From the NCBI GenBank assembly GCA_946406115.1, contig OX291553.1:1307001-1371000 (forward strand): a stretch of 64,000 nt of DNA, in the 5' to 3' direction. This DNA comes from Apoda limacodes (taxonomy: Eukaryota; Arthropoda; Insecta; Lepidoptera; Limacodidae). Position 1 is the first letter of the stretch. Every line of letters starts with the position of its first letter. The notes beneath the pieces were generated by a model. It ran no database searches. It had not been told where the DNA came from and saw only the letters and a list, made by a program, of their open reading frames with translations. Position numbers and translations under genes: made by a program. Below, one piece after another: positions 1 to 64,000 of the stretch.

Positions 1-32
1 ATAGACATCCGACAAGAAAGGATTTTCCGAAA

Positions 33-370
33 GGGTCAAGTGCGAGTCGGACTCGTGCAATAAGGGTAAACCGATTGTAATGAAATTTCGGTAAGTTGTT
101 ATGCACATGCCGGGGAATGTCTCTTAGAAAGAAAAAAAGGGTCAAGAGCGAGTCGGTCTCGCGCAATAAGGGTAAACCGATTGTAATGAAATTTCGGTAA
201 GTTGTTATGCACATGCCGGGGAATGTCTCTTAGAAAGAAAAAAAGGGTCAAGTGCGAGTCGGTCTCGCGCAATAAGGGTAAACCGATTATAATGAAATTT
301 TGGTAAGTTGTTATGCACAAACCAGTGACGCATGTTTTTTGAGAAAGAAAAAATGGTCAAGTGCGAGCAG
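33..370. repeat. 106-bp tandem repeat, about 3 copies plus a partial one
   Basis: Units beginning GGGTCAAGTGCGAGTCGG start near 33, 139 and 245, with a degenerate fourth start near 353. Each contains CAATAAGGGTAAACCGATT and a purine-rich GAAAGAAAAAAA tail. The sequence before 33 looks like the tail of another unit. The minus-strand frame through the array simply reads through the repeats and is not a gene. The GTGCGAGTCGG core resembles the end of the dispersed repeat seen near 23.5, 41.2 and 42.0 kb. Confidence 0.85.
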
Positions 371-847
371 AAAAAAATCTCGCCTAGCTAAATTATGTTA
401 GTATGTTTAGGGCGTTCCATCTAACTCTGTTTAGCAGAAATTGTTAGAGGTTTGCGTTTCAAACTTTTGGTAGCAGAATCTAATGTTGACTTTTAGCGTT
501 TCGACTCGATTTTGCTACAAAATGTTGCTACCAAAAATCCATGTCGAGAGGTGGATATTTTGCTTTACTTTTTGACAGCTGTCAAATGCGCAAGTGAATT
601 CTTTAAGAAAAATAGATACCTAACTATTTTTTTTTAGTTTTGTTTTTTTTAAAGAAAAGTTTATTTTCGCAATATGAACTCTATATCTTTGTTGTTTATT
701 ATCTACAAAAAAAATCAAAATAAAACACTCAAACATATACACAAACGAAACTGTCGAAATATAACGCAAAACTTGTTTTGTTTAAACTATAATAGTGCCG
801 CTGAAATTATCACATGCGCTTAGACGGAACGGGTAGTTGGTTTATTT
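371..847. other. AT-rich spacer, nothing recognised
   Basis: AT-rich sequence with T-runs and no frame, motif or repeat that I can assign. Confidence 0.5.
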
Positions 848-2640
848 TTATTTTTTTCTTAATGAACTATGCAGTTGGCTGATGCTTCGCCGGACTTTTG
901 GGGCGAGACTCTGAAGAATTCTCAGCTCATATAGAACCCAACGCTCAAGGGCTCCTCGGCTTGGGTTGTCGCTCTTGGCGTCTTCCCTTTGACCAGTGTG
1001 AGCCTCGAACCTGAAGGTGGGTTCGAGGCTCACACAGCGCCAGGAGGGGAGTTCCCCGTAACGCAGTTGCCGTTGTGATTCAGTGGGGGCGAGAAGCGCC
1101 CCGGCACTCTTTGATACCTCGTGTATAAGGTGGGTCAATGCGTTCACCGACGAACCCGGGAACGTCGGCGTTGTGTGAGGGTAGAGGGGCCTGTTAGGGG
1201 AGGTCGTTGAGACTAGTCTTGCTACCCGGATAGCGAGATCGTCGTCTGGGGCCATTACTAACTACAATACTACACTTAACAATAGTTTTTCGACCGTGCC
1301 GTGGTCGGTCGGGAGGATGGTAGCTTGTGGATTACACAATTAATCGATTCGGGTGATTTTGTGTACGCTCGAAAAAGGGAGCTCGAAGTCCCTGTGTAGG
1401 TCCGCATTCCGGACAAACCAGGAGGCACCGGACGCCGCTCTGAGAAAGGGGTTTTGAAGGGTCTGGAGTCTATGGAGGTTGCATTTAGACAACGGATAGA
1501 TGATCTTTGCGTATGCTAGTATGGGGCGGATGCAAATGGTGTAAAGAGTCAGCTTATTTCTAAGCGACATCTTACTGTACTTGCCTATCATGGGATAAAG
1601 ACGACCGGGGACAAAAGCGGCTCGGTCTCAAACACTTTTGGTGTGATCGGGGAAGTTCAAACGCCAATCCAGGGTCACACCGAGATATTTGGCCTTGTTT
1701 TGCCAAGGAATAGCACGGCCGAAGAGAGCGAGGGAAGATGATCGCGGAGGGCGACCAACGGTGAAGAGAACGGCAGGGCTTTTGTCGGGATTCACTTCGA
1801 TTATTTATTTCCGAAACCATTCGCCTAGGGCGGTGATAGCAGATTAGAGTCTCTTAGTGATTCGACTTACTGGCCTGTCGGTGGTCTAACGTTTTAGGGA
1901 TGTCATTCGTCTAATAAAGGTGCAAGACAGGGGAGAGCACAGACCCTTGCGGGACTTCTGTTTGTATAGTACAAAGTTTAGTCTGTCAACGAATTGGTCG
2001 AAGAGTCTGCCTCTCCATGAAGTGCCTGAAGAGTTCCATCGACGGCCTCACCTTAATTTAAAAGCAACTAAAGGTCGCTCTCGAGCAAGTCTTTTAAGGG
2101 AGAGAGATAAACCGATGCAATGATGATCGGCTGATGGCCGGTCATCGCTTAATGGTAGACGGATGCTTCTAAATTCGTAAAGGGAGGAGGATCAATAGGG
2201 GAGCAAAACAGGGAGCGACTGTAATAGATGAGAGTGCCTCCGAGAGGGGAGGCAGTTCTAGCACCACGGACGAGGAAGACGTCCGGTTTATGGGACGAGA
2301 GGAATTTCGACAATTTCTCCCTGTGGTTTCGAAGACCGTTGGCGTTAAAGAAGCCGATGGAGACGGAGCGGGGTTTTTCGCACGTGGTTGTGCAATCTAT
2401 TTTGATTTTAATTGTTTGGGTATCGCCCTGTGGAGTGCGTCAAAAAATGGGCAATGCTCAGACATGAATCTGAGCATCTGTTAGGGCATGGTGGCCTGTT
2501 TGTATTTCACGAACACGGCATCTACGTAGTCTAGTCAAAGGAGCGGATTTTTTTCCTTCCGTCCTGTAGAGGGACGATCGGCCTGAGAGGAGGAGGCGGG
2601 GGTTGCGTCCATGGCGGCTGGCTCTTGACGAGCCGCTTGA
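848..2640 (-). mobile_element. Jockey-type LINE remnant (EN, RT, C-terminus), inactive
   Basis: Read on the minus strand from about 2480 to 848, three blocks of a Jockey-clade polyprotein appear in changing frames. An endonuclease start is seen at about 2400-2110 (a FFNANGLRNHREKLS-like opening, then LIYYSRSLFCSPID and IIIASVYL). A reverse transcriptase block at about 1990-1900 carries VPQGSVLSP. A downstream block at about 1800-1340 reads IPWQNKAKYLGVTLDWRL and then LRNKLTLYTICIRPILAYA. A 135-residue frame at 848-1255 follows in the position of the C-terminal tail. Stops and frameshifts separate the blocks, and the part of RT with the catalytic aspartates is missing or unreadable. It is a pseudogene. 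The exact ends are not defined. Confidence 0.75.
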
Positions 2641-3920
2641 TTATAATTGCAATAAAACAAGCGTATTCTCCAAGAGTTCGTTTATTACTGAATAACCTGA
2701 GATTACACACTTTATTATATACTAATACATCTCCATCGCAGAAAAAAAAAAATTTGATATGACAATAAAAATTTTGTTTTATTTTAAACCAAATTAAATG
2801 AAATTAAAAAAAATCCAAATATTAAGTTTAAGTAAGAGGCAAAACATGAGAAGGGTGTCATAACATATGACACAATAATGTTTTTACATAAAACAAAATA
2901 AACACAATGAGATTAATCAAAATTATACGTACGTATACTTACACACAAAAATGATAATATGTAAACATTAAATTCAAAAAACACATATTTTATTAAAGTA
3001 TTTAAAATAAAAATTAGCATGAGAAGACACACAAAAAAAATATTACTTATTAGTAGTTAATAGGAAACTTATATCTATCGATCGTTTAATTTTTTGTTAT
3101 TGCGCAACTTTATTTCGGTGGCCACCTTAAATTACTTATAATAAAAGTTCTAACACAATTTACATTACACAACATGACATTAAAACAACACAATAGTCTT
3201 AATACATGAAGAAACATGATAGTTATACAGCTGAAACACTTACAATCCGCTACTACTAGTACTAGGAATATTTAAAGCGGCTTTACGTTTCTGTGCTCTA
3301 GTCATTACACACAAGGTTTTTTCGTTTATTTGTTTCAAATCATCACTAGATACATTAATTCTTGAAAGGGTATCCGTGGAATTTGATGAACCTTTCACGT
3401 TGTAACTAACCCCCCCCCCCCCCAGAACACATATACTGGCTACCCTTAACGTACCTACCTAACTAACCAGCATGGACAGAAAAGATTATAAAACAATATG
3501 AACACGAAACTTGAAAATTGAAGTATAAATTTTCGAAGGTTTGGCTATGTGATCGTCTGAGTGGTAGGACCTAATTGTGTAACGTAGACCGCAGGTTCTT
3601 TAAGAGAAAGACTGAAACACCGTTCTTGTAATGAAAATAGTATCCTCTACACCTATGCGCTTTTTATTTTTCTAAAAAAATAAAAAGGCGGAAAGCTCCA
3701 CCCAGCGCTTCCCACGGTACGTGTCCATACCGAGGCTAACTTAGCGCACATCCCCCGGAGGAGTAGAGGTGTGAAATCATAAATGGTATAACCATTAAAT
3801 TATCGTTGCAGACGAAGCTGAAGACCGAAGTCTTAATATGTAGTTTCAGGAACAAATCACAAACACTTAGCCTTAGGCCAAAGAGTGTGACATCCGTTCG
3901 CACAGACACAGCCATGACAT
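2641..3920. other. AT-rich spacer with a short shared repeat and a poly-C tract
   Basis: Positions 2645-2728 contain a sequence shared with 12457-12531 (GCAATAAAACAAGCG, then GTTACTGAATAACCTGAG). A run of about 14 C lies near 3411-3424. The rest is AT-rich, with no supported gene. Confidence 0.6.
2645..2728 (+). repeat. 82-bp repeat shared with 12.46 kb, LTR-end-like
   Basis: It begins TTGCAATAAAACAAGCG and continues with AAGAGTTCG, TTACTGAATAACCTGAG and ATTACACACTTT. Nearly the same sequence is at 12457-12531. It contains an AATAAA signal in the orientation of the repeat, so it could be the R/U5 end of an LTR. That is inference: no matching internal region is seen next to either copy. Confidence 0.5.
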
Positions 3921-3927
3921 TGTCATG

Positions 3928-4105
3928 AGAGCACGCCTCGTGTTAAGCACACTCCGAAGAGCAGGACGCAATAAACCCCACTGAACCATTTGTGTAGTAG
4001 GTAATAATTATTATGTACCAATGGAACAGCCATGGAATTCACCAAGAGGGCACGCCCCATGCTTAACACACTCCGAAGAGCAAGACGCAATAAGCCCCAC
4101 TGCAT
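3928..4105. repeat. Two diverged direct repeats (~58 bp units, ~118 bp apart)
   Basis: The block GCACACTCCGAAGAGCAGGACGCAATAAACCCCACTG near 3945-3985 recurs near 4063-4103 with a few changes, each copy preceded by a GCACGCC-type segment. The minus-strand frame across it (3923-4105) is repetitive and not convincing as a gene. Confidence 0.65.
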
Positions 4106-4356
4106 CCATGTAACTTCAGTCGTAGATTATAAATGATATATTTCGGTTTTCAAGCCGGCGTCCACACCATACATGATCAAGGATTCATAAACAGGTTAAA
4201 TGTATATTATCAGTTCAAGTACGAAGAAATATAGTTTATAGTTTATTTGATCGATTAACGATAGAATAAGTGTGAGTTATAATATTTATGTAATATTCAG
4301 TATCGCAGCTTTTTAGGAATTTAGTCGCGAACCAAATATGATTCCATGAGTTGTTA
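4106..4356. other. AT-rich spacer
   Basis: No gene or recognised element is visible. Confidence 0.4.
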
Positions 4357-5445
4357 CCAGTCGCGTAGGTGAAGTATCACTGTCGCCTTCACGTAATCAG
4401 CGTCCGACTCCCCACAACTTGGCAACGGTTTACGTGTCAATTTAAATAAAACAACAATTGCCTTCTTTCGCAGTTTTTCGACTCTGACAGACAGCTCGGG
4501 GCAAGGACCTTTACCCTTCTACACTGTGTAATCTGCTGTCGTCGTTCAAGTCGCTCGGCACTGAACTCACATTCGTATTTGACCCAAACAAACGGATCGA
4601 AACGTTAGGCGAGAGATGTTCAAACCGTCTTTGAGCTCAGCCGATGTAACTTGAAGCCACTAACGAATGTTATCGATAAACATTCTGAGAGACCAGTAGG
4701 TTTTAAGCTTCCGATCCCCGGGCATGCCTCCATCATCATCTCCTTGTCTCCTCTTTACTTTACTCAGGCGAGGCCTTTTTACCTGTGTAATATAGAAGCA
4801 TTATAAACGATCAAACCTCAGAAGCAACGACCATCACTAAAACAAGCAAGGAGTCGCATTCCAATATTTAAATCGCTACAAGACTTCTCCCTATTTGGTG
4901 TCACCAGTCGCGTAGGTGAAGTATCACTGTCGCCTTCGCGTAATCAGCGTCCGACTCCCCGCAACATGGCAACGGTTTACGTGTCAATTTTAATAAAACA
5001 ACAATTGCCTTCTTTCGCAGTTTTTCGACTCTGACAGACAGCTTGGGGCAAGGACCTTTACCCTTCTACACTGTGTAATCTGTTGTCGTCGTTCAAGTCG
5101 CTCGGCACTGAACTCACCTCCGTATTTGACCCAAACAAACGGATCGAAACGTTAGGCGAGAGATGTTCAAACCGTCTGTGAGCTCAGCCGATGTAACTTG
5201 AAGCCACTAACGAATGTTAACGATAAACATTCTGAGAGATCAGTAGGTTTTAAGCTTCCGATCCCCGGGCATGCCTCCATTATCGCCTTATCTCCTCTTT
5301 ACTTTACTCAGGCGAGGTCTTTTATATAGCTGTATTGTATAGCAGCAGTATAAGCAATCAAACATAAGAAGCAACATCCATCGCTAAATCAAGCAAAAGA
5401 GTCGCATTCCAATATTCAGGTCACTACAACACTACTACCTTTTAT
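4357..5445. repeat. 547-bp tandem duplication, two copies
   Basis: Copy 1 starts at CCAGTCGCGTAGGTGAAGTATC (4357) and copy 2 starts with the same sequence at 4904. They match almost continuously through GGCAACGGTTTACGTGTCAA, CGATCCCCGGGCATGCCTCC and GAGTCGCATTCCAATATT, and diverge only towards the end of copy 2. No frame is conserved. TATTTGGTGTCACC sits at the copy 1/copy 2 junction, and a similar TATTTGGTGACACC follows downstream at 5552. A tandem LTR is therefore possible, but not shown. Confidence 0.85.
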
Positions 5446-5865
5446 TAGCCATCAGAAAGGTACATAATTCCTCTCATATTATAATGTATTCACTCAATAA
5501 TACATTGCATTTTATATAAATCTATCGCATATGCCCACTTTATATTTCACATATTTGGTGACACCGCGACGCTCGCCGCTGCCTATGTATGTCTACGTAA
5601 ACTTATGCTGTCCCGGGTGTTCTAGTAATGAAATTTATTTTATTTTCGAATTAAGGTTTTTTAACTACATAAATGTGTTAAGCCCGTCTTTAGAAAGTCT
5701 ACAAAAATATTAAAGACCTCCACCGCCACGATCCTGGCTAACTTTTTCTAAGTCCTCGATCTTACACGATCTTATTTAATTATTATTTTGATAATTATGT
5801 TAGTTTTATATAACAATTTTATTTTATATATACATATATATATATTTTTTTTTTATTATTAAATT
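5446..5865. other. Spacer with a primer-binding-site-like motif, then AT-rich sequence
   Basis: TTTGGTGACACCGCGACG near 5554-5571 resembles the leader just after the LTR of some insect Gypsy elements (inference). A 60-residue plus-strand frame lies here but has no recognisable content. From 5770 the sequence is nearly pure A/T. Confidence 0.4.
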
Positions 5866-6348
5866 TTATTTTATTTTTATAAAATTTAATATTATAAAGG
5901 ACGAAGTTGGCTTGGTAGACGGGTAGGCTTGGCAGATGGGTACAACGTAGTCTATTGAAAAATCGTATTCTTCTAACGCAAGTCGGAATTTCAACAATCT
6001 ACTTGATGGATCTTTCATACCGAAAAGATATACCAATGGCCTGTGATCGGTTAATATTTTAAACTTCCTTACGTACAGGTAAGGTCGGAAGTGTTTTACA
6101 CTCCAAACAATGGCAAGTAACTCTTTTTCTATAACTGCGTAATTTGTTTCGGCTTTACTTAGTGTTCTACTTGCGTATGCAATAGGTCTTCTGTCTTTGT
6201 TTATTAAAACTGAATCGATCGCGAATTTTGATGCGTCAGTTTCACTAAAATCTGGGTATTGTAAAACTGGGTGACTATTCTCTTTTAGGGTATCGAAAGA
6301 TTTTTGGCAATTTTCATTCCACTCAAAGGGAACGTCTTTCTTTAACAT
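5866..6348 (-). pseudogene. Gypsy RNase H domain fragment
   Basis: This 160-residue frame carries the RT-RNase H hinge and RNase H of a Gypsy polyprotein. It opens with a FEWNENCQKSFDTLK-type connection followed by FSETDASKFAIDSVL (the first RNase H acidic residue is in ETDASKF), IAYASRTLSKAETNYAVIEKE (glutamate motif) and KFKILTDHRPLVYLF (TDH motif). RNase H degrades the RNA strand during reverse transcription. The frame ends in unrelated lysine/isoleucine-rich sequence where the element is broken. It lies directly after the RT block and is out of frame with it. Confidence 0.85.
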
Positions 6349-6381
6349 TTAATTCAATGGTTGCGCTATTTTGGAAAATTT

Positions 6382-7560
6382 TTAAATAAATTTACGATAG
6401 TAGTTTGTAAACGCGATAAATCTGCGAACTTCGTCCGAGTTCCTGGGTTTGGGATTAATTTTAACGCCATCAATTTTCCCTGGGTCTGGCAAAACACCCT
6501 TTTCTGAGACAACATACCCTAAATACAACATCTCTTTTTGTAAAAATTTGCATTTTGTAATATTTAATTTCAAATTAACTTTGCGTAACCTAGTAAATAC
6601 GTCGATGAGATTTTTATTATGGTCTTCAAGGCTTTTTCCTATGACACATAAGTCATCAGTGTAAACTAAGCACTTTTCGTAATTTAGACCAGACATAGCT
6701 AAGTTCATCATGCGTGAAAAAGCGTTTGGCGAATTTTTCAACCCTTGTGGACCCCTAGTTAATTGCATGGTACCGGACAAGAACTATTTTTTGAAAGACT
6801 ATTTTCATAAAAACCTGATTTTAAATCTAAATGGCTAAAATAAACACTGCCTGATAAGGAATCCAAAATGTCGGCAATGTTTGGCAATGGAAACTTGTCA
6901 TCTACTAAGCAGTTATTAACCTTTTATAGTCAATAACTAAGCGCCATTGCTTTTTGCCTGTTTTATCGAATTTTTAGGCACTAACAACATAGGACTAGAC
7001 CATTCGCTTTTAGTTTCTTCTATAATACCTTCCTTTAACATTTGATTAATTTGTTTTTGAATTTCATTTCTTTGCGCATAAGGTAAACGGTAATCTTGCG
7101 TAAATTGTACTTCGGACCCGGGTTTAATGGAAATGCTTTGCTCATATACATTGTTTACACCTGACTTATCGCTTTCTAAATAAAAAATATCCGGAGATTT
7201 TGCACAAATATCCGTTATAGATTTACTTTCTTCGCTATTTAGACCGTCTGAGTTTAATAATTTAAGAATTTCTAAAACACGATCCGCGTTTACTTTATTT
7301 TTGCCAAATGTAAACAAGTCATAATCTTTACAAGGTTTCAAAGTTGGAGTAAAGATTTGTAAAATGACATAATTTTCTGTAGTATTCAGAATTCGAATCG
7401 GAATTTTCTCACTTTGTGGCCTGATTAAAGGATTAGCGATAAATATACCAGGTCTTATTTCATTCCCACACACTAAGTAATCAGAAGTAAGCTGATCTGA
7501 TTGTTGAACAAAGTATGTCGCTTCTGTGCGGGCAGAATTGACCAAGTCAGTATTATTAGC
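6382..7560 (-). pseudogene. Gypsy reverse transcriptase, broken
   Basis: The block 7545-6937 carries the protease-RT linker and RT fingers: YEQSISIKPGSEVQFTQDYR, RNEIQKQINQMLKEGIIEET and SEWSSPMLLVPK. From about 6937 to 6781 the reading changes frame and shows KQWRLVIDYK, FPLPNIADILDSLSG and FSHLDLKSGF (catalytic motif A). The block 6780-6382 carries LTRGPQGLKNSPNAFSRMM and the catalytic YTDD box (LVYTDDLCVIG), then YLGYVVSEKG and VRRFIAFTNYYRKFI. The YxDD box and motif A aspartate are intact, but at least two frame changes and stops near 6905 and 6780 prevent a full product. Confidence 0.88.
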
Positions 7561-7837
7561 AAAACCTAATCCATTCTGTAAGGGAATAATGCAGTGTGTT
7601 CCTCTGTAATTTAGACTTAATTCGTTTGACTGGAAGTTAAGACCTTCTGAGTATACGTTAAGAAAATCTAGACCTAAATACCGTCAGCAAGAACTGGTAA
7701 TGTTTTTATTACATGGAATTTATGTTGTGATAACAAAGTACTTTGGTTACAAGTGACTTTGAGGGGTAAAATTACTGTACCTTCCGTTCTTAAATTACCT
7801 CCTAAGCCGTTTATATTATTTATATTTAGTATATACT
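7561..7837 (-). other. Decayed protease-RT spacer of the Gypsy element
   Basis: This stretch lies between the protease and RT blocks of the same element and should encode the end of protease and the linker. Fragments can be read but stops interrupt them. No separate gene is supported. Confidence 0.45.
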
Positions 7838-8083
7838 TCAAAAAAGAAAAGTTACAAAAAAAGGACTGTTTTTAATTACACTAATTATCGCTCCCGTGTT
7901 GACTAAAAACTTAACATTATGGTCATTGATGCAAAAGGTTATAAAATATCCACATGAGTCAAAAGAAGACATTATATTATGTACAGAAAGCTTACTTTTA
8001 CTGTGGGCCTCGAAAACAATTTCCAGCGGGTTCTGCACTATGCATCTTGTGTTGACCTCGACCTCTAGAATTAGGATGACCAC
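7838..8083 (-). pseudogene. Gypsy retropepsin fragment with an altered active site
   Basis: The 81-residue frame contains CGYFITFCINDHNVKFLVNTGAIISVIK. This is the flap-and-active-site layout of a retrotransposon aspartic protease, which cleaves Gag-Pol. The normal active site is D-T/S-G. Here the aspartate position reads asparagine (LVNTGA), which would abolish catalysis. Just upstream (8173-8040, another frame) is an arginine/glycine-rich segment with SRGRGQHKMHSAEPAGN, typical of the nucleocapsid end of insect Gypsy Gag. Confidence 0.7.
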
Positions 8084-8231
8084 AACGAGGTCGTCGATAT
8101 TGACCTCATCCTCGATTGGGCATATATGACATTGTTGGTGTTTGCGCTACTGACATGTTGTACCTAGAGTTGTATTTTTTTTTTATCACTAGGGTGGCAA
8201 ACAAGCTTACGGTCCGCTTGATGGTAAGCGG

Positions 8232-8957
8232 TCACTGTCGCCTATGCCTGTGGACGCTTGCATCACCATGGGTATCACTTGCGCGTTGCCGCCCCTTCAG
8301 AAATCTAATAACTTCTTTCTTGAAGAACTCCATGCTGTAGTCCTTGCAGAAAACCTTGGCAGGGAGCTCATTCCACAACTTAAGCATTCGCGGGAAGAAG
8401 ATTCTCTGAAACCGCACTGTACGCGACCATTTAGGTTCTAAAGTGTGAGAATAAATTCCCTGCCGATGGCGAGCGGTACGATGGTAGAAAGTAGCCGTGG
8501 GCATCATTGCGAACAATTCCTCAGAACACAACCCATTGTACAAGCGGTAGAACACACACAGGGAGGCAAAGTCTCTCCTCAGACTTAAGGGCTCGATACC
8601 GCAAGTGAGTTTGGAATCGTCGACAATTCTCACAGCCTGTCGTTGAACCGAGTCAAAAGGGCCAAGCTGGTATCCGGGTGCACCTGCCCAGAGATGGCAG
8701 CAGTACTCCATATGGGGCCGAACTTGCGACTTGTAAAGTAACAACCTTTGCCCCGACGTGAAGTACTGCTTCGCTCTGTTGAGTACACCAAGTTTTTTGG
8801 ACGCCAGCTTCACCTTATCTTGTAAATGATCTCGGAACTGAACATCGCTGGAGATGTCGACACCAAGGATCCCAATGCTCTTGGAGATGGAGAGGGGAGT
8901 GTTCTGGAATTGTGGGTCTACAGTGAATGAAGTTTTCTTAGCGGTGAACGCGCACAC
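8232..8957 (-). pseudogene. LINE-A C-terminal domain after RT
   Basis: A 241-residue frame continues from RT: VCAFTAKKTSF, SIGILGVDISSDVQFRDHLQ, LLLYKSQVRPHMEYCCHLWAG, VQRQAVRIVDDSKL, RFYRLYNGLCSEELFE-type sequence and LKLWNELPAKVF. This is the thumb and tail region of Jockey/CR1-type LINE polyproteins. The same domain recurs at 33200-34024 and 48159-48626. The last residues run into the 3' UTR. Confidence 0.85.
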
Positions 8958-8978
8958 TTGTGTCTTTGTAGGGTTGAA

Positions 8979-9887
8979 TCAGACCAAGTTTACCCGTTCC
9001 CAGTCAGACACCTTGGACAGTGTGGTCTCGATTTGAGACACAAGTTCTCCGCGGTTTTCCTCCACAACGGAACGAGGGATGTTTGCTCGACCCGTGTAAA
9101 AAGCGTCTCCAGTACTGTCATCTGCATAGCAATGTATGGTGTTGATTTTCAACATGTCATTGATATGCAGTAGAAACAGCGTAGGAGACAGCACAGAGCC
9201 TTGCGGGACACCAGCATTAATGTCCATGCTATCAGAGCAACTACCGTCAACAACGGTTCGTATGCGTCTGCCGGACAAAAAGCTAGCCACCAATTTGCAC
9301 AAGCACTCGGGCACTCCGTAAGATGGCAACTTCGATAGAAGACCCTGGTGCCAGATCCGATCGAACGCCTTCGCTATGACCAGGCTACATGCCAATGCCG
9401 CCCCCTTACTCTCAATGGCTAGTGTCCATCGGTGTGTGAGATACACTAGAAGGTCACCAGTCGAGCGACCGTGGCGAAAGCCATATTCACGGTCACTGAC
9501 CAGATCGTGTACTTCTAGGTATCTTAGAAACTGTGTGTTGATCACACGCTCCATCACCTTGGAGAGGAGGGAGGTCATAGCGATAAGCCCGTAATTCGAT
9601 GGATCTGATCTATCGCCCTTTTTGGGCACCGGGTGCACATTTGCAGTCTTCCATGAAGACAGAAATTGCCTAGTTTGGTAGGAAAGCGCGAAGAAGCGCG
9701 TGAGTACAGGAAATAACTCAGGAGCACACTTTTTAAGCACCACTACTGGTATACCGTCTGGCCCACTCGATTTATGAACGTCTAGAGAAAGCAACGCCTG
9801 CCAGACCTCCCGCTGTGTTATGGAGATTTCTGGCATGGTCTTACTGCACCACGGTATAGTAAGTGGTACAACGCCTTCATCGTTCAT
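8979..9887 (-). pseudogene. LINE-A reverse transcriptase domain
   Basis: A 302-residue frame spans most of the RT fingers and palm: EVWQALLSLDVHKSSGPDGIP, SSWKTANVHPVPKKGDRSDP, YGFRHGRSTGDLLVYLTHRW, CSLVIAKAFDRIWHQGLL (motif A region), NAGVPQGSVLSPTLFLLHIND and HCYADDSTGD (the catalytic YADD). RT copies the element RNA at the target nick. In motif A the usual LDIAKAFD reads LVIAKAFD, so one catalytic aspartate is replaced by valine. The frame is separated from its endonuclease by stops, so this copy is dead. Confidence 0.88.
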
Positions 9888-10021
9888 GTTCGAGTTCGAG
9901 TCAAAGAGACTGCCCAGTAGATCGGCTTTCTCTTAACACTATGGGCCAAGTCACCATCGGTCTTTCGCAGTGGTGGTAACGACGACTGGCAAAAGTTTCC
10001 TTCGGCAGCTTTGGCAAGCGA

Positions 10022-10531
10022 CTAGAAAGCACGACTCCCAGAAGGATAGCTCGCAAGTCGCCCTCCTATTTTGCCGATGAATTGGAATTTTGCTCTGGCA
10101 GTTGCTTTCTTACTGAACCTCGAGGCAGCATTTAATTTGCGTTTTAACTCAGAAATATTCGTATCCTTATTATTACGAGCCGTGGTCCAAGACTCATATG
10201 CAGTTTGCTTAAGAATTTTAGCTTTTCTGCAAGACCTATTAAACCACGGTCGTTTTTTGATGCCGGCAGCTACTCGCGGGTTAGAAATATAGGATTCCAT
10301 ACCAGCAAGAATTGTCTCAGTGACTGCGGCTGCGCAGACGTCAGAATCTTCTGAGTTAAAGCAAATCTGCCTCCACGGGTACGATGCGTAAAATTCTCGC
10401 AATCCATCCCAGTCTACTGACTTATAGTGCCACACACGACGCCAATTAGTTGGCCCAGATGGATCGGGTTGTGAGCATGACATTTGAGTCCGAATAAGAC
10501 AGTGGTCCGAGGAGCCAAGAGGCGCATCCAC
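10022..10531 (-). pseudogene. LINE-A endonuclease end and EN-RT linker
   Basis: This 169-residue frame begins with LGSSDHCLIRTQ (the SDH motif of the apurinic endonuclease fold that nicks target DNA) and continues through WRRVWHYKSVDWDGLREFYASYPW, VAAGIKKRPWFNRSCRKAK, SELKRKLNAASRFSKKATARAKFQ and YPSGSRAF. The block 10664-10985 carries the upstream half (CMLVREDICCRRLHSLED and ELVILGDFNAHH). A frame break lies between 10531 and 10664. Confidence 0.85.
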
Positions 10532-10990
10532 TGAGACGGAGTATCCGTCCGGACGAGTAGTCAGCAGAAGGTCCAGTAAGGAACTCGTATGTTCCTCTAT
10601 ATCTGGTATTCTCGTTGAGAAAGTTCCATCAGAGAGAATCCATAGGTCAGATCAAATTCATAATCAGATATCCGAGCATAGTTCAATAACCAATGTTCGA
10701 GAACTGAGCCATTTGCGATGGTGGGCGTTAAAGTCTCCCAAAATAACTAGTTCTGCTGTGAGATATTGCCCTAGAACTTTGTCAGTCGTCAAACTCAGGT
10801 GCGTGAAGAGTCGAGTTACGTCCGTGTCACCGGTATGAGACCTGTATAGGCACGCATAGATACGAGTGTGGCTGCCGTAATCTACGTGCACCCATAATAT
10901 CGACAGGTGCTTGTCTTCCAGGCTATGAAGGCGGCGACAGCAGATATCCTCCCGGACCAACATACATACACCGGCACCTTTTTGCACGGC

Positions 10991-11640
10991 ACCGGCACGG
11001 CAAATTTTGTTCACCTTGATCTCTACGGTATTGCTTGGTACCTGTGTGTTGATATCCTTGCTGATTAAAATGGGCTGAATGCGGGCGGCGGCCACGGCTG
11101 GTCGGCCCCCGAAATTGTGTATCGTCACCCGAGATACAAGAGCAATAAAGTTCAACAGCATCGATTAATTTTTCAACAGTTTCGGTTTTATTGTCGAGTT
11201 CCGAAATTTAATTAGAAGCTATCAATATAGCTATATCAAATCTAAAAATTATAGTCTTACTTGATGAACTCGGTCGGATGATGAAAGTCGGACTTTTCCA
11301 TTTTTGTCAGACTATCTGATGATTCACTACAAAAATGTTTTATTTTATTAAGGAAACAATCCGATTTATCTATGATGGCATCAAAAATTCTAAAGACACC
11401 TTGTCATAAGTCTCTGGATTAATTTCAGAAAATATTGAATGTAAATTATTATATAAAGTAGTCGCCTTTTCAAATTCACTGGACGTGTAAGATTTCCTAG
11501 CTATACGTGTATCCAAGCCTAATTTCCTAATTATTTCCTAAAATATTGAAGAGTTGGGACTTCATAACAATCAAAGGATATTTATATTAATACAAAAGCA
11601 TCATACTATATGCTTATAATTATAAGTTTAATTATGTTAG
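10991..11640 (-). pseudogene. Decayed gag-like segment of the Gypsy element
   Basis: Read on the minus strand from about 11640 to 10991, broken frames give KSYTSSEFEKATTLYNNLHS, then IIFRFDIAILIASN followed by ISELDNKTETVEKLIDAVELY, then an arginine/glutamine-rich stretch (TSRGRRPHSAHFNQQGYQ). This resembles the N-terminal Gag domain and basic nucleocapsid of an insect Gypsy family whose Gag contains a VEKLIDA-ELY segment. Stops interrupt it. Where Gypsy ends and LINE-A begins (10985-11000) is uncertain. Confidence 0.5.
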
Positions 11641-11729
11641 ACAATAATTAATCCTATTCACAACACCACTTTTCTTCCTGACTGTACGAAGCTGGGCCAG
11701 CTAGCCAGCCTGCCAGTTTGCGCTCGCGT

Positions 11730-12008
11730 TTAGGGGTGCTGCTGATCTCCCCTTACGGTCACTGGTGTATCCTCCCGTGTGCGTCGTGAGAAACGTAGAG
11801 CTGTCCTCCGTAACATTTCTCTCACAATTTGCCTGTTTATGAAGTTTGAATGCTTTTTCGAAACAAATTTGTAGAATCCGTAAGCTGCGGCGATTACGAG
11901 AATGACTACTACAACCAATATAATTATAAAATTGGTATCAGCTTGGTTATATGTATTTTGGTTAATAATTTGCGTATCTTTCTGAGGTTTCGAAGCTGAT
12001 TTCCCCAT
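11730..12008 (-). CDS. Small predicted N-myristoylated, single-pass membrane protein upstream of Gypsy gag
   Basis: This intact 92-residue frame starts MGKSASKPQKD, a good N-myristoylation context (G2, S6, basic residues). It then has a polar region with QIINQNTYNQADTN, one strong hydrophobic segment at about residues 27-47 (FIIILVVVVILVIAAAYGFY) and a basic tail (EMLRRTALRFSRRTRE). It is the only undamaged frame in this element. Small proteins of this layout are found, as I recall, just upstream of gag in some insect Gypsy elements, and the position here fits. The function is unknown; membrane targeting is inferred from sequence alone. It might instead be unrelated to the Gypsy element. Confidence 0.6.
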   Translation of the reverse strand: MGKSASKPQKDTQIINQNTYNQADTNFIIILVVVVILVIAAAYGFYKFVSKKHSNFINRQIVREMLRRTALRFSRRTREDTPVTVRGDQQHP

Positions 12009-12330
12009 TTTTATCTCTTATAAATATAATATAATTCAATTTTAATAATTTAACATTGTATAACTTGCGATTAGTCCATGATCCAACTCAAAATATAGGT
12101 ATGTCTTGATTTCTTCTAATTTTCCTATAATTTTTATATTCCTATATTTAATAATTCTTCGAAGTTATTATGTTAACTGGTCTTCTTAATGTCTTTTTTT
12201 TTTCATCTTCATGTAATTTTCATAATTAACGCTTAAAATTTAACACACATAGTTCCATAGACATATTTTCAGTCTTTTGTAGTTAGTTCATCGTATTTCT
12301 ATATATATTTATAATGTGCACTAATCACGG
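12009..12330. other. AT-rich spacer
   Basis: Sequence upstream of the small membrane-protein frame, expected to hold the leader or 5' LTR of the Gypsy element if any survives. I cannot delimit one. Confidence 0.4.
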
Positions 12331-12334
12331 AATT

Positions 12335-12600
12335 TGCTGACACGCGGAGCCTTGACGTGCTTTGAATTGTCACGCGGGAAGACGGCCGAGCACGGCTTAC
12401 TATGGACGCTTACTCTATGCCAGCGGGAAGCGCTGGCTTGGCAGGGTCGCCATGTTGCAATAAAACAAGCGGATTCTTCAAGAGTTCGTTTGTTACTGAA
12501 TAACCTGAGATTACACACTTTTTTATATACTACTACTACAGACGGGGAAGCGCTCAGCGCTTTGGGGCGTTTTGTTTCAGAATCTGAAAGAGATTTCAAT
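12335..12600 (+). repeat. Possible LTR fragment (shares its end with 2.65 kb)
   Basis: A relatively GC-rich block (12340-12450) is followed at 12457-12531 by the same sequence as 2645-2728, including AATAAA. A GC-rich upstream part followed by a poly-A signal and a shared end is what a U3-R-U5 would look like. There is no paired LTR or coding region in the right orientation, so this is tentative. Frames on both strands here (12321-12632) have no recognisable protein content. Confidence 0.35.
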
Positions 12601-12625
12601 GCGGAGGCCGAAGTTTTTTGAGGTT

Positions 12626-12775
12626 TTACCACCTAGGTACAGCGCCTTTATCGTTCATATTCGAGTTAGAGTCAAAGAGACTGCCCAGTATATCGGTTTT
12701 GTCTTTTGCACTATGGGCCAAGTCACCATCGGTTTTTCGCAGTGATGGTAACGACGACTGGCAAAAATTACTTAA
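12626..12775 (-). mobile_element. LINE-A fragment (EN-RT linker)
   Basis: On the minus strand it reads FCQSSLPSLRKTDGDLAHSAKDKTDILGSLFDSNSNMNDKGAVP, with the same residues as the linker of LINE-A at 49690-49820. Both ends are abrupt. Confidence 0.85.
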
Positions 12776-13195
12776 GTTAATGAATTTGTAAGTTTTATGT
12801 ATAAAATTGGTAGCAAGTATAAATTTATAAACTGATGTAAAAGAATGAAAGAATAAAATCATAACAAACTTAACAGACAAATTTTAAAATAAATAAAAAT
12901 ATTAACGTTCGAAAAACGGTACTAAATCGCTTGGCGCTACGAATTCGAACAAAAACATTTTACAAATTTTTTAATTATCCGCAATAATTCTTATTCTGCG
13001 GAATTCTCACTTAATGTGTACACGACACATACTTAGCTGGGTTTTTTGTAACATTAATTTTTTTTGATGGTATATAATGTATGTTCCCCAATTATGATAT
13101 TTACTCTATTATTGATGTTCACGCATAACTTTGCCGTTTGTTAACCAATTTTATCTTTTTTACATACAGGTATGCAAAGGATCCAGAATTGTCTG
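12776..13195. other. AT-rich spacer
   Basis: No gene or repeat recognised. Confidence 0.4.
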
Positions 13196-13292
13196 AATGA
13201 CCAGGTGTTGCAAGCGACCATAGGCTGCGGTGACTGCTTATCGTCAGGCGGACCGCAAGCTTTTTTCCTACCTTAGTGGTATAAAAAAAGCA
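13196..13292 (+). mobile_element. LINE-A 3' tail scrap
   Basis: GGTGTTGCAAGCGACCATAGG through GACTGCTTATCGTCAGGCGG to CCTTAGTGGTATAAAAAAAG matches the last ~90 bp and short A tail of LINE-A in plus orientation. The start of the insert is not defined. Confidence 0.8.
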
Positions 13293-13560
13293 TATGAAGT
13301 ATTAAAAAAAAGTATATTATAAATTTTGCTTTTGCCTAGTGTACTGAGTATTTTTCATTTTCAACACATGTGCAAAGTTCGAAAGCGTGTACCTTTTGCA
13401 TTCGCTTGTAATAATAGTCAGTTAAATAATTAGAATTGGTTTTTATTTAGTGCATTGACTATAAGTTGTAGCAAAAAGTCAAAAAAAATACAACTACAAA
13501 ACGGTGAAGAGTGGTTAACTTAACACCATTGCCTGCAACGTTTTTGTTAGTATAATAAGT

Positions 13561-14745
13561 TAAAGTCAAAGTCAAAATGGTTTATTCAAATAAGGATTTT
13601 ACAATCACTTTTGAATCGTCAAAGTTATAAAATATTATTTTTTGAACCCTCCCACCTTCCCGCCGGTTCACAATGTTGTTGATTTCTACCGAGAAGAATC
13701 CGGCAAGAAACTCTTTTAAAAACACTATCAATAATAAAAATAAACTAAAATACAATTAATGTTTTAAATAAAAAAAATTTAGTCGTACAATTTTATGTTA
13801 TTTCCATTTTAATTTAGTTTACCTATGCATCCTGTAATTGCGCATCATCAGTCCCAAGGATTTTTATCATTTACATAGTCTGAAATATTGTAGTATGCCT
13901 TTTTACAAAGTACCTGCTTGATAAAAGATTTAAATTTACTTATTGATAGTTTTTGAATTTTATTGGGAACTTTGTTGTAACAGTGTGTACATTGCCCCAT
14001 AAAAGAGTTCCTTTTTTGTGTAGACGTGTATCATGCACCAACAGCTTATTTTTACTTCTAGTATTTACTTTGTGAACGTCACTTTTCTTTCTGAAACTAT
14101 TGATATTTTTATGTACATATAAAAGATTTTCATATATGTACTGCGACACTAAAGTTAAAATTTTTTCTTCCCTAAACCTATCCCTCAGAGATATCCTAGA
14201 TCCTAATTTATAAATAGCACGAATTGCCCTTTTTTGTGACAAAAATATTGTATTTACATCAGCAGCGCTACCCCACAATAGGATACCATATGTCATTAAA
14301 CTATGGAAATAGCTAAAATATACTATTTTTGCAGTGTCGACATCGGTCAATTGTCTTATTTTCTTGATCGCATACACAGCAGAGCTAAGTTTTTTGGCTA
14401 GGTTATGAATATGAGGACCCCATTGAAGTTTGGAGTCCAGCGTTATGCCAAGAAAGACTGTTGAATTAACAAGTTCTAATTGCTCGCCATTAAGTGACTA
14501 ACATTTGGTAATGTAAATTTTACACATTTGGTTTTTTTTTTCATTAAGTAACAAATTATTAGCGTTAAACCAATTTACAATTTTAGAAAGGGCATTATTT
14601 AATTCATTATAATATGTCTGTCGTCTCTTAACTTTAAAAAGCAAAGAGGTGTCATCAGCAAATAAGACAAAAGCATGGTTTTTTACATTATATGGGAGAT
14701 CATTAATGTAAATAAGAAATAGAAAAGGACCTAAAATTGAACCCT
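13561..14745 (-). mobile_element. LINE-B copy 1, 5'-truncated (RT end, C-terminus, 3' UTR)
   Basis: The minus-strand 145-residue frame at 13940-14377 reads YAIKKIRQLTDVDTAKIVYF, FHSLMTYGILLWGSAAD, KRAIRAIYKLGSRISLRDRF and SQYIYENLLYVHKN. This is the post-RT domain of a Jockey/CR1-type LINE. Upstream (14400-14740), broken frames give LFADDTSLLF (the RT catalytic box as F-A-D-D) and STVFLGITLDSKLQWGPHI. The 3' UTR at 13561-13930 contains AAGTCAAAATGGTTTATTCA and an ACCGAGAAGAATCCGGCAAG motif. It is 5' truncated near 14745. The same family recurs at 17330-18835. Confidence 0.85.
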
Positions 14746-14799
14746 TTTTATATTGTGACTATATCTAATTTATTTGTTTTTAGATGCTAAAAAATAGAC

Positions 14800-15250
14800 C
14801 TAGGAAAACGCCGACGGCGGCATAGTCTTCGGAAACATTGGACAAGGCTCTAAAGCTGATGAATTATGGAAAATTTATGAGAACTACGTAACTGTACCTA
14901 AGACACAGACTCCATTCTCGTTGGGATAAACAGAATACTACGCAGATTAGAACGACTGGAGCTCGAGCTGGAAACAGATCCAGATCATCCAGCAGACGCC
15001 TAGACCAACAACCAAGAGCAGGGAGCATCCCTCGCCGCACACCAATTAAACCAGGTGGATTATGCTATCCGCATCGCCATTACAGTGCCAATGCCCGTAC
15101 CTGCCACCCACTATGCAGCTGGACCAGCCAGCCGCACTCGAACGCAGCAGCCGAAAAACTAACTGCCGTACAGTGCACGGAGCATGACTGCACGTTCCTG
15201 TTCAGCAGCCGCCTCATCGTTCGAGACTAGGGTACGGGATTTCAGTATAC
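14800..15250 (+). mobile_element. Gypsy gag (nucleocapsid end) scrap of a second family
   Basis: In one plus-strand frame, 14955-15230 reads TGARAGNRSRSSSRRLDQQ, PRRTPIKPGGLCYPHRHY and ANARTCHPLCSW, then CTEHDCTFLFSSRLIVRD. A C-x3-H-x7-C-x3-C spaced basic segment just before a protease lead-in is typical of mag-like Gypsy Gag-Pol junctions. A neighbouring frame gives INRILRRLERLELELE. The piece stops before the protease active site. It is a different family from the 5.9-12 kb Gypsy and has no LTRs. Confidence 0.55.
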
Positions 15251-15356
15251 GCCGCTAACGGCACAGAAAAATAAAACGTACGGCTCGAAAGTCATCACTT
15301 TAAACTTAAACCTTCGTCGCCATTTCACTTGGTCTTTTGTTATTTATTGGTTTTTA

Positions 15357-16355
15357 AGAGAGGTAGGGCACAGTAAGTACTCGCTCGAATAAGCCGCCCA
15401 AACAATTAAAGCGGGGCATAGCGAGTACTAGCTCGAATGAGCAGCCTGCACTGGGGAAGTACCTCCACTTTACAGAAATTTCTACCATCGCACCACTCGC
15501 CATCAGCAGGGAATTCATTCTCACACTTTAGAACCGAAATGGTCGCCTACAGTGTGGTTTCAGAGAAACTTCCTCCCGCGAACGCTTGGATTGTGGAATG
15601 AGCTCCCTGCCAAGGTTTTCTCTAAGGACTACAGTATGGGGTTCTTCAAGAAAGATGTTATTGGATATTTGAAGGGTCAGCAACGCGTGAGTGATACTTC
15701 TGGGGTTGCAAGTGTCTATAGGCCACGGTAACTGCTTACCATCAGGCGGACCGTGTGCTTGTTTGCCACCTTAGTGGCATAAAAAAAAAAAAAAAACCTC
15801 AGCCATAATAACGCTAACATTGAGAAGTGTTGTGTTCCTGGCGGTAAGTAAGGCTGCCAGAGCTCCTGAGGATTCGCTGCGTGAACAGCGGTTGATCGGC
15901 GGTGCTTGTTGCTGTCATTGCTTGGCGTAGACGTTGCGTGTTGGTGCAGCGGTAAGGGAGACCTGATAAAACGGCTGACCGCTGGCCGCCCGCAGGTGGA
16001 ACGGGTTCCCGAACTCAGAGATCACTTAATCACCCTAGCCCAAGCCCTTCTGCCCGCCGTGCCAGCAACCGCATTATCTGTGTCGAGCTTCGGTAGTTTT
16101 AGTACCGCATTTTTCCTCTAAGCTGTCAGTACAGTGAATCCTCATATTAAGACTAAGTAACTTTTGCCAGGCCAGGAAAAATAATAAAAAAAGGGTTTTT
16201 ATAGCAGCTAATCCATTCACATTTAATGTGCACATTTGTAACATTAGGGGTATTCACGCAAATATTAACACAGTCCACCACCATCTGGAGACTGCGCAGC
16301 CGACCATTCTTATTCTAACGGAGATACAGATATCCTGCCCAGCCGATTCATCATA
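15357..16355 (+). mobile_element. LINE-A copy 2: 5' UTR and ORF start, 3'-truncated, with another LINE-A inside
   Basis: It begins AAGAGAGGTAGGGCACAG, the same 5' terminus as the LINE-A copies at 37567 and 51603. It runs through the 5' UTR (GTACTCGCTCGAATAAGC, then ACCGCTGGCCGCCCGCAGG) into the first ~30 codons of the ORF (AACATTAGGGGTATTCACGC, then GAGATACAGATATCCTGCCC) and stops abruptly near 16350. The 5' UTR is split at 15478 by a separate 3'-end fragment of the same family. The 5' UTR resumes at about 15798. The 71-residue frame at 15906-16121 is inside this UTR and is not considered real. Confidence 0.88.
15479..15797 (+). mobile_element. LINE-A 3'-end insertion nested in a LINE-A 5' UTR
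   Basis: It begins in the C-terminal coding part (ACCATCGCACCACTCGCCATC), runs through GAGCTCCCTGCCAAGGTTTTC and the 3' UTR (CCACCTTAGTGGCATAA) and ends in a 16-A tail. The host 5' UTR sequence is interrupted at TTTACAGAAA and continues after the A tail with CCTCAGCCATAATAACG. This is a typical 5'-truncated, poly-A-tailed LINE insertion. Confidence 0.88.
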
Positions 16356-16744
16356 ACTTGTTATCACCGCTGCAAGAATGCAACACAAATTGCATCCATA
16401 AACATTAATATAAAAATGCATAATTTTTGTCATGTAATGTTTGGTAATAATAAGTTAATATTAAGTATATATTTACACAATAAAAACTATTTTCCTGATA
16501 GGGACTAGTTTATATTTAAAAATCATGTAATAACAATAAGTGTAAAATTGTATTAAGTTAGGTAAAAGTAGAGTAGGTTTGTTTCATTTCCCCTCCTTAC
16601 TATTTGTTGATTTTAAAAATAATATTGTGTAAGTACCGACATGTTGTCGACTTTGTACGCAACACTATCCCCAAAAAAGCGGGAATTTTAGTTTGATATA
16701 TGTATGTAAAACATATGCCATTTGTTGTGCAAAAATGTACAAAT
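16356..16744. other. AT-rich spacer
   Basis: No gene recognised. Confidence 0.4.
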
Positions 16745-16965
16745 TCAAATTTAAATTCAATATAATTTATTCAGTTTAGGCTACAATAATTGAGCACTTA
16801 TGAATGTCACTACGCCATCGGTTCGTAAGTCTACAGGGCGGGAGACCTAGTACTGAGAAGAACCGGCAAGAAACTCAGCAAGGGCATTTCTTTTCTCCCT
16901 TTCTCTTACAGCGTCCAATTAAAATATTGGAAAATGCCCTCCCTATCATAAAAGGACACTTTCCA
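16745..16965 (-). mobile_element. LINE 3' UTR-like fragment
   Basis: AAATTCAATATAATTTATTCAG, then ACTGAGAAGAACCGGCAAGAA and CTCAGCAAGGGCATT, matches in style the 3' UTR of LINE-B (ATGGTTTATTCA, then GAGAAGAATCCGGCAAGAAACTC at 13582-13710). It probably comes from a related Jockey-type family in minus orientation. No coding part is attached. Confidence 0.5.
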
Positions 16966-17329
16966 TTACAAATATAAAAAAACATGAAATATAAAGCACA
17001 AGCACAACATAAAAAAGTATCTAATATTTATGTATTCGTCACTAAGAAATAATCAATGTCTTACAGAATTAATAAACAAAACAAAAAAGTAAGACTAAAT
17101 ACTAAGAATACAAAGAAGTTTGCAAGAGCAGACCAGCCTCCACAGGCGGCACCCGTTCACGAGTATGACACATGAATCAGCCATCGCTTCGCTCAACCAT
17201 GTTTTAGGGAACGTAACGACCCGACACACACGCCACCACCGCAGAGATTCTTTGAGAGAGCATGACACACTCAAGCAACTCCAATAAAACTTCGATTGTA
17301 CTAGTTACAATGTGTGTTAGTAAAGAAAC
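16966..17329. other. Spacer, nothing recognised
   Basis: Includes GCACCCGTTCACGAGTATGA and other unique-looking sequence near 17110-17290, with no frame of note. Confidence 0.4.
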
Positions 17330-17706
17330 AAAATATAAGAGGAGAAGATTGGAAGGTTCGTAATGCTTTACTACCGAGAAGCACCGCCAATAAACTCACT
17401 AGTTAATATTTTATACATCATATAAAAATACAATATAGCCTTACACTAGGTAATAACATAATGTTTTAATTTTAAAAAAATATTTCAAATGCCCCAATAC
17501 AAATCAATTAAGTTCTAATTTTTCCAAGCATTTTTATCATTTATGTATTCTAAAGCGTTGTAATAGCTTTTCTTCATTAAACTATCTTCGACCTATATAT
17601 TAAAAATTTATTTGAGGGTAAATTAACCACATGTTCTGGAATTTTATTGTAGAAAAATATACTTTGTATTGCGAAAGAGCACCTTCTGAAGACGACATTT
17701 TGGAAC

Positions 17707-17775
17707 TACCAATTTATCCTTATTCCTTGTATTAACACTGTGGAGGTTAATACAAGCAATAAGGATAAATTGGTA
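17707..17775. repeat. Hairpin with 30-bp arms
   Basis: The left arm 17707-17736 (starting TACCAATTTATCCTTATT) and right arm 17746-17775 (ending ATAAGGATAAATTGGTA) are inverted copies around a 9-nt loop, with at most one or two mismatches. Confidence 0.9.
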
Positions 17776-18344
17776 TTTTAGCAAATAAGTGACAATTTTG
17801 GCGTACAAACATTATACAAGCGAAGATATATTGGCAAGGAATAGTTAAAATATCAATTTCCCTAAATAGTTCCCTAAGAGAAATTCGAGGTCTTATTTAT
17901 AAATTGACCGTACTGCTCTCGTTTGCAAAATAAAGACTGTATCAATATCAGCTGCCGTACCCCAAAGCAAAATGCCATAAGACATGACGGAATGGAAATA
18001 GCTAAAGTAGACCAAGCGAGCAGTGTCAACATCTGTAAGCTGCCTAACTTTCCTAACTGCATAGGCAGCTGAACTAAGTTTTTCTGCAAGAACTGAAATG
18101 TGAGGGTTCCACTGCAGCCTATGGTCTAATGCCATACCTAGAAACACTGTTGAGTCTAATAGTTCTATTTCTTCTCCGTTTAGGGATAATTTTGTACTTA
18201 TGTTTCTGACATTTGGCATCATTAATTTTAAACACTTAGTTTTTTCGCATTAAGAAGTAAATTATTTGCCGTAAACCACTGAAGAACCTGAGAAAGCGCA
18301 CTACTTACATCGTCAAAATTAGTTTAATTTCTATCAACTTTAAA

Positions 18345-18824
18345 TTAAAGAGATGTGTCATCAGCAAATAGTACAATCTTGCACAGCTTCTCCACAAAGA
18401 AAGGCAAGTCATTTATGTAAATTAAAAATAAAAAAGGACCTAAAATAAAACCTTGAGGAACTTCTAATTTTACTTCAGAGTCATTGGATTTTACTTCATT
18501 GATTTGAACCTTCTGCATTCTACTACTCAAATATGAGCGGATAAGCTCAAGAGCCAAATCTGCAATACCATAATGACTCAGTTCCCGTATAAGAGTTTCA
18601 TGTTGCACGCAGTCGAAAGCCTTTGATAGATCACAGAAGATACCAGTAGCATTTTGTGACTGTTCCCAAGCAGCAAATATATGCTGTATAAGGGCAACTC
18701 CTGCGTCAGTTGTGGAACGCCCTTTTGTAAAACCAAACTGTTGAGGATGAGGTACATAGGTATCTACACCGTTACGGTAAGTAGTATGGTTAGGGCGCAA
18801 AAAACATGTAAACTTATGAAACAC
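18345..18824 (-). pseudogene. LINE-B reverse transcriptase palm fragment
   Basis: See motifs above: the DLSKAFD and FADD aspartates are present, so the visible catalytic core is intact, but there is no endonuclease. The frame breaks just after FADDTSL, and the start is truncated at an unrelated KFTCFLRPNHTT segment. Confidence 0.85.
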
Positions 18825-18835
18825 AATAGCTTATA

Positions 18836-19794
18836 ATTCAGCAACCGGGTTACATAAGATAAAGATAAATATATCACTAGATACCTCTCATAGGCATCTA
18901 CCAAGATAAATAGGTTTCATACAGGTAACTTTAAGCCCTGAAGTACAGGAGCACAAGGAAAATCCTGAAAACTTATATCACACATTTTTTCATGATATAA
19001 CATACTGACAGACACCAAAAACACTGAAAGGTATGTCCGAATGTTAGGTCCATTTTTTGACGTATAGCACAAAGTCTGTAGTTATCTAGTATAGGCAGAA
19101 AGCCCTGAGAGCTAGAATTCCAGCTCTTCTCTCACTACGGCCTAACCGTAGACGATAGAACATACCACTATACGTCGTTGGAACCGCCTCCGAAAGCTCT
19201 ATCTTAGGACACCTAAATCGTCATTATAGCTCCTACCGTTTGGCTATAAAACCTTAAAATGTAAAACAACGTTATTTTATAATCAAGCTGCAAATCGTGT
19301 GACTGTGATGGCAATAGCCGATAGAGACCCCAACTGTCAGTAGCGATTTATAGCTAGGTAGATATACCTACACTTCCGATATATGTCTATATCGACTACT
19401 ATATATTGTCTTTCACTAAGTTTTTGTTTGGGCTAGATTTTCAGTCACCACAGTAAGTACAATAAGTTAAGTACTAAATCTAGAAGGTTCTATGGAACAA
19501 CCTCTTCCTCTGATGGGGTTTTTTATTTTTATTATAAATATAGAACAAAATTTTAATTTGCATTCAGTCAATCAAGAAGCTTCAAAAAGTATCCATCAGA
19601 TACTAATATATAATGTTCAAAGTGAAATATTTGTAAATATGTGTTAGAATAAAGTTAGAAGCATAAGTTAAATAAAAAATAGAATCGGTCTGTTGTGTGC
19701 ATATACGCGTTTTCCTTATATCTCAAGCGCCTCAGAAGAAACTCTTGTCACGGGCAAAACCTTGTGCCACAGATTTCGAAGGGTCTGACTGCAC
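18836..19794. other. Unique-looking spacer
   Basis: No long frame. Short palindromic patches such as CCGATATATGTCTATATCG (about 19377-19395) occur. Nothing can be assigned. Confidence 0.4.
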
Positions 19795-21661
19795 ATAACT
19801 ACATTATCCCGGCCACAAACTAGAGCACAATTTTGTGAGTCGTGCCGGTCTTTATATGTTCGTCCGGGAGGATATATGCTACGCCGCCTTCATAGCCTTG
19901 AATACCTGTCGATAGTGTGGGTGCGCGTAGAACACGGCGACCACACTCGTATTTATGCGTGCCTATATAGGTCTCGTAGCGGTGACACGGACGTAGCTCG
20001 ACTCTTCACGCACCTAAGCTTGAAGACTTACAAAGTTCTAGAGCAATATCTCACAGCAGAACTAGTTATTTTGGGAGACCTCAACGCCCACCATCATGAG
20101 TGGCTCAGTTTTCGAACTTATAACTACGCAGGGATATCTGCTTATGAATTTGCTCTGACCTATGGATTTTCTTAGCTGGTACTTTCTCCAACTAGAATAC
20201 CTGATATAGAAGACCATACGAGCTCCTCACTGAATCTTCTGCTGACTACACGTCCGGACGGATATTCCATCTCAGTGGATGCACCTCTTGGCTCCTCGAA
20301 CCACTGTCTCGTTCGGACTCAAGTGTCATGCACACATCCCGATCCATCTGGACCAAATCCAACCGGTGCCCAAAAAGGGCAATGGATCAGATCCATCGAA
20401 TTATAGGTCTATCACTATTACCTCCCTCCTCTCCAAGGTTATGGAGCGTGTGATCAACACACAGCTTGTAAGATACCTAGAATAACAGGACTTGGTTAGT
20501 GACCGTCAATATGGCTTTCGCCACGGTCGCTGAATTGGTGACCTTCTAGTGTATCTCACACACCAATGGGCACTAGCCATTGAGAGTCAGGGGTAGGCAT
20601 TGAAGGCTGGACATAGCGAAGGCGGGTGTGGAACTGGGGTCTTCTATCAAAGTTGCCATTTTATGGAGTGCCCGAGCGTTTGTGCAAATGAGTGGCTAGC
20701 CTTTTGTCCAGCAGACGTAAACGAGCCGTAGTTAACGGTAGATGCTCTGATAGCATGGACATTAATGCTGGTGTCCCGCAAGGCTCTGTGCTGCCTCTTA
20801 CGCTGTTTGTACTGCATATCAATGGCAAGTTGGATGTCAACAACATACATTGCTGTGCAGATGACACTACTGGAGACGCCTATTTCACGGGTCGTGCAAA
20901 CATCCCTCGTTCCGTTGTGAAAGAAAACCGTCTGGTCTGATTCAAGCTTATTAAGACACAAGTTAACCTCTAAGAAAACCCCATTCAATGTGGTCCAACA
21001 ATTCCATAACACTCCCCTCTCCATCTCCAAGAGCTTTGGAATTCTTGGTGTTGCCATCTCCAGCGGTGTTCAGTTCCGAGATCATTTGCAAGACAAGGTG
21101 AAGCTGGCATCCGAAAAACTTGGTGTACTCAACAGAGCGAGGCAGGGCTTTACATCGGGGCAGAGGTTACTGCTTTACAAGCCGGGTGCACCCAGATACC
21201 AGCTTGGCCCTTTTGACTCGGTTTGACGACGGGCTGTAAGAATTGTCGACGATCCCAAAGTCACTTGCCGTATCGACCCTTTAAGTCTGAGAAGAGACAT
21301 TGCCGCCCTGTGTGTTTTCTACCGCTTGTACAATGGGATGTGTTTCAAGGAAGTGTTCGAAATGATGACCACGGCTACTTTCACCATCGTACCGCTAGCC
21401 ATCGGCAGGGAATTAATTCTCAGTCTTTATAACCGAAATGGTCGCGTACAGTGTGGTTTCAGAGAAACTTCCTCCTGCTAACGCTTGTGATGTCGAATAA
21501 GCTCCCTGCCAAGATTTTCTCTAACTACATTACTGGGTTTTTGAAGGGGCGGCAACGCGTGAGTGATACCCCTCGTGTCACAAGCGTCCATAGGCTACGT
21601 TGACTGCTTACAATCAGGCGGACCGTAAGCTTGTTTGCATCCTTTGTGGTATAAAAAAAAT
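19795..21661 (+). mobile_element. LINE-A copy 3, internally deleted, with A tail
   Basis: The plus-strand EN part at 19800-20330 has LHSLEYLSIVWVRVEHGDH, ELVILGDLNAHHHEWLS (the usual GDFN is GDLN here) and an SSNHCL segment where the catalytic motif is normally SSDHC. At about 20345-20355 it jumps to RT (PVPKKGNGSDPSNYRS, MERVINTQLVRYLE), losing about 1 kb. RT continues with NAGVPQGSVLPLTLFVLHIN and HCCADDTTGDA (YADD changed to CADD), then the tail domain, 3' UTR and ATAAAAAAAATT. Many stops. Dead copy. Confidence 0.88.
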
Positions 21662-22165
21662 TAAATGTCAAGCAGCTCATTATCGCGTCACAACAATAGA
21701 ACTAAAGAAAATGAAAGGAAACGGACTTATTTATTACACGTAACGAATTTGTTAGTTCATTAAAAGAGAAAGCGCTAAGACTAAAGTTTCGATTAATCCC
21801 TGCCGGCGCAGAACCCAAAACTTAGTTAAGCTTACCCTTAACTTGTTCGTAACGTGTACCCACAGTGTTGCCGAGTCTCGGGTTACACTGCACTACGCCT
21901 ACAGATAAAATAATAAACTACTACTAGTCTATATGACGTACCTGCCTGTACCTGTATATACACTAGAGAATACGAGCTACCAAATAACAAAAATTTTGAA
22001 CAATCGGACACTCTATAAACGTTTCCGCGATCATGGACACCAGCGAAATTTCGGGAACTTAATATTTTGACTAATCACAACCAGAACCCGTAAAATCTCT
22101 TCCAAACAAGTAAGTATTTTCAAAATAATTAATCACAAACAAAAGTTTGAACTACATTGCACTCT
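21662..22165. other. Spacer, nothing recognised
   Basis: Unique-looking AT-rich sequence with no supported gene. Confidence 0.4.
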
Positions 22166-22169
22166 TCTT

Positions 22170-22610
22170 TTTAACCGACTTCAAAAATGGAGGAGGTTCT
22201 CAATACGGATGTTTGTATTTTAATGTATGTTCGGTATAACTCCGTTATATATAGACGGATTTAAAAAAATATTTTTTTATTTAAAAGGATATACTTCCGA
22301 CGTAGTCCCATATTAATGTAGTGAATTTAAAACTAAAATTTTTGGTCCAAAAACATAATTCGTATTAATTTTGAACTGGTGAAACGCCTCTTATGTTGAT
22401 GATTATATAAAATTTTGTTACGAGTATCGATGTTTAAGTCTACGAGAAAAAAAAGGAAGGAAGTTGGTGTCTATGTACTTAAAGTTTATAACACACATCA
22501 CTTTCATGACACCAACTTCAAACTGTAAATCAGGTCGGATTTTTGGAAATAAGTAATTATTCTTACCTTTTCAGTGCACCTTTTTAAAGGCGGTTGTTTT
22601 TTTATCAGAC
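22170..22610. repeat. Dispersed lepidopteran-type repeat (ACTTCAAAAATGGAGGAGG family)
   Basis: It starts TTTTTAACCGACTTCAAAAA, TGGAGGAGGTTCTCAATACG and ends near CCTTTTTAAAGGCGGTTG. This non-coding repeat type is, from general knowledge, very common in moth and butterfly introns. Only one copy is in the window, so the limits are approximate. Confidence 0.55.
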
Positions 22611-23095
22611 TAAATAGTGTTTTGGTTAAGCGTAGTGGATCAAACCATGATTTCCAGATTATATTATGGAGCTACCATATCGACAAGGATTGTAATATAT
22701 ATATAAAAGCAGTTCTGAACACAAGGCTTCGGGCATTCTAAACTAACTCTAGTTCAGAAAGAATATCAAGAGTTTCTAAAATTTACTTTAAGAAATTGAA
22801 CGCGGGATTATAATCAGTGTGTTCGTTGCACCGATAATGTACATTGGTGGCGCACATAAGGCTGGATTTTTGCTTGTATAGACATAATAATCTATAATTG
22901 TTTAAGTGTCAACTTTTATGTTTGAATTTTCTTCAGGAGACAAAGTGAGTACTATCGAGAATGTTGTCTTTGTGTCACTATTTTTTCTAAATTTCTTAAA
23001 ACTCCCAGCAATGCCTTTAGTTTATATATATTAATAGTTTTTTTTACAGTCTTCATACTTAAGTTTGTTTCCGCTTTTAAATTTTGGTCGAAAGT
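22611..23095. other. Spacer, nothing recognised
   Basis: AT-rich and non-coding. Confidence 0.4.
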
Positions 23096-23099
23096 GTAA

Positions 23100-23530
23100 T
23101 CGTTTTTTTAGGGTAGCGGGACCCTATTACTAAGACTCCGCTGTCCGTCCGTCTGTCACCAGGCTGTATCTCATGAACCGTGATAGTTAGAGAGTTGAAA
23201 TTTATTTCATTTAATTTATTTCACAGAAGATGTATTTTTGTTGCCGCTATAACACCAAATACTAAATAACAGGATAAAATTAATATTTAAAACTCCCATA
23301 CAACAAACGTGATTTTTTTGTTCGATTTTGCTCGATATTGAAAAAGGCAACAGGTATACGCTTAAAATATTCACAGAATATTTAGTAATATAGTCACTTT
23401 AAAAATAAATAATTAAATTAAAACAAATATTTAAGGGGGGCTCCCATACAGCAAACGTGTTTTTTTTTTTTTTTTAGATAATGGCACGGAAACCTTCGTG
23501 CGCGAGTCCGACTCGCACTTGGCCTATTTT
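23100..23530 (-). repeat. Dispersed repeat D1 (TCGGACTCGC ... ACGGAACCCTA type)
   Basis: It reads TTAGGGTAGCGGGACCCTATTACTAAGACTC at one end, CCAGGCTGTATCTCATGAACCGTGAT next, and GCGCGAGTCCGACTCGCACTTGGCC at the other. The same parts occur in the opposite orientation at 25030-25170, 41220-41632 and 42005-42216. Non-coding, ~430 bp. Confidence 0.8.
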
Positions 23531-24015
23531 TTTTTTATTTGCTGTAGAATTCTATTATTATGTTCAATTATATCTGACTATATTTTATTAGACTTGATAG
23601 TATGATAAGGAAAAAATAATCTACTAAATTAAAATTTCTAGGTAAATTTATGTCTATATTAAACACTACACAGTACAATCACCTTGGAAATCATCTTGAT
23701 AGAACACTAAATCTATTAATTTTTGCCTGCCCATCAGTTAGATATATGAAGTAATGAAATTCAAAAATGTCAGTAAAATAATAACTCTTAATAACTATCA
23801 ACAGAATTAATGTTACTACAACTAGAGATATTTAAAAAAGCATACAAAAAGATTATAATGTACGGTCAGTTGCAAAACTGCATATAAAATTTCAAAACAA
23901 AATAGAATGGCAAGGCGTAGTCACTCACACACTTAAAGAAATAAAGTAATATATCTTGTAGAACCTGAGCAATATTAGTTTCATTTAATATTGTATATAA
24001 TAATTTCACTAAGAA
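23531..24015. other. AT-rich spacer
   Basis: No gene recognised. Confidence 0.4.
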
Positions 24016-24019
24016 AATT

Positions 24020-24115
24020 ATCGTTTCCGTAGCCTAGTGCATAGACGTATCAGATCTTAAGATGTGTTTTCAGTGCAATGCAGGTTGTGGATTCGAATCT
24101 CACCTTATGCCTTTC
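24020..24115 (+). repeat. tRNA-derived SINE head or tRNA pseudogene
   Basis: GTTTCCGTAGCCTAGTGCAT carries an A-box-like TAGCCTAGTG. About 40 nt later, GGTTGTGGATTCGAATCTCAC carries a B-box-like GATTCGAATC. The spacing fits an RNA polymerase III promoter of a tRNA-derived SINE. The acceptor stem does not pair convincingly, so it is not called as a functional tRNA. Confidence 0.55.
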
Positions 24116-24186
24116 TTTTTGTTTTTGTTACATTTTACGAATTATGAATATTTTGTTCAGTTAAACAGCTTAGACCAATTTTCTAA

Positions 24187-24395
24187 TGGCTATTAAGTTA
24201 GATGCGGATACTACGTATTTTATTTTTATCGTTCGTTGCCGATTTGTTTCTGGGGTATGTGCTGACAAGGTTTTTTGGTGTTTTTATTTAGCTATTAAGT
24301 TAGATGCGGTCATTACTTAGGTAGCCATTTTATTTTTGTCGTTGTGGATGTAACTGCTTGTGTTTATAAGGTTGTTTGGTGTTTTTATTATGTTT
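24187..24395. repeat. Two ~104-bp diverged direct repeats
   Basis: GGCTATTAAGTTAGATGCGG near 24187 recurs as AGCTATTAAGTTAGATGCGG near 24290. Both are followed by ATTTTATTTTT(A/G)TCGTT and a GGTTTTTTGGTGTTTTTA-type end. Confidence 0.75.
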
Positions 24396-24410
24396 TTTTG
24401 CAAAAATAAT

Positions 24411-25020
24411 ATGCAGGCGAATATTAATATTCAAGAGAGGATGCGTATTATAGAACTATATTATATGGGTTACAATTTATCTCAAATTTGAATGGTTTTA
24501 CCGTAAGTATTTTATTTGATGTTAATGTTATATCATAATTCTTATATCAAAATATTATAATCAAAAAAAAAAATTCAGTAGTTTGAAAAATGTTTATTTT
24601 GATCTGGCTATTTGGTTTTTAGTGGATCACCGTAAAGCGTTGGATCTCACGCAACCAAGAGGAGGGGAATTTATCAGCTTGATCTCGAAGTGGACGTCCG
24701 CAGCACATTAATGCGACTCAAAGAAGATTTATGTTGGAACAATGGTTTCATACCAACTGCTGTGTTTGGGAACATGTTTAATACACACTGTTCGTCGAGC
24801 TCTGCATATTGAAGGCTTGCATCAAAGAAAGCCAGCTAAAAACCCTTTTTAATACCCATAAACAAAATACATTGTTGTTTGCAAGGGAGTATTTAGATTT
24901 TGACTGGGAGCACACCTTATTCACCGATGAGAAGTCGTTTGTATCATCTGAAAACGGGAGGCTTTATTTGTGGCGCAGAAATGCAACCCGTCATGCAGAA
25001 CAAAATTACTCAACACCCGG
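24411..25020 (+). pseudogene. Tc1/mariner-like transposase pseudogene
   Basis: The plus strand shows an N-terminal helix-turn-helix start (NINIQERMRIIELYYMGYN, 24421-24485), a gap, then fragments with SGRPQHINATQRRF and a catalytic-core piece in the frame 24809-25135: LLFAREYLDFDWEHTLFTDEKSF, then NGRLYLWRRNATR. FTDE carries the first visible catalytic aspartate of the DDE core. The second D/E block is missing because the frame runs into the D1 repeat at about 25030. Stops lie in the N-terminal half. Inverted terminal repeats were not found. Confidence 0.75.
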
Positions 25021-25029
25021 ATATTACTG

Positions 25030-25170
25030 TTATTCCTTGACTTGCTTCTGTGAAAATTTTAACTGTCTAACTATCACGGTTCATGAGATACAGCCTAGTG
25101 ACAGACGGACGGACGGACGGACAGTGGAGTCTTAGTAATAGGGTTCCGCTAATTACCCACGGAACCCTTA
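25030..25170 (+). repeat. Dispersed repeat D1, right-end fragment
   Basis: AACTGTCTAACTATCACGG, TTCATGAGATACAGCC, GACGGACGGACGGACAG, then TCTTAGTAATAGGGTTCCGC to CACGGAACCCTTAAAA. It cuts off the Tc1-like transposase frame. Confidence 0.8.
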
Positions 25171-25935
25171 AAATAAAGTACTACTTTTCTTACAGATATT
25201 ATATTACATTTCAATATATTTAAGATATAACATATTTTTTTTCTTTGTTCTTTTTCAAAATTTAGCAGCGTTACCGAATGAATGGTGACTTGTATTTTTT
25301 TTTATTCTTATGGTTAAGTTTCAATTTTCTTTTCATTCCGAAAACGAATACTTAAGCTATAACCATAGCAAATATATATATAGATATATATAAAAAAGAT
25401 ACATTTATACGGAACCCTTAAAATAAAGTACTACTTTTCTTACAAATATTATTTTACATTTCAATATATTTAAGATATAACATATTTTTTTTAATTTGTT
25501 CTTTTTCAAAATTTAGCAGCGTTACCTAATGAATAGTGACTTGTATTTTTTTTTATTCTTATGGTTAAGTTTCAATTTTCTTTTCATTCCGAAAACGAAT
25601 ACTTAAGCTATAACCATAGGAAATATATATATATAAATATATATAAAAAAGATACATTTATACGGAACCCTAAAAATAAAGTACTACTTTTCTTTTAGAT
25701 ATTATTTTACATTTCAATATATTTAAGGCATAACATTTTTTTTTACTTTGTTGTTTTTCAAAATATAGCAGCGTTACCGAATGAATGGTGACTTGTATTT
25801 TTTTTATTCTTATGGTTAAAAGTTTCAATTTTCTTTTCATTACAAAAACGAATACTTAAGCTATAACCAAAGGAAATATATATAATTGTATGTATATATA
25901 TATATATATATAGCAAAAAGAGACATTTATCAAAA
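25159..25935. repeat. ~252-bp tandem repeat, three copies
   Basis: Units beginning ACGGAACCCT(T)AAAATAAAG start at 25159, 25409 and 25662, and the third ends near 25930. Each contains TTTAGCAGCGTTACC(G/T)AATGAAT, GGTGACTTG, a CGAATACTTAAGCTATAACC segment and a TATATA run. Because the unit starts exactly at the end of D1 (ACGGAACCC), the array seems to have arisen from sequence adjoining a D1 copy. Confidence 0.9.
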
Positions 25936-26693
25936 ACATTTTTATTAGATTACATTGTGAGTGTGATTACATGCGTGTTTTAATTCTTGCAAACAAAAAA
26001 AAAAGTTTTTATACCAATTGGTCCTTTTCAGAGAAAACTAGATGTCAAAACATAAAAAATGTAATTTCTAACAAAAATACTCAAAACGGAAGTAGCGTGA
26101 TTTGAATTACAGGCTTGCCAATCAATGTCGCATCGCCAACAATACCTATGTAGAACGATAATGCAGTTTACACCTGATTAATTTGTTAGGTTAAGAAACC
26201 AAAAGAAATAAGAACGGTTTCAAGAAACTGGTTCTAGTATTTAGTATAAAGAAAAACAAACCTAATTTCGTCGATTTGAGGTTATTGACAGTTCTGATAA
26301 TGTAAATGTGTGAGTGCGAGATTCACTGAATGGCTCCATGCAATTTTAACCTTTACACTATGCATGGACTTTAGCAAATGACTGTACATATTTATAATCT
26401 TCTTAAGATACCATCTCACAATTCCGGATTTTACAACAAGTCTTTTACAGTGCGTGCTGTGTCTTTATGATACGCACTCCGTCACACAAGTCGGAATAGT
26501 TATTCAATCGTTCGTCATTACGACTATAATAATAAACATGTGAGTAAACACAAATTAGTTTTGTATGTATATTGTATATATTTATATATATTATAGTATT
26601 TTATTGAATAGGTCCGAAAATCGAAATCAATATTTTTGTGTTTTCTTTACGTTTCATGACTCGGAGAATCATTTGCAATCATTTTCAGAGTGA
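25936..26693. other. AT-rich spacer
   Basis: No gene recognised. Confidence 0.4.
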
Positions 26694-27160
<467 letters not shown>

Positions 27161-27935
27161 CATAAATCCGCTTTTCTCTCTTCCAGCTATTCATGTGTTG
27201 AGTTATCTAAAAGAGATCTCTTAAAGATATAAGTTCGCCCGTTGCTTTTAAATTTATTGTATGTTATTTTCATTACTTGTTTTTAGGTGTGCAATAAAGA
27301 TTTAAATAAAAAAAGGATAAATCAATTTTATTCGCTAGTGCACCTGCTTTTTTACTGGCTGTACAGACAGATATAACTCGGAGTATCTAACGTAAATATA
27401 ATAAGTTGTTTATCTATTTGCCAAATAGCACGATCTAGCGTGAGCAGAGTGACAAAACCGCAACTGATTCGCATACTACAGTCAGCTAGTGAAATTGCTA
27501 AGGGGCTGACAATTACTAGCGAATAACAGTAGCCGTGATGTATATGTAACTAAAATTCTCTAGTTTACGTTTACTAAGGCGGCCAAAGATATTCATTACT
27601 AAACATTCAAGTGCACGTTGTTCTGAATAATTCTACTTAAAATATTTTTTTATGGGAGTGACAAAGCCCTACCATTGTAATTTTCTTACAGAGTTGAAAC
27701 TATGTACATATGGTTGCAAAAAAATACAATCAAATTTAGGACCTCCTCTTTTTTTATACTTATTATACTGTAAAAGTATTTATTGAAATGCCTGACCCTA
27801 TTAAATAGCAAATTCTTGATGACAGCAATTGTATAGCTCATATGTTTTTTTGTCTATAAAATAATGTCCATTAGATCATTACACGTGTCACATAAAACCC
27901 ACATCCCGTTTTATTTTCGATTTTATCCCTGAACA
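27161..27935. other. Spacer, nothing recognised
   Basis: Non-coding and AT-rich. Confidence 0.4.
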
Positions 27936-28740
27936 TGGTCCATCATTGAGCTGAATGCTGGATAGTTACCGTAATTATTGAAGAATTACCGTGAATATTA
28001 AAGATTATCGTAATTTTTTAAGAATACCTAGTGAAAACAGTGAATTTACGAAGATAAAATATTAGATACCTATCAAATGGAAGTCATATGGTGGATGTGG
28101 AGTGTGGAAAACGTACATGGATTTGCAGTGTTAAGAATTAATATTATTGTGTAATATCGTCACCCAACACTCAGTAAGGTATTTTAAGTTAGCATTTTAT
28201 AAGGTTTGTACGTTTTAGTATATTTTATTGTGTTTATAATAAAAGGATGAACCACCATTGTGAATAGTTTTTACTGTATGATATACATACAGTTAGCAAT
28301 AGTTTGGGTTAAAAATAAAATACGTAATACAGGATAGTAGATAATTAAGGCTACATTTTTTACCTAATCAATTTTTACTGATGCAAATTAGTGATGACTG
28401 TTCGTGTTAGTTGTATATGTTTAGGTAATCTTCGCAGTAAAATATAAGTTGTGAGTATAAGTTAGGTAGGTATTTTTCTATAACATTATTTGATATCATT
28501 AGAAGATAATAATCAACTGTGAATACTTATACGTTTTAAAATTAGGTAAATCGTGTTATTGTACTTGTTAAAATTATTACATGTTTGTCTGTTTTGTAGG
28601 TTTAATCTTATTATAGGCTTGCAGTTAGAAACAAACCATAAGTAGATAAGTAAGTTTTTTTTTTGGTTGATTAAGATAATTTAGGTGTAACTAAGTTTTT
28701 TATTGTATAAATTCCAGGTCGACGATACCCGACTACCAGT

Positions 28741-29330
28741 ATGTCTGAAGAAAAAGAGTTGACAAGGAAACGTGAAAGCTACAAAGGCCGTTTGACTGCC
28801 TTTATTAACTATCTCGATGCACTTGACGTCAACACGTTGACTAGTTGTCACGACACAGATTTACAATTTCGCGCTCGGGTCAAATTGAGTCATTGTACGA
28901 ACAATATGATGAGGTACATTTACTGTTACGACTGGAGAGTATTGCTGATCAAATTAAAATACAAATTTCTGAGCGATATGAGTTTCTTCTGAGTCCTTAT
29001 ATTACAAATCGTTGTCTAGAGCACAAATTATCATATGTAAATATAATAAGGAGAATTGAACGGCAATCAAAGTACGCGCGCTGGCAACCGTAATCCAGTT
29101 AAGTTGCCGACTATTCAGTTACCAAAGTTTGATGGGTCATGTAGCAATTGGTTGGAGTTCCGCTACACCTTTACTAGCCTAATTCATTCTAATGATGAAA
29201 TTGATGAAATGAATAAATTTCATTATTTACAAGCTTCTTTGGAAGGAACCGCTGCTGTGGTCATTAAATCGATCGAGTTTTCAGCCAAAACTACACTGTG
29301 GCGTGGAATTTAATATGCGATCGTTTTAAC
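28741..29330 (+). pseudogene. BEL/Pao Gag, N-terminal part, frameshifted
   Basis: The ATG at 28741 opens MSEEKELTRKRESYKGRLTA, an N-terminus typical of insect BEL Gag. Within ~120 bp the reading shifts (28845-29093: IESLYEQYDEVHLLLRLESI, then QISERYEFLL) and shifts again at 29056-29313 (VKLPTIQLPKFDGSCSNWLE, FTSLIHSNDEIDEMNKFHYL, QASLEGTAAVVIKSIEFSA). The last block is the conserved LPKFDG-W-F segment of BEL Gag. Gag builds the particle. Three frames in 570 bp make it non-functional. Confidence 0.88.
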
Positions 29331-29976
29331 AACAAAAGAATATTAATGGAGACATGTGACAGCCCTATCTAATATTGATACTATTTTAATTTTGATTGAC
29401 TAAATAAATAAGAATTTACGAGCGCTGGAATCTTTAGGTGAACCTGTCAAGCAGTGAGACACGTTGCTGATATATATGATTAGTCGTAAGCTAGATCAAA
29501 GGTTCTATTGCGGGTGGGAGGAGCAGAAAAGTCGTCTCGATAAAGACAGTACGACCACATTTAATACATTTATGCAGTTTATTCGCCACCGTGCTGACTT
29601 ATTCGAAATGCTAGAATAATCTCGTAGTACAGGTAATTCCCATTCGATTATTAAGTCAAGTCCAAAGCCTAAGACTATGATCGTAACACAATATCCTAGA
29701 AAATCTAGCTTAAACTTAGTGACTAAGGCCTGTAACATGTGTAAGGGTGACCACAATTAAAGGAATTGCCTGGAATTTCTGGTAATGAGTATTTAAGCTC
29801 AAAAGTATTGCCAAGCTATAAGGTATGCTATAAATTTTTCCGTACGGGTCATTTCGCCAACAATTGTAAAAAACCAGGATGCAAGTTATGCAAACGTAGG
29901 TATCATACATTGCTTCATGTTTTGTTGGAGTCTGTGGGTAACAGTGATCGTAACCAACACATGCGTTTCCGTCTCC
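29331..29976 (+). pseudogene. BEL/Pao Gag C-terminal remnant with zinc knuckle
   Basis: Broken frames continue Gag: NMRSF-type sequence, then ALESLGEPV-like and ISRKLDQRFYCGWEEQKS segments. The frame at 29766-29990 contains CYKFFRTGHFANNCKKPGCKLCKRRYHTLLH, a CCHC-type knuckle plus a C-x2-C-x4-H RNA-binding motif. An in-frame stop just before 29760 separates the first knuckle (CNMCKGDHN). The frame then enters the 510-bp insertion. Confidence 0.8.
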
Positions 29977-30486
29977 AGGTCGTGATATAACGTTAGTATC
30001 CTTTTATCGCTATTCGTCATAACGTAGTGAAAGACGCCTTATAACGTTATAATTCCTAAATGTTAGATTGTTATAACGTTATTTTCTTGGCTACATAGCG
30101 CTATGCACAGCGTTACTTTACAAATACCGCTATTATAACGTTATGTGGCATCTCTTTTGCATTAACATTTTTCGTCGCTAAAGTCTTCCATCGCTTTGCT
30201 TTTGGTGCTTTCACACATCGCGCGCGTGAGTTGTCTACACAGCAGACATTTAGTGCAGTATAGTGACGAGAAGTAGGTACCAGAAAATGGCAACAGCGCA
30301 ATAACTTTATTCATAACGTTATCTACCGGTGAATTATGTCGATTTTATTTCGTTATGTTTCTATAACAGTTTTTTTATTATAACGTTATGATAGCGCTAT
30401 AACAACAAAACAAATTGATTATAACGATACACAACAAAATATAGCGCTATATTTTAAAACATTATTAAGGTCTGTCCGTCTCCATC
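29977..30486. mobile_element. ~510-bp insertion rich in ATAACGTTAT palindromes (MITE-like)
   Basis: TCCGTCTCCA occurs immediately on both sides (about 29967-29976 and 30477-30486), which looks like a ~8-10 bp target duplication. Inside, the palindrome ATAACGTTAT or TAACGTTA occurs at least six times and AGCGCTAT several times, spread along the length. It has no transposase. A 62-residue minus-strand frame (30113-30301) is not recognisable. A non-autonomous hAT-like or similar element is a guess from the duplication length. Confidence 0.6.
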
Positions 30487-30509
30487 GTGTCTGCCATTTA
30501 CTACTGATA

Positions 30510-30701
30510 ATGATAAGAATAATTTTTCATTGTCGGCTTTCATTCATAAACAAACCTGTGTGTTACTTACTGTCTACCGCTTTGATCAAATTACGTGATT
30601 GTAATGGTCGTGAGTATGTCGTTCGTGCGATACTGGACAGCGGTAGTACATCAAGTTTTATAACCGAGGGTTCTGCGATTATGAATAAGTGGACTGTATA
30701 A
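30510..30701 (+). pseudogene. BEL/Pao aspartic protease start, cut by an insertion
   Basis: The frame reads LSTALIKLRDCNGREYVVRAI, then LDSGSTSSFITEG. D-S-G-S is the catalytic triplet of the BEL protease, intact here. The protease frame leaves homology right after FITE at ACCGAG (30663-30668) and resumes at another ACCGAG (31178-31183). Confidence 0.85.
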
Positions 30702-31183
30702 GGATAACTGGTATGACTTTAAATTAAATATGAGAACAATATACGAGCATATAAATACGGGACTTAGAATTACGGAATAGAATGAGCTCGCCTACCTGGT
30801 GTTGGCTTCTTACGTGGTTTACGAAAGGGCAATCCTTCAGATGACGTGAAAGATGGCGTGCTTCCCAAGCACTGATTTCACCACGTGTACACGGGAACAA
30901 TATATATCAATAAAAACTGGAATTTATTACGTCTTTATAAGTCCTTTGTTATACTGCGATTTTTGGAATAGGTCGCGGCGGGTGCGGTGGTCAACGCTCA
31001 CACTTGACCAAAACAGTGGTTCTGTCGCAGTTATCTTGCAACAACTGTGTGGTAGGCGAGAGTGGAGGTGGGGAGGTTGGACGCTCGTAGAAAAAGAAAG
31101 GTGTTGGTTAATTAACTATAGTAGTGAAATCTATTTTGAACATATTATATTGCAAAGCATGGATAGGTGGCGTTTCCACCGAG
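30669..31183. mobile_element. 515-bp insertion splitting the BEL protease
   Basis: ACCGAG is present at 30663-30668 and again at 31178-31183. BEL coding sequence stops at the first and continues, in the correct sense, right after the second. The duplicated hexamer looks like a target-site duplication. The insert has no recognisable protein (the 113-residue frame at 30853-31194 is unconvincing) and no clear terminal inverted repeats. It could be a solo LTR or an unknown non-autonomous element. Confidence 0.6.
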
Positions 31184-31708
31184 CGTTTATGTAAACAGCT
31201 ACACATACAAACAAAACAGGTAGATAGATCGGTATTTGGCATAAATAACGTAAGTTCTCGTGTAGGTAAAATATGTGAGATTAAAATTACCTCATTCAAC
31301 AATAGTTTTTCTACTAAACTTCATTGTTTTGTTTTGTCGTTCATCAGTAGTGATGTGCCATGTCATAAAATAGATATTACCGGGCTTAATATTCCGTCAA
31401 ATATTTGTTTAGGTGATCCCAAATTTTATAAGCCTTCGGAAGTACACATGTTAATTTGTGCTGACATTTTTTGGGACGTGTTGAGAACGCAAAGGATAAA
31501 GTTAGGTACTGACAAGCCAATTTTATGTGAAACCACTTTAGGGTGGATAGTTTCTGGCCCTATGACTTACAATTGTTTAAATTTGAGGTCAAACAAAGTT
31601 AAATGTAATTTTAGTCATTTTAATTCATGCGCTAATAGTGACTTCGAGGCATTTGGAGACAATATGTTCGCAGTCTCCTCAGTACATGTCAGAGGAGAAG
31701 TTATGTGA
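31184..31708 (+). pseudogene. BEL/Pao protease end and protease-RT linker (A17-type)
   Basis: The frame contains ERLCKQLHIQTKQVDRSVFGIN, then FSTKLHCFVLSFISSDVP, PSNICLGDPKFYKPSEVHML and ICADIFWDVL, followed by CETTLGWIVSGP. ADIFWDVL...TLGWIVSGP is the hallmark of the peptidase A17 region of BEL/Pao polyproteins. It ends at a stop at 31708, 70 bp into an overlapping frame that carries on. Confidence 0.88.
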
Positions 31709-32772
31709 GGAGCATTTCATTAAAAATACAACACGTTTTGATGATGGGCGTTTTTGTGTCCGTATACCGCTTAAACAAGATCCTTCCGTTTTAGGAAACT
31801 CATATAAAAGAGCATCACATTGTTTATATTTCCTTGAACGTGGGTTAAAGGCCAAACCAGATTTTAGTAAGTTGTATCATGACTTCGTGGGTGAATATGA
31901 GAGTTTAAATCACATGACCTTAAATAGAGATCATAATCTCACTTCCCCTACTTCTGCTGGTTATTTTATACCTCACCACGGGGTGCTACGCGAGGCCAGC
32001 ACCACCACTAAGCTTCGTGTTGTTTCCAATGCAAGTTGCCCTACATCATCAGGTATTTCACTGAATGATGTCCAGATGGTGAGTCCCACCGTGCAGAGCG
32101 ATCTACTGTCCATACTTCTTCTTTTAAGATGTCATAAATACATCTTTGTCAGGAGAAGTGGAGAAGATGTATCGACAAATAGTTGTTCATCCATATGATT
32201 GGCACTTGCAGCAGGTACTTTGGCGTAGTAGTACATGTGATCCTATAAAGGTTTACACATTGAATACCGTTACATATGGGACGGCTAGTGCCCCATTTCT
32301 TGCAACGCGCTGTCTTCAACAAATCGGTATTGAGTGTAAGGACGAAAAGATTGCGGAGATCATCAAGCGCGACTTTTATGTCGATGACTTGCTTACTGGT
32401 GCCAATAGTCTAGAAGATATAAGGTTTATTCGTTCAGAGGTTACTAAGTATCTTGCATCAGCTTGTATGTACTTAAGAAAGTGGAAATCTAACGAACCTG
32501 AAATGGTTTCTGACGGTTTTCAGTCATCGTTAGACTTAAGTATGGAACATACGCAGCCTGAAAAGTTATTAGGCTTAGACTGGTTTGCAAATTCTGACGA
32601 ATTGGGTTTTTTATCGAGCCCTTTACCTATTACTGGCAACACTAAGCGTCATTTGCTTTCAGCGATTGCTCGCATTTTTGATCCTTTAGGACTTTTATCT
32701 ACTATTGTGATTACAATGAAAATGTTATTACAAAGAATGTGGCTGGACAACTTTCATAGGATGAGCCGCTAG
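31638..32772 (+). pseudogene. BEL/Pao reverse transcriptase, one frameshift in motif A
   Basis: The first frame (31638-32198) has DGRFCVRIPLKQDPSVLGNS, SLNHMTLNRDH, GYFIPHHGVLREASTTTKLR, VVSNASCPTSSGISLNDVQM and LSILLLLRCHKYIFV. It then loses frame in motif A. The second frame (32146-32772) resumes with SGEVEKMYRQIVVHPYDWHL, where the expected motif A aspartate (D-V-E-K-M-Y) reads glutamate. It continues with LNTVTYGTASAPFLATRCLQ, KRDFYVDDLLTG (the catalytic YVDD is intact), LLGLDWFANSDEL and IARIFDPLGLLS. A dead enzyme. Confidence 0.9.
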
Positions 32773-33118
32773 CTCCTGAACTACAAAATAGTTGGAATAT
32801 TATTGTGAAAACTTTACCTATTTTAAATAATTTTCAAATTTAATGTATTGTAATCTGCGATTCACATAATAATCTAGAACTTAATGTGTTTACGGATGCG
32901 CATACGTTCGTAGTGTCAATGATAAGGGCGAATGCATGGTTCGTTTATTAGTGGCCAAAAGTTGAGTGGCGGCAATAAAGCCTACCACCATACCTAGGTT
33001 AGAACTGTGTGGTGCCGTAATAGGAGCTCGAATTTTAGAAAAGGTCCTCAGTTCATTACGAGTACATGTCAAATGAATATACTGTTGGACCGATTCAAGC
33101 ATTTTACTATGCTGGTTG

Positions 33119-33120
<2 letters not shown>
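32773..33120 (+). pseudogene. BEL/Pao RNase H start, decayed
   Basis: Broken frames show LNVFTDAH (32880-32905, the first RNase H aspartate), a VRLLVAKS-type segment disrupted across 32937-32965, PPYLG/LELCGA-like remnants near 32985-33015 and WTDSSILLCWL just before 33120, where LINE-A copy 4 starts. Confidence 0.65.
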
Positions 33121-33153
<33 letters not shown>

Positions 33154-34005
33154 CCACTAAGGTGGCAAACAAGCTTACGGCCCGCCTGATGCTAAGCGGT
33201 CACCGTAGCCTATGGACGCTTGCAACACCAGGGGTATCACTTGCGCGTTGCCGACCCTTCAGAAATCCAATAACTTCTTTCTTGAAGAACTCCATACTGT
33301 AGTCCTTGCAGAAAACCTTGGCAGGGAGCTCATTCCACAACTTAAGCGTTCGCGGGAGGAAGTTTCTCTGAAACCGCACTGTACGCGACCATTTAGGTTC
33401 TAAAGTGTGAGAATGAATTCCCTGCCGATGGCGAGCGGTGCGATGGTAGAAAGTAGCCGTAGGCATCATTTCAAACAATTCCTCAGAACACAACCTATTG
33501 TACAAGGGGTAGAACACACACAGGGAGGCAAAGTCTCTCCTCAGACTTAAGGGCTCGATACCGCAAGTGAGTTTGGAATCGTCGACAATTTTCACAGCCC
33601 ATCGTTGAACCGAGTCAAAAGGGTCAAACTGGTATCCAGGTGCACCTACCCAGAGATGGCAGCAGTACTCCATATGGAGCCGAACTTGCGACTTGTAAAG
33701 TAACAACCTTTGCCCCGACGTGAAGTACTGCTTCGCTTTGTTGAGTACACCAAGTTTTTTGGACGCCAGCTTTACCTTATCTTGTAAATGATCTCGGAAC
33801 TGAACATCGCTGGAGATGTCGACACCAAGGATCACAATGCTCTTGGAGATGGAGAGGGGAGTCTTCTGGAATTGTGGGAATACAGTGTATGGAGTTTTCT
33901 TAGCGGTGAACGCGCACACTTGTGTCTTTGTAGGGTTGAATCGGACCAAGTTTACCCGTCCCCAGTCAGAGACCTTGGACATTGTGTTCTCGATTTGAGA
34001 CACAA
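33121..34005 (-). mobile_element. LINE-A copy 4, 5'-truncated, long A tail
   Basis: A ~29-nt T-run (33122-33150) is the poly-A tail of a minus-strand LINE. Next come TACCACTAAGGTGGCAAAC (3' UTR) and a 274-residue frame (33200-34024) with SKVSDWGRVNLVRFNPTKTQ, VCAFTAKKTPYTVFPQF, LLLYKSQVRLHMEYCCHLW and RTLKLWNELPAKVF. The frame is open throughout, so this is one of the younger pieces. It is truncated at GAGACACAAA near 34005, in the segment after the RT catalytic box. Confidence 0.92.
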
Positions 34006-34315
34006 ACAAATAAATTACAAACAAGTGGGTAATTTATTACTTTCAAACATATGTGTGACCTAAAATTTTAAACACCCATGTATGCTATTTAACTATCCAA
34101 GATTATGGAATTCTTGGTCTGATGCTGCAGGATATCCAGCTCACAATGCACCCTTGAAAAATAATAGCAGATATGTAGTGTTTGGATTCGTTTTTTTATC
34201 AGCATTTATTTCTATTTACAGTAAAATGTACTAATGTAAAATGTACGTACCTCAAACAAAAAATAAATTTAAAATTAAAAGAAACGAGTTACACAAATTA
34301 ATTACACAATTATAA
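34006..34315. other. Spacer, nothing recognised
   Basis: No BEL sequence resumes here. Non-coding. Confidence 0.4.
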
Positions 34316-34319
34316 TCAA

Positions 34320-34525
34320 CTAGCTGTCCCGGCGAACGTTGTTCCGCTGCCGTCCCTCTGTACCCGGCGAAAGTTGGTTTTTACCTATAGTGCCCGAGTT
34401 CGGCTCGCACTTGACATATCGAGATAAAAACAGATATTTACGAAGTTTGATCAAAATCGGTTCAGTAGTTTAGGAGTCCATTGTGGACAAACATTGTGAC
34501 ACGAGATTTATATATATTAAGATTT
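34320..34525 (+). repeat. LINE-3'-end-like dispersed repeat
   Basis: CTAGCTGTCCCGGCGAACGTTGTTCCGC, then GAAGTTTGATCAAAATCGG, TTCAGTAGTTTAGGAGTCC and ATTTATATATATTAAGAT. This string is, from general knowledge, one of the commonest dispersed repeats in moth genomes and probably the 3' end of a LINE. Only one copy lies in this window. GAGTTCGGCTCGCACTTG in the middle recalls D1. Confidence 0.55.
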
Positions 34526-35336
34526 AAACAAAAGTATTAATAACCAAACACAATATTATAAAAGATTACATAAATACCAAAATATGCTTTTTATGTATAT
34601 ACCCTTAAAAACGCTCACAGCTGTAAACTAGTATACAACTAAACTCTAATTCACGACTATTACTAATGATAAGCAAACAAAAAACAAAAAAAAGACACAA
34701 AAATACAATTACATACAAAAAACAATATGCACCAAAACAATAGTGTCTGCTCCCCTGCATTTAACCGGGTCGGCAACCATTAGCCAATACACCGTGTCAA
34801 ACAATTAAGTACAATAACATAAGCCCAAAGCCGTATCACAGATATAATTGTACCATAATCATAACTTCTTTTGTAAATAAGTTTAAAAAATTTAAAATAA
34901 AAATTAAATTTAAAAAGCCCCAACGTAAAAAAGAAAAGCAAATACTTAAAAAGTCAAAAATAATACTTATCTTTAAGCCATCAAATCCGATTGAGTAATA
35001 AAAAAGTAAGGGGGGTTTTTTTTATTATGAATATTGGTGGTGTGCAGGTTTTCTCGCGATTTTTTCCTTTACCAAAAAGCCAGTGATGTAAAATAAATTA
35101 CCTACTTGAGAAATGAAGTAATACGATTAACTAAAGTAAAATAGCGTCTGTATTATTTCTATTTAATTAGGTTAAGCTTATTTTAGGATTACAACAACGC
35201 AGTAATAGTTACAGTTACAGTATCCTATACTATTTTTCTCTTGGAGTTCTATTTAAAATTGAAATTGGTTATTTGAGATTATTTTTCGGCTATATCGGGA
35301 TAGTTGATACTGTTTCGAGACAAAACTTGATCGGGC
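34526..35336. other. AT-rich spacer
   Basis: No gene recognised. Confidence 0.4.
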
Positions 35337-35519
35337 CGTGCGCGGCAAGGCTTAAGTGCGCGGCAAGGCTTGAATGCGCGGCAAGGCTTAAGTGCGCGGC
35401 AAGGCTTAAGTGCGCGGCAAGGCTTGAATGCGCGGCAAGGCTTAAGTGCGCGGCAAGGCTTAAGTGCGCTGCAAGGCTTAAGTGCGCGGCATGGCTTAAC
35501 TGCGCTGTAAGGCTTAAGT
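35337..35519. repeat. 18-bp minisatellite, about 10 copies
   Basis: The unit GTGCGCGGCAAGGCTTAA varies at one or two positions per copy (TTAAGT/TTGAAT), the last copies being more diverged. It is much more GC-rich than its surroundings. Because 18 is divisible by three, all six frames stay open as hexapeptide repeats, which is an artefact. ACCTTCGGTGCATGAGTCCAACTCGCGCC follows at 35524-35552, a D1-like end. Confidence 0.95.
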
Positions 35520-35552
35520 AGGAAACCTTCGGTGCATGAGTCCAACTCGCGC

Positions 35553-36645
35553 CTGTTATTTTTCCTCTTGTCAAATATGTGTCAATTCAAAGAAGCTTTT
35601 ATACGCTTCCTGGTCAAATCACTCTAAATAAACAAAATATGACTAAACAAGCGTACGGCAAAATTATACAAATTATTTCCATAAGAAAAAAATATAGACT
35701 ACCAAAATGTTTTTGAATTTGAATTTGAATTCATATTAACAAAAATATTTAGTAAGATTTGCGACACATCTAAAAAACTCAATTATATTATTTAACTGAG
35801 TACTCGCCACTTATATCAAAATACCTAATTATATTGTTTAGCAAACAAATTGTTAGTTTAAATATCCGAGCGCTAACAATAAATTTATGTGCGAGAAGCC
35901 ATTTTGTTTCGTATATTTAACTAAACCTCAGTCGGAGCCGCAAATTCAACGACCCGACCCAAAATTTATTCAATTATTTGCGCTCGTTTAGTTTACACAC
36001 ATAAATTGGTTGTAACTGATGTCCCTGGTTTTGGTTACATTTCTAAACCTGTACATTTAAATTAATTTTGTTGTAATTCTTACGAAACAAGTGATCGCCC
36101 CAAAAACGGTTCGCATTTGATAACTCTTAGAATATCACAAAACGAGGGCAAGGGCGTCGACGCAATCAAACGTTTATTAAATACATATATTTGTATTTCT
36201 GTGTCTTTATTTTCGTATGTAAAAGCTTCCATTGTCGATATTAATGTTTGTATACGGCTTTCAGTTGGAAACTGAGAAATGTGTGAGGAACATCACATTG
36301 TAGCTCCAACGCAAACGAATCAACGATGGACTCTTAAGTCCTCTCCGAATATATTTGTTCTTATGTTTCTCATTGTAATCCCTGGAAATTAATTTTTCCG
36401 AAGACTTCCGTCTTTCAATTTTAGAAACAAAAATATCGAAATCCTTTAATCCCTATTTTGCCTTCTAGGGGATGATTTTCCAAAAACGATGAAACTCGTG
36501 AATCTTAATTTTCAGCTTAAAAGGGCAAATACTAAGCTTTATGTCTTAATCTTAAAAAATGACAGATTTCCATACAAACTGCCAATCCCTATGTCATTGC
36601 TGCATTGCATGACCTATTAAATAACGAAGAAGTCAGATGCAACGT
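35553..36645. other. Spacer, nothing recognised
   Basis: Mixed composition and non-coding. Confidence 0.4.
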
Positions 36646-36775
36646 CCGTCACGCCATCGTGCCATCGAGCCATCGTGCCATCGCGCCATCGTGCCATCGT
36701 GCCATCGTGCCATCGTGCTATCGTGCCATCGCGCCATCGCACCATCGTGCCATTGCGCCATCGTGCCATGGCGCC
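36646..36775. repeat. 8-bp minisatellite GCCATCGT, about 15 copies
   Basis: Consecutive GCCATCG(T/C/A) octamers with occasional substitutions. Frames on both strands remain open by repetition only. Confidence 0.95.
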
Positions 36776-37566
36776 AGGGAGTAATACGAGTACATAAAGC
36801 AATGAGAATAATATGGCCCGGATGATATTTGCTGACCAACTATCAGAAGTATGGTTTCATTATTTTTTCATTGTTGTGAGATAACGTAGCCTTTAGGTAT
36901 AGTGTCTTCCCCTGGGTCCAGGTGTGTTGTGAGCTTATCAAGAGGTTACCTGTACCTGCTCTCACAATTTACCATTTATAATTTTCAAAGCTTGAAGAAT
37001 TATTAACGACTATTAGTAGTGTCTGTTGGTAATACTTTACCAAGAAAATCAATGTATCGGGATCATTATGTAAAACAAAAAATTAAGTAAAATATAAACA
37101 AATAAAATAGTAACAAACAGGCAAACGAAAACAATTTAATTTATATTAATTGCCACCTATTCGAAAATAAAAAAGATACATCCATTTACTAAAACCTTTT
37201 GCAGAATTTGAAGTAAACGAAATAACCAATGCAAATTGGCGAGGTTATACCTTACAAGTGCCTATTTACAGGCGGAAATTTGCCGATAAATATCCGACAC
37301 GGCTCGAGGGCCGACCCGCATACTGATGAGCGGCAGGTTTATGTAGCCCAGCCGCAGCCACAAATTCGAAAACCAACCACAAATATTTGTTCTAATATTT
37401 ACATAGTACATACGTTATCTGAGTGAGCAACTTGTTACTTCAACACCAAAGTCACAAACAAAGTTATTTTCTTATTTGTTAAAATGCCTTGCTGTATGTG
37501 ATACTCACTACGGTTACATTTAAGCTTGTCCTCATAAGAAACCGCGTAGACTTAGAGAGGTAAGTT
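36776..37566. other. Spacer, nothing recognised
   Basis: A 65-residue frame at 37229-37426 has no recognisable content. Confidence 0.4.
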
Positions 37567-38745
37567 AAGAGAGGTAGGGCACAGCGGGACGCGCTCGAAT
37601 AAGCAGTCGGAACCATTAAAGCGGGGAAAAGCGAGTACTTGCTCGAATGAGCAGCCAAACCATTTTTCTAACGGAGACGCAGATATCCTGCCCGGTCGAA
37701 ACATCATACCTACATTATTCCGGCTACAAATTCGAGCACAATTTAGTGAGTCGTGCCGATGTATGTATGTTTGTCCCGGAGAATATCTGCTGTCGCTCCC
37801 TTCATAGCCTTGAAGACAGAGATCTGTCGATAGTGTGGGTGCGCGTAGATCATGGTGGCTACAATCATATCTATGCGTGCCTATATAGGTCTCGTAGCGA
37901 TGACACGGACGTAGCTCGACTCTTTACACACCTGAGTTTGATGACTGACAAAGTTCTAGAGCAATATCTCACAGCAGAACTAGTAATTTTGGGAGACTTC
38001 AACACCCACCATCGTGAGTTGCTCAGTTTTCGAACCAATAACTACGCAGAGATATCTGCTCATGAATTTGCTCTGACCTATGGATTCTCTCAGCTGGTAC
38101 TTTCTCCAACGAGAATACCAGATATAGAAAACCATACGAGCTCCTTACTGGATTTTCTGCTGACTACACGTCCGGACGGATATTCCGTCTCAATGGATGC
38201 GCATCTTGGCTCCTCGGACCACTGTCTCGTTCAGACTCAAGTGTCATGCACACAACCCGATCCAGCTGGGCCAACTAATTGGCGTTGTGAGTGGCATTAT
38301 AAGTCGGCAGACTGGGATGGATTGCGAAAATTTTATGCATCGTACCCGTGGAGGCAGCTCTGCTTTAGCTCAGAAGACCCTGACGTCTCCGCAGCCGCAG
38401 TCACTGAAACAATCCTCGCCGGTATGGAATGTTTTATTCCTAACCCGCAAGTAGCTGCCAGCGTCAAAAAAACGACCGTGGTTCAGTAAGTCTTGCAGAG
38501 AAGCTAAAATTCTGAAAGAAACTGCCTAAATGAGGCTTGGACCATGGCTCGTAATTATAAGGATCCGAATATTTCTGAGTTAAAAATGCTTCCTCAAGGT
38601 TCAGTAAAAAAGTAACTGCCAGAACACTAGGCAATTTCCGTCTTCATTGAAGACTGCGAATGTGCACCCAGTGCCCAATAAGGGCGATAAATCAGATCCA
38701 TCGAATTGCAGGCCTATCGATATTACCTCTTTCCTATCAAATGCA
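37567..38745 (+). mobile_element. LINE-A copy 5: 5' UTR, endonuclease, scrap of RT, 3'-truncated
   Basis: It starts AAGAGAGGTAGGGCACAG (5' terminus of the family). The 5' UTR is internally deleted so that it jumps from GAGCAGCC to the endonuclease (ATTTTTCTAACGGAGACGC). The 280-residue frame 37647-38489 carries FLTETQISCPVETSYLHYSG, CMFVPENICCRSLHSLEDRD, VILGDFNTHHRELLSFRTNN and LGSSDHCLVQTQ, the full apurinic-type endonuclease. After 38490 it decays, jumps near 38620 to RT (PVPNKGDKSDPSNC) and ends near 38740. Confidence 0.9.
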
Positions 38746-39480
38746 ACATTCTCAAATTCCATATTGTCATCCGAGTCATAACACTGACCCAAAATACACA
38801 TCAACAAGAAGAAGTTATGCTGTGTGCAAACATGAGTCTTTTAAAAAACACTTTAGCAACAAGTTTGTGTGTCAGCTTGGTCCCTTAATTTACAACAAAA
38901 TTAACAAAATTATCAATTTACATACACTTACCCGGTTCATGTTGAAAAAAAGGCTAAATTTGTGCTTATTATCTTTAACTTATGAGGAAACTGAAAAACT
39001 TGTTAATAATTTTTATTAGATAATTTATTTATGTCTGCTTATAACTTGTACCACACTTTAGTCCGATAAACGACTTTTAATAACACAAAACTATACAGAA
39101 TAGGAATACAACACACACACAAACCATCACGCACCCTCAGACATAAATACCTCTCCAACACACACACACATAAACTTTGACAACATAGTAACGTAATTTA
39201 TCTGTTTTCTATTTACTCTATCATGAATTTATTCTTACAAACTTTAACAACATAGTCACGCAATCTATTTTTTCATTAACTATCATTAATTTCTTCCTAT
39301 AAAATTTGACAACATGGTCTTGCATTCTATTTGCTTTCTATTTTCTTTATTTTAATGTGTCTTGTATATTTAAATCTGTTTATAGATATTTAAGTCCCGT
39401 ACTTGTTATTAGAAATATGTCAAGGATCCTTTTAAGTACAAAACTGCAAATTCTTTGCACGCAAATAGTGCTTACAGTTT
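38746..39480 (+). mobile_element. LINE-C C-terminus and 3' UTR
   Basis: After the LINE-A scrap, the plus-strand frame reads HNTDPKYTSTRRSYAVCKH, ESFKKHFSNKFVCQLGPLIY and NKINKIINLHTLTRFMLKKR, ending at 39017. R-S-Y...K-x-F..S-F.....G..I/L-Y-N is the layout of the extreme C-terminus of Jockey/CR1-type LINE proteins of another family. AT-rich sequence with CACACACA runs follows as a presumed 3' UTR. A 5'-truncated copy. Confidence 0.55.
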
Positions 39481-39539
39481 CAGAGGAAAATGCTGCATAG
39501 TGCTCTTAAGATATTTCATTGTGAGTTTGATAATAAAAT

Positions 39540-39680
39540 ACAATTGCATAAAGTAGGCGAGCATGCGCGCGAGCGCCGAGCGGTCTCGCCAGCCTCCGCG
39601 GTCGCGCAAAGCAGTCGCCGAGCGGCACCGCTACCGCGCGCAACCCGCCCGTCGCTCACTGAAATCACAACAACGTTCCG
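39540..39680 (+). promoter_or_regulatory. CpG-rich block, candidate promoter or 5' UTR
   Basis: GAGCATGCGCGCGAGCGCCG through GCGGTCGCGCAAAGCAGTCG to ACCGCGCGCAACCCGCCCG stands out sharply in an AT-rich region and is dense in CpG. It ends about 110 bp upstream of the candidate first coding exon at 39786. No TATA box is obvious. It could also be part of an unrecognised GC-rich element. Confidence 0.45.
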
Positions 39681-39785
39681 ATTTCAAAAACACAAAATTC
39701 GAAACTGGAAACTTTAATATGTGCTTTTAGTTTTACTTATTTTAATTACAAGGCTTTGTTATCATTTTTCCCAAAGTCTGAAAAA

Positions 39786-39858
39786 ATGAATTGGTGTTTA
39801 TATTTAGAGATATTAGTGTTGGGATTTTCAGTGCAGTTCCGGTGTACAAACTCAGTTG
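39786..39858 (+). CDS. Candidate host first coding exon: signal peptide, then splice donor
   Basis: The ATG at 39786 sits in a favourable insect start context (CTGAAAAAATGAAT). The 24 codons read MNWCLYLEILVLGFSVQFRC then TNSV: a short polar start, a hydrophobic core (about residues 5-15) and small/polar residues, the shape of a secretory signal peptide. At 39859 a strong donor (G|GTAAGTAAT) ends the exon in phase 1. A CpG-rich block lies just upstream. No downstream exon can be recognised, so the rest of the gene would lie past a long intron, possibly beyond this window. The gene cannot be named. The call rests on start context, signal shape and donor only. Confidence 0.5.
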
Positions 39859-40489
39859 GTAAGTAATTGTCAAGTTCTAAACTTTAACATCTTTCCGTTG
39901 AAATGTTGCTGTAGTCTAGTACCGTGGTCATAAGTTAACGTTTTTTTAGACGGGTGTAACGTAATAGGTCAAAAACCCATTAATATGCAACTGTTGACTT
40001 TTAAATGATTTTATTTCATCCTATGGAATGATTACGATCATACAATAGCTTACGTATACATTTAATTGCATTTTAATGTCTCTGGGTGTAATAATAAATA
40101 AAATAAAATAATTATGGTTCGGACAAATCTGTTATAGATTTTTTTCTAGTTCTTTATTATAATATATAACTATAATGGTGCTCAATTAAAATTAGATCGC
40201 ACTTAATGTTTTCCGCGTAACTGCTGCGAATGTGAGTACTTTTTTCGTGCCATGCTATTGTAACTATTATTCGTGTAAAAAAGCACTTACTTTCGCAATA
40301 ATTGCATAAAATATTATTTTATTGCAACTAATAACTAAGGGATATCAAACTTTATACCTACATAGAAGCATAAATTTAATATGAAGCTCGTGGATATAGT
40401 AGACACTACCTAAGATACAATATCCACAATGCCGGTTTCAGTTAAAATTGAAACAATAATAAATAATCTATTAGGATAAATATCCAGTG
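39859..40489. other. AT-rich sequence, presumed intron
   Basis: Non-coding. If the exon at 39786 is real, this is intron 1. Confidence 0.4.
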
Positions 40490-40640
40490 ATCGGATTTTC
40501 GCTGCCGCTATTTAGTTCGGCCCGCGCGAGCGCGACCCGCAGTGATTGCGCGACCCGCGGTGCTTTCGCCGAATCGCGCGACTATTTCGATGAATATTTG
40601 ATTCGTTCGCGAGCGGAGCCGACTTTACGATTTAATCAAA
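40490..40640 (+). promoter_or_regulatory. Second CpG-rich block
   Basis: GTTCGGCCCGCGCGAGCGCG, ACCCGCAGTGATTGCGCGAC and TTCGTTCGCGAGCGGAGCCG form a GC/CpG-rich island about 640 bp after the candidate exon. It could be an alternative promoter or an intronic enhancer. The frame through it (40487-40873) has no recognisable content beyond the GC-rich part. Confidence 0.3.
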
Positions 40641-41219
40641 TTTCCATTTCGCGAAAAAAAGGTATTCCAATCATTTCATTTAATTTTAAATTTTTTTTTG
40701 TTTCTATGGAATCGATGGCGTTATCTTTGAAATTTTTTCATTTTTTGACAATTATTGTTTTATTTGTCTATTTGTATAAAAAATGGTCCGGCATCAACTG
40801 TCGCATAAGAAACTTATCTTTCTTAGTATTTCTGTCGTTAAATTTGTATATAAAAAAAGACGCGCCTTATTAGATCCGCTAACTTGAATGTTAAAGATAT
40901 AGACTTGCCATTTTGATTTTAGTCTGTTAAAAATAAGTAATAGAGCTTTCAAAAACGGAACTTAGTTTCATCGAAACTAAGACATTTTTGCGAAAATAGA
41001 CGCCATATTCAATCTGCTAAGAGATTTGAATATAGCACTCTCGGATACCTAATGGCACCCAGTTTCATCAAAATAAAAGATTTTTAGGGGCAAACATTTT
41101 TTTTTCTTAAATTAAAAAAAATTATAAAATATTTGTATTTGAACCCTTTAAAACCTTACAAAACTTATTGTTGTCGAAATTGAAGATTTTTTAAAAATAT
41201 AAACGGCATTTGAATTTAG
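40641..41219. other. AT-rich spacer
   Basis: No gene recognised. Confidence 0.4.
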
Positions 41220-41632
41220 CTTTCAAGTGTGAGTCGGACTTTAGCACTTACTACACAAACAAAAAGTGGACCCCTATAGTAAATTATGGAGAAATTAATA
41301 AAAAAGTGAAAAAATTGTTGTATGGGAGCCCCTCTTAAATATTTGTTTTATTTTAATTTAAATATTTATAAAGTGTCCATATAACTTAATCTTCTTTGAA
41401 TATTTGAAGGGTCTACCTGTTGCCGTTATCAATATCGAGCAAAAAAATCTCGTTTGTTGTTTGGGAGTCCCCTTAAATATTTTTTGTTTTTTAGTATTTG
41501 TTGTTATACCGGCAACAGAAATACATCTTCTGTGAATATTTCAACTGTATTTCAATCACGGTTTATGAGATACAGTCTTAGTAATAGGGTTCCGCTAATT
41601 ACCCTTTGGGTACGGAACCCTAAAAACCTAAT
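41220..41632 (+). repeat. Dispersed repeat D1, near complete
   Basis: From TTTCAAGTGTGAGTCGGACT through GTTGTATGGGAGCCCC, CAGAAATACATCTTCTGTG and GGTTTATGAGATACAGTC to TAATAGGGTTCCGC and GGTACGGAACCCTAAAAA. The fullest copy in this orientation. Confidence 0.85.
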
Positions 41633-42004
41633 AGAAAGTCACATTTATTTCGTTTTAAAATATGTATACATTACACATAGTTATTTTACAAATGGGATGC
41701 GCCCCGGGGCATACGTGCATTTTAAATTTTCTTTTTTGCATTTGCAACTATTCATGCATTTTTATAAGCTCGAAGAAAGCTTGTGACGCAATGTGTTTGG
41801 TAGACCAAGTCCATCCCCATTCCGCGGATCCCTCTTAAAAATTATTTTAAATATCTGTATTTTCAGTATTAAAAGGTTCCTAAAATGTATAATTGTATCA
41901 TTATAACTGTCTCCAAATATTATACTTGAAACTCTAAATTCGTGTAAAATATTACAGCAAATTTATTTTTTAATCACTTGATTTTATTTTGATATTATTT
42001 TTTA
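41633..42004. other. Spacer, nothing recognised
   Basis: Non-coding sequence between two D1 copies. Confidence 0.4.
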
Positions 42005-42216
42005 AGAAACCGGCCACGTGCGAATCACACTCGCGCACGCGCAAGAATCTATAAATACGACAAAAAAATATACGTTTGTTGTTTGAAATACATCTTCTGT
42101 TAAAATTTCAACTGTCTAACTATCACGGTTCATAAGATACAGCCTTGTGACAGACGGAGAGACGGACGGACAGGGAAGTCTTAGTAATAGGGTCCCGTTT
42201 TGTACGGAACCCTAAA
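42005..42216 (+). repeat. Dispersed repeat D1, internally deleted
   Basis: It starts GGCCACGTGCGAATCACACT, jumps through TACGTTTGTTGTTTG to ATACATCTTCTGTTAAAATTT, and ends GTACGGAACCCTAAAAAC. Confidence 0.85.
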
Positions 42217-42606
42217 AACTATAACTGTTTAAGATTGATAGGACACAATCAAAAAAGTAAATATGAACTTTGATTTAGAAGAACCAAATCTCAATGTGGT
42301 GGTTATAAGGTAGCTGAGACACATATTATTATGTGGCAGTGTATTAACAAACACTGTGTGTGGCCGCAGATACCAAACATTTGTACAAGTCTTAAAGCTT
42401 TTACCCTCAAATCCTAACAAGACAGAACTAGTCAAGTACGACTCAAATGAGAATTTCTTTTTTTTAATTATCAAAATAAAAGTGGCCTCTTAAACTGTAT
42501 CTTAAGTAGCTATATTAATTTTAGTAAAAAGTGGAACTAATATTTAAAAACTGTGTGTAAGCTCACAGTACACGACACGCATTCAAGTCTATTACTCATA
42601 GAAGTG
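42217..42606. other. Spacer, nothing recognised
   Basis: An 81-residue minus frame (42229-42474) has no recognisable content. Confidence 0.4.
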
Positions 42607-42607
42607 T

Positions 42608-43885
42608 GACTTTTTTTTTTTAAATACGATTAAGGTGGCAAACAAGCTTACGGTCCACCTGACACCGTAGTCAAAGTTTCTCCTCAGACTTAAGGGCTCG
42701 ATACCGCAAGTGAGTTTCAAATCGTCGACAATTCTCACAGCCCGTCGTTGAACCGAGTCATAAAGGCCAAGCTAGTATCCGGGTGCACCCGCCCAGAGAT
42801 GGCAGCAGTACTCCATATGGGGCCGCAATTTGTAAAGCAGCAACCTTTGCTCCAACGTGAACTTCTGATTCGCTTTGTTAGCCAAGTTTTTTGGACGCCA
42901 TCTTCACCATGTCGGAGATGGAGAGGGAAGTGTTTTGTAATTGTAGAACCACAGTGAATGGGGTTTTCTTAGCGGTAAACGCGCAGACTTGTGTCTTTGT
43001 AGAGTTGAATCGGACCAAGTTTTTCCGTCCCCAGTCAGAGACCTTGGACAGGGTGAAATCTCGATTTAAAGTTCTTCATGTTTTTCCTCCACAACGTTCG
43101 TTCGCTTGCACGACTCGTGAAATAAGCCTCTCCAGTACTGTCATCTGCATAGCAATGTATGTTGTTGATGTCCAACATGTCATTGATATGTAGTAGAAAC
43201 AGCATAGGAGACATCACAGAGCCTTGCGGAACACCAGCATAAATGTCCATGCTATCAGAGCAACTACCGTTAACTGAGGCTCGTATACGTTTGCCGGACA
43301 AAAAGCTAGCCACCCATTTGCTAAAACTCTCGGGCATTCCATAAGATGCCAACTTCGATAGAAACTTCGGTGCCAGACCCTATCGAACGCCTTCGCTATG
43401 TCCAGGCTACATGCCAATGCTCCCCCCCCTTGACTCTCAATGGCTAGTGCTCATCGGTGTGTAAGGTACACTAGACGGTCAAGAGTCGAGCAACCGTGGC
43501 TAAAGCCATATTGACGGTTTTTCTAGGTATCTTAGAAGCTGATATTGATCACACGCTCTATAACCTTGGAGAGGTGGGAGGTAATAGCGATAGGCCTGTA
43601 ATTTGATGGATCTGATCTATCGCCCTGTTTGGGCACCGGGTGCACATTCGCAGTCTTCCATGAAGACGGAAATTGCCTAATATGGTAGAAAAGCGCGAAG
43701 AGGCGCGTGAGTACAGGACATAACTCAGGAGCACACTGTTTAAGCACCACTGCAGGTATACCGTCGGGCCCACTCAACTTATGAATGTCTAGAGAAAGCA
43801 ACGCCTGCCGGACCTCCGCTGTGTTAAAAAGATTTCAGGTAGCTTGCAAGTCGCCCACCTATTTGCCGATGAAGCGGATTACATA
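42608..43885 (-). mobile_element. LINE-A copy 6, 5'-truncated with several deletions
   Basis: The T-run at 42612-42621 and AAGGTGGCAAACAAGCTTACG mark the 3' end. The tail domain is mostly deleted (jump near 42670). The RT palm is in 43035-43352 (KRIRASVNGSCSDSMDIYAG, VPQGSVMSPMLFLLHINDML, HCYADDSTGEAYF, with the YADD intact) and its fingers in 43532-43801 (SGPDGIPAVVLKQCAPELCP, VHPVPKQGDRSDPSNYRPIA). It ends in the linker near 43880. Several frames, dead. Confidence 0.9.
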
Positions 43886-44059
43886 TTTAAAGTACTGTAA
43901 TGAAAGATAATATTAACTCTACCTCTCTTAAAAGAAAGTTAATTAGTTAGTGCTTTGTAATTATTTTAATCTAATTACCTATATATAACGATAATAATAT
44001 ACATATAGACAAGATCAGATAAAATACTTATTTGTTGATCGCTTTCATCTTAAATTTTT

Positions 44060-44390
44060 TTGAAGCTCTAAACATATACATGTAAATTGTAATCGTCTTC
44101 GGGAGAGGTACGGAGTATAATTAAGAATCAAACGAACCTACGTTGTCTTGGGCGAAGACGATTACGTTCCCACCCTCCCTTGAAGTTCCTGAGATCTGTC
44201 AACAAAAATTGGCTCTAAATAATGGCAGTCAGAAGTAGGTAATATGGAGGGGTGCAAATTTTTATTTTAATAAGCATTTTTATAGCTTTAAAGTGTGATT
44301 TGGACAGCATAATCTTGCGTACGCTGCATGTAAACTGTAATCGTCTTCGGTCCAGACTCTCGTATAATTAGATATCAAACTTCACAAGGG
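44060..44390. repeat. Direct repeats with an inverted core
   Basis: CATGTAAATTGTAATCGTCTTCGG (near 44080) recurs as CATGTAAACTGTAATCGTCTTCGG (near 44327), each followed by a TATAATTA...ATCAAAC segment. CGAAGACGATTA at about 44154, the inverted complement of the core, lies between them. Confidence 0.7.
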
Positions 44391-44455
44391 AGTTCGTTTA
44401 ATTCTTAATCATAAAACCGTAAATAGCATTGATTAGTGACAGAGATTCTTAAGTG

Positions 44456-44592
44456 TTAAGTGTCCCGGACACAGACTGAGATTGGTAACAGTTGGCCATT
44501 CTGAATAAGTGTCTTTCCCAGACACATACTGAAATTCTTAACAGTCGGCGATCCTGAAAAAGTGTCTGTGCACAGTCTGAAATTCTTAACAA
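44456..44592. repeat. ~53-bp tandem repeat, about 2.5 copies
   Basis: Units of the form GTGTC...ACA(G/T)ACTGA(G/A)ATT, then TTAACAGT and GGCGATCCTGAA repeat at about 44458, 44509 and 44562. This overlaps the C-terminal end of the 44456-44683 frame, whose last residues are therefore repeat-derived. Confidence 0.7.
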
Positions 44593-44835
44593 AATTAACT
44601 ATGAAATTTTGGTATCCGACTGGGTCTTCGTTATATTTTTGGTTAAGGCTAGGCCAGTCAATTAAATTAAGCTTGTGAAACAACTTAAGTTTTGTGTGTT
44701 AAACTTACAACCTGCATTTGTTTTTCGTGTTAGAAATGGTAAATTCAAAGTAAATTTTTGGCGTCATGATCAGATATGTTAGATTTCATTTTATTTATCC
44801 TATAATTGCAAAAGTCATTATTTGATTTAAAGTCA

Positions 44836-45317
44836 ATGGCATGTTAAGCATGAATCAGTGTTTTGTGTCGAAAAAGTAACTAGTAGAGTAAAATCAAAAG
44901 AACTTACTAAGTCGAATAAAGTTTATTTTTGTGATGAGTTTGCTAGTTTGCTAGGTAGTCAGTCAACATTGAAATCTCCATTATGGCAGCGATCTTATTT
45001 TCTTTCGTCAAAGAGTTCAAAATAGTTTAGGAATTCGTCTTAACTTGTTACGTTTGATCTGTAGATACAAACAATTATGGCATGTTAAGCATGAATCAGT
45101 GTTTTGTGTCGAAAAAGTAACTAGTAGAGTAAAATCAAAAGAACTTACTAAGTCGAATAAAGTTTATTTTTGTGATGAGTTTGCTAGTTTGCTAGGTAGT
45201 CAGTCAACATTGAAATCTCCATTATGGCAGCGATCTTATTTTCTTTCGTCAAAGAGTTCAAAATAGTTTAGGAATTCGTCTTAACTTGTTACGTTTGATC
45301 TGTAGATACAAACAATT
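44836..45317. repeat. 241-bp tandem duplication, copies essentially identical
   Basis: ATGGCATGTTAAGCATGAAT starts at 44836 and again at 45077. The copies appear identical across GTCGAAAAAGTAACTAGTAG, GGCAGCGATCTTATTTTC and TGTTACGTTTGATCTGTAG, ending ACAAACAATTAT. Lack of divergence implies a recent event or an assembly artefact. Confidence 0.95.
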
Positions 45318-45900
45318 ATCACTTTTAACTTTTATTTCAAACATGAAATTTCACATATGTGTTCCTTAGAGATTTTGTTTAGGTCTGGACGTTTTTTGTA
45401 CAGCAAGTTATTTTTATTGCCTCCGTGTTTTACTTGCGTTCTACAAAAACAAAAAGCTAGGTGAAATTATGATAAAGAAATATTTTGAATTTAATGATGT
45501 TTAAGCCAGTTTTCTGTGACGCATTGTACTTGACACTGTAATTCATCGTTCAGTAGAAGTTCAAGGTGTTGTATTTTGCGATTCAAACTTCTTACATTTT
45601 GATAGCAGACTGTTAAGTTATTGGTCTGTTCGGGTTCTTTATGTGAGTTGATTTTCTACAGCGGGTTCTCTTTTCTTTCGATATAATAGAAAGGGCTGCC
45701 ATTGGGTTATGTTTACATGTATAGGCCAAGCAGAGGGGCCCAAAATGTGTTCATAAACAGATTTAAAAGAAATGTAGTTACCATGTTTTGATAGGATTTT
45801 CTCCACTACGTAGTCAGCTTCTCGAATAGTTTTCATGTGTTGTACGATGGTTTTAGCAGTCGATTTTCGTTAAAATAGCGTAATGTACGTACTTTAATAA

Positions 45901-46080
45901 ATCTAATCCTTCTTAGTTCGTATTTGTTGCAGAATCTGTTATTATCACGCTTTTTGGCTTGTTTTTTCTCTTCTTTACAGTAGTCCAATCATTTTTAGAG
46001 TCTTTTGTTGATTGTTTTTGGAAAATTGGTGTTTGAATTGTAGAGTTTTGCTTGGATATACTTCCAAATTTTATGTTATT
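45901..46080 (-). pseudogene. LINE-D ORF1-like basic C-terminus
   Basis: A minus-strand open stretch with KQSTKDSKNDWTTVKKRKNK, then PKSVIITDSATNTN and a stop. A lysine-rich DWTTV-K-KR-K segment is usual for nucleic-acid-binding ORF1/Gag-like proteins of LINEs. It is cut at its upstream side by the Polinton end at 46081. Confidence 0.45.
46075..46080. other. Left target-site duplication of the Polinton
   Basis: GTTATT directly precedes the left terminus. GTTGTT directly follows the right terminus (62969-62974). Five of six bases agree. Polintons are known to duplicate 6 bp. Confidence 0.75.
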
Positions 46081-46245
46081 AGTAGGTGTTTATTGGGCAT
46101 TCTGGCTCACTTTCCGCAGCGAAGATGCTGGCGCACATTTTGGAATTGATTACGTGCATCTGCGCTGCGGAAAGTGAGCCAGAATGCCCAATAAACATTT
46201 TGGAATTGATTATTAAGTTTTCAATTTGGGTGATGTAAACGACAC
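46081..46245 (+). repeat. Left terminal inverted repeat with a foldback duplication
   Basis: The first 32 bp match the right end exactly. Arms 46088-46121 and 46163-46196 (34 nt each) are perfect inverted copies around a 41-nt loop. ACATTTTGGAATTGATTA occurs at both 46135 and 46195. Removing the extra block restores continuity with the right end (CATTTTGGAATCGATTA, then TTTTCAGTTTGGGTGA), so this end has gained about 60-80 bp. Confidence 0.92.
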
Positions 46246-46499
46246 GAAATAGTTTTTTAAATAACCACAGCGAATGATTAGTTTACTAAAAACTTACCAA
46301 TAAATATTTTTCATCACTTCCACTTGCACACTATTACACTAGATTTTGTTTAAATCCTTAACCCATATTTATGACATTTAGATAAACATTTTGTAATGAG
46401 TTTAATTCTTGAAAATATGATGTTTACTGCAATGACAAAGGAAAGCATGTGCTCCGAGCAGATCGGTCTCCTTTTTTACAGGAAAGAAAAAAGTTTTAA

Positions 46500-47075
46500 C
46501 ATAGATTAGATACAGACCAACCTTCTTCTAGCTCTATGCACAAGATTTTCACGTCATATTTTTCAAAACAAGGCATCAGGAAAGGATAACGTACTTGACT
46601 CCGCCAACCTACTAGCTCTATGCACAAGGCGTTTAGGCCGTATCGTTCCGTATTAGGATATAGGAGAGAAAATATGTTTTGACACAGATATAGACGAACC
46701 TTCTACTAGCTCTATGCACAAGGCATTTAGACCATATTTTTCAAAACAAGGCAACAGGAAAGGATAACGTACTTGACATGACCAACCTTCTTCTAGCTCT
46801 ATGCACAAGGTGTAAAGGCCGTATCGTTCTGTATTAGGATATAGGAGAGAAAATATGTTTTGACACAGATACAGACGAACCTTCTAATAGCTCTATGCAC
46901 AAGGCGTTTAGGCCATATTTTTAAAAACAAAGCAACAGGAAAGGATAACGTACTTGACATCGCCAACCTTCTTCTAGCTCTATGCACAAGATGTTTAGGC
47001 CGTATCGTTTCGTTTTAGGATACAGGGAGGGATAACTTAACACACTTATCTTATCTAACTCTAAGCACATGATTT
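46500..47075. repeat. Subterminal tandem array, ~181-bp units made of two half-units
   Basis: The core CTAGCTCTATGCACAAG (or one-base variants) starts at about 46528, 46612, 46706, 46793, 46887 and 46974, with a diverged copy near 47055. Alternate copies are exactly 181 bp apart (46612-46793-46974 and 46706-46887). Each core is preceded by a GACCAACCTTCTT-type segment and followed by GG(C/T)(A/G)TTTAGGCC(A/G)TAT. One inverted copy with the same context (TTGTGCATAGAGCTAG, then AAGGTTGGTC) lies at 62838-62864 near the right end. Confidence 0.9.
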
Positions 47076-48024
47076 CTAAAGTTAAAACTTTCGTTATTGC
47101 AGTAAACGATATGATCTATTGTTACACAGGCTTCTTCTAAACAAAATTAAACTCCATAACTCCATAACTCCATAATTTTATCTACATATCTTAAATCAGA
47201 TTCAAATGTTTTTTACTAAACATGTAATTTTACATATAATAAAATGACGTACGCACATATAAGAAAAAATGTTTGAAATGAAAACTGTTCTCATAAATCA
47301 GGCTTTTCACCATTAACACTGTAGATCAAACATCTTAGTCGGTCAGCGAAAACAAAAGATACTTTCGTTACACAGTGTTTTTAAAATCAAACTTACGTTT
47401 AGTTTTTTACAAAAGGGTTGGCAAATAGGACAAGTCTAAAAATATCTTAAACCATAATTATCTTCAATTGTAAAAATATAAATGAAGAACGCAGAAAGAT
47501 TTTTTTTAGAATGAAAGTTATGCTGTTATACATAATGATTGTTTAAGTTTTAATTTTTTTTAATCTAATGAAACCTTAAGCCTGAATGTATGTAAAATTT
47601 CACTAATAATTTTGATCAACACTCGATTTCATAAAAGTTTTCGTTGTAAGTCCCCAGTTTTATTGCATATCCAACAAAACGTCACTGCTGTGCAGCGTAA
47701 ACCAAGTAGCTGCCTATTCTACAAATCTTATGGAAAGAAACATTAATGCGGCTTTTCTTTGTGTTACGATATCTAAGCGGCATAATCTGCTCTGGGTTCC
47801 TTACGTACCTGTTTAATTATTTATGGTTTAGTTTAGTTATTTCTAGTGGGTACTATATAGAGCAAAATAATATGATTAAGAAAACAAACATAAACTTTTA
47901 AGCGAGCCTTTTGTGGTTTAAAAATTAAAAAACTATAAGTAATTTAGGTAATTAAAAATATATATTCGGGTAGGTAACTCGTTTTAACATTAAAGCACAA
48001 ATTTTTTATTTTACTAGTTTTACC
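47076..48024. other. Polinton left arm, no gene seen
   Basis: AT-rich and free of long frames. Confidence 0.45.
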
Positions 48025-48158
48025 TTTTTTTTTTTTTTTTTTTGATGGTAAGCGGTCACCGTAGCCTATGGACGCTTGCAACACCAGGGGTATCACTTGC
48101 GCGTTGCCGACCCTTCAGAAATCTAATAACTTCTTTCTTGAAGAACTCCATACTGTAG

Positions 48159-49575
48159 TCAGAATACCTTGGCAGGGAGCTCATTCCACAACTTAAGCGT
48201 TCGCGGGAGGAAGTTTCTCTGAAACCGCACTGTACGCGACCATTTAGGTTCTAAAGTGTGAGAATGGATTCCCTGCCGATGGCGAGCGGTGCGATGGTAG
48301 AAAGTAGCCGTGGGCATCATTTCGAACAATTCCTTAGAACACAACCCATTGTACAAGCGGTAGAACACACACAGTGAGGCAAAGTCTTTCTTCAGACTTA
48401 AGGGCTCGATACCGCAAGTGAGTTTGGAATCGTCGACAATTCTCACAGCCCGTCGTTGAACCGAGTCAAAAGGGCCAAGCTGGTATCCGGGTGCACCTGC
48501 CCAGAGATGACAGCAGTACTCCATATGGGGCCGAACTTGCGACTTGTAAAGTAACAACCTTTGCCCCGACGTGAAGCACTGCTTCGCTCTGTTGAGTACA
48601 CCAAGTTTTTTGGACGCCAGCTTCACCTTATCTCATAAATGATCTCGGAACTGAACATCGCTGGAGATGTCGACACCAAGGATCCCAATGCTCTTGGAGA
48701 TGGAGAGGGGAGTGTTCTGGAATTGTGGGACTACAGTGAATGGAGTTTTCTTAGCGGTGAACGCGCAAACTTGTGTCTTTGTAGGGTTGAATCGGACCAA
48801 GTTTACCCGTCCCCAGTCACAGACCTAGGACAGTGTGGTCTCGATTTGAGACACAAGTTCTCCGCGGTTTTCCTCCACAACGGAACGAGGGATGTTTGCA
48901 CGACCCGTGTAAAAAGCGTCTCCAGTACTGTCATCTGCATAGCAATGTATGTTGTTCATGTCCAACATGTCATTGATATGCAGTAGAAACAGCGTGGGAG
49001 ACAGCACAGAGCCTTGCGGGACACCAGCATTAATGTCCATGCTATCAGAGCAACTACCGTCAACTACGGCTCGTATGCGTCTGCCGGACAAAAAGCTAGC
49101 CACTCATTTGTACAAACCCTCGGGCACTCCGTAAGATGGCAACTTCGATAGAAGACCGCGGTGCCAGACCCGATCGAACGCCTTCGCTATGTCCAGGCTA
49201 CATGCCAATGCCTCCCCCTGACTCTCAATGGCTAGTGCCCATCGGTGTGTGAGATACACTAGAAGGTCACCAGTCGAGCGACCGTGGCGAAAGCCATATT
49301 GACGGTCACTGACCAGATCGTGTACTTCTAGGTATCTTAGAAGCTGTGTGTTGATCACACGCTCCATCACCTTAGAGAGGAGAGAGGTAATAGCGATAGG
49401 CCTGTAATTCGATCTGATCTATCGCCCTTTTTGGGCACCGGGTGCACATTCGCAGTCTTCCATGAAGACGGAAATTGCCTAGTGTGGTAGGAAAGCGCGA
49501 AGAAGCGCGTGAGTACAGGACATAACTCAGGAGCACACTGCTTAAGCACCACTGCTGGTATACCGTCTGGCCCAC
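48159..49575 (-). pseudogene. LINE-A reverse transcriptase and C-terminus, lightly damaged
   Basis: Frames 49552-49367 (APELCPVLTRFFALSYHTRQ, VHPVPKKGDRSD), 49370-49104 (YGFRHGRSTGDLLVYLTHRW, CSLDIAKAFDRVWHRG with the motif A aspartate intact), 49103-48825 (NAGVPQGSVLSPTLFLLHIN, HCYADDSTGD with both catalytic aspartates) and 48626-48159 (LLLYKSQVRPHMEYCCHLWA, LWNELPAKVF) are consecutive. A few small lesions separate them: a 4-bp loss at the SDPSNY site, a stop in place of a tryptophan codon near 49105, and a change near 48825-48640. Confidence 0.9.
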
Positions 49576-49615
49576 TCGACTTATGAACGTCTAGAGAAAG
49601 TAACGCCCTCCTGAC

Positions 49616-50989
49616 CTACCGCTGCGTTATGGAGATTACCGGCGTGGTCTTACCGCACCACGGTATAGTAGGTGGTACAGCGCCTTCATCGTTCATATTC
49701 GAGTTCGAGGCAAAGAGACTGCCCAGTAGATCGGCTTTATCTTTAGCACTATGGGCCAAGTCACCATCGGTCTTTCGCAGTATTGGTAACGACGACTGGC
49801 AGAAGTTCCCTTCGGCAGCTTTGGCAAGCGACCAGAAAGCACGACTCCCAGAAGGATAGCTCGCAAGTCGCCCACCTATTTTGCCGATGAATTGGAATTT
49901 TGCTCTGGCAGTTGCTTTCTTACTGAACCTCGAGGCAGCATTTAATTTGCGTTTTAACTCAGAAATATTCGGATCCTTATTAAAACGAGCCGTGGTCCAA
50001 GCCTCATATGCATTTTGCTTAAGAATTTTAGCTTTTCTGCAACACCTATTAAACCACGGTCGTTTTTTGACGCCGGCAGCTACTCGCGGGTTAGGAATAT
50101 AGCATTCCATACCAGCAAGGATTGTCTCAGTGACTGCGGCTGCGCAGACGTCAGGATCTTCTGAGTTAAAGCAGATCTGCCTCCACGGGTACGATGCGTA
50201 AAATTCTCGCAATCCATCCCAGTCTGCCGACTTATAGTGCCACACACGACGCCAATTAGTTGGCCCAGAAGGATCAGTTTGTGTGCATGACACTTGAGTC
50301 CGAACGAGACAGTGGTCCGAGGAGCCAAGAGGCGCATCCACTGAGACGGAGTATCCGTCCGGACGAGTAGTCAGCAGAAGGTCCAGTAAGGAGCTCGTAT
50401 GTTCCTCTATATCTGGTATTCTCGTTGGAGAAAGTACCAGCTGAGAGAATCCATAGGTCAGAGCAAATTCATGAGCAGATATCCCAGCATAGTTATTGGT
50501 TCGAGAACTGAGCAACTCGCGATGGTGGGCGTTAAAGTCTCCCAAAATAACTAGTTCTGCTGTGGGATATTGCTCTAGAACTTTGTCAGTCGTCAAACTC
50601 AGGTGCGTGAAGGGTCGAGTTACGTCCGTGTCACCGCTATGAGACCTGTATAGGCACGCATAGATACGAGTGTGGCCGCCGTAATCTACGCGCACCCACA
50701 ATATCGACAGGTCCCTGTCTCCAAGGCTATGAAGGCGGCGACAGCAGATATCCTCCCGGACGAACATACATACACCGGCACGACTCACGAAATTGTGCTC
50801 AAGTTTGTAACCGGGATAATGAAGGTATGATGTATCGGCCGGGCAGGATATCTGCGTCTCCGTTAGAAAAAGAATGGTCGGCTGCGCAGTCTCCAGATTT
50901 GCGTGAATACCCCTAATGTTGCAAAAGTCCACATTAAATGTGGATGGAGCGGCCGCTGAATAAACTCTTTTTCTTTTATTTCTTGCCAT
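49616..50989 (-). CDS. LINE-A endonuclease domain, longest open frame (457 aa)
   Basis: It starts MARNKRKRVYSAAAPSTFNV, then DFCNIRGIHANLETAQPTIL. The apurinic-type endonuclease (about residues 18-230) shows FLTETQISCPADTSYLHYPG, the E of FLTET, VILGDFNAHHRELL (G-D-F-N) and LGSSDHCLVRTQ (S-D-H), i.e. all the visible catalytic motifs for nicking the target. A linker follows (about 240-450) with KKRPWFNRCCRKAKILKQNA and YPSGSRAFWSLAKAAEGNF. The frame stops at ISITQR where RT should continue. The start ATG follows the 5' UTR directly. Known elements have one polyprotein; here it is cut. Confidence 0.9.
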   Translation of the reverse strand: MARNKRKRVYSAAAPSTFNVDFCNIRGIHANLETAQPTILFLTETQISCPADTSYLHYPGYKLEHNFVSRAGVCMFVREDICCRRLHSLGDRDLSILWVRVDYGGHTRIYACLYRSHSGDTDVTRPFTHLSLTTDKVLEQYPTAELVILGDFNAHHRELLSSRTNNYAGISAHEFALTYGFSQLVLSPTRIPDIEEHTSSLLDLLLTTRPDGYSVSVDAPLGSSDHCLVRTQVSCTQTDPSGPTNWRRVWHYKSADWDGLREFYASYPWRQICFNSEDPDVCAAAVTETILAGMECYIPNPRVAAGVKKRPWFNRCCRKAKILKQNAYEAWTTARFNKDPNISELKRKLNAASRFSKKATARAKFQFIGKIGGRLASYPSGSRAFWSLAKAAEGNFCQSSLPILRKTDGDLAHSAKDKADLLGSLFASNSNMNDEGAVPPTIPWCGKTTPVISITQR

Positions 50990-51603
50990 ATTTTTTTTTT
51001 TTTTTTTGAAAGGGTTATTTAGATTAAAGATGAGGATTCACTGCACTGACAGCTTAGAGGACAAAAGGTGCGGTACTAGAACTGCCCAAGCTCGCCACAG
51101 ATGATACGGTTGCTGGCACGGCGGGCGGAAGGGCCCCTGATCCCCCTCTGTTGTAGTAGCCGGGTCCACTCCGGTCTCCTTCTCCGGCACGAATACCACT
51201 TCAGATACTTTACACAGGCTGGCGAATCAGCCTCCCAGGGCGGAGATTAAGTGATCCCTGGGTTCGGGATCCCGTTCAACCTGCGGGCGGCCAGCGGTCA
51301 GCCGTTTCATCAGGTCTCCCTGACCGCCGAACCAGCTCGCCGCGTCTACGCCGAGCATGACAGCAACAAAAACCGCCGGTCCTCCGCTGTCCGCGCAGCG
51401 AATCCTCAAAGAGCTCTGGCAACCTTACTCACCGCCAGGAACACAACACTACTCAATGTTAGTGTTATTATGGCCGCGGTTTTCTGTAAGGTGGAGGTAC
51501 TTGCCCAGTTCAGGCTGCTCATTCGAGCAAGTACTCGCTATTCCCTGCTTTAGTTGTTCGGGTGGCTTATTCGAGCGAGTACTTGCAGTGCCCTACCTCT
51601 CTT

Positions 51604-52739
51604 CAGAACTTTTTTTATTTTTCCTTACAAACATAGATGAGGTATGCCAAAACAATTAATTATAACATATAAGTAATTCATATTCGCGGACACTGAGCAG
51701 AACCATTCTTATATTCAACATTGAACCCCAAACTAAATAGCGGCATATTCTTTGTACTTCATATTTCTGTTATTAATGTAAAATAAAATAGTAATTAAAT
51801 ATATTTATTCTTCAATCTTTTCTATGGGAATGCCGTTTTTGCTGACTTGAAACAATTTAAGGGGTAGAAAACCTAATTGGTATATTATAAATTTAGATGA
51901 CTTAACAATATATTTGTACTAAACATGTATAACAGTAAGCGTCTAAAACTTGAATAATCTTTATTTAGTATGAACGTAAATACCTGTTTATAATAATATT
52001 AGTTTGGTTAACCTACACTTCATAGTACTTTATTGTAGGTTAAACTATAATTTATGTTACTTGACTCTTGGTCTTTTCTTTTGGAGTCTAGTCTGCACTC
52101 ACTCGGTGTCAGCTGATTACGTAGGGTATATGTTTTTAATTTCTTCTGATTATAGTTAACTGTAAGAAAAGGTTGCAGATCTCTGACTTTTCCCTTTTTA
52201 GGCCTTATTTTCCGGTTAAAATATACACAATTTCCGACACTCTTGGGTGTGAATAAGTGCTGCTAAACTACCAAGCTGTGAAGCTGCTATTGGGGAACTT
52301 CTAATTTTCAAGCTGTGGATCAAAGCATCAAAAATCATGTTCGTAAGTTTTAACTTTGAAGTAATCTGTGTGTTTGTTTAATTATTTATATTAAATTAAA
52401 CATTTAAACTTAGTTCATAACAGTTAAATTTACCCTTATTTTAATCTGTAATGTTAATTTTATAACAGCCTTTTATTTAACTCTGTGAAATCCATCTTGT
52501 TTTGAGATGATTATGATCTACATTACTCTTTGGCTTAACGTTCTGAACCATGAAAGAAAAGACTAACGATGTAAAGCGGCAGCGTAGGTCAAAATCATCT
52601 CGAAATCATATGATTTGTTCGTATTTGAATAAAGGCCCTGTTCTTGTTACTTTTCTAAATAATGCGAATCAATTTTAGGTAAATACGCCTATAAATATAA
52701 TGAGAAGTCAAGATCTTTCTAACTACTATATTGGTACAG
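51604..52739. other. Polinton left arm, mostly non-coding
   Basis: Contains ATGTTC|GTAAGT at 52338-52349 (a start followed by a splice-donor-like site) and a 43-codon frame beginning MKEKTNDVKRQRRSKSSRN at 52552. Either could be an upstream exon of the 52740-53909 gene, but neither joins it in frame in a way I can defend. Confidence 0.4.
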
Positions 52740-53909
52740 GTCGGAGTTTAAATTCAAACAGAAGAGGAAGGTTGGAAAAGACGGAACCACTTGCTTTTCC
52801 TTTTCCGATTCAGACGACGGCGAGACTAGGTTAGTTTAATATGGAAAACTCAATTATTTTTGTTGAAAAATGTAATTTACATAAATCTTTTTATAACTCC
52901 AAAAGCTGACCTCAGAATTTCTAGTTTTGTCATATCTCTCATACAACACACCCTCCATAATCCGAATCTAGATACTTTAGGACACTTGATATAAACACTC
53001 CTACCAACTGTACCTACCTATTTAATCCGAACTTATCTTACTTGCCTTGTTGACTGCACACGTTTTTTTTTTTTGTATTATGTTCGGATTAAAGACGTAG
53101 TTAGTAAAAGTGTTTATATCAAGTGTCCAAAGTATCTAGATTCGGATTGTTGAAGGTGTGTTGTAAGAGATTGATTTTCTCTTACGCTTTTAATAGTTTC
53201 ATTATTTATTAAGTTTACTGTATTCAAATTAAAGACCAAACCATAATGATTTAAGAGGATAGTAAAGCCATTGTTTTTATAACATTAATATTTATTTTTA
53301 AACATAAATTAGTACTGTAAATAAGAATACTGAGGCCTATTTATTACTGGTAGTATTAAGAATACTGTGCGTGCAGTACATAATTTCTTTATGGAAATAA
53401 ATATTGACTTCTTATATTTTTGATGCACAGGATAGAAGCAAGTTCTGTTAAGGCAGAGCCAAAAGTAAAAAAACCGCGCAAGAAAGTGGAAGGGAAGGCG
53501 CGAGGAGCTGTGACTGCATCGCTGAGCGCTCATTGTCCGCAATCATCACGAAAACGGTCCTCGAGCTACAGACTCCTGTCTTCGGACAGTGAAGACGAAC
53601 TTGAAGCTTCTCGGTCTGCTCGTGCTGCCGTTTCAGCAGGGGCTTACGTCGTCTCTGACCCGGCGAGTGGCGGATGGTGTGCTGCGTCGGACCGCGGAAC
53701 TCGACGGCGATACTTTCATCGAGCTGAGAGTTTACAACACCAAAGACGTTATCGCTGCTACTGGGTGGAAAGAGCGTTTGGAGAAAGCCCAAGTTGCGTT
53801 ACGCTTTCAAGCGTCGTCATCCGATTTGGAGGAACTAAGAATTTTTCTCAGAAAAGCAAAGCTAAAGTTTGTCCAAGAAGGCAAGTTTTACTCTAATAAA
53901 AAAGAATGA
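52740..53909 (+). pseudogene. Two-exon gene of the Polinton: acidic/basic nuclear-type protein, frameshifted
   Basis: Exon A 52740-52829 follows an acceptor (TTGGTACAG|G) and ends at a donor (ACTAG|GTTAGT). It reads SEFKFKQKRKVGKDGTTC, then FSFSDSDDGET. Exon B starts at 53431 after TGATGCACAG and keeps the frame (IEASSVKAEPKVKKPRKKVE, then SSDSEDELEASRSARAAVSA). Near 53655-53680 a one-base shift is needed to continue with RVADGVLRRTAELDGDTFIE, LRVYNTKDVIAATGWKERLE and LEELRIFLRKAKLKF, stop at 53909. A serine/acid-rich basic N-terminus plus a compact C-terminal domain suggests a DNA-binding regulator. The FIELRVY...W-E-L segment loosely recalls PC4-type single-strand DNA-binding domains (weak). 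The intron holds a MITE. Exon B is much more GC-rich than its surroundings. The upstream start is not identified. Confidence 0.5.
52934..53172. mobile_element. Foldback MITE inside the presumed intron
   Basis: The left arm (ATACAACACACC, then AATCCGAATCTAGATACTTT and GACACTTGATATAAACACT) is inverted in the right arm (AGTGTTTATATCAAGTGTCC, AAGTATCTAGATTCGGATT, GGTGTGTTGTAA). Arms are about 65-70 bp, with a second internal pair TTAATCCGAAC/GTTCGGATTAA. About 239 bp and non-coding. Confidence 0.85.
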
Positions 53910-54295
53910 AACTTTCTGTGTATAATTTTTTTATTAGTAATAATAAAAATAAATAAATAGGTAGATACTGTACTTAGTTTTTTTATCATACAAATAATTT
54001 TAGTAACATATGAAGTATAATTTTAGTAACATATTAAGTATAATTTTAGTAACATATGAATATGAAATTATACATTTTGATTACATATAATACCAGATAA
54101 ATTATTAATTTTTTCCTGGGATAAAAAGTAGATAACCTAAATTAGTCATTTTATTAACAACTTTCTTAATGTGCTTAAAAGACGAATACTTTTTTAAATT
54201 TGGTTTTTTTTTGTTTATAGAAATTTAGATTTTCCGACAGTAAATATATGATCGCATTGACAGCTCCTAAGAGCCATACTACTGATCTATGTAAA
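53910..54295. other. Short AT-rich spacer with a small tandem repeat
   Basis: TAATTTTAGTAACATAT(G/T)AAG repeats three times at about 53995-54060. Confidence 0.6.
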
Positions 54296-55420
54296 TATGA
54301 AGAGTAAAAAGTTTTTTGTACTGTTTGCGAACAAGATGTTTCGAGTAGGATATTTTCTGCCCATCTTCGTAGTAATATTCATAAGAATAATAGCGCTATT
54401 GAGATCAATGAATGTGTAGAAAAATTAGTTCAGAATTCAGAAACTGTATTTCTAGTTACAGGGTGCATTGCCTCACTAGCAATGCCTCGAGGTCGTTATC
54501 ATGTAACAGCTCTGCAAATTCGTATCTGCTTTCTCCTCACACGTTCTTATCTCGAATACCTTTGCGTCGTGCTGTACGACAGCTTATCGATGTTAAATAA
54601 GCACAACATGTTAATTTAAAAGTAATTTTTGGAGAGTTCATTTTACCAAAAAATGACTATATTTAAATTAAATCTTTTGCAACAGGAAATGTGATTATTC
54701 ATCAAAATTACAATTTTAACCACTTGTATTCTGATCTTGTGTCAAAAATAAACAAAAAAATTAGCGAATTCCAAGAGAATGACAGGGGGTGGTCATTGTT
54801 AAAAAGCCTGTATTTATAAATTAATTTAAATCGGTATTCACCTTTAAGAGCTTCGAGTTTTATTGAATTACCAAAATATGTAAAAAATAAAAAAGCTTGT
54901 ATTAATGTTAAAAATAACGATAATTTTTGTTTTTTGTGGAATATAATTACAGTATTGTTCCTAGCTGAATCAAACGCAGACAAAACTACGCCTTATCCTC
55001 ACTTCAAAGATGTACTTAAAACCAAAAATATGGCATTTCCGGCGACATTCTCGGAAATTAAAATATTTGAAAAAAATAATCACAGAATTAGTGTCAACGT
55101 TTACGGCTTGAATTCCAATACTAAAATAATTGGACCATTGTATAAAACAACACATATAAAAAAGCGTCATGTCAATTTTCTATTCTTGCAAAATAAGTCC
55201 CGTAGTCATTACTGTCTAATTAAAAACTTGGAACGATTGGTTAGATCCCAAACTACTTAACATCATGGCACAAAGGCTCAATTTTACAGTTTACGCATTT
55301 TGAGCGTATGCAAGATTTGCCTTTGTCATTTATGCGGATTTCGAATGTTTTTTAGAACCATGTCAAACATATCAAACTTTTAACCCTAGAAAGATAGTCT
55401 GCGTAAATTTGACGCATGTG
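54296..55420 (+). pseudogene. Protein-primed family-B DNA polymerase, N-terminal part only
   Basis: This is the N-terminal region and first exonuclease motif of a Polinton-type PolB, the enzyme that copies the linear element. It begins with a zinc-finger-like segment VFCTVCEQDVSSRIFSAHLR, SNIHKN (C-x2-C...H-x5-H). A conserved block in broken frames follows (SKINKKISEFQEND at about 54740). The open frame 54934-55260 reads FCFLWNIITVLFLAES just before it and FSEIKIFEKNNHRISVNVYG, then SHYCLIKNLERLVRSQ. After a frame change, 55322-55351 reads FVIYADFECF, the Exo I motif (D-x-E). The palm motifs (D-x-x-S-L-Y-P, D-T-D) were not found, so about two thirds of the enzyme is gone. It runs opposite to the capsid genes, as is common in such elements. 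Confidence 0.85.
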
Positions 55421-56525
55421 TGTTCAAAATATTGCTCTGTCTTTGTAAATAGTGCGAATCCGTCGCTATGCGTTTAGGACATCTCACTCGTCGCTGGGTG
55501 CTTCCGTCAGGCTTACGTGTCGTTCAAATAAGTGTCACAGATTTTGAATTATAACGACCTCGTAAGTCAAAATGATGCATGATTATCTTTTAAGTGACTT
55601 TTGAGCTAAATGGATTATTGTTTTTTTTTCATCTAATTTTACAAAGTATTTACAAAAAGATAACAAAGAATAAAATATAATAATTAGTATTATTGATTAG
55701 AAATTTGGATAAGGATAAGGTCCGTAGGTATCCTATCAGCTGTTTTAAAAAGTGTAACAAGGTTACCTGCGACAAACACCAATATTGAAGTAGAAGCCCA
55801 CGAAAAACGACGTGCAGAGGAACATAGTAGAAACTTTTATAGATGAGAAAAGGTAAAAATCATATGTATTGGGAAATAAGATTTCTTTAATTTGTGGTGC
55901 TCTTAGTACATTTTGTCATTGTGTAGAATTAAGATTAAACTAATTACTTAAGCATGACTATGTAATAGTTAGTCATTTTGTACATAATATAAAAAATAAT
56001 TTAGCTTGTTATAATACCCTAACTGTCAGTCAAATTGAAATGGTACTTCATTTTTATAAAAGTAAATCTAACGTTTTAGCTGTGCAAGAACTTTTTCTTT
56101 TTGGTGGTTCATATTTTTATAACTATTTGACTTGTTGTTAATTTTTTTTGGATTTTGTGTTTTTTATAATTTTGTTATTATTGAAAATGTTGTTTTATTA
56201 ATCTAAAGCCAACTTTATTGTAAACCTTTAGATAAAAAATGTTGGTAACTATAATTAGCATTTGTGACAGACAGACAAACAAAAAAACTTTAACTATTTT
56301 ATTACGAACGTTAGAAAAGAAAATTTATGCTGATTCAGATACATTTCGATATTCAAGATGTCTTCGGTGTCGGCAGCCGGCCATACGATATTTAACATAC
56401 ATGAACCAACAAGTTTTTATTTGAAACCTGTATGACGCAAATAGATTGTTGCATTATATCAAAAAATAAATCACATAATTGAAAAGTGTCGATTCGTTAA
56501 CACGTCTTTATTATAATTTTAAAAT
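55421..56525. other. Decayed region after PolB, nothing recognised
   Basis: Should hold the rest of PolB if it survives. Short pieces such as TNIEVEAHEKRRAEEHSRNF (about 55767-55840) can be read, but no polymerase motif. A 61-residue frame at 56239-56424 is unassigned. Confidence 0.45.
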
Positions 56526-56997
56526 ATGTCTAATTACCAAAAGGCAAATTATATCGGTTTTTCAGTAGGCAAAGTTTTAAAGTATGTGGTCAAAATCGAA
56601 ATTAGTCAATTAACAGAACTACCAAACGTTGTGGAAAGCAGAACAATTGTAAAAACAAGTTATCATGCAGAAAGTGAAAATGACCCAGTGATGAATTCTG
56701 TACTGCATTCCCTTTTCCTTATTTCGACAGAGTTGGGAAAACAAACTGAGAAAATTTAATGCGCAGAGGTATGTACAAACTTTCCTATTTTTGCTTTTAC
56801 TTCTAAAATTAACAGAAAATCTAATTATTTTCCTTGTCTTTCAGATTTACTTGAGGCAAAGAATATCTGTAGCAGTAGCAGAGGAAGAGGTTTCCTCCGT
56901 GGAGATTTCATTCAAAACTTATTTGTCTTATTTTTTTTGTATTGTAAATAAACGATTTTGTCATGCACAAACATTTAGATATGTAATGTCTCTTTAG
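56526..56997 (+). CDS. Unknown small Polinton gene, possibly two exons
   Basis: The ATG at 56526 opens MSNYQKANYIGFSVGKVLKY, then VVKIEISQLTELPNVVESRT, 77 residues ending at a TAA at 56757-56759. Immediately after, GCAGAG|GTATGTAC (about 56769) and TGTCTTTCAG|A (about 56845) look like a donor and acceptor bounding a 75-nt intron. The second block codes SSSRGRGFLRGDF in one frame and AVAEEEVSSVEISFKTY in another. Poly-A-signal-like AATAAA motifs follow at 56946 and after 57000. The stop lies before the donor, so splicing would be in the 3' UTR or the frame is broken. Not recognised; no function proposed. It is the last rightward gene before the convergent capsid genes. Confidence 0.4.
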
Positions 56998-57179
56998 GAA
57001 TAGAAATAAAATAAATAATGATTTATTGTTATAACATTTATTGAATTTTCTTAAATAAAATACTTAAACTTAGTTCAGCAAAATACTTATACTTAGTTAA
57101 TATATTTTAATAGTTAATACTTATATTATACATTTGTACACAAATGAAAAAACTGTTAACTAAACTATTATATTTTAAA

Positions 57180-58154
57180 CTAATTCAAGTATTTTTTGGA
57201 ATCTAGTGTATTGTTCATATAATTAAGCAAATTTATTCTCATCAAATCGAACATTAAGAGCCTCATAGGGAAAATACACTGAATTCAAAAATACTTTCCC
57301 TTCTCTTATATTGCAGTGATCGAAGTGTGACATGTCTTTTTTTGATTTATTTTTTCGGTCTGTCTGAAATGCAATAACAGCATATCTGTTTTTCTATTTG
57401 TGAAGACATTTTAATTACCCATGTATGTTTTATTGTTTTTGGTAATAAGGGATATTCATACAAGTCCCAGTTTCGTAATAACAAGTTGATTGAACGATCT
57501 TTTTCTAGATATTTTAATAGATTTAGTTTTTCTCGATCGGAAACTTTTACGTGTGAAACACGCCAAACAATTTTTTTAAGTATCATATCATCTATTACTT
57601 CTCCAGTGTTTAGTTTTATCGCGTTCAGATTAGTATTGCTGCGTAAAAGTATTAGCTCATATCTACAATTCATTATTATTTTATTATAATCCTCAGAAAA
57701 TCCAAGCACTTTGTTCAGTGGTATAGATACTGCAAAATTCCCTGATCTTGTATTTTTTGTTCCATCTATATCCCACCCTCATGCTTTCGAAATTTTTGAT
57801 TCATTTTCATTCATACACAAAATAATTTTATTGTTGTTGTTATACATTTTTAATTCTATCTATTTCAACTCCGTTAAGTTCATAGCGAACATCTTGAAAT
57901 AGAAATAAAGTGGGGTTGTTAGTAAAATTAACGCTAGTTGCAACATCTTTTAGATCTCTTTTTTTAACGATGACCATTCCTTTTAGGTATATTGTACTAG
58001 CTGATGGCAATACGTACAAGTCTTGTTGGTTGATAGGTATTCTTATTCCATCATTTTTATTAAAAGTAGTGATATATGGCTTATACGAATGAATTTCCAT
58101 GCTTTCTATAGTATTATCAAATACAATAGGTTGCGCTACGTTTAATACACTCAT
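57180..58154 (-). pseudogene. Major capsid protein (double jelly-roll type), broken in three frames
   Basis: The hexon-like protein that would form the shell. It starts at 58154 (MSVLNVAQPIVFDNTIESME) and runs to a stop at 57840 with SYKPYITTFNKNDGIRIPIN, QQDLYVLPSASTIYLKGMVI and LFLFQDVRYELNGVEIDRIK. It resumes in a second frame (57709-57347: LGFSEDYNKIIMNCRYELIL, LKKIVWRVSHVKVSDREKLN, LLLRNWDLYEYPLLPKTIKH) and a third (57333-57223: MSHFDHCNIREGKVFLNSVY, FPYEALNVRFDENKFA), then a stop. About 325 codons are traceable; capsid proteins of this group are usually over 400 residues, so the C-terminus is lost. Recognition rests on remembered family resemblance (QQDL..LPS...L, F.D.RYELNG.EID, NWDLYE.PLL). 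Confidence 0.82.
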
Positions 58155-58318
58155 TTTAGTAATCCAATTAATTTTAAAAAGTCTTTATTTTCAACACTTA
58201 ATTTTTTTTTTTAAGTTAGTAGATGTTAGTGATACAGGTGCTCTTTTGCGAATTACCTGTATCTTTCTAAGCTTCTTTGGTCGTGAAAAAGAATTTATAT
58301 TAATTTGACGAAAGTCTA

Positions 58319-58987
58319 TCATTTTTTCTTTAGATGTAGGTACAGTAGTACCTCTTCTCCCCGAAAATTAACTAACTTGTTCTGTGAATCTAAAATTTTT
58401 ATATTTACACTACTGATAGTTTTTTGATTAATCGGAAAATATATTATATTCTTTGGTACCTCAATAATTCTATATCCAGGCGGCACAATAGGGTCAAATT
58501 CATGGATTATGTGGCTTGGAATTCCATTAATGAAGGATCCACAGACAATATCACATTCAACTCGGACAACAGTGGTAGAAAGAATATTGACTTGGATCTG
58601 TGATTCATGAAATTTATTTTTTTGTAATGTTTTTTTATTGTATCCGAGAATACTCCCAATAGAATTTTCTTTTTCAAAATGAATGTTAGAGCAACAAATT
58701 ACAGTACGTAAAGTATTATTGTTACAAGTTAAACTAAAGGTGCTGCTTCTAATGTTTTTCCTTATATAGTAACAAATGTCCTGTAGTTCATAAGATCCTT
58801 CAGGTATTTCAATCACTTCATTATCACCATAATGAAATTTATTATTTTTACTTTCAACATTTGGAATAGAGTTAAAAGTAGAAAGGTATAAAAGACCACA
58901 TTCGTAATCTCCGTCTAACTGTAGAGCAGGAGAATAACAAGTATTTAAGCTTGATGTGAACCCAGATATTTACAGCGTGAAAGACAT
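58319..58987 (-). pseudogene. Minor capsid/penton-like protein, one premature stop
   Basis: Downstream of a start at 58987, codon 6 is TAA (58970-58972). The frame then stays open to the natural end: LNTCYSPALQLDGDYECGLL, YLSTFNSIPNVESKNN, EIPEGSYELQDICYYIRKNI, NSIGSILGYNKKTLQKN and IVPPGYRIIEVPKNIIYFPI, with a C-terminus LVNFRGEEVLLYLHLKKK. About 222 residues in all, the size and layout of the single-jelly-roll vertex protein of Polinton/adintovirus elements (ISSVNIKILDSQNKLVNFRG near the end). It lies between protease and major capsid genes, as expected. Only the N-terminal stop disables it. A downstream in-frame ATG is not obvious, so the 166-residue open part would need a non-standard start. 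Confidence 0.82.
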
Positions 58988-59025
58988 TATTAAAATGGTT
59001 TATTTTATTGAATTATCTTAATTTA

Positions 59026-59394
59026 TTATCTTGAATGCCAAAAATTGTTCAAATATTGTATACACAAGTGACCACAATTAACAGTATTAAAGTTCTGATA
59101 TACATTGTAATTGTAATAAACATTAGACAAATTTAAATAGGACAGTAACTCTTGGGGTGGTCTTAGATTTCCAAAACTATTGAAGTACTCACAGTAATTG
59201 TTAATTTTTGTATAGGCTACCCAGTGCGTTCCAGGATTCTTAGAGTTATCTAAATTGACAATCGCACACTCAATATCTTTAGGTTTTTTTGGTAAAGCAT
59301 CTTACATGAATACTTCTCGAAAATACGGTATATCATTAGTGTGCTTTAAAATATCTACATTCGTTAAAGCACGTCTAGGTAGCCTTCTAGTTAG
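59026..59394 (-). pseudogene. Adenain-type cysteine protease, premature stop
   Basis: Too broken for a long open frame, but one frame reads NKLTRRLPRRALTNVDILKH, PYFREVFM, a TAA at 59302-59304, then DALPKKPKDIECAIVNLDNS, GTHWVAYTKINN, YFNSFGNLRPPQELLSYL, VYQNFNTVNCGHLCIQYLNN and a stop at 59026-59028. GTHWVAY holds the catalytic histidine, YFNSFG the acid-region motif (asparagine where aspartate is usual) and NCGHLC the nucleophilic cysteine. This is the maturation protease family shared by adenoviruses, Polintons and virophages. The 5' end overlaps the 3' end of the PLA2 gene, and no start ATG is visible. Confidence 0.85.
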
Positions 59395-60112
59395 TTTGTT
59401 TTGCTGGTTTTAAACATAATCCGTTACCTTTATAAGGTTTAATGTAGAGACCTTTTCCTAACGCAATAGATTCCATCATTTTGTTATAACGCTGTGACTC
59501 TTCAAGGTTTTGTTTTGCTGATTATGCTATTCACTGCTTTAGCAATACCTGCAGCTCCTCCAGCTAAAGACCCTAATACAGATAAGCCAGCCAAAATTGG
59601 TATAAGTGGTAGAATCCCTCCAGTTTTTGGTATTAGTATAAGACGGGATAAGCAAACATTTTTATTTTAAAATAATGTTTTTGCAGTCAAGTAGGTAATC
59701 TTTATAGCATTATTGTTATCTTTAGGCTTGCGGTTTTTCATATAATTTCGGATTTTAGACACGACTGACTTAAAAGATTTAACTCCAGCACCATTTTTTA
59801 ATTTAGTTTTCATAACTTTGCTTACGAGCCAAGACGCTAATTTTTCTCCGGTTCTAGTATTTTTTGACTTCATTCTTTGTTTTGCCATATTCAGAAGCCA
59901 AAGTCAGCTTTATGACGATCTTCTAAATTACGATGTTCGGAATAAGCTATATCGTGACGCTTACAAGCCTCGTCTAATTCGTTTATCCCTTTGTCACCTC
60001 GAGCCAATCTTTCTTGTAGTCTTGTACCAGAACCACAATAATTATATCCTGGTAAATGAAGTTCAAATGGTAAATTGCTTATTATATTATTAACAAGTCC
60101 TCCACCGTTCAT
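59387..60112 (-). pseudogene. Phospholipase A2-domain virion protein with hydrophobic C-terminal region, several frameshifts
   Basis: It starts at 60112. Residues 20-60 read LPGYNYCGSGTRLQERLARG and DEACKRHDIAYSEH: a calcium-loop motif (Y-x-G-x-G) and the catalytic HD pair (residues 53-54), as in parvovirus-type PLA2 domains that permeabilise membranes during entry. A frame break after HKADFGF leads to 59888-59667 (RTGEKLASWLVSKVMKTKLK, FKSVVSKIRNYMKNRKPK). Another break leads to LIPKTGGILPLIPILAGLSV, LGSLAGGAAGIAKAVNS (about 59630-59530). A third leads to SQRYNKMMESIALGKGLYIK, PYKGNGLCLKPAKQTN and a TAG at 59387-59389. The whole looks like one ~240-residue gene. The glycine/alanine-rich hydrophobic stretch could insert in membranes (inference). 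Confidence 0.82.
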
Positions 60113-60183
60113 TACTTAATTTAAAATGAATACATGGTTGAATATCTTACAATTGTAAAGTATTTATAAGTTAAAAATAAACA
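60113..60183. other. Intergenic gap between PLA2 and integrase genes
   Basis: Short AT-rich gap with no feature seen. Confidence 0.4.
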
Positions 60184-61088
60184 CTATACAATAAACATTT
60201 TGTTAATCCAACTATTTTCCTTTTCATTGAGTCCTAACCATTTTACAAATATTTTATTTCCTTTCTTTCTTATCATTATTTCAATTAAATAAATGTTTGG
60301 ATGTTTAGTTTTTTGCAACTCTTGTTCGTAAAAGGAACCGAGTATTATTTGATTTCTTTGATCATGAATGTGATAAGTTACTGGGTAAGTATTATTAACT
60401 TTTGTTATGGTGAATAGTTCAGAAGACCAGTTAGGTGTATACCCCTTTATGAAATTTTCATTATATAATTGCTAATCCGAACACAGTCACCTACTTTTAA
60501 TTTTGATTTTCTTAAGTACTGAGGTGTTTCATTCCCCTTTTTGTTATTCATAACGACGGTTTGGTTATCATATGTTACATTTATTGGTTTAAATTTAGTG
60601 GTTCGATGGACAGTATCATTATATGTTGACAAAGCATCGTTCAAAGGTGATCCGATCCATTTGTTATTTCCAATTAAAGTAAGTGTTCTTATAAATCTTT
60701 CAACAATTGACGCCTTTTTCACAAAAAATGTAGAATAGTGATTTATATTAAAAGTTGTTATTATTTTATTAAACACTTCATTGTAAAATTCTTTTCCCAT
60801 ATCTGTCTGAAGGTTAATAGGAATTTGACCACAATCCAAAATTTTTTGAAAAGCGTTTCCTACGTCACGTTTTGTTTTCGTTTTCAGAGGAACTCCCCAC
60901 GCGAATTTTGAAAAGCAGTCTATAACAACTAAAATATATTTAAAACCTTTGTTCACTTTTTCCGTTTTCTGCATGTCAATTAAATCAGCTTGCCATAAAT
61001 CATCAATCACTTTCAATATTACTGCCCTACGAATGAAGTGTTTTCTAGCTGGTTTGTGAAGTTCACCAACTATGTCTTGTCTGTTCAT
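60184..61088 (-). pseudogene. Retrovirus-like DDE integrase with C-terminal chromodomain, one frameshift
   Basis: It starts MNRQDIVGELHKPARKHFIR at 61088. The catalytic core shows D35 (LWQADLIDM), D96 (INLQTDMGKEF) and E130 (KKASIVERF), so all three metal ligands are present. After E130 the usual basic segment is shortened (RTLTLIGNNKWIGSPLN). YNDTVHRTTKFKPINV and SKLKVGDCVRISNY follow. A frame change at about 60465 leads to GYTPNWSSELFTITKVNNTY, IILGSFYEQELQKT and a chromodomain (YLIEIMIRKKGNKIFVKWLG, then NSWINK), stop at 60184-60186. A C-terminal chromodomain is typical of Polinton integrases. It would join the element to the 6-bp target. No N-terminal HHCC zinc domain is visible. It starts 2 bp after the upstream gene ends. 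Confidence 0.9.
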
Positions 61089-61090
61089 AA

Positions 61091-61420
61091 TTATTTAGGT
61101 GCGGTTTTCTGTGATACAACATTTTTTAATTCTGATTTAATATCCAGCAACTGTTTTTTTAAAGTTTGAATCAGGCTTTTTATAGCATTTATTTCGACCA
61201 GGAAAGATAGTTTTCCACAATATTCTTTTAGTACATTATCAACATACTTCTTATTGACGGCTTCGTCAGGTAGCTGAGGTGTTTTGAGTCCTTTTATACT
61301 TGCTGATATTAAGTTTAAATCTCCATAAATAGACTTAAGAAATACTTTGTCAGTAATATCGAAAACTTCTGACAAACGCAATCTTTTATGCACGTAATGA
61401 CCAAACTTTTCAACGTTCAT
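61091..61420 (-). CDS. Small intact Polinton protein with an LPDEAVNKKYVD motif, coiled-coil end
   Basis: An open 109-residue frame: MNVEKFGHYVHKRLRLSEVF, DITDKVFLKSIYGDLNLISA, SIKGLKTPQLPDEAVNKKYV, then a heptad-like C-terminal helix (EINAIKSLIQTLKKQLLDIK, SELKNVVSQ). The D-A-V-N-K-x-Y-V-D string is found in many phage and virus fibre or attachment proteins, where it precedes a trimerising helix. A virion fibre or oligomerising role is inferred from that and from its place between an early-end hypothetical and the integrase. It is undamaged, unlike its neighbours. Confidence 0.55.
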   Translation of the reverse strand: MNVEKFGHYVHKRLRLSEVFDITDKVFLKSIYGDLNLISASIKGLKTPQLPDEAVNKKYVDNVLKEYCGKLSFLVEINAIKSLIQTLKKQLLDIKSELKNVVSQKTAPK

Positions 61421-61536
61421 TGTTCAATAAATGTATCTCTAAATGGTTTGATGACAACTGAATGTTAATATGAAGTTATCTGTATTGTATTTGAATAAAT
61501 CGTTAAGAATGCATGTAATAGGTAATTTTTCATATT

Positions 61537-62560
61537 TTATTTGTTAATAATACCAGCTTCTTGCAACTCCTCTACGATAGATATTATTTCATTGTCTAAT
61601 CCACTGTTTCCTGCATCACGAGAAGATATTAAAAGTTTTAGTCTTTCAACTAACTCATTAGGGTCATCCCAATACATATGATCAACAATTTTATTATATT
61701 TTTTTAAAATTGGTAACCCAGACCCTTGAGTAAGACTTTCGGTGCTTGTACATTGCTAAGATAACTTGAAAAGTGGTTTGATAATATTTAAGTACTTGCT
61801 TCCTTTATTACTTTTAATTGGTTTCTTAGGGTTGAAGTCACGCCTATGTGCATTTGTAATAGTTAAAATCTGTTTGTAACTGTTTAGGTCACTATTTTAG
61901 TGATTGTTTCTAAATCTTGTATTCTTTTGAATAATAATTCCATTAGACCTTCAGTTTTTTGTAAGGCTTTCCAGAAACTGAAATTGAATTTTCTGTTTGG
62001 ACAATTCGAGAATAATCTATCATCAGTTTACCACGTTCATTTCTAACACCAAATGGAATATCTTCCAATACTTTTACAGTTCGTTCTGAAGGTGGTGACC
62101 AATTATGTTGTGGACTTGAAATAGATTCAATTGTTTTGAATGAAGCGTCACTTGAAATGTTGGTTTTTTTATTATTTGTATCGCTCATACTTTTCGAATA
62201 ATCTTCATAGATATTGTCTTCATAATCATTAAAGTTCTTAAGAGTTTTATCAACTTTTTTACACTGTTCATCGGAATCTATTTCATATTCACTTCCATCC
62301 TGAAGATCAAAATCAAATTCATGTATTTTTTTCATATATTTTGCTTTTTTCCCTGGGATTACGTCTTCATTGTAATTAGGTTTGATATTTTGTGTTGCAT
62401 TTCTTGATACCATTTTATGTAGTGGATCCGTTAAAGGTTTGAACACAGATTTAAGGACTTTATCATTTTCAGTTTGGATACTACGCAACTGCCTTACTTT
62501 TTTCTTAACAACGCTAGCTGATTTAATTATCTGTTTTTTGATATTTACTTGCGAATCCAT
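61537..62560 (-). pseudogene. Charged Polinton hypothetical protein, C-terminal half broken
   Basis: It opens MDSQVNIKKQIIKSASVVKK, KVRQLRSIQTENDKVLKSVF. The first 205 residues are open: a basic start, an acidic centre (EFDFDLQDGSEYEIDSDEQC), DIPFGVRNERGKLMIDYSRI and SVSGKPYKKLKV. After a stop at 61943 the sequence is still readable in other frames: ITNAHRRDFNPKKPIKSNKG, SKYLNIIKPLF and, near 61740-61540, GLPILKKYNKIVDHMYWDDP, NELVERLKLLISSRDAGNSG, EIISIVEELQEAGI. Proteins with this WDDPNELV-RL-LL end are common hypothetical genes of insect Polinton-type elements (recalled, not searched). No catalytic motif; function unknown. It is the first gene from the right end. Confidence 0.65.
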
Positions 62561-62879
62561 TTTTCACAATAAGCTTTACCAATGTTATAGACAACACTAA
62601 ACACATATCGATATGACTACATATTTATATTAATTTGAGAGACATTGACACACACAAGACTACCGAAAGATAAAAGAAAGTTAAGATTTTTATAATTTAT
62701 AAATAACATATTATTTGTCCAACAGTTGTTGTAGGGTAAAACATTTTTCTACTAGAAGAGAACAGAACGATTTGCATATATTTGTAAGTTTATCCCTTCT
62801 TGTCTCGTAAAACGGAATGATGCTTCCCAAAATACCTTGTGCATAGAGCTAGAAAAAGGTTGGTCGGTATCAAATACGT
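62561..62879. other. Polinton right subterminal region
   Basis: Non-coding. It holds the single right-end copy of the subterminal core (62838-62864) and is the likely promoter side of the minus-strand gene row. Confidence 0.5.
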
Positions 62880-62968
62880 TAATCTCTTTACATTCACCCA
62901 AACTGAAAATTTTACGTAATCGATTCCAAAATGTTGAAGTGAGCCAGAATGCCCAATAAACACCTACT
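62880..62968 (-). repeat. Right terminal inverted repeat
   Basis: The inverse complement of the left terminus, exact over 62937-62968 and similar to about 62885 (GGAATCGATTACGTAAAA, TTTTCAGTTTGGGTGAATG). It lacks the foldback block of the left end. Confidence 0.92.
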
Positions 62969-62974
62969 GTTGTT
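62969..62974. other. Right target-site duplication of the Polinton
   Basis: GTTGTT, against GTTATT at 46075-46080. Confidence 0.75.
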
Positions 62975-64000
62975 ACCTTTAAAGGTAATCTTAATCTTAA
63001 ATTTTAATCTAAAATAATTCTTAAAATAAAATCTAAAATCGATCAAAACTTAATAAATTAAAAAAAAAATTTAAATCGATTCTTCAGGAAAAAGTACAAA
63101 GAAAAAGATATACTTTACTTGACTTTCAATGTTTTTGATTTTTCACGACTCATCAAATTGCAAGGTTGGAATGTTTACGGCGGCATTGTATCAATAATAA
63201 GCGTTCAATAAAAAACCTAACTATACTATTTTTTCTGATTTTTCCATATTTATATCAATTATTCCATATTTTTTTCAATTAATAAGTTTATTTTTGTAAG
63301 ATAGCCATACAACGTTTTTTTTAATTCCACAAGAAGAGTTCCAGATGAATAAAGTGAGCCCTACCTGTTTATGAAAATAAAGCTATAAAATTTTAAAATG
63401 TAAGCAAGTTGGGGTTGGTTTTTGGTCTTCTGAGACAATTAAAGATAAATTTCTCGGAAACGACAGAATATTTTAATTTCATTTTTTTTTAAGTTATTAA
63501 AACTTTCTACCTGTAGTATTATGAAAATTAAAAAAAATTTTGCAGACATGAAAAATAAAAAACCAAGAAAAAATTAAAAAAAAACGGGTTATTTGCAGTT
63601 TATTTAAATATCTCGAAAATTTTAAAGTTATGGCAGAAAGTGTCTTGTACAAAAGTTGTAGATTTTTAACAAGACTTATAATTTTTGTAGAGATCTGTTA
63701 TCGATAGGACAGCACAGTAAGCCAGAAATTGAAAAAAAAAATTTTTTCACCCCTTATCACCCCACTATTTCTCGGGGGTAGCTGGACATTGGGGGTTTTC
63801 ATTCCTAATGTAGCTATTAACCTTATAAAATGATAAAGCTTCAGGTTTTAATTTTTTGTTTCCAAACCGGATTCCGATTTGACTAATATTTGAATGAATG
63901 TTATCTTTTGTAATAAGTACGCAATCAGTTTATTTCTGTTCACGCTTCTGTTCTACTCCAGCTTCAGGGGAAGTCCCGTTTCCAATGAATATTCAATTGC
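62975..64000. other. AT-rich sequence to the window end, no gene
   Basis: Includes AATCTTAATCTTAAATTTTAATC-type simple repeats just after the Polinton, and a probable dispersed repeat at about 63600-63800 (GTCTTGTACAAAAGTTGTAG, TTCTCGGGGGTAGCTGG). No open frame of note. Confidence 0.5.

Follow-up and report, generated by a model that had tools for sequence, protein, structure and literature searches.

A degraded copy of a recently spread Maverick/Polinton family of adintovirus type in the genome of Apoda limacodes

Introduction

What is the ~16.9-kb span (46081..62968) that lies between two inverted repeats in a 64,000-nucleotide stretch of Apoda limacodes DNA (the whole stretch is hereafter called the window), and is it the relic of one old insertion or a member of a family that moved recently? 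A preliminary description read it as an adintovirus-like Maverick/Polinton fossil with defined ends, a recognizable set of virion genes and value as a reference for its family. In the survey of vertebrate Mavericks in PMC8097293, as far as its available text goes, 96% of the loci were eroded and Maverick particles had not been observed. We conclude that the span is almost certainly an inserted copy of an adintovirus-type Maverick/Polinton, and a degraded copy of a recently spread family.

Results

The 32-bp inverted terminus is exact on both sides (46081-46112 and 62937-62968) and begins with AG, as previously claimed; with up to 3 mismatches allowed, only two matches were found in the whole window, both being the element ends, and shuffled sequences gave none (0/100). 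The repeats start with AG and end with CT, as expected of a Maverick/Polinton. The proposed near-duplicate target, GTTATT/GTTGTT, was also confirmed: the two flanks agree at 5/6 positions, a closeness reached by 1.1% of random local hexamer pairs. The features of the span are collected in Table 1.

Table 1 Features of the element and its flanks in the window
Position	Strand	Feature	Remarks
46075..46080		left target hexamer GTTATT	5/6 vs right hexamer
46081..46112	+	left 32-bp terminus (AGTAGG...)	
46087..46197		left-end fold-back	42-nt arms 46087-46128 / 46156-46197, 98% complementary
46508..47040	+	long-end array	six subterminal units, spacing 87/94 bp
47110..48038	+	element DNA	92.3% like another copy's offset 1201-2123
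48039..51605	-	nested LINE, ~3.6 kb	endonuclease and reverse transcriptase remains; T-run at 48025
51606..55268	+	element DNA	92.6% like another copy's offset 2106-5721
52937-53170		internal palindrome	within element DNA 51606..55268
54820..55257	+	N-terminal PolB piece	weak OTU-like fold
55331..55384	+	remnant with PolB Exo I motif (YADFE)	ends at TTAA
55385..55873		filler, beginning at TTAA	no match in copy pieces read
55874..57195		element DNA	93.8% like another copy's offset 8662-9997
57226..58184	-	major capsid protein, double jelly roll	pieces 57843-58184, 57350-57778, 57226-57393; no single open frame; C-terminus absent
58322..58987	-	penton (minor capsid)	88% identical to closest relative; one premature stop near start
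59029..59301	-	adenain-like protease, partial	
59670..60115	-	PLA2-domain 'CAP' protein	open pieces 59894-60115 (PLA2 match) and 59670-59903
60187..61088	-	integrase, rve core and C-terminal chromodomain	short in-frame deletion and frameshift
61094..61423	-	ORF, function unassigned	
61540..62563	-	ORF pieces	61540-61755 and 61946-62563
62541..62609		scar of missing A32-type ATPase gene	both gap sides seen vs one copy, C4:0.14
62785..62890	-	short-end single subterminal unit	
62937..62968	-	right 32-bp terminus	
62969..62974		right target hexamer GTTGTT	

In the 800-Mb genome from which the window comes, the terminus occurs in 144 exact copies (reversed control, 0). Among the termini listed, 26 other full-span copies were examined at both ends, and 25 of them carry a perfect 6-bp target duplication, the size expected of a Maverick/Polinton, the remaining one agreeing at 5/6 as the window copy does. 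All 26 hexamers are different, and the joined flanks of 6/26 copies matched an empty site with a single hexamer; five of these six empty-site matches are LINE copies in the window. A genome search with the terminus had been suggested as a check of the preliminary description, and it returned what was predicted, namely many copies with the same ends, each with its own hexamer, and, at the family level, empty sites with one hexamer. A 280-bp terminus pair (L059) has inverted flanks and no direct hexamer duplication.

The length of 20 of the 26 copies falls between 17,188 and 17,563 bp, and the inner short ends, compared in 325 copy pairs, have a median best-match identity of 98.59% (lowest 91.8%; 100% in 11 pairs). 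Because the copies are mostly ~17.3 kb long, their inner short ends are so alike, and a frame of at least 200 aa for the ATPase is open in 22/26 short ends, the family is not a fossil: it is young, multicopy and recently spread in this insect genome.

The ends have a structure of their own. An inverted copy of the terminus, which could form a hairpin, is present at all 52 of the other ends examined, and one long and one short end were seen in 25/26 other elements; the latter arrangement led us to reject the idea that the long left repeat array is a local expansion of the window copy. The fold-back at every examined end and the long/short polarity are a new detail.

As proposed, the span encodes a retrovirus-like integrase of the kind expected in a Maverick/Polinton (Pfam rve, E 3.2e-11, above the cut-off), and its frame is open over 310 aa in another copy. 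The chromodomain expected of an adintovirus was counted as present with scores below the cut-off in both the window (E 3.6e-4) and another copy (2e-4); PF00385 is precomputed for 6/120 among the integrase relatives listed. A double-jelly-roll capsid and a penton, likewise Maverick/Polinton features, are both found. The capsid claim was upheld by the Pfam DJR match of the window copy (E 4e-35, above the cut-off) but not in full, the C-terminus being missing, and the penton by its predicted fold, which matches the mavirus, Sputnik and adenovirus pentons, rather than by a Pfam family. The nearly open penton frame raised the possibility of a domesticated gene, which was rejected because of the premature stop. 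The PLA2 protein was verified above the cut-off (E 4.8e-12). We also accept the adenain-like protease, whose place in the gene order agrees, with Peptidase_C5 scores below the cut-off (window, E 9e-4 and 19.4 bits against 21.3; another copy, E 3.9e-3, below the curated cut-off).

An A32-type packaging ATPase, expected of a Maverick/Polinton, exists at the family level: Pox_A32 was detected in 3/3 family copies scanned, twice above the cut-off (E 3e-6 and 2.4e-6) and once just below it (9.4e-5). The gene is absent from the window copy when this is compared with the short ends of other copies. Among copies the ATPase pN/pS, uninformative on selection, is 0.78 with ~5 differences per pair; the comparison excludes 37/190 pairs that were out of register and 6/26 short ends (frame below 225 aa or no full core).

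The claim that PolB lies in the span is not confirmed in that form. Of this gene, the window copy was found to keep just the Exo I motif and an N-terminal piece whose OTU-like fold is weak; the two relatives of the N-terminal piece are not labelled polymerase. Another copy has a stretch in which we take polymerase motifs B and C to be present, and nothing in the window copy matches it. In the PolB region of another copy, Endonuclease_7 scored below the cut-off (E 1.3e-4) and PF03175 was unmatched.

The window copy is heavily decayed. The family copy L062 is uninterrupted at the site of the nested LINE. The PolB core (another copy's offset about 5933-8661) is missing at the filler, whose start at TTAA is presumably a piggyBac-like end, and ~731 bp were lost at the right edge of the element DNA 55874..57195; this loss took away the capsid C-terminus and the greater part of a 181-aa ORF. 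With no PolB core, no ATPase and no capsid C-terminus, and with its other virion genes broken or incomplete, this copy does not carry a full gene set, and it is no longer able to move by itself. Local matches to relatives are about 91-97% identical, compared with the median of 98.6% among the relatives' inner short ends, which makes the window copy a poor reference for the family; it was probably inserted earlier than most relatives. A mosaic origin, prompted by an 80% identity of the right end, was rejected because the global alignment crossed the ATPase gap and the local matches were about 91-97%. A search of the window against Rfam matched nothing.

Discussion

The family adds a new member to an already known Maverick type and stands near the Spodoptera frugiperda (Sf) Mavericks described earlier. 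According to the available parts of PMC5803895, Sf Mavericks 1 and 2 (KY042018, KY042019) share with it the order of an integrase (INT) with C-terminal chromodomain, a PLA2 'CAP' and a protease on one strand, and Sf Maverick 2, alike in gene content and order, has POLB on the opposite strand as here. Stop-to-stop lengths in single copies of our family are 310 for INT, 257 for CAP, 132 for PRO and 241 for the ATPase, and those in Table 2 of that paper are 310, 258, 133 and 228. P0056, a protein named as INT of S. frugiperda, shares 55% identity with the window integrase, and the ORF pieces at 61540..62563 are probably the 'ORF2' of the Sf Mavericks. In the portion of the paper available, its authors did not find a homologue of the PY capsid of Mavericks, whereas the capsid of the present family clearly matches Pfam DJR-like; the words 'inverted', 'TIR' and 'TSD' do not occur in the available main text, whereas ends and copy number are described here.

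The vertebrate Mavericks, as portrayed in the accessible text of PMC8097293, likewise have 6-bp target duplications, inverted repeats that vary in length, a size of ~17 kb, and an integrase/capsid/protease module and a PolB module that lie on different strands and face the centre. Their end motif is AGTAGT or AGAGAG, that is (AGT)2 or (AG)3, whereas AGTAGG here is one base off (AGT)2; their ATPase belongs to the PolB module, whereas ours is at the end away from PolB; and PLA2 is not among the genes named for them in that text. Adintoviruses, as defined in the available part of PMC11071296, likewise have capsid and penton genes and an integrase that ends in a chromodomain; their PolB has an N-terminal OTU-like domain, for which the weak OTU-like fold of the N-terminal piece here is a candidate. 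Unlike adintoviruses, the present family is integrated in many copies. No relative was confirmed in IMG/VR, which was scanned with pieces or alignments of the integrase, capsid, penton and PolB, and neither the search with a 23-base terminus pattern nor the prokaryote genome scan gave one.

The exact ends, the 6-bp duplications at other copies, the six empty sites and the presence of the genes are the basis of the following scheme. The element DNA would be copied by its own protein-primed PolB, as suggested by palm motifs from another copy, and, if particles form, the A32-type ATPase would pack this DNA into a shell built from penton and double-jelly-roll capsid proteins, which the adenain-like protease would mature. 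PLA2 may act in entry. The retrovirus-like integrase with its chromodomain, as the likely maker of the 6-bp stagger, would join the AG...CT ends to host DNA. The window copy went through losses (PolB core, ATPase, capsid C-terminus) and was hit by the LINE and a piggyBac-like element.

One old insertion of a long-dead family would explain the broken and missing genes of the window copy and the LINE and piggyBac-like end inside it, and for this copy the word fossil is apt. It is refuted for the family by the 144 exact termini, the perfect hexamers and near-constant length of most copies and the similarity of the inner short ends, and as an account of the element it is very improbable. The PLA2 domain and the fold-back ends would also be compatible with a parvovirus- or bidnavirus-like insertion; we regard this as hardly conceivable, given that an rve integrase, a DJR capsid in place of a single-jelly-roll VP, a penton, an adenain-like protease, an A32-type ATPase and 6-bp duplications are Maverick features and that no NS1 family appeared in the pieces scanned, which cover part of the element.

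How the copies of this Maverick family multiplied is a separate matter. Several independent germline entries of a free adintovirus, instead of spread within the genome, would fit the presence of virion genes, among which are an A32-type ATPase and a penton, and vertebrate Mavericks have been argued to be virus-like (PMC8097293, available part). The 11/325 copy pairs identical over the best match of the inner short end fit re-infection and transposition alike, and we judge repeated entry possible but rather unlikely. That the family is a live or just silenced endogenous insect adintovirus, with hairpin-forming ends (a terminal stem of ~45 bp together with 1-5 repeats of a 60-bp unit) and a fixed long/short polarity of the subterminal arrays in each element, is a tentative proposal that we consider unlikely. 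If it is true, the ends could be start, repair or packaging signals, and the replication route could be other than a simple adenovirus-like one.

The fold-back ends and the long/short polarity are concrete sequences for studying how ends are copied and recognized. With its dozens of full-span insertions, its defined ends and empty sites, and ATPase frames that are mostly open, a young family such as this one in an insect would enable a direct test of whether Mavericks still move or exit cells.

A multicopy family with common termini

The exact 32-bp inverted termini reported for the window copy, a Maverick/Polinton of adintovirus type, are present, and the terminus stands far above chance (0 of 100 shuffled sequences matched, with up to three mismatches allowed). 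The flanking target hexamers, GTTATT and GTTGTT, are indeed one base apart, but an equally close resemblance is found in 1.1% of random local hexamer pairs; because this pair alone proves little, other copies were needed. In the 800-Mb assembly (31 contigs searched), where the window lies at G000:C16:1307001-1371000, the 32-base terminus occurred exactly 144 times (65 forward, 79 reverse), while the reversed terminus, searched as a control in the same assembly, did not occur. Among the first 100 of these 144 places, 28 adjacent forward/reverse pairs lay less than 40 kb apart, namely the window copy, one 280-bp pair and 26 other copies, and 44 ends were unpaired.

Both ends of the 26 copies and of the 280-bp pair were taken, each with 300 bp of flank. 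The span was 17,188–17,563 bp in 20 of the 26 copies, and 15.0, 15.4, 18.5, 20.8, 21.2 and 33.9 kb in the remaining six. The target hexamers matched at 6/6 bases in 25 copies and at 5/6 in one. As the preliminary description had expected of a genuine element, the termini are common to all 26 copies and the hexamer is distinct in each (26/26). The 33.9-kb pair probably represents an element that has taken up a large insertion, given that its left end lacks subterminal units. The host flanks of the 280-bp pair are inverted, not repeated, and its perfect arms are 78 nt long, terminus included; it looks like either a mini-element of palindromic form or an end that has been rearranged.

Empty sites within a LINE family

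For each of the 26 copies the two host flanks were joined with a single hexamer kept, and the joined sequences were compared only with the window and the fetched pieces L001–L008 and L062–L064. In six of the 26 the match ran through the junction and showed a single hexamer, either exact or differing at one base, the form of empty site anticipated in the preliminary description. Five of the six matches are copies of a LINE family common in the window, among whose copies there the longest match is 94.3% over 2.76 kb. Of the 26 Maverick copies examined, five lie inside members of that LINE family elsewhere in the genome, and a sixth probably does so too. Three further joined flanks matched repeats of their own flank (C2:7.42, named as contig:Mb), spanned the junction at 79% (C7:23.2), or matched almost entirely on one side (C17:22.1); the remaining 17 had no informative counterpart among the sequences compared. 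The window also holds other repeats outside the element, which are listed in the table.

Features of the window and of other copies (copies named as contig:Mb; for an empty site, the location is that of the copy whose joined flanks matched it)
Feature	Location	Details
LTR-retrotransposon-like protein remains	window 5866-7683, 31112-32772	type judged by eye
LINE family copies	window 8218-10977, 33187-34005, 37567-38741, 42662-43834, 48042-51609	
Short tandem arrays	window 35338-35519, 36653-36769	units 18-bp, 8-bp
Tandem duplication	window 44836-45319	perfect, 241-bp; ~0.8 kb left of element
LINE in window copy	window about 48039-51605	other copy uninterrupted at that place
Imperfect palindrome	window 52937-53170	234-bp, inside element
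Start of PolB gap filler	window 55385-55620	at TTAA
Empty site in LINE copy	C2:21.7	98.3%, without gap
Empty site in LINE copy	C19:5.0	98.8% in window, 99.2% in L007, without gap
Empty site in LINE copy	C3:0.38	90.5%
Empty site in LINE copy	C18:19.2	88.4%
Empty site in LINE copy	C12:30.3	82.8%, 11 gap columns
Empty site in L007	C10:5.44	83.7%, 15 gap columns; adjoins L007 part matching same LINE
C7 pair	G000:C7:23207400-23241315	33.9 kb between termini, perfect hexamer CACAGA
280-bp pair (L059)	G000:C20:16317925-16318804	32-bp terminus at each end, terminal units in middle

Unequal ends

Each of the 52 ends in the set of 26 copies has an inverted copy of the terminus within 400 bp; at 42 ends the first such copy is at position 69, and at 41 a 45-bp terminal stem could pair with at most two mismatches. 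Each end carries 1–5 such copies, the count being unequal between the two ends in 18 of 26 elements. As single-stranded DNA, the left end of the window copy has a predicted fold of −53.4 kcal/mol (z −13); no inverted terminus copy was found at its right end. In 25 of the 26 copies, one end (the long end) bears four or more subterminal units with 87/94-bp spacing and the opposite (short) end exactly one, the sole exception being the 33.9-kb pair. The ATPase adjoins the short end, and PolB is on the long-end side in the window copy and in the two copies in which part of PolB was read.

Decay of the window copy

The window copy was compared piecewise with three separate stretches, one from each of three other copies. 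It is interrupted by a LINE, and it lacks offset about 5933–8661 of the other copies, 28 bases between two pieces being unseen. What we take to be PolB motifs B and C lie near offsets 7580 and 7905 in one other copy. The gap is filled by ~490 bases that start exactly at TTAA and match nothing in the pieces of other copies read; the start of this filler, inside the PolB gene and beside the deletion, is presumably a piggyBac-like end. A further ~731 bp (offset 9998–10728) were lost, and with them the capsid's C-terminal part, which another copy keeps (DJR profile 215–315 of 316). The gene adjoining the short end is also absent: against C4:0.14 the match stops at 477 and restarts at 1232 from the terminus, and a frame occupies 481–1203 there. 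This short-end frame matched Pox_A32 in all three copies scanned (E 2.4e-6, 3e-6 and 9.4e-5, the last just under the cut-off), and 22 of the 26 short ends have an ATPase frame of at least 200 aa, which in five of them is truncated where the fetched sequence stops.

The recognisable genes that remain in the window copy are broken or partial; the integrase has a short in-frame deletion and a frameshift, the penton has an early stop, and the capsid is in pieces. From the gene list first proposed, integrase, protease, PLA2, penton and capsid hold, and "PolB" reduces to a fragment from the N-terminus. In one internal piece from another copy, the integrase, PLA2 and protease frames are open, and PolB is broken in the copy read there. 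The palindrome inside the element belongs to the family, because a stretch of another copy (L062) has it too.

Age and relation to known Mavericks

Among the inner short ends of the 26 copies (325 pairs), a set skewed young because it was selected by exact termini, best-match identity had a median of 98.59% and a minimum of 91.8%, with 62 pairs at or above 99.5% and 11 identical. Compared within each copy, the left and right terminal repeats mostly agreed at 98–100% over 112–259 bp, gaps uncounted, with lower values of 90.6, 94.6, 96.5 and 97.5%; one copy's alignment started off the terminus. Over the stretches compared, the window copy was 92.3–97.0% identical to individual other copies, and its right end had a median of 91.35% against the 26 copies. 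The window copy is an older member, or comes from an older branch, of a family otherwise recently expanded.

Sf Maverick 2 (PMC5803895) agrees with the family here in gene order and sizes, and shares with it the chromodomain integrase and, as the fourth small gene, the PLA2 "CAP". With vertebrate Mavericks (PMC8097293) it agrees in the size of the element, in the 6-bp duplications and in inverted repeats that vary. Since these features agree, we place the family among the known Mavericks. To these it adds an insect family that is defined, young and multicopy, that has empty sites, and whose ends are arranged unequally in a conserved way.
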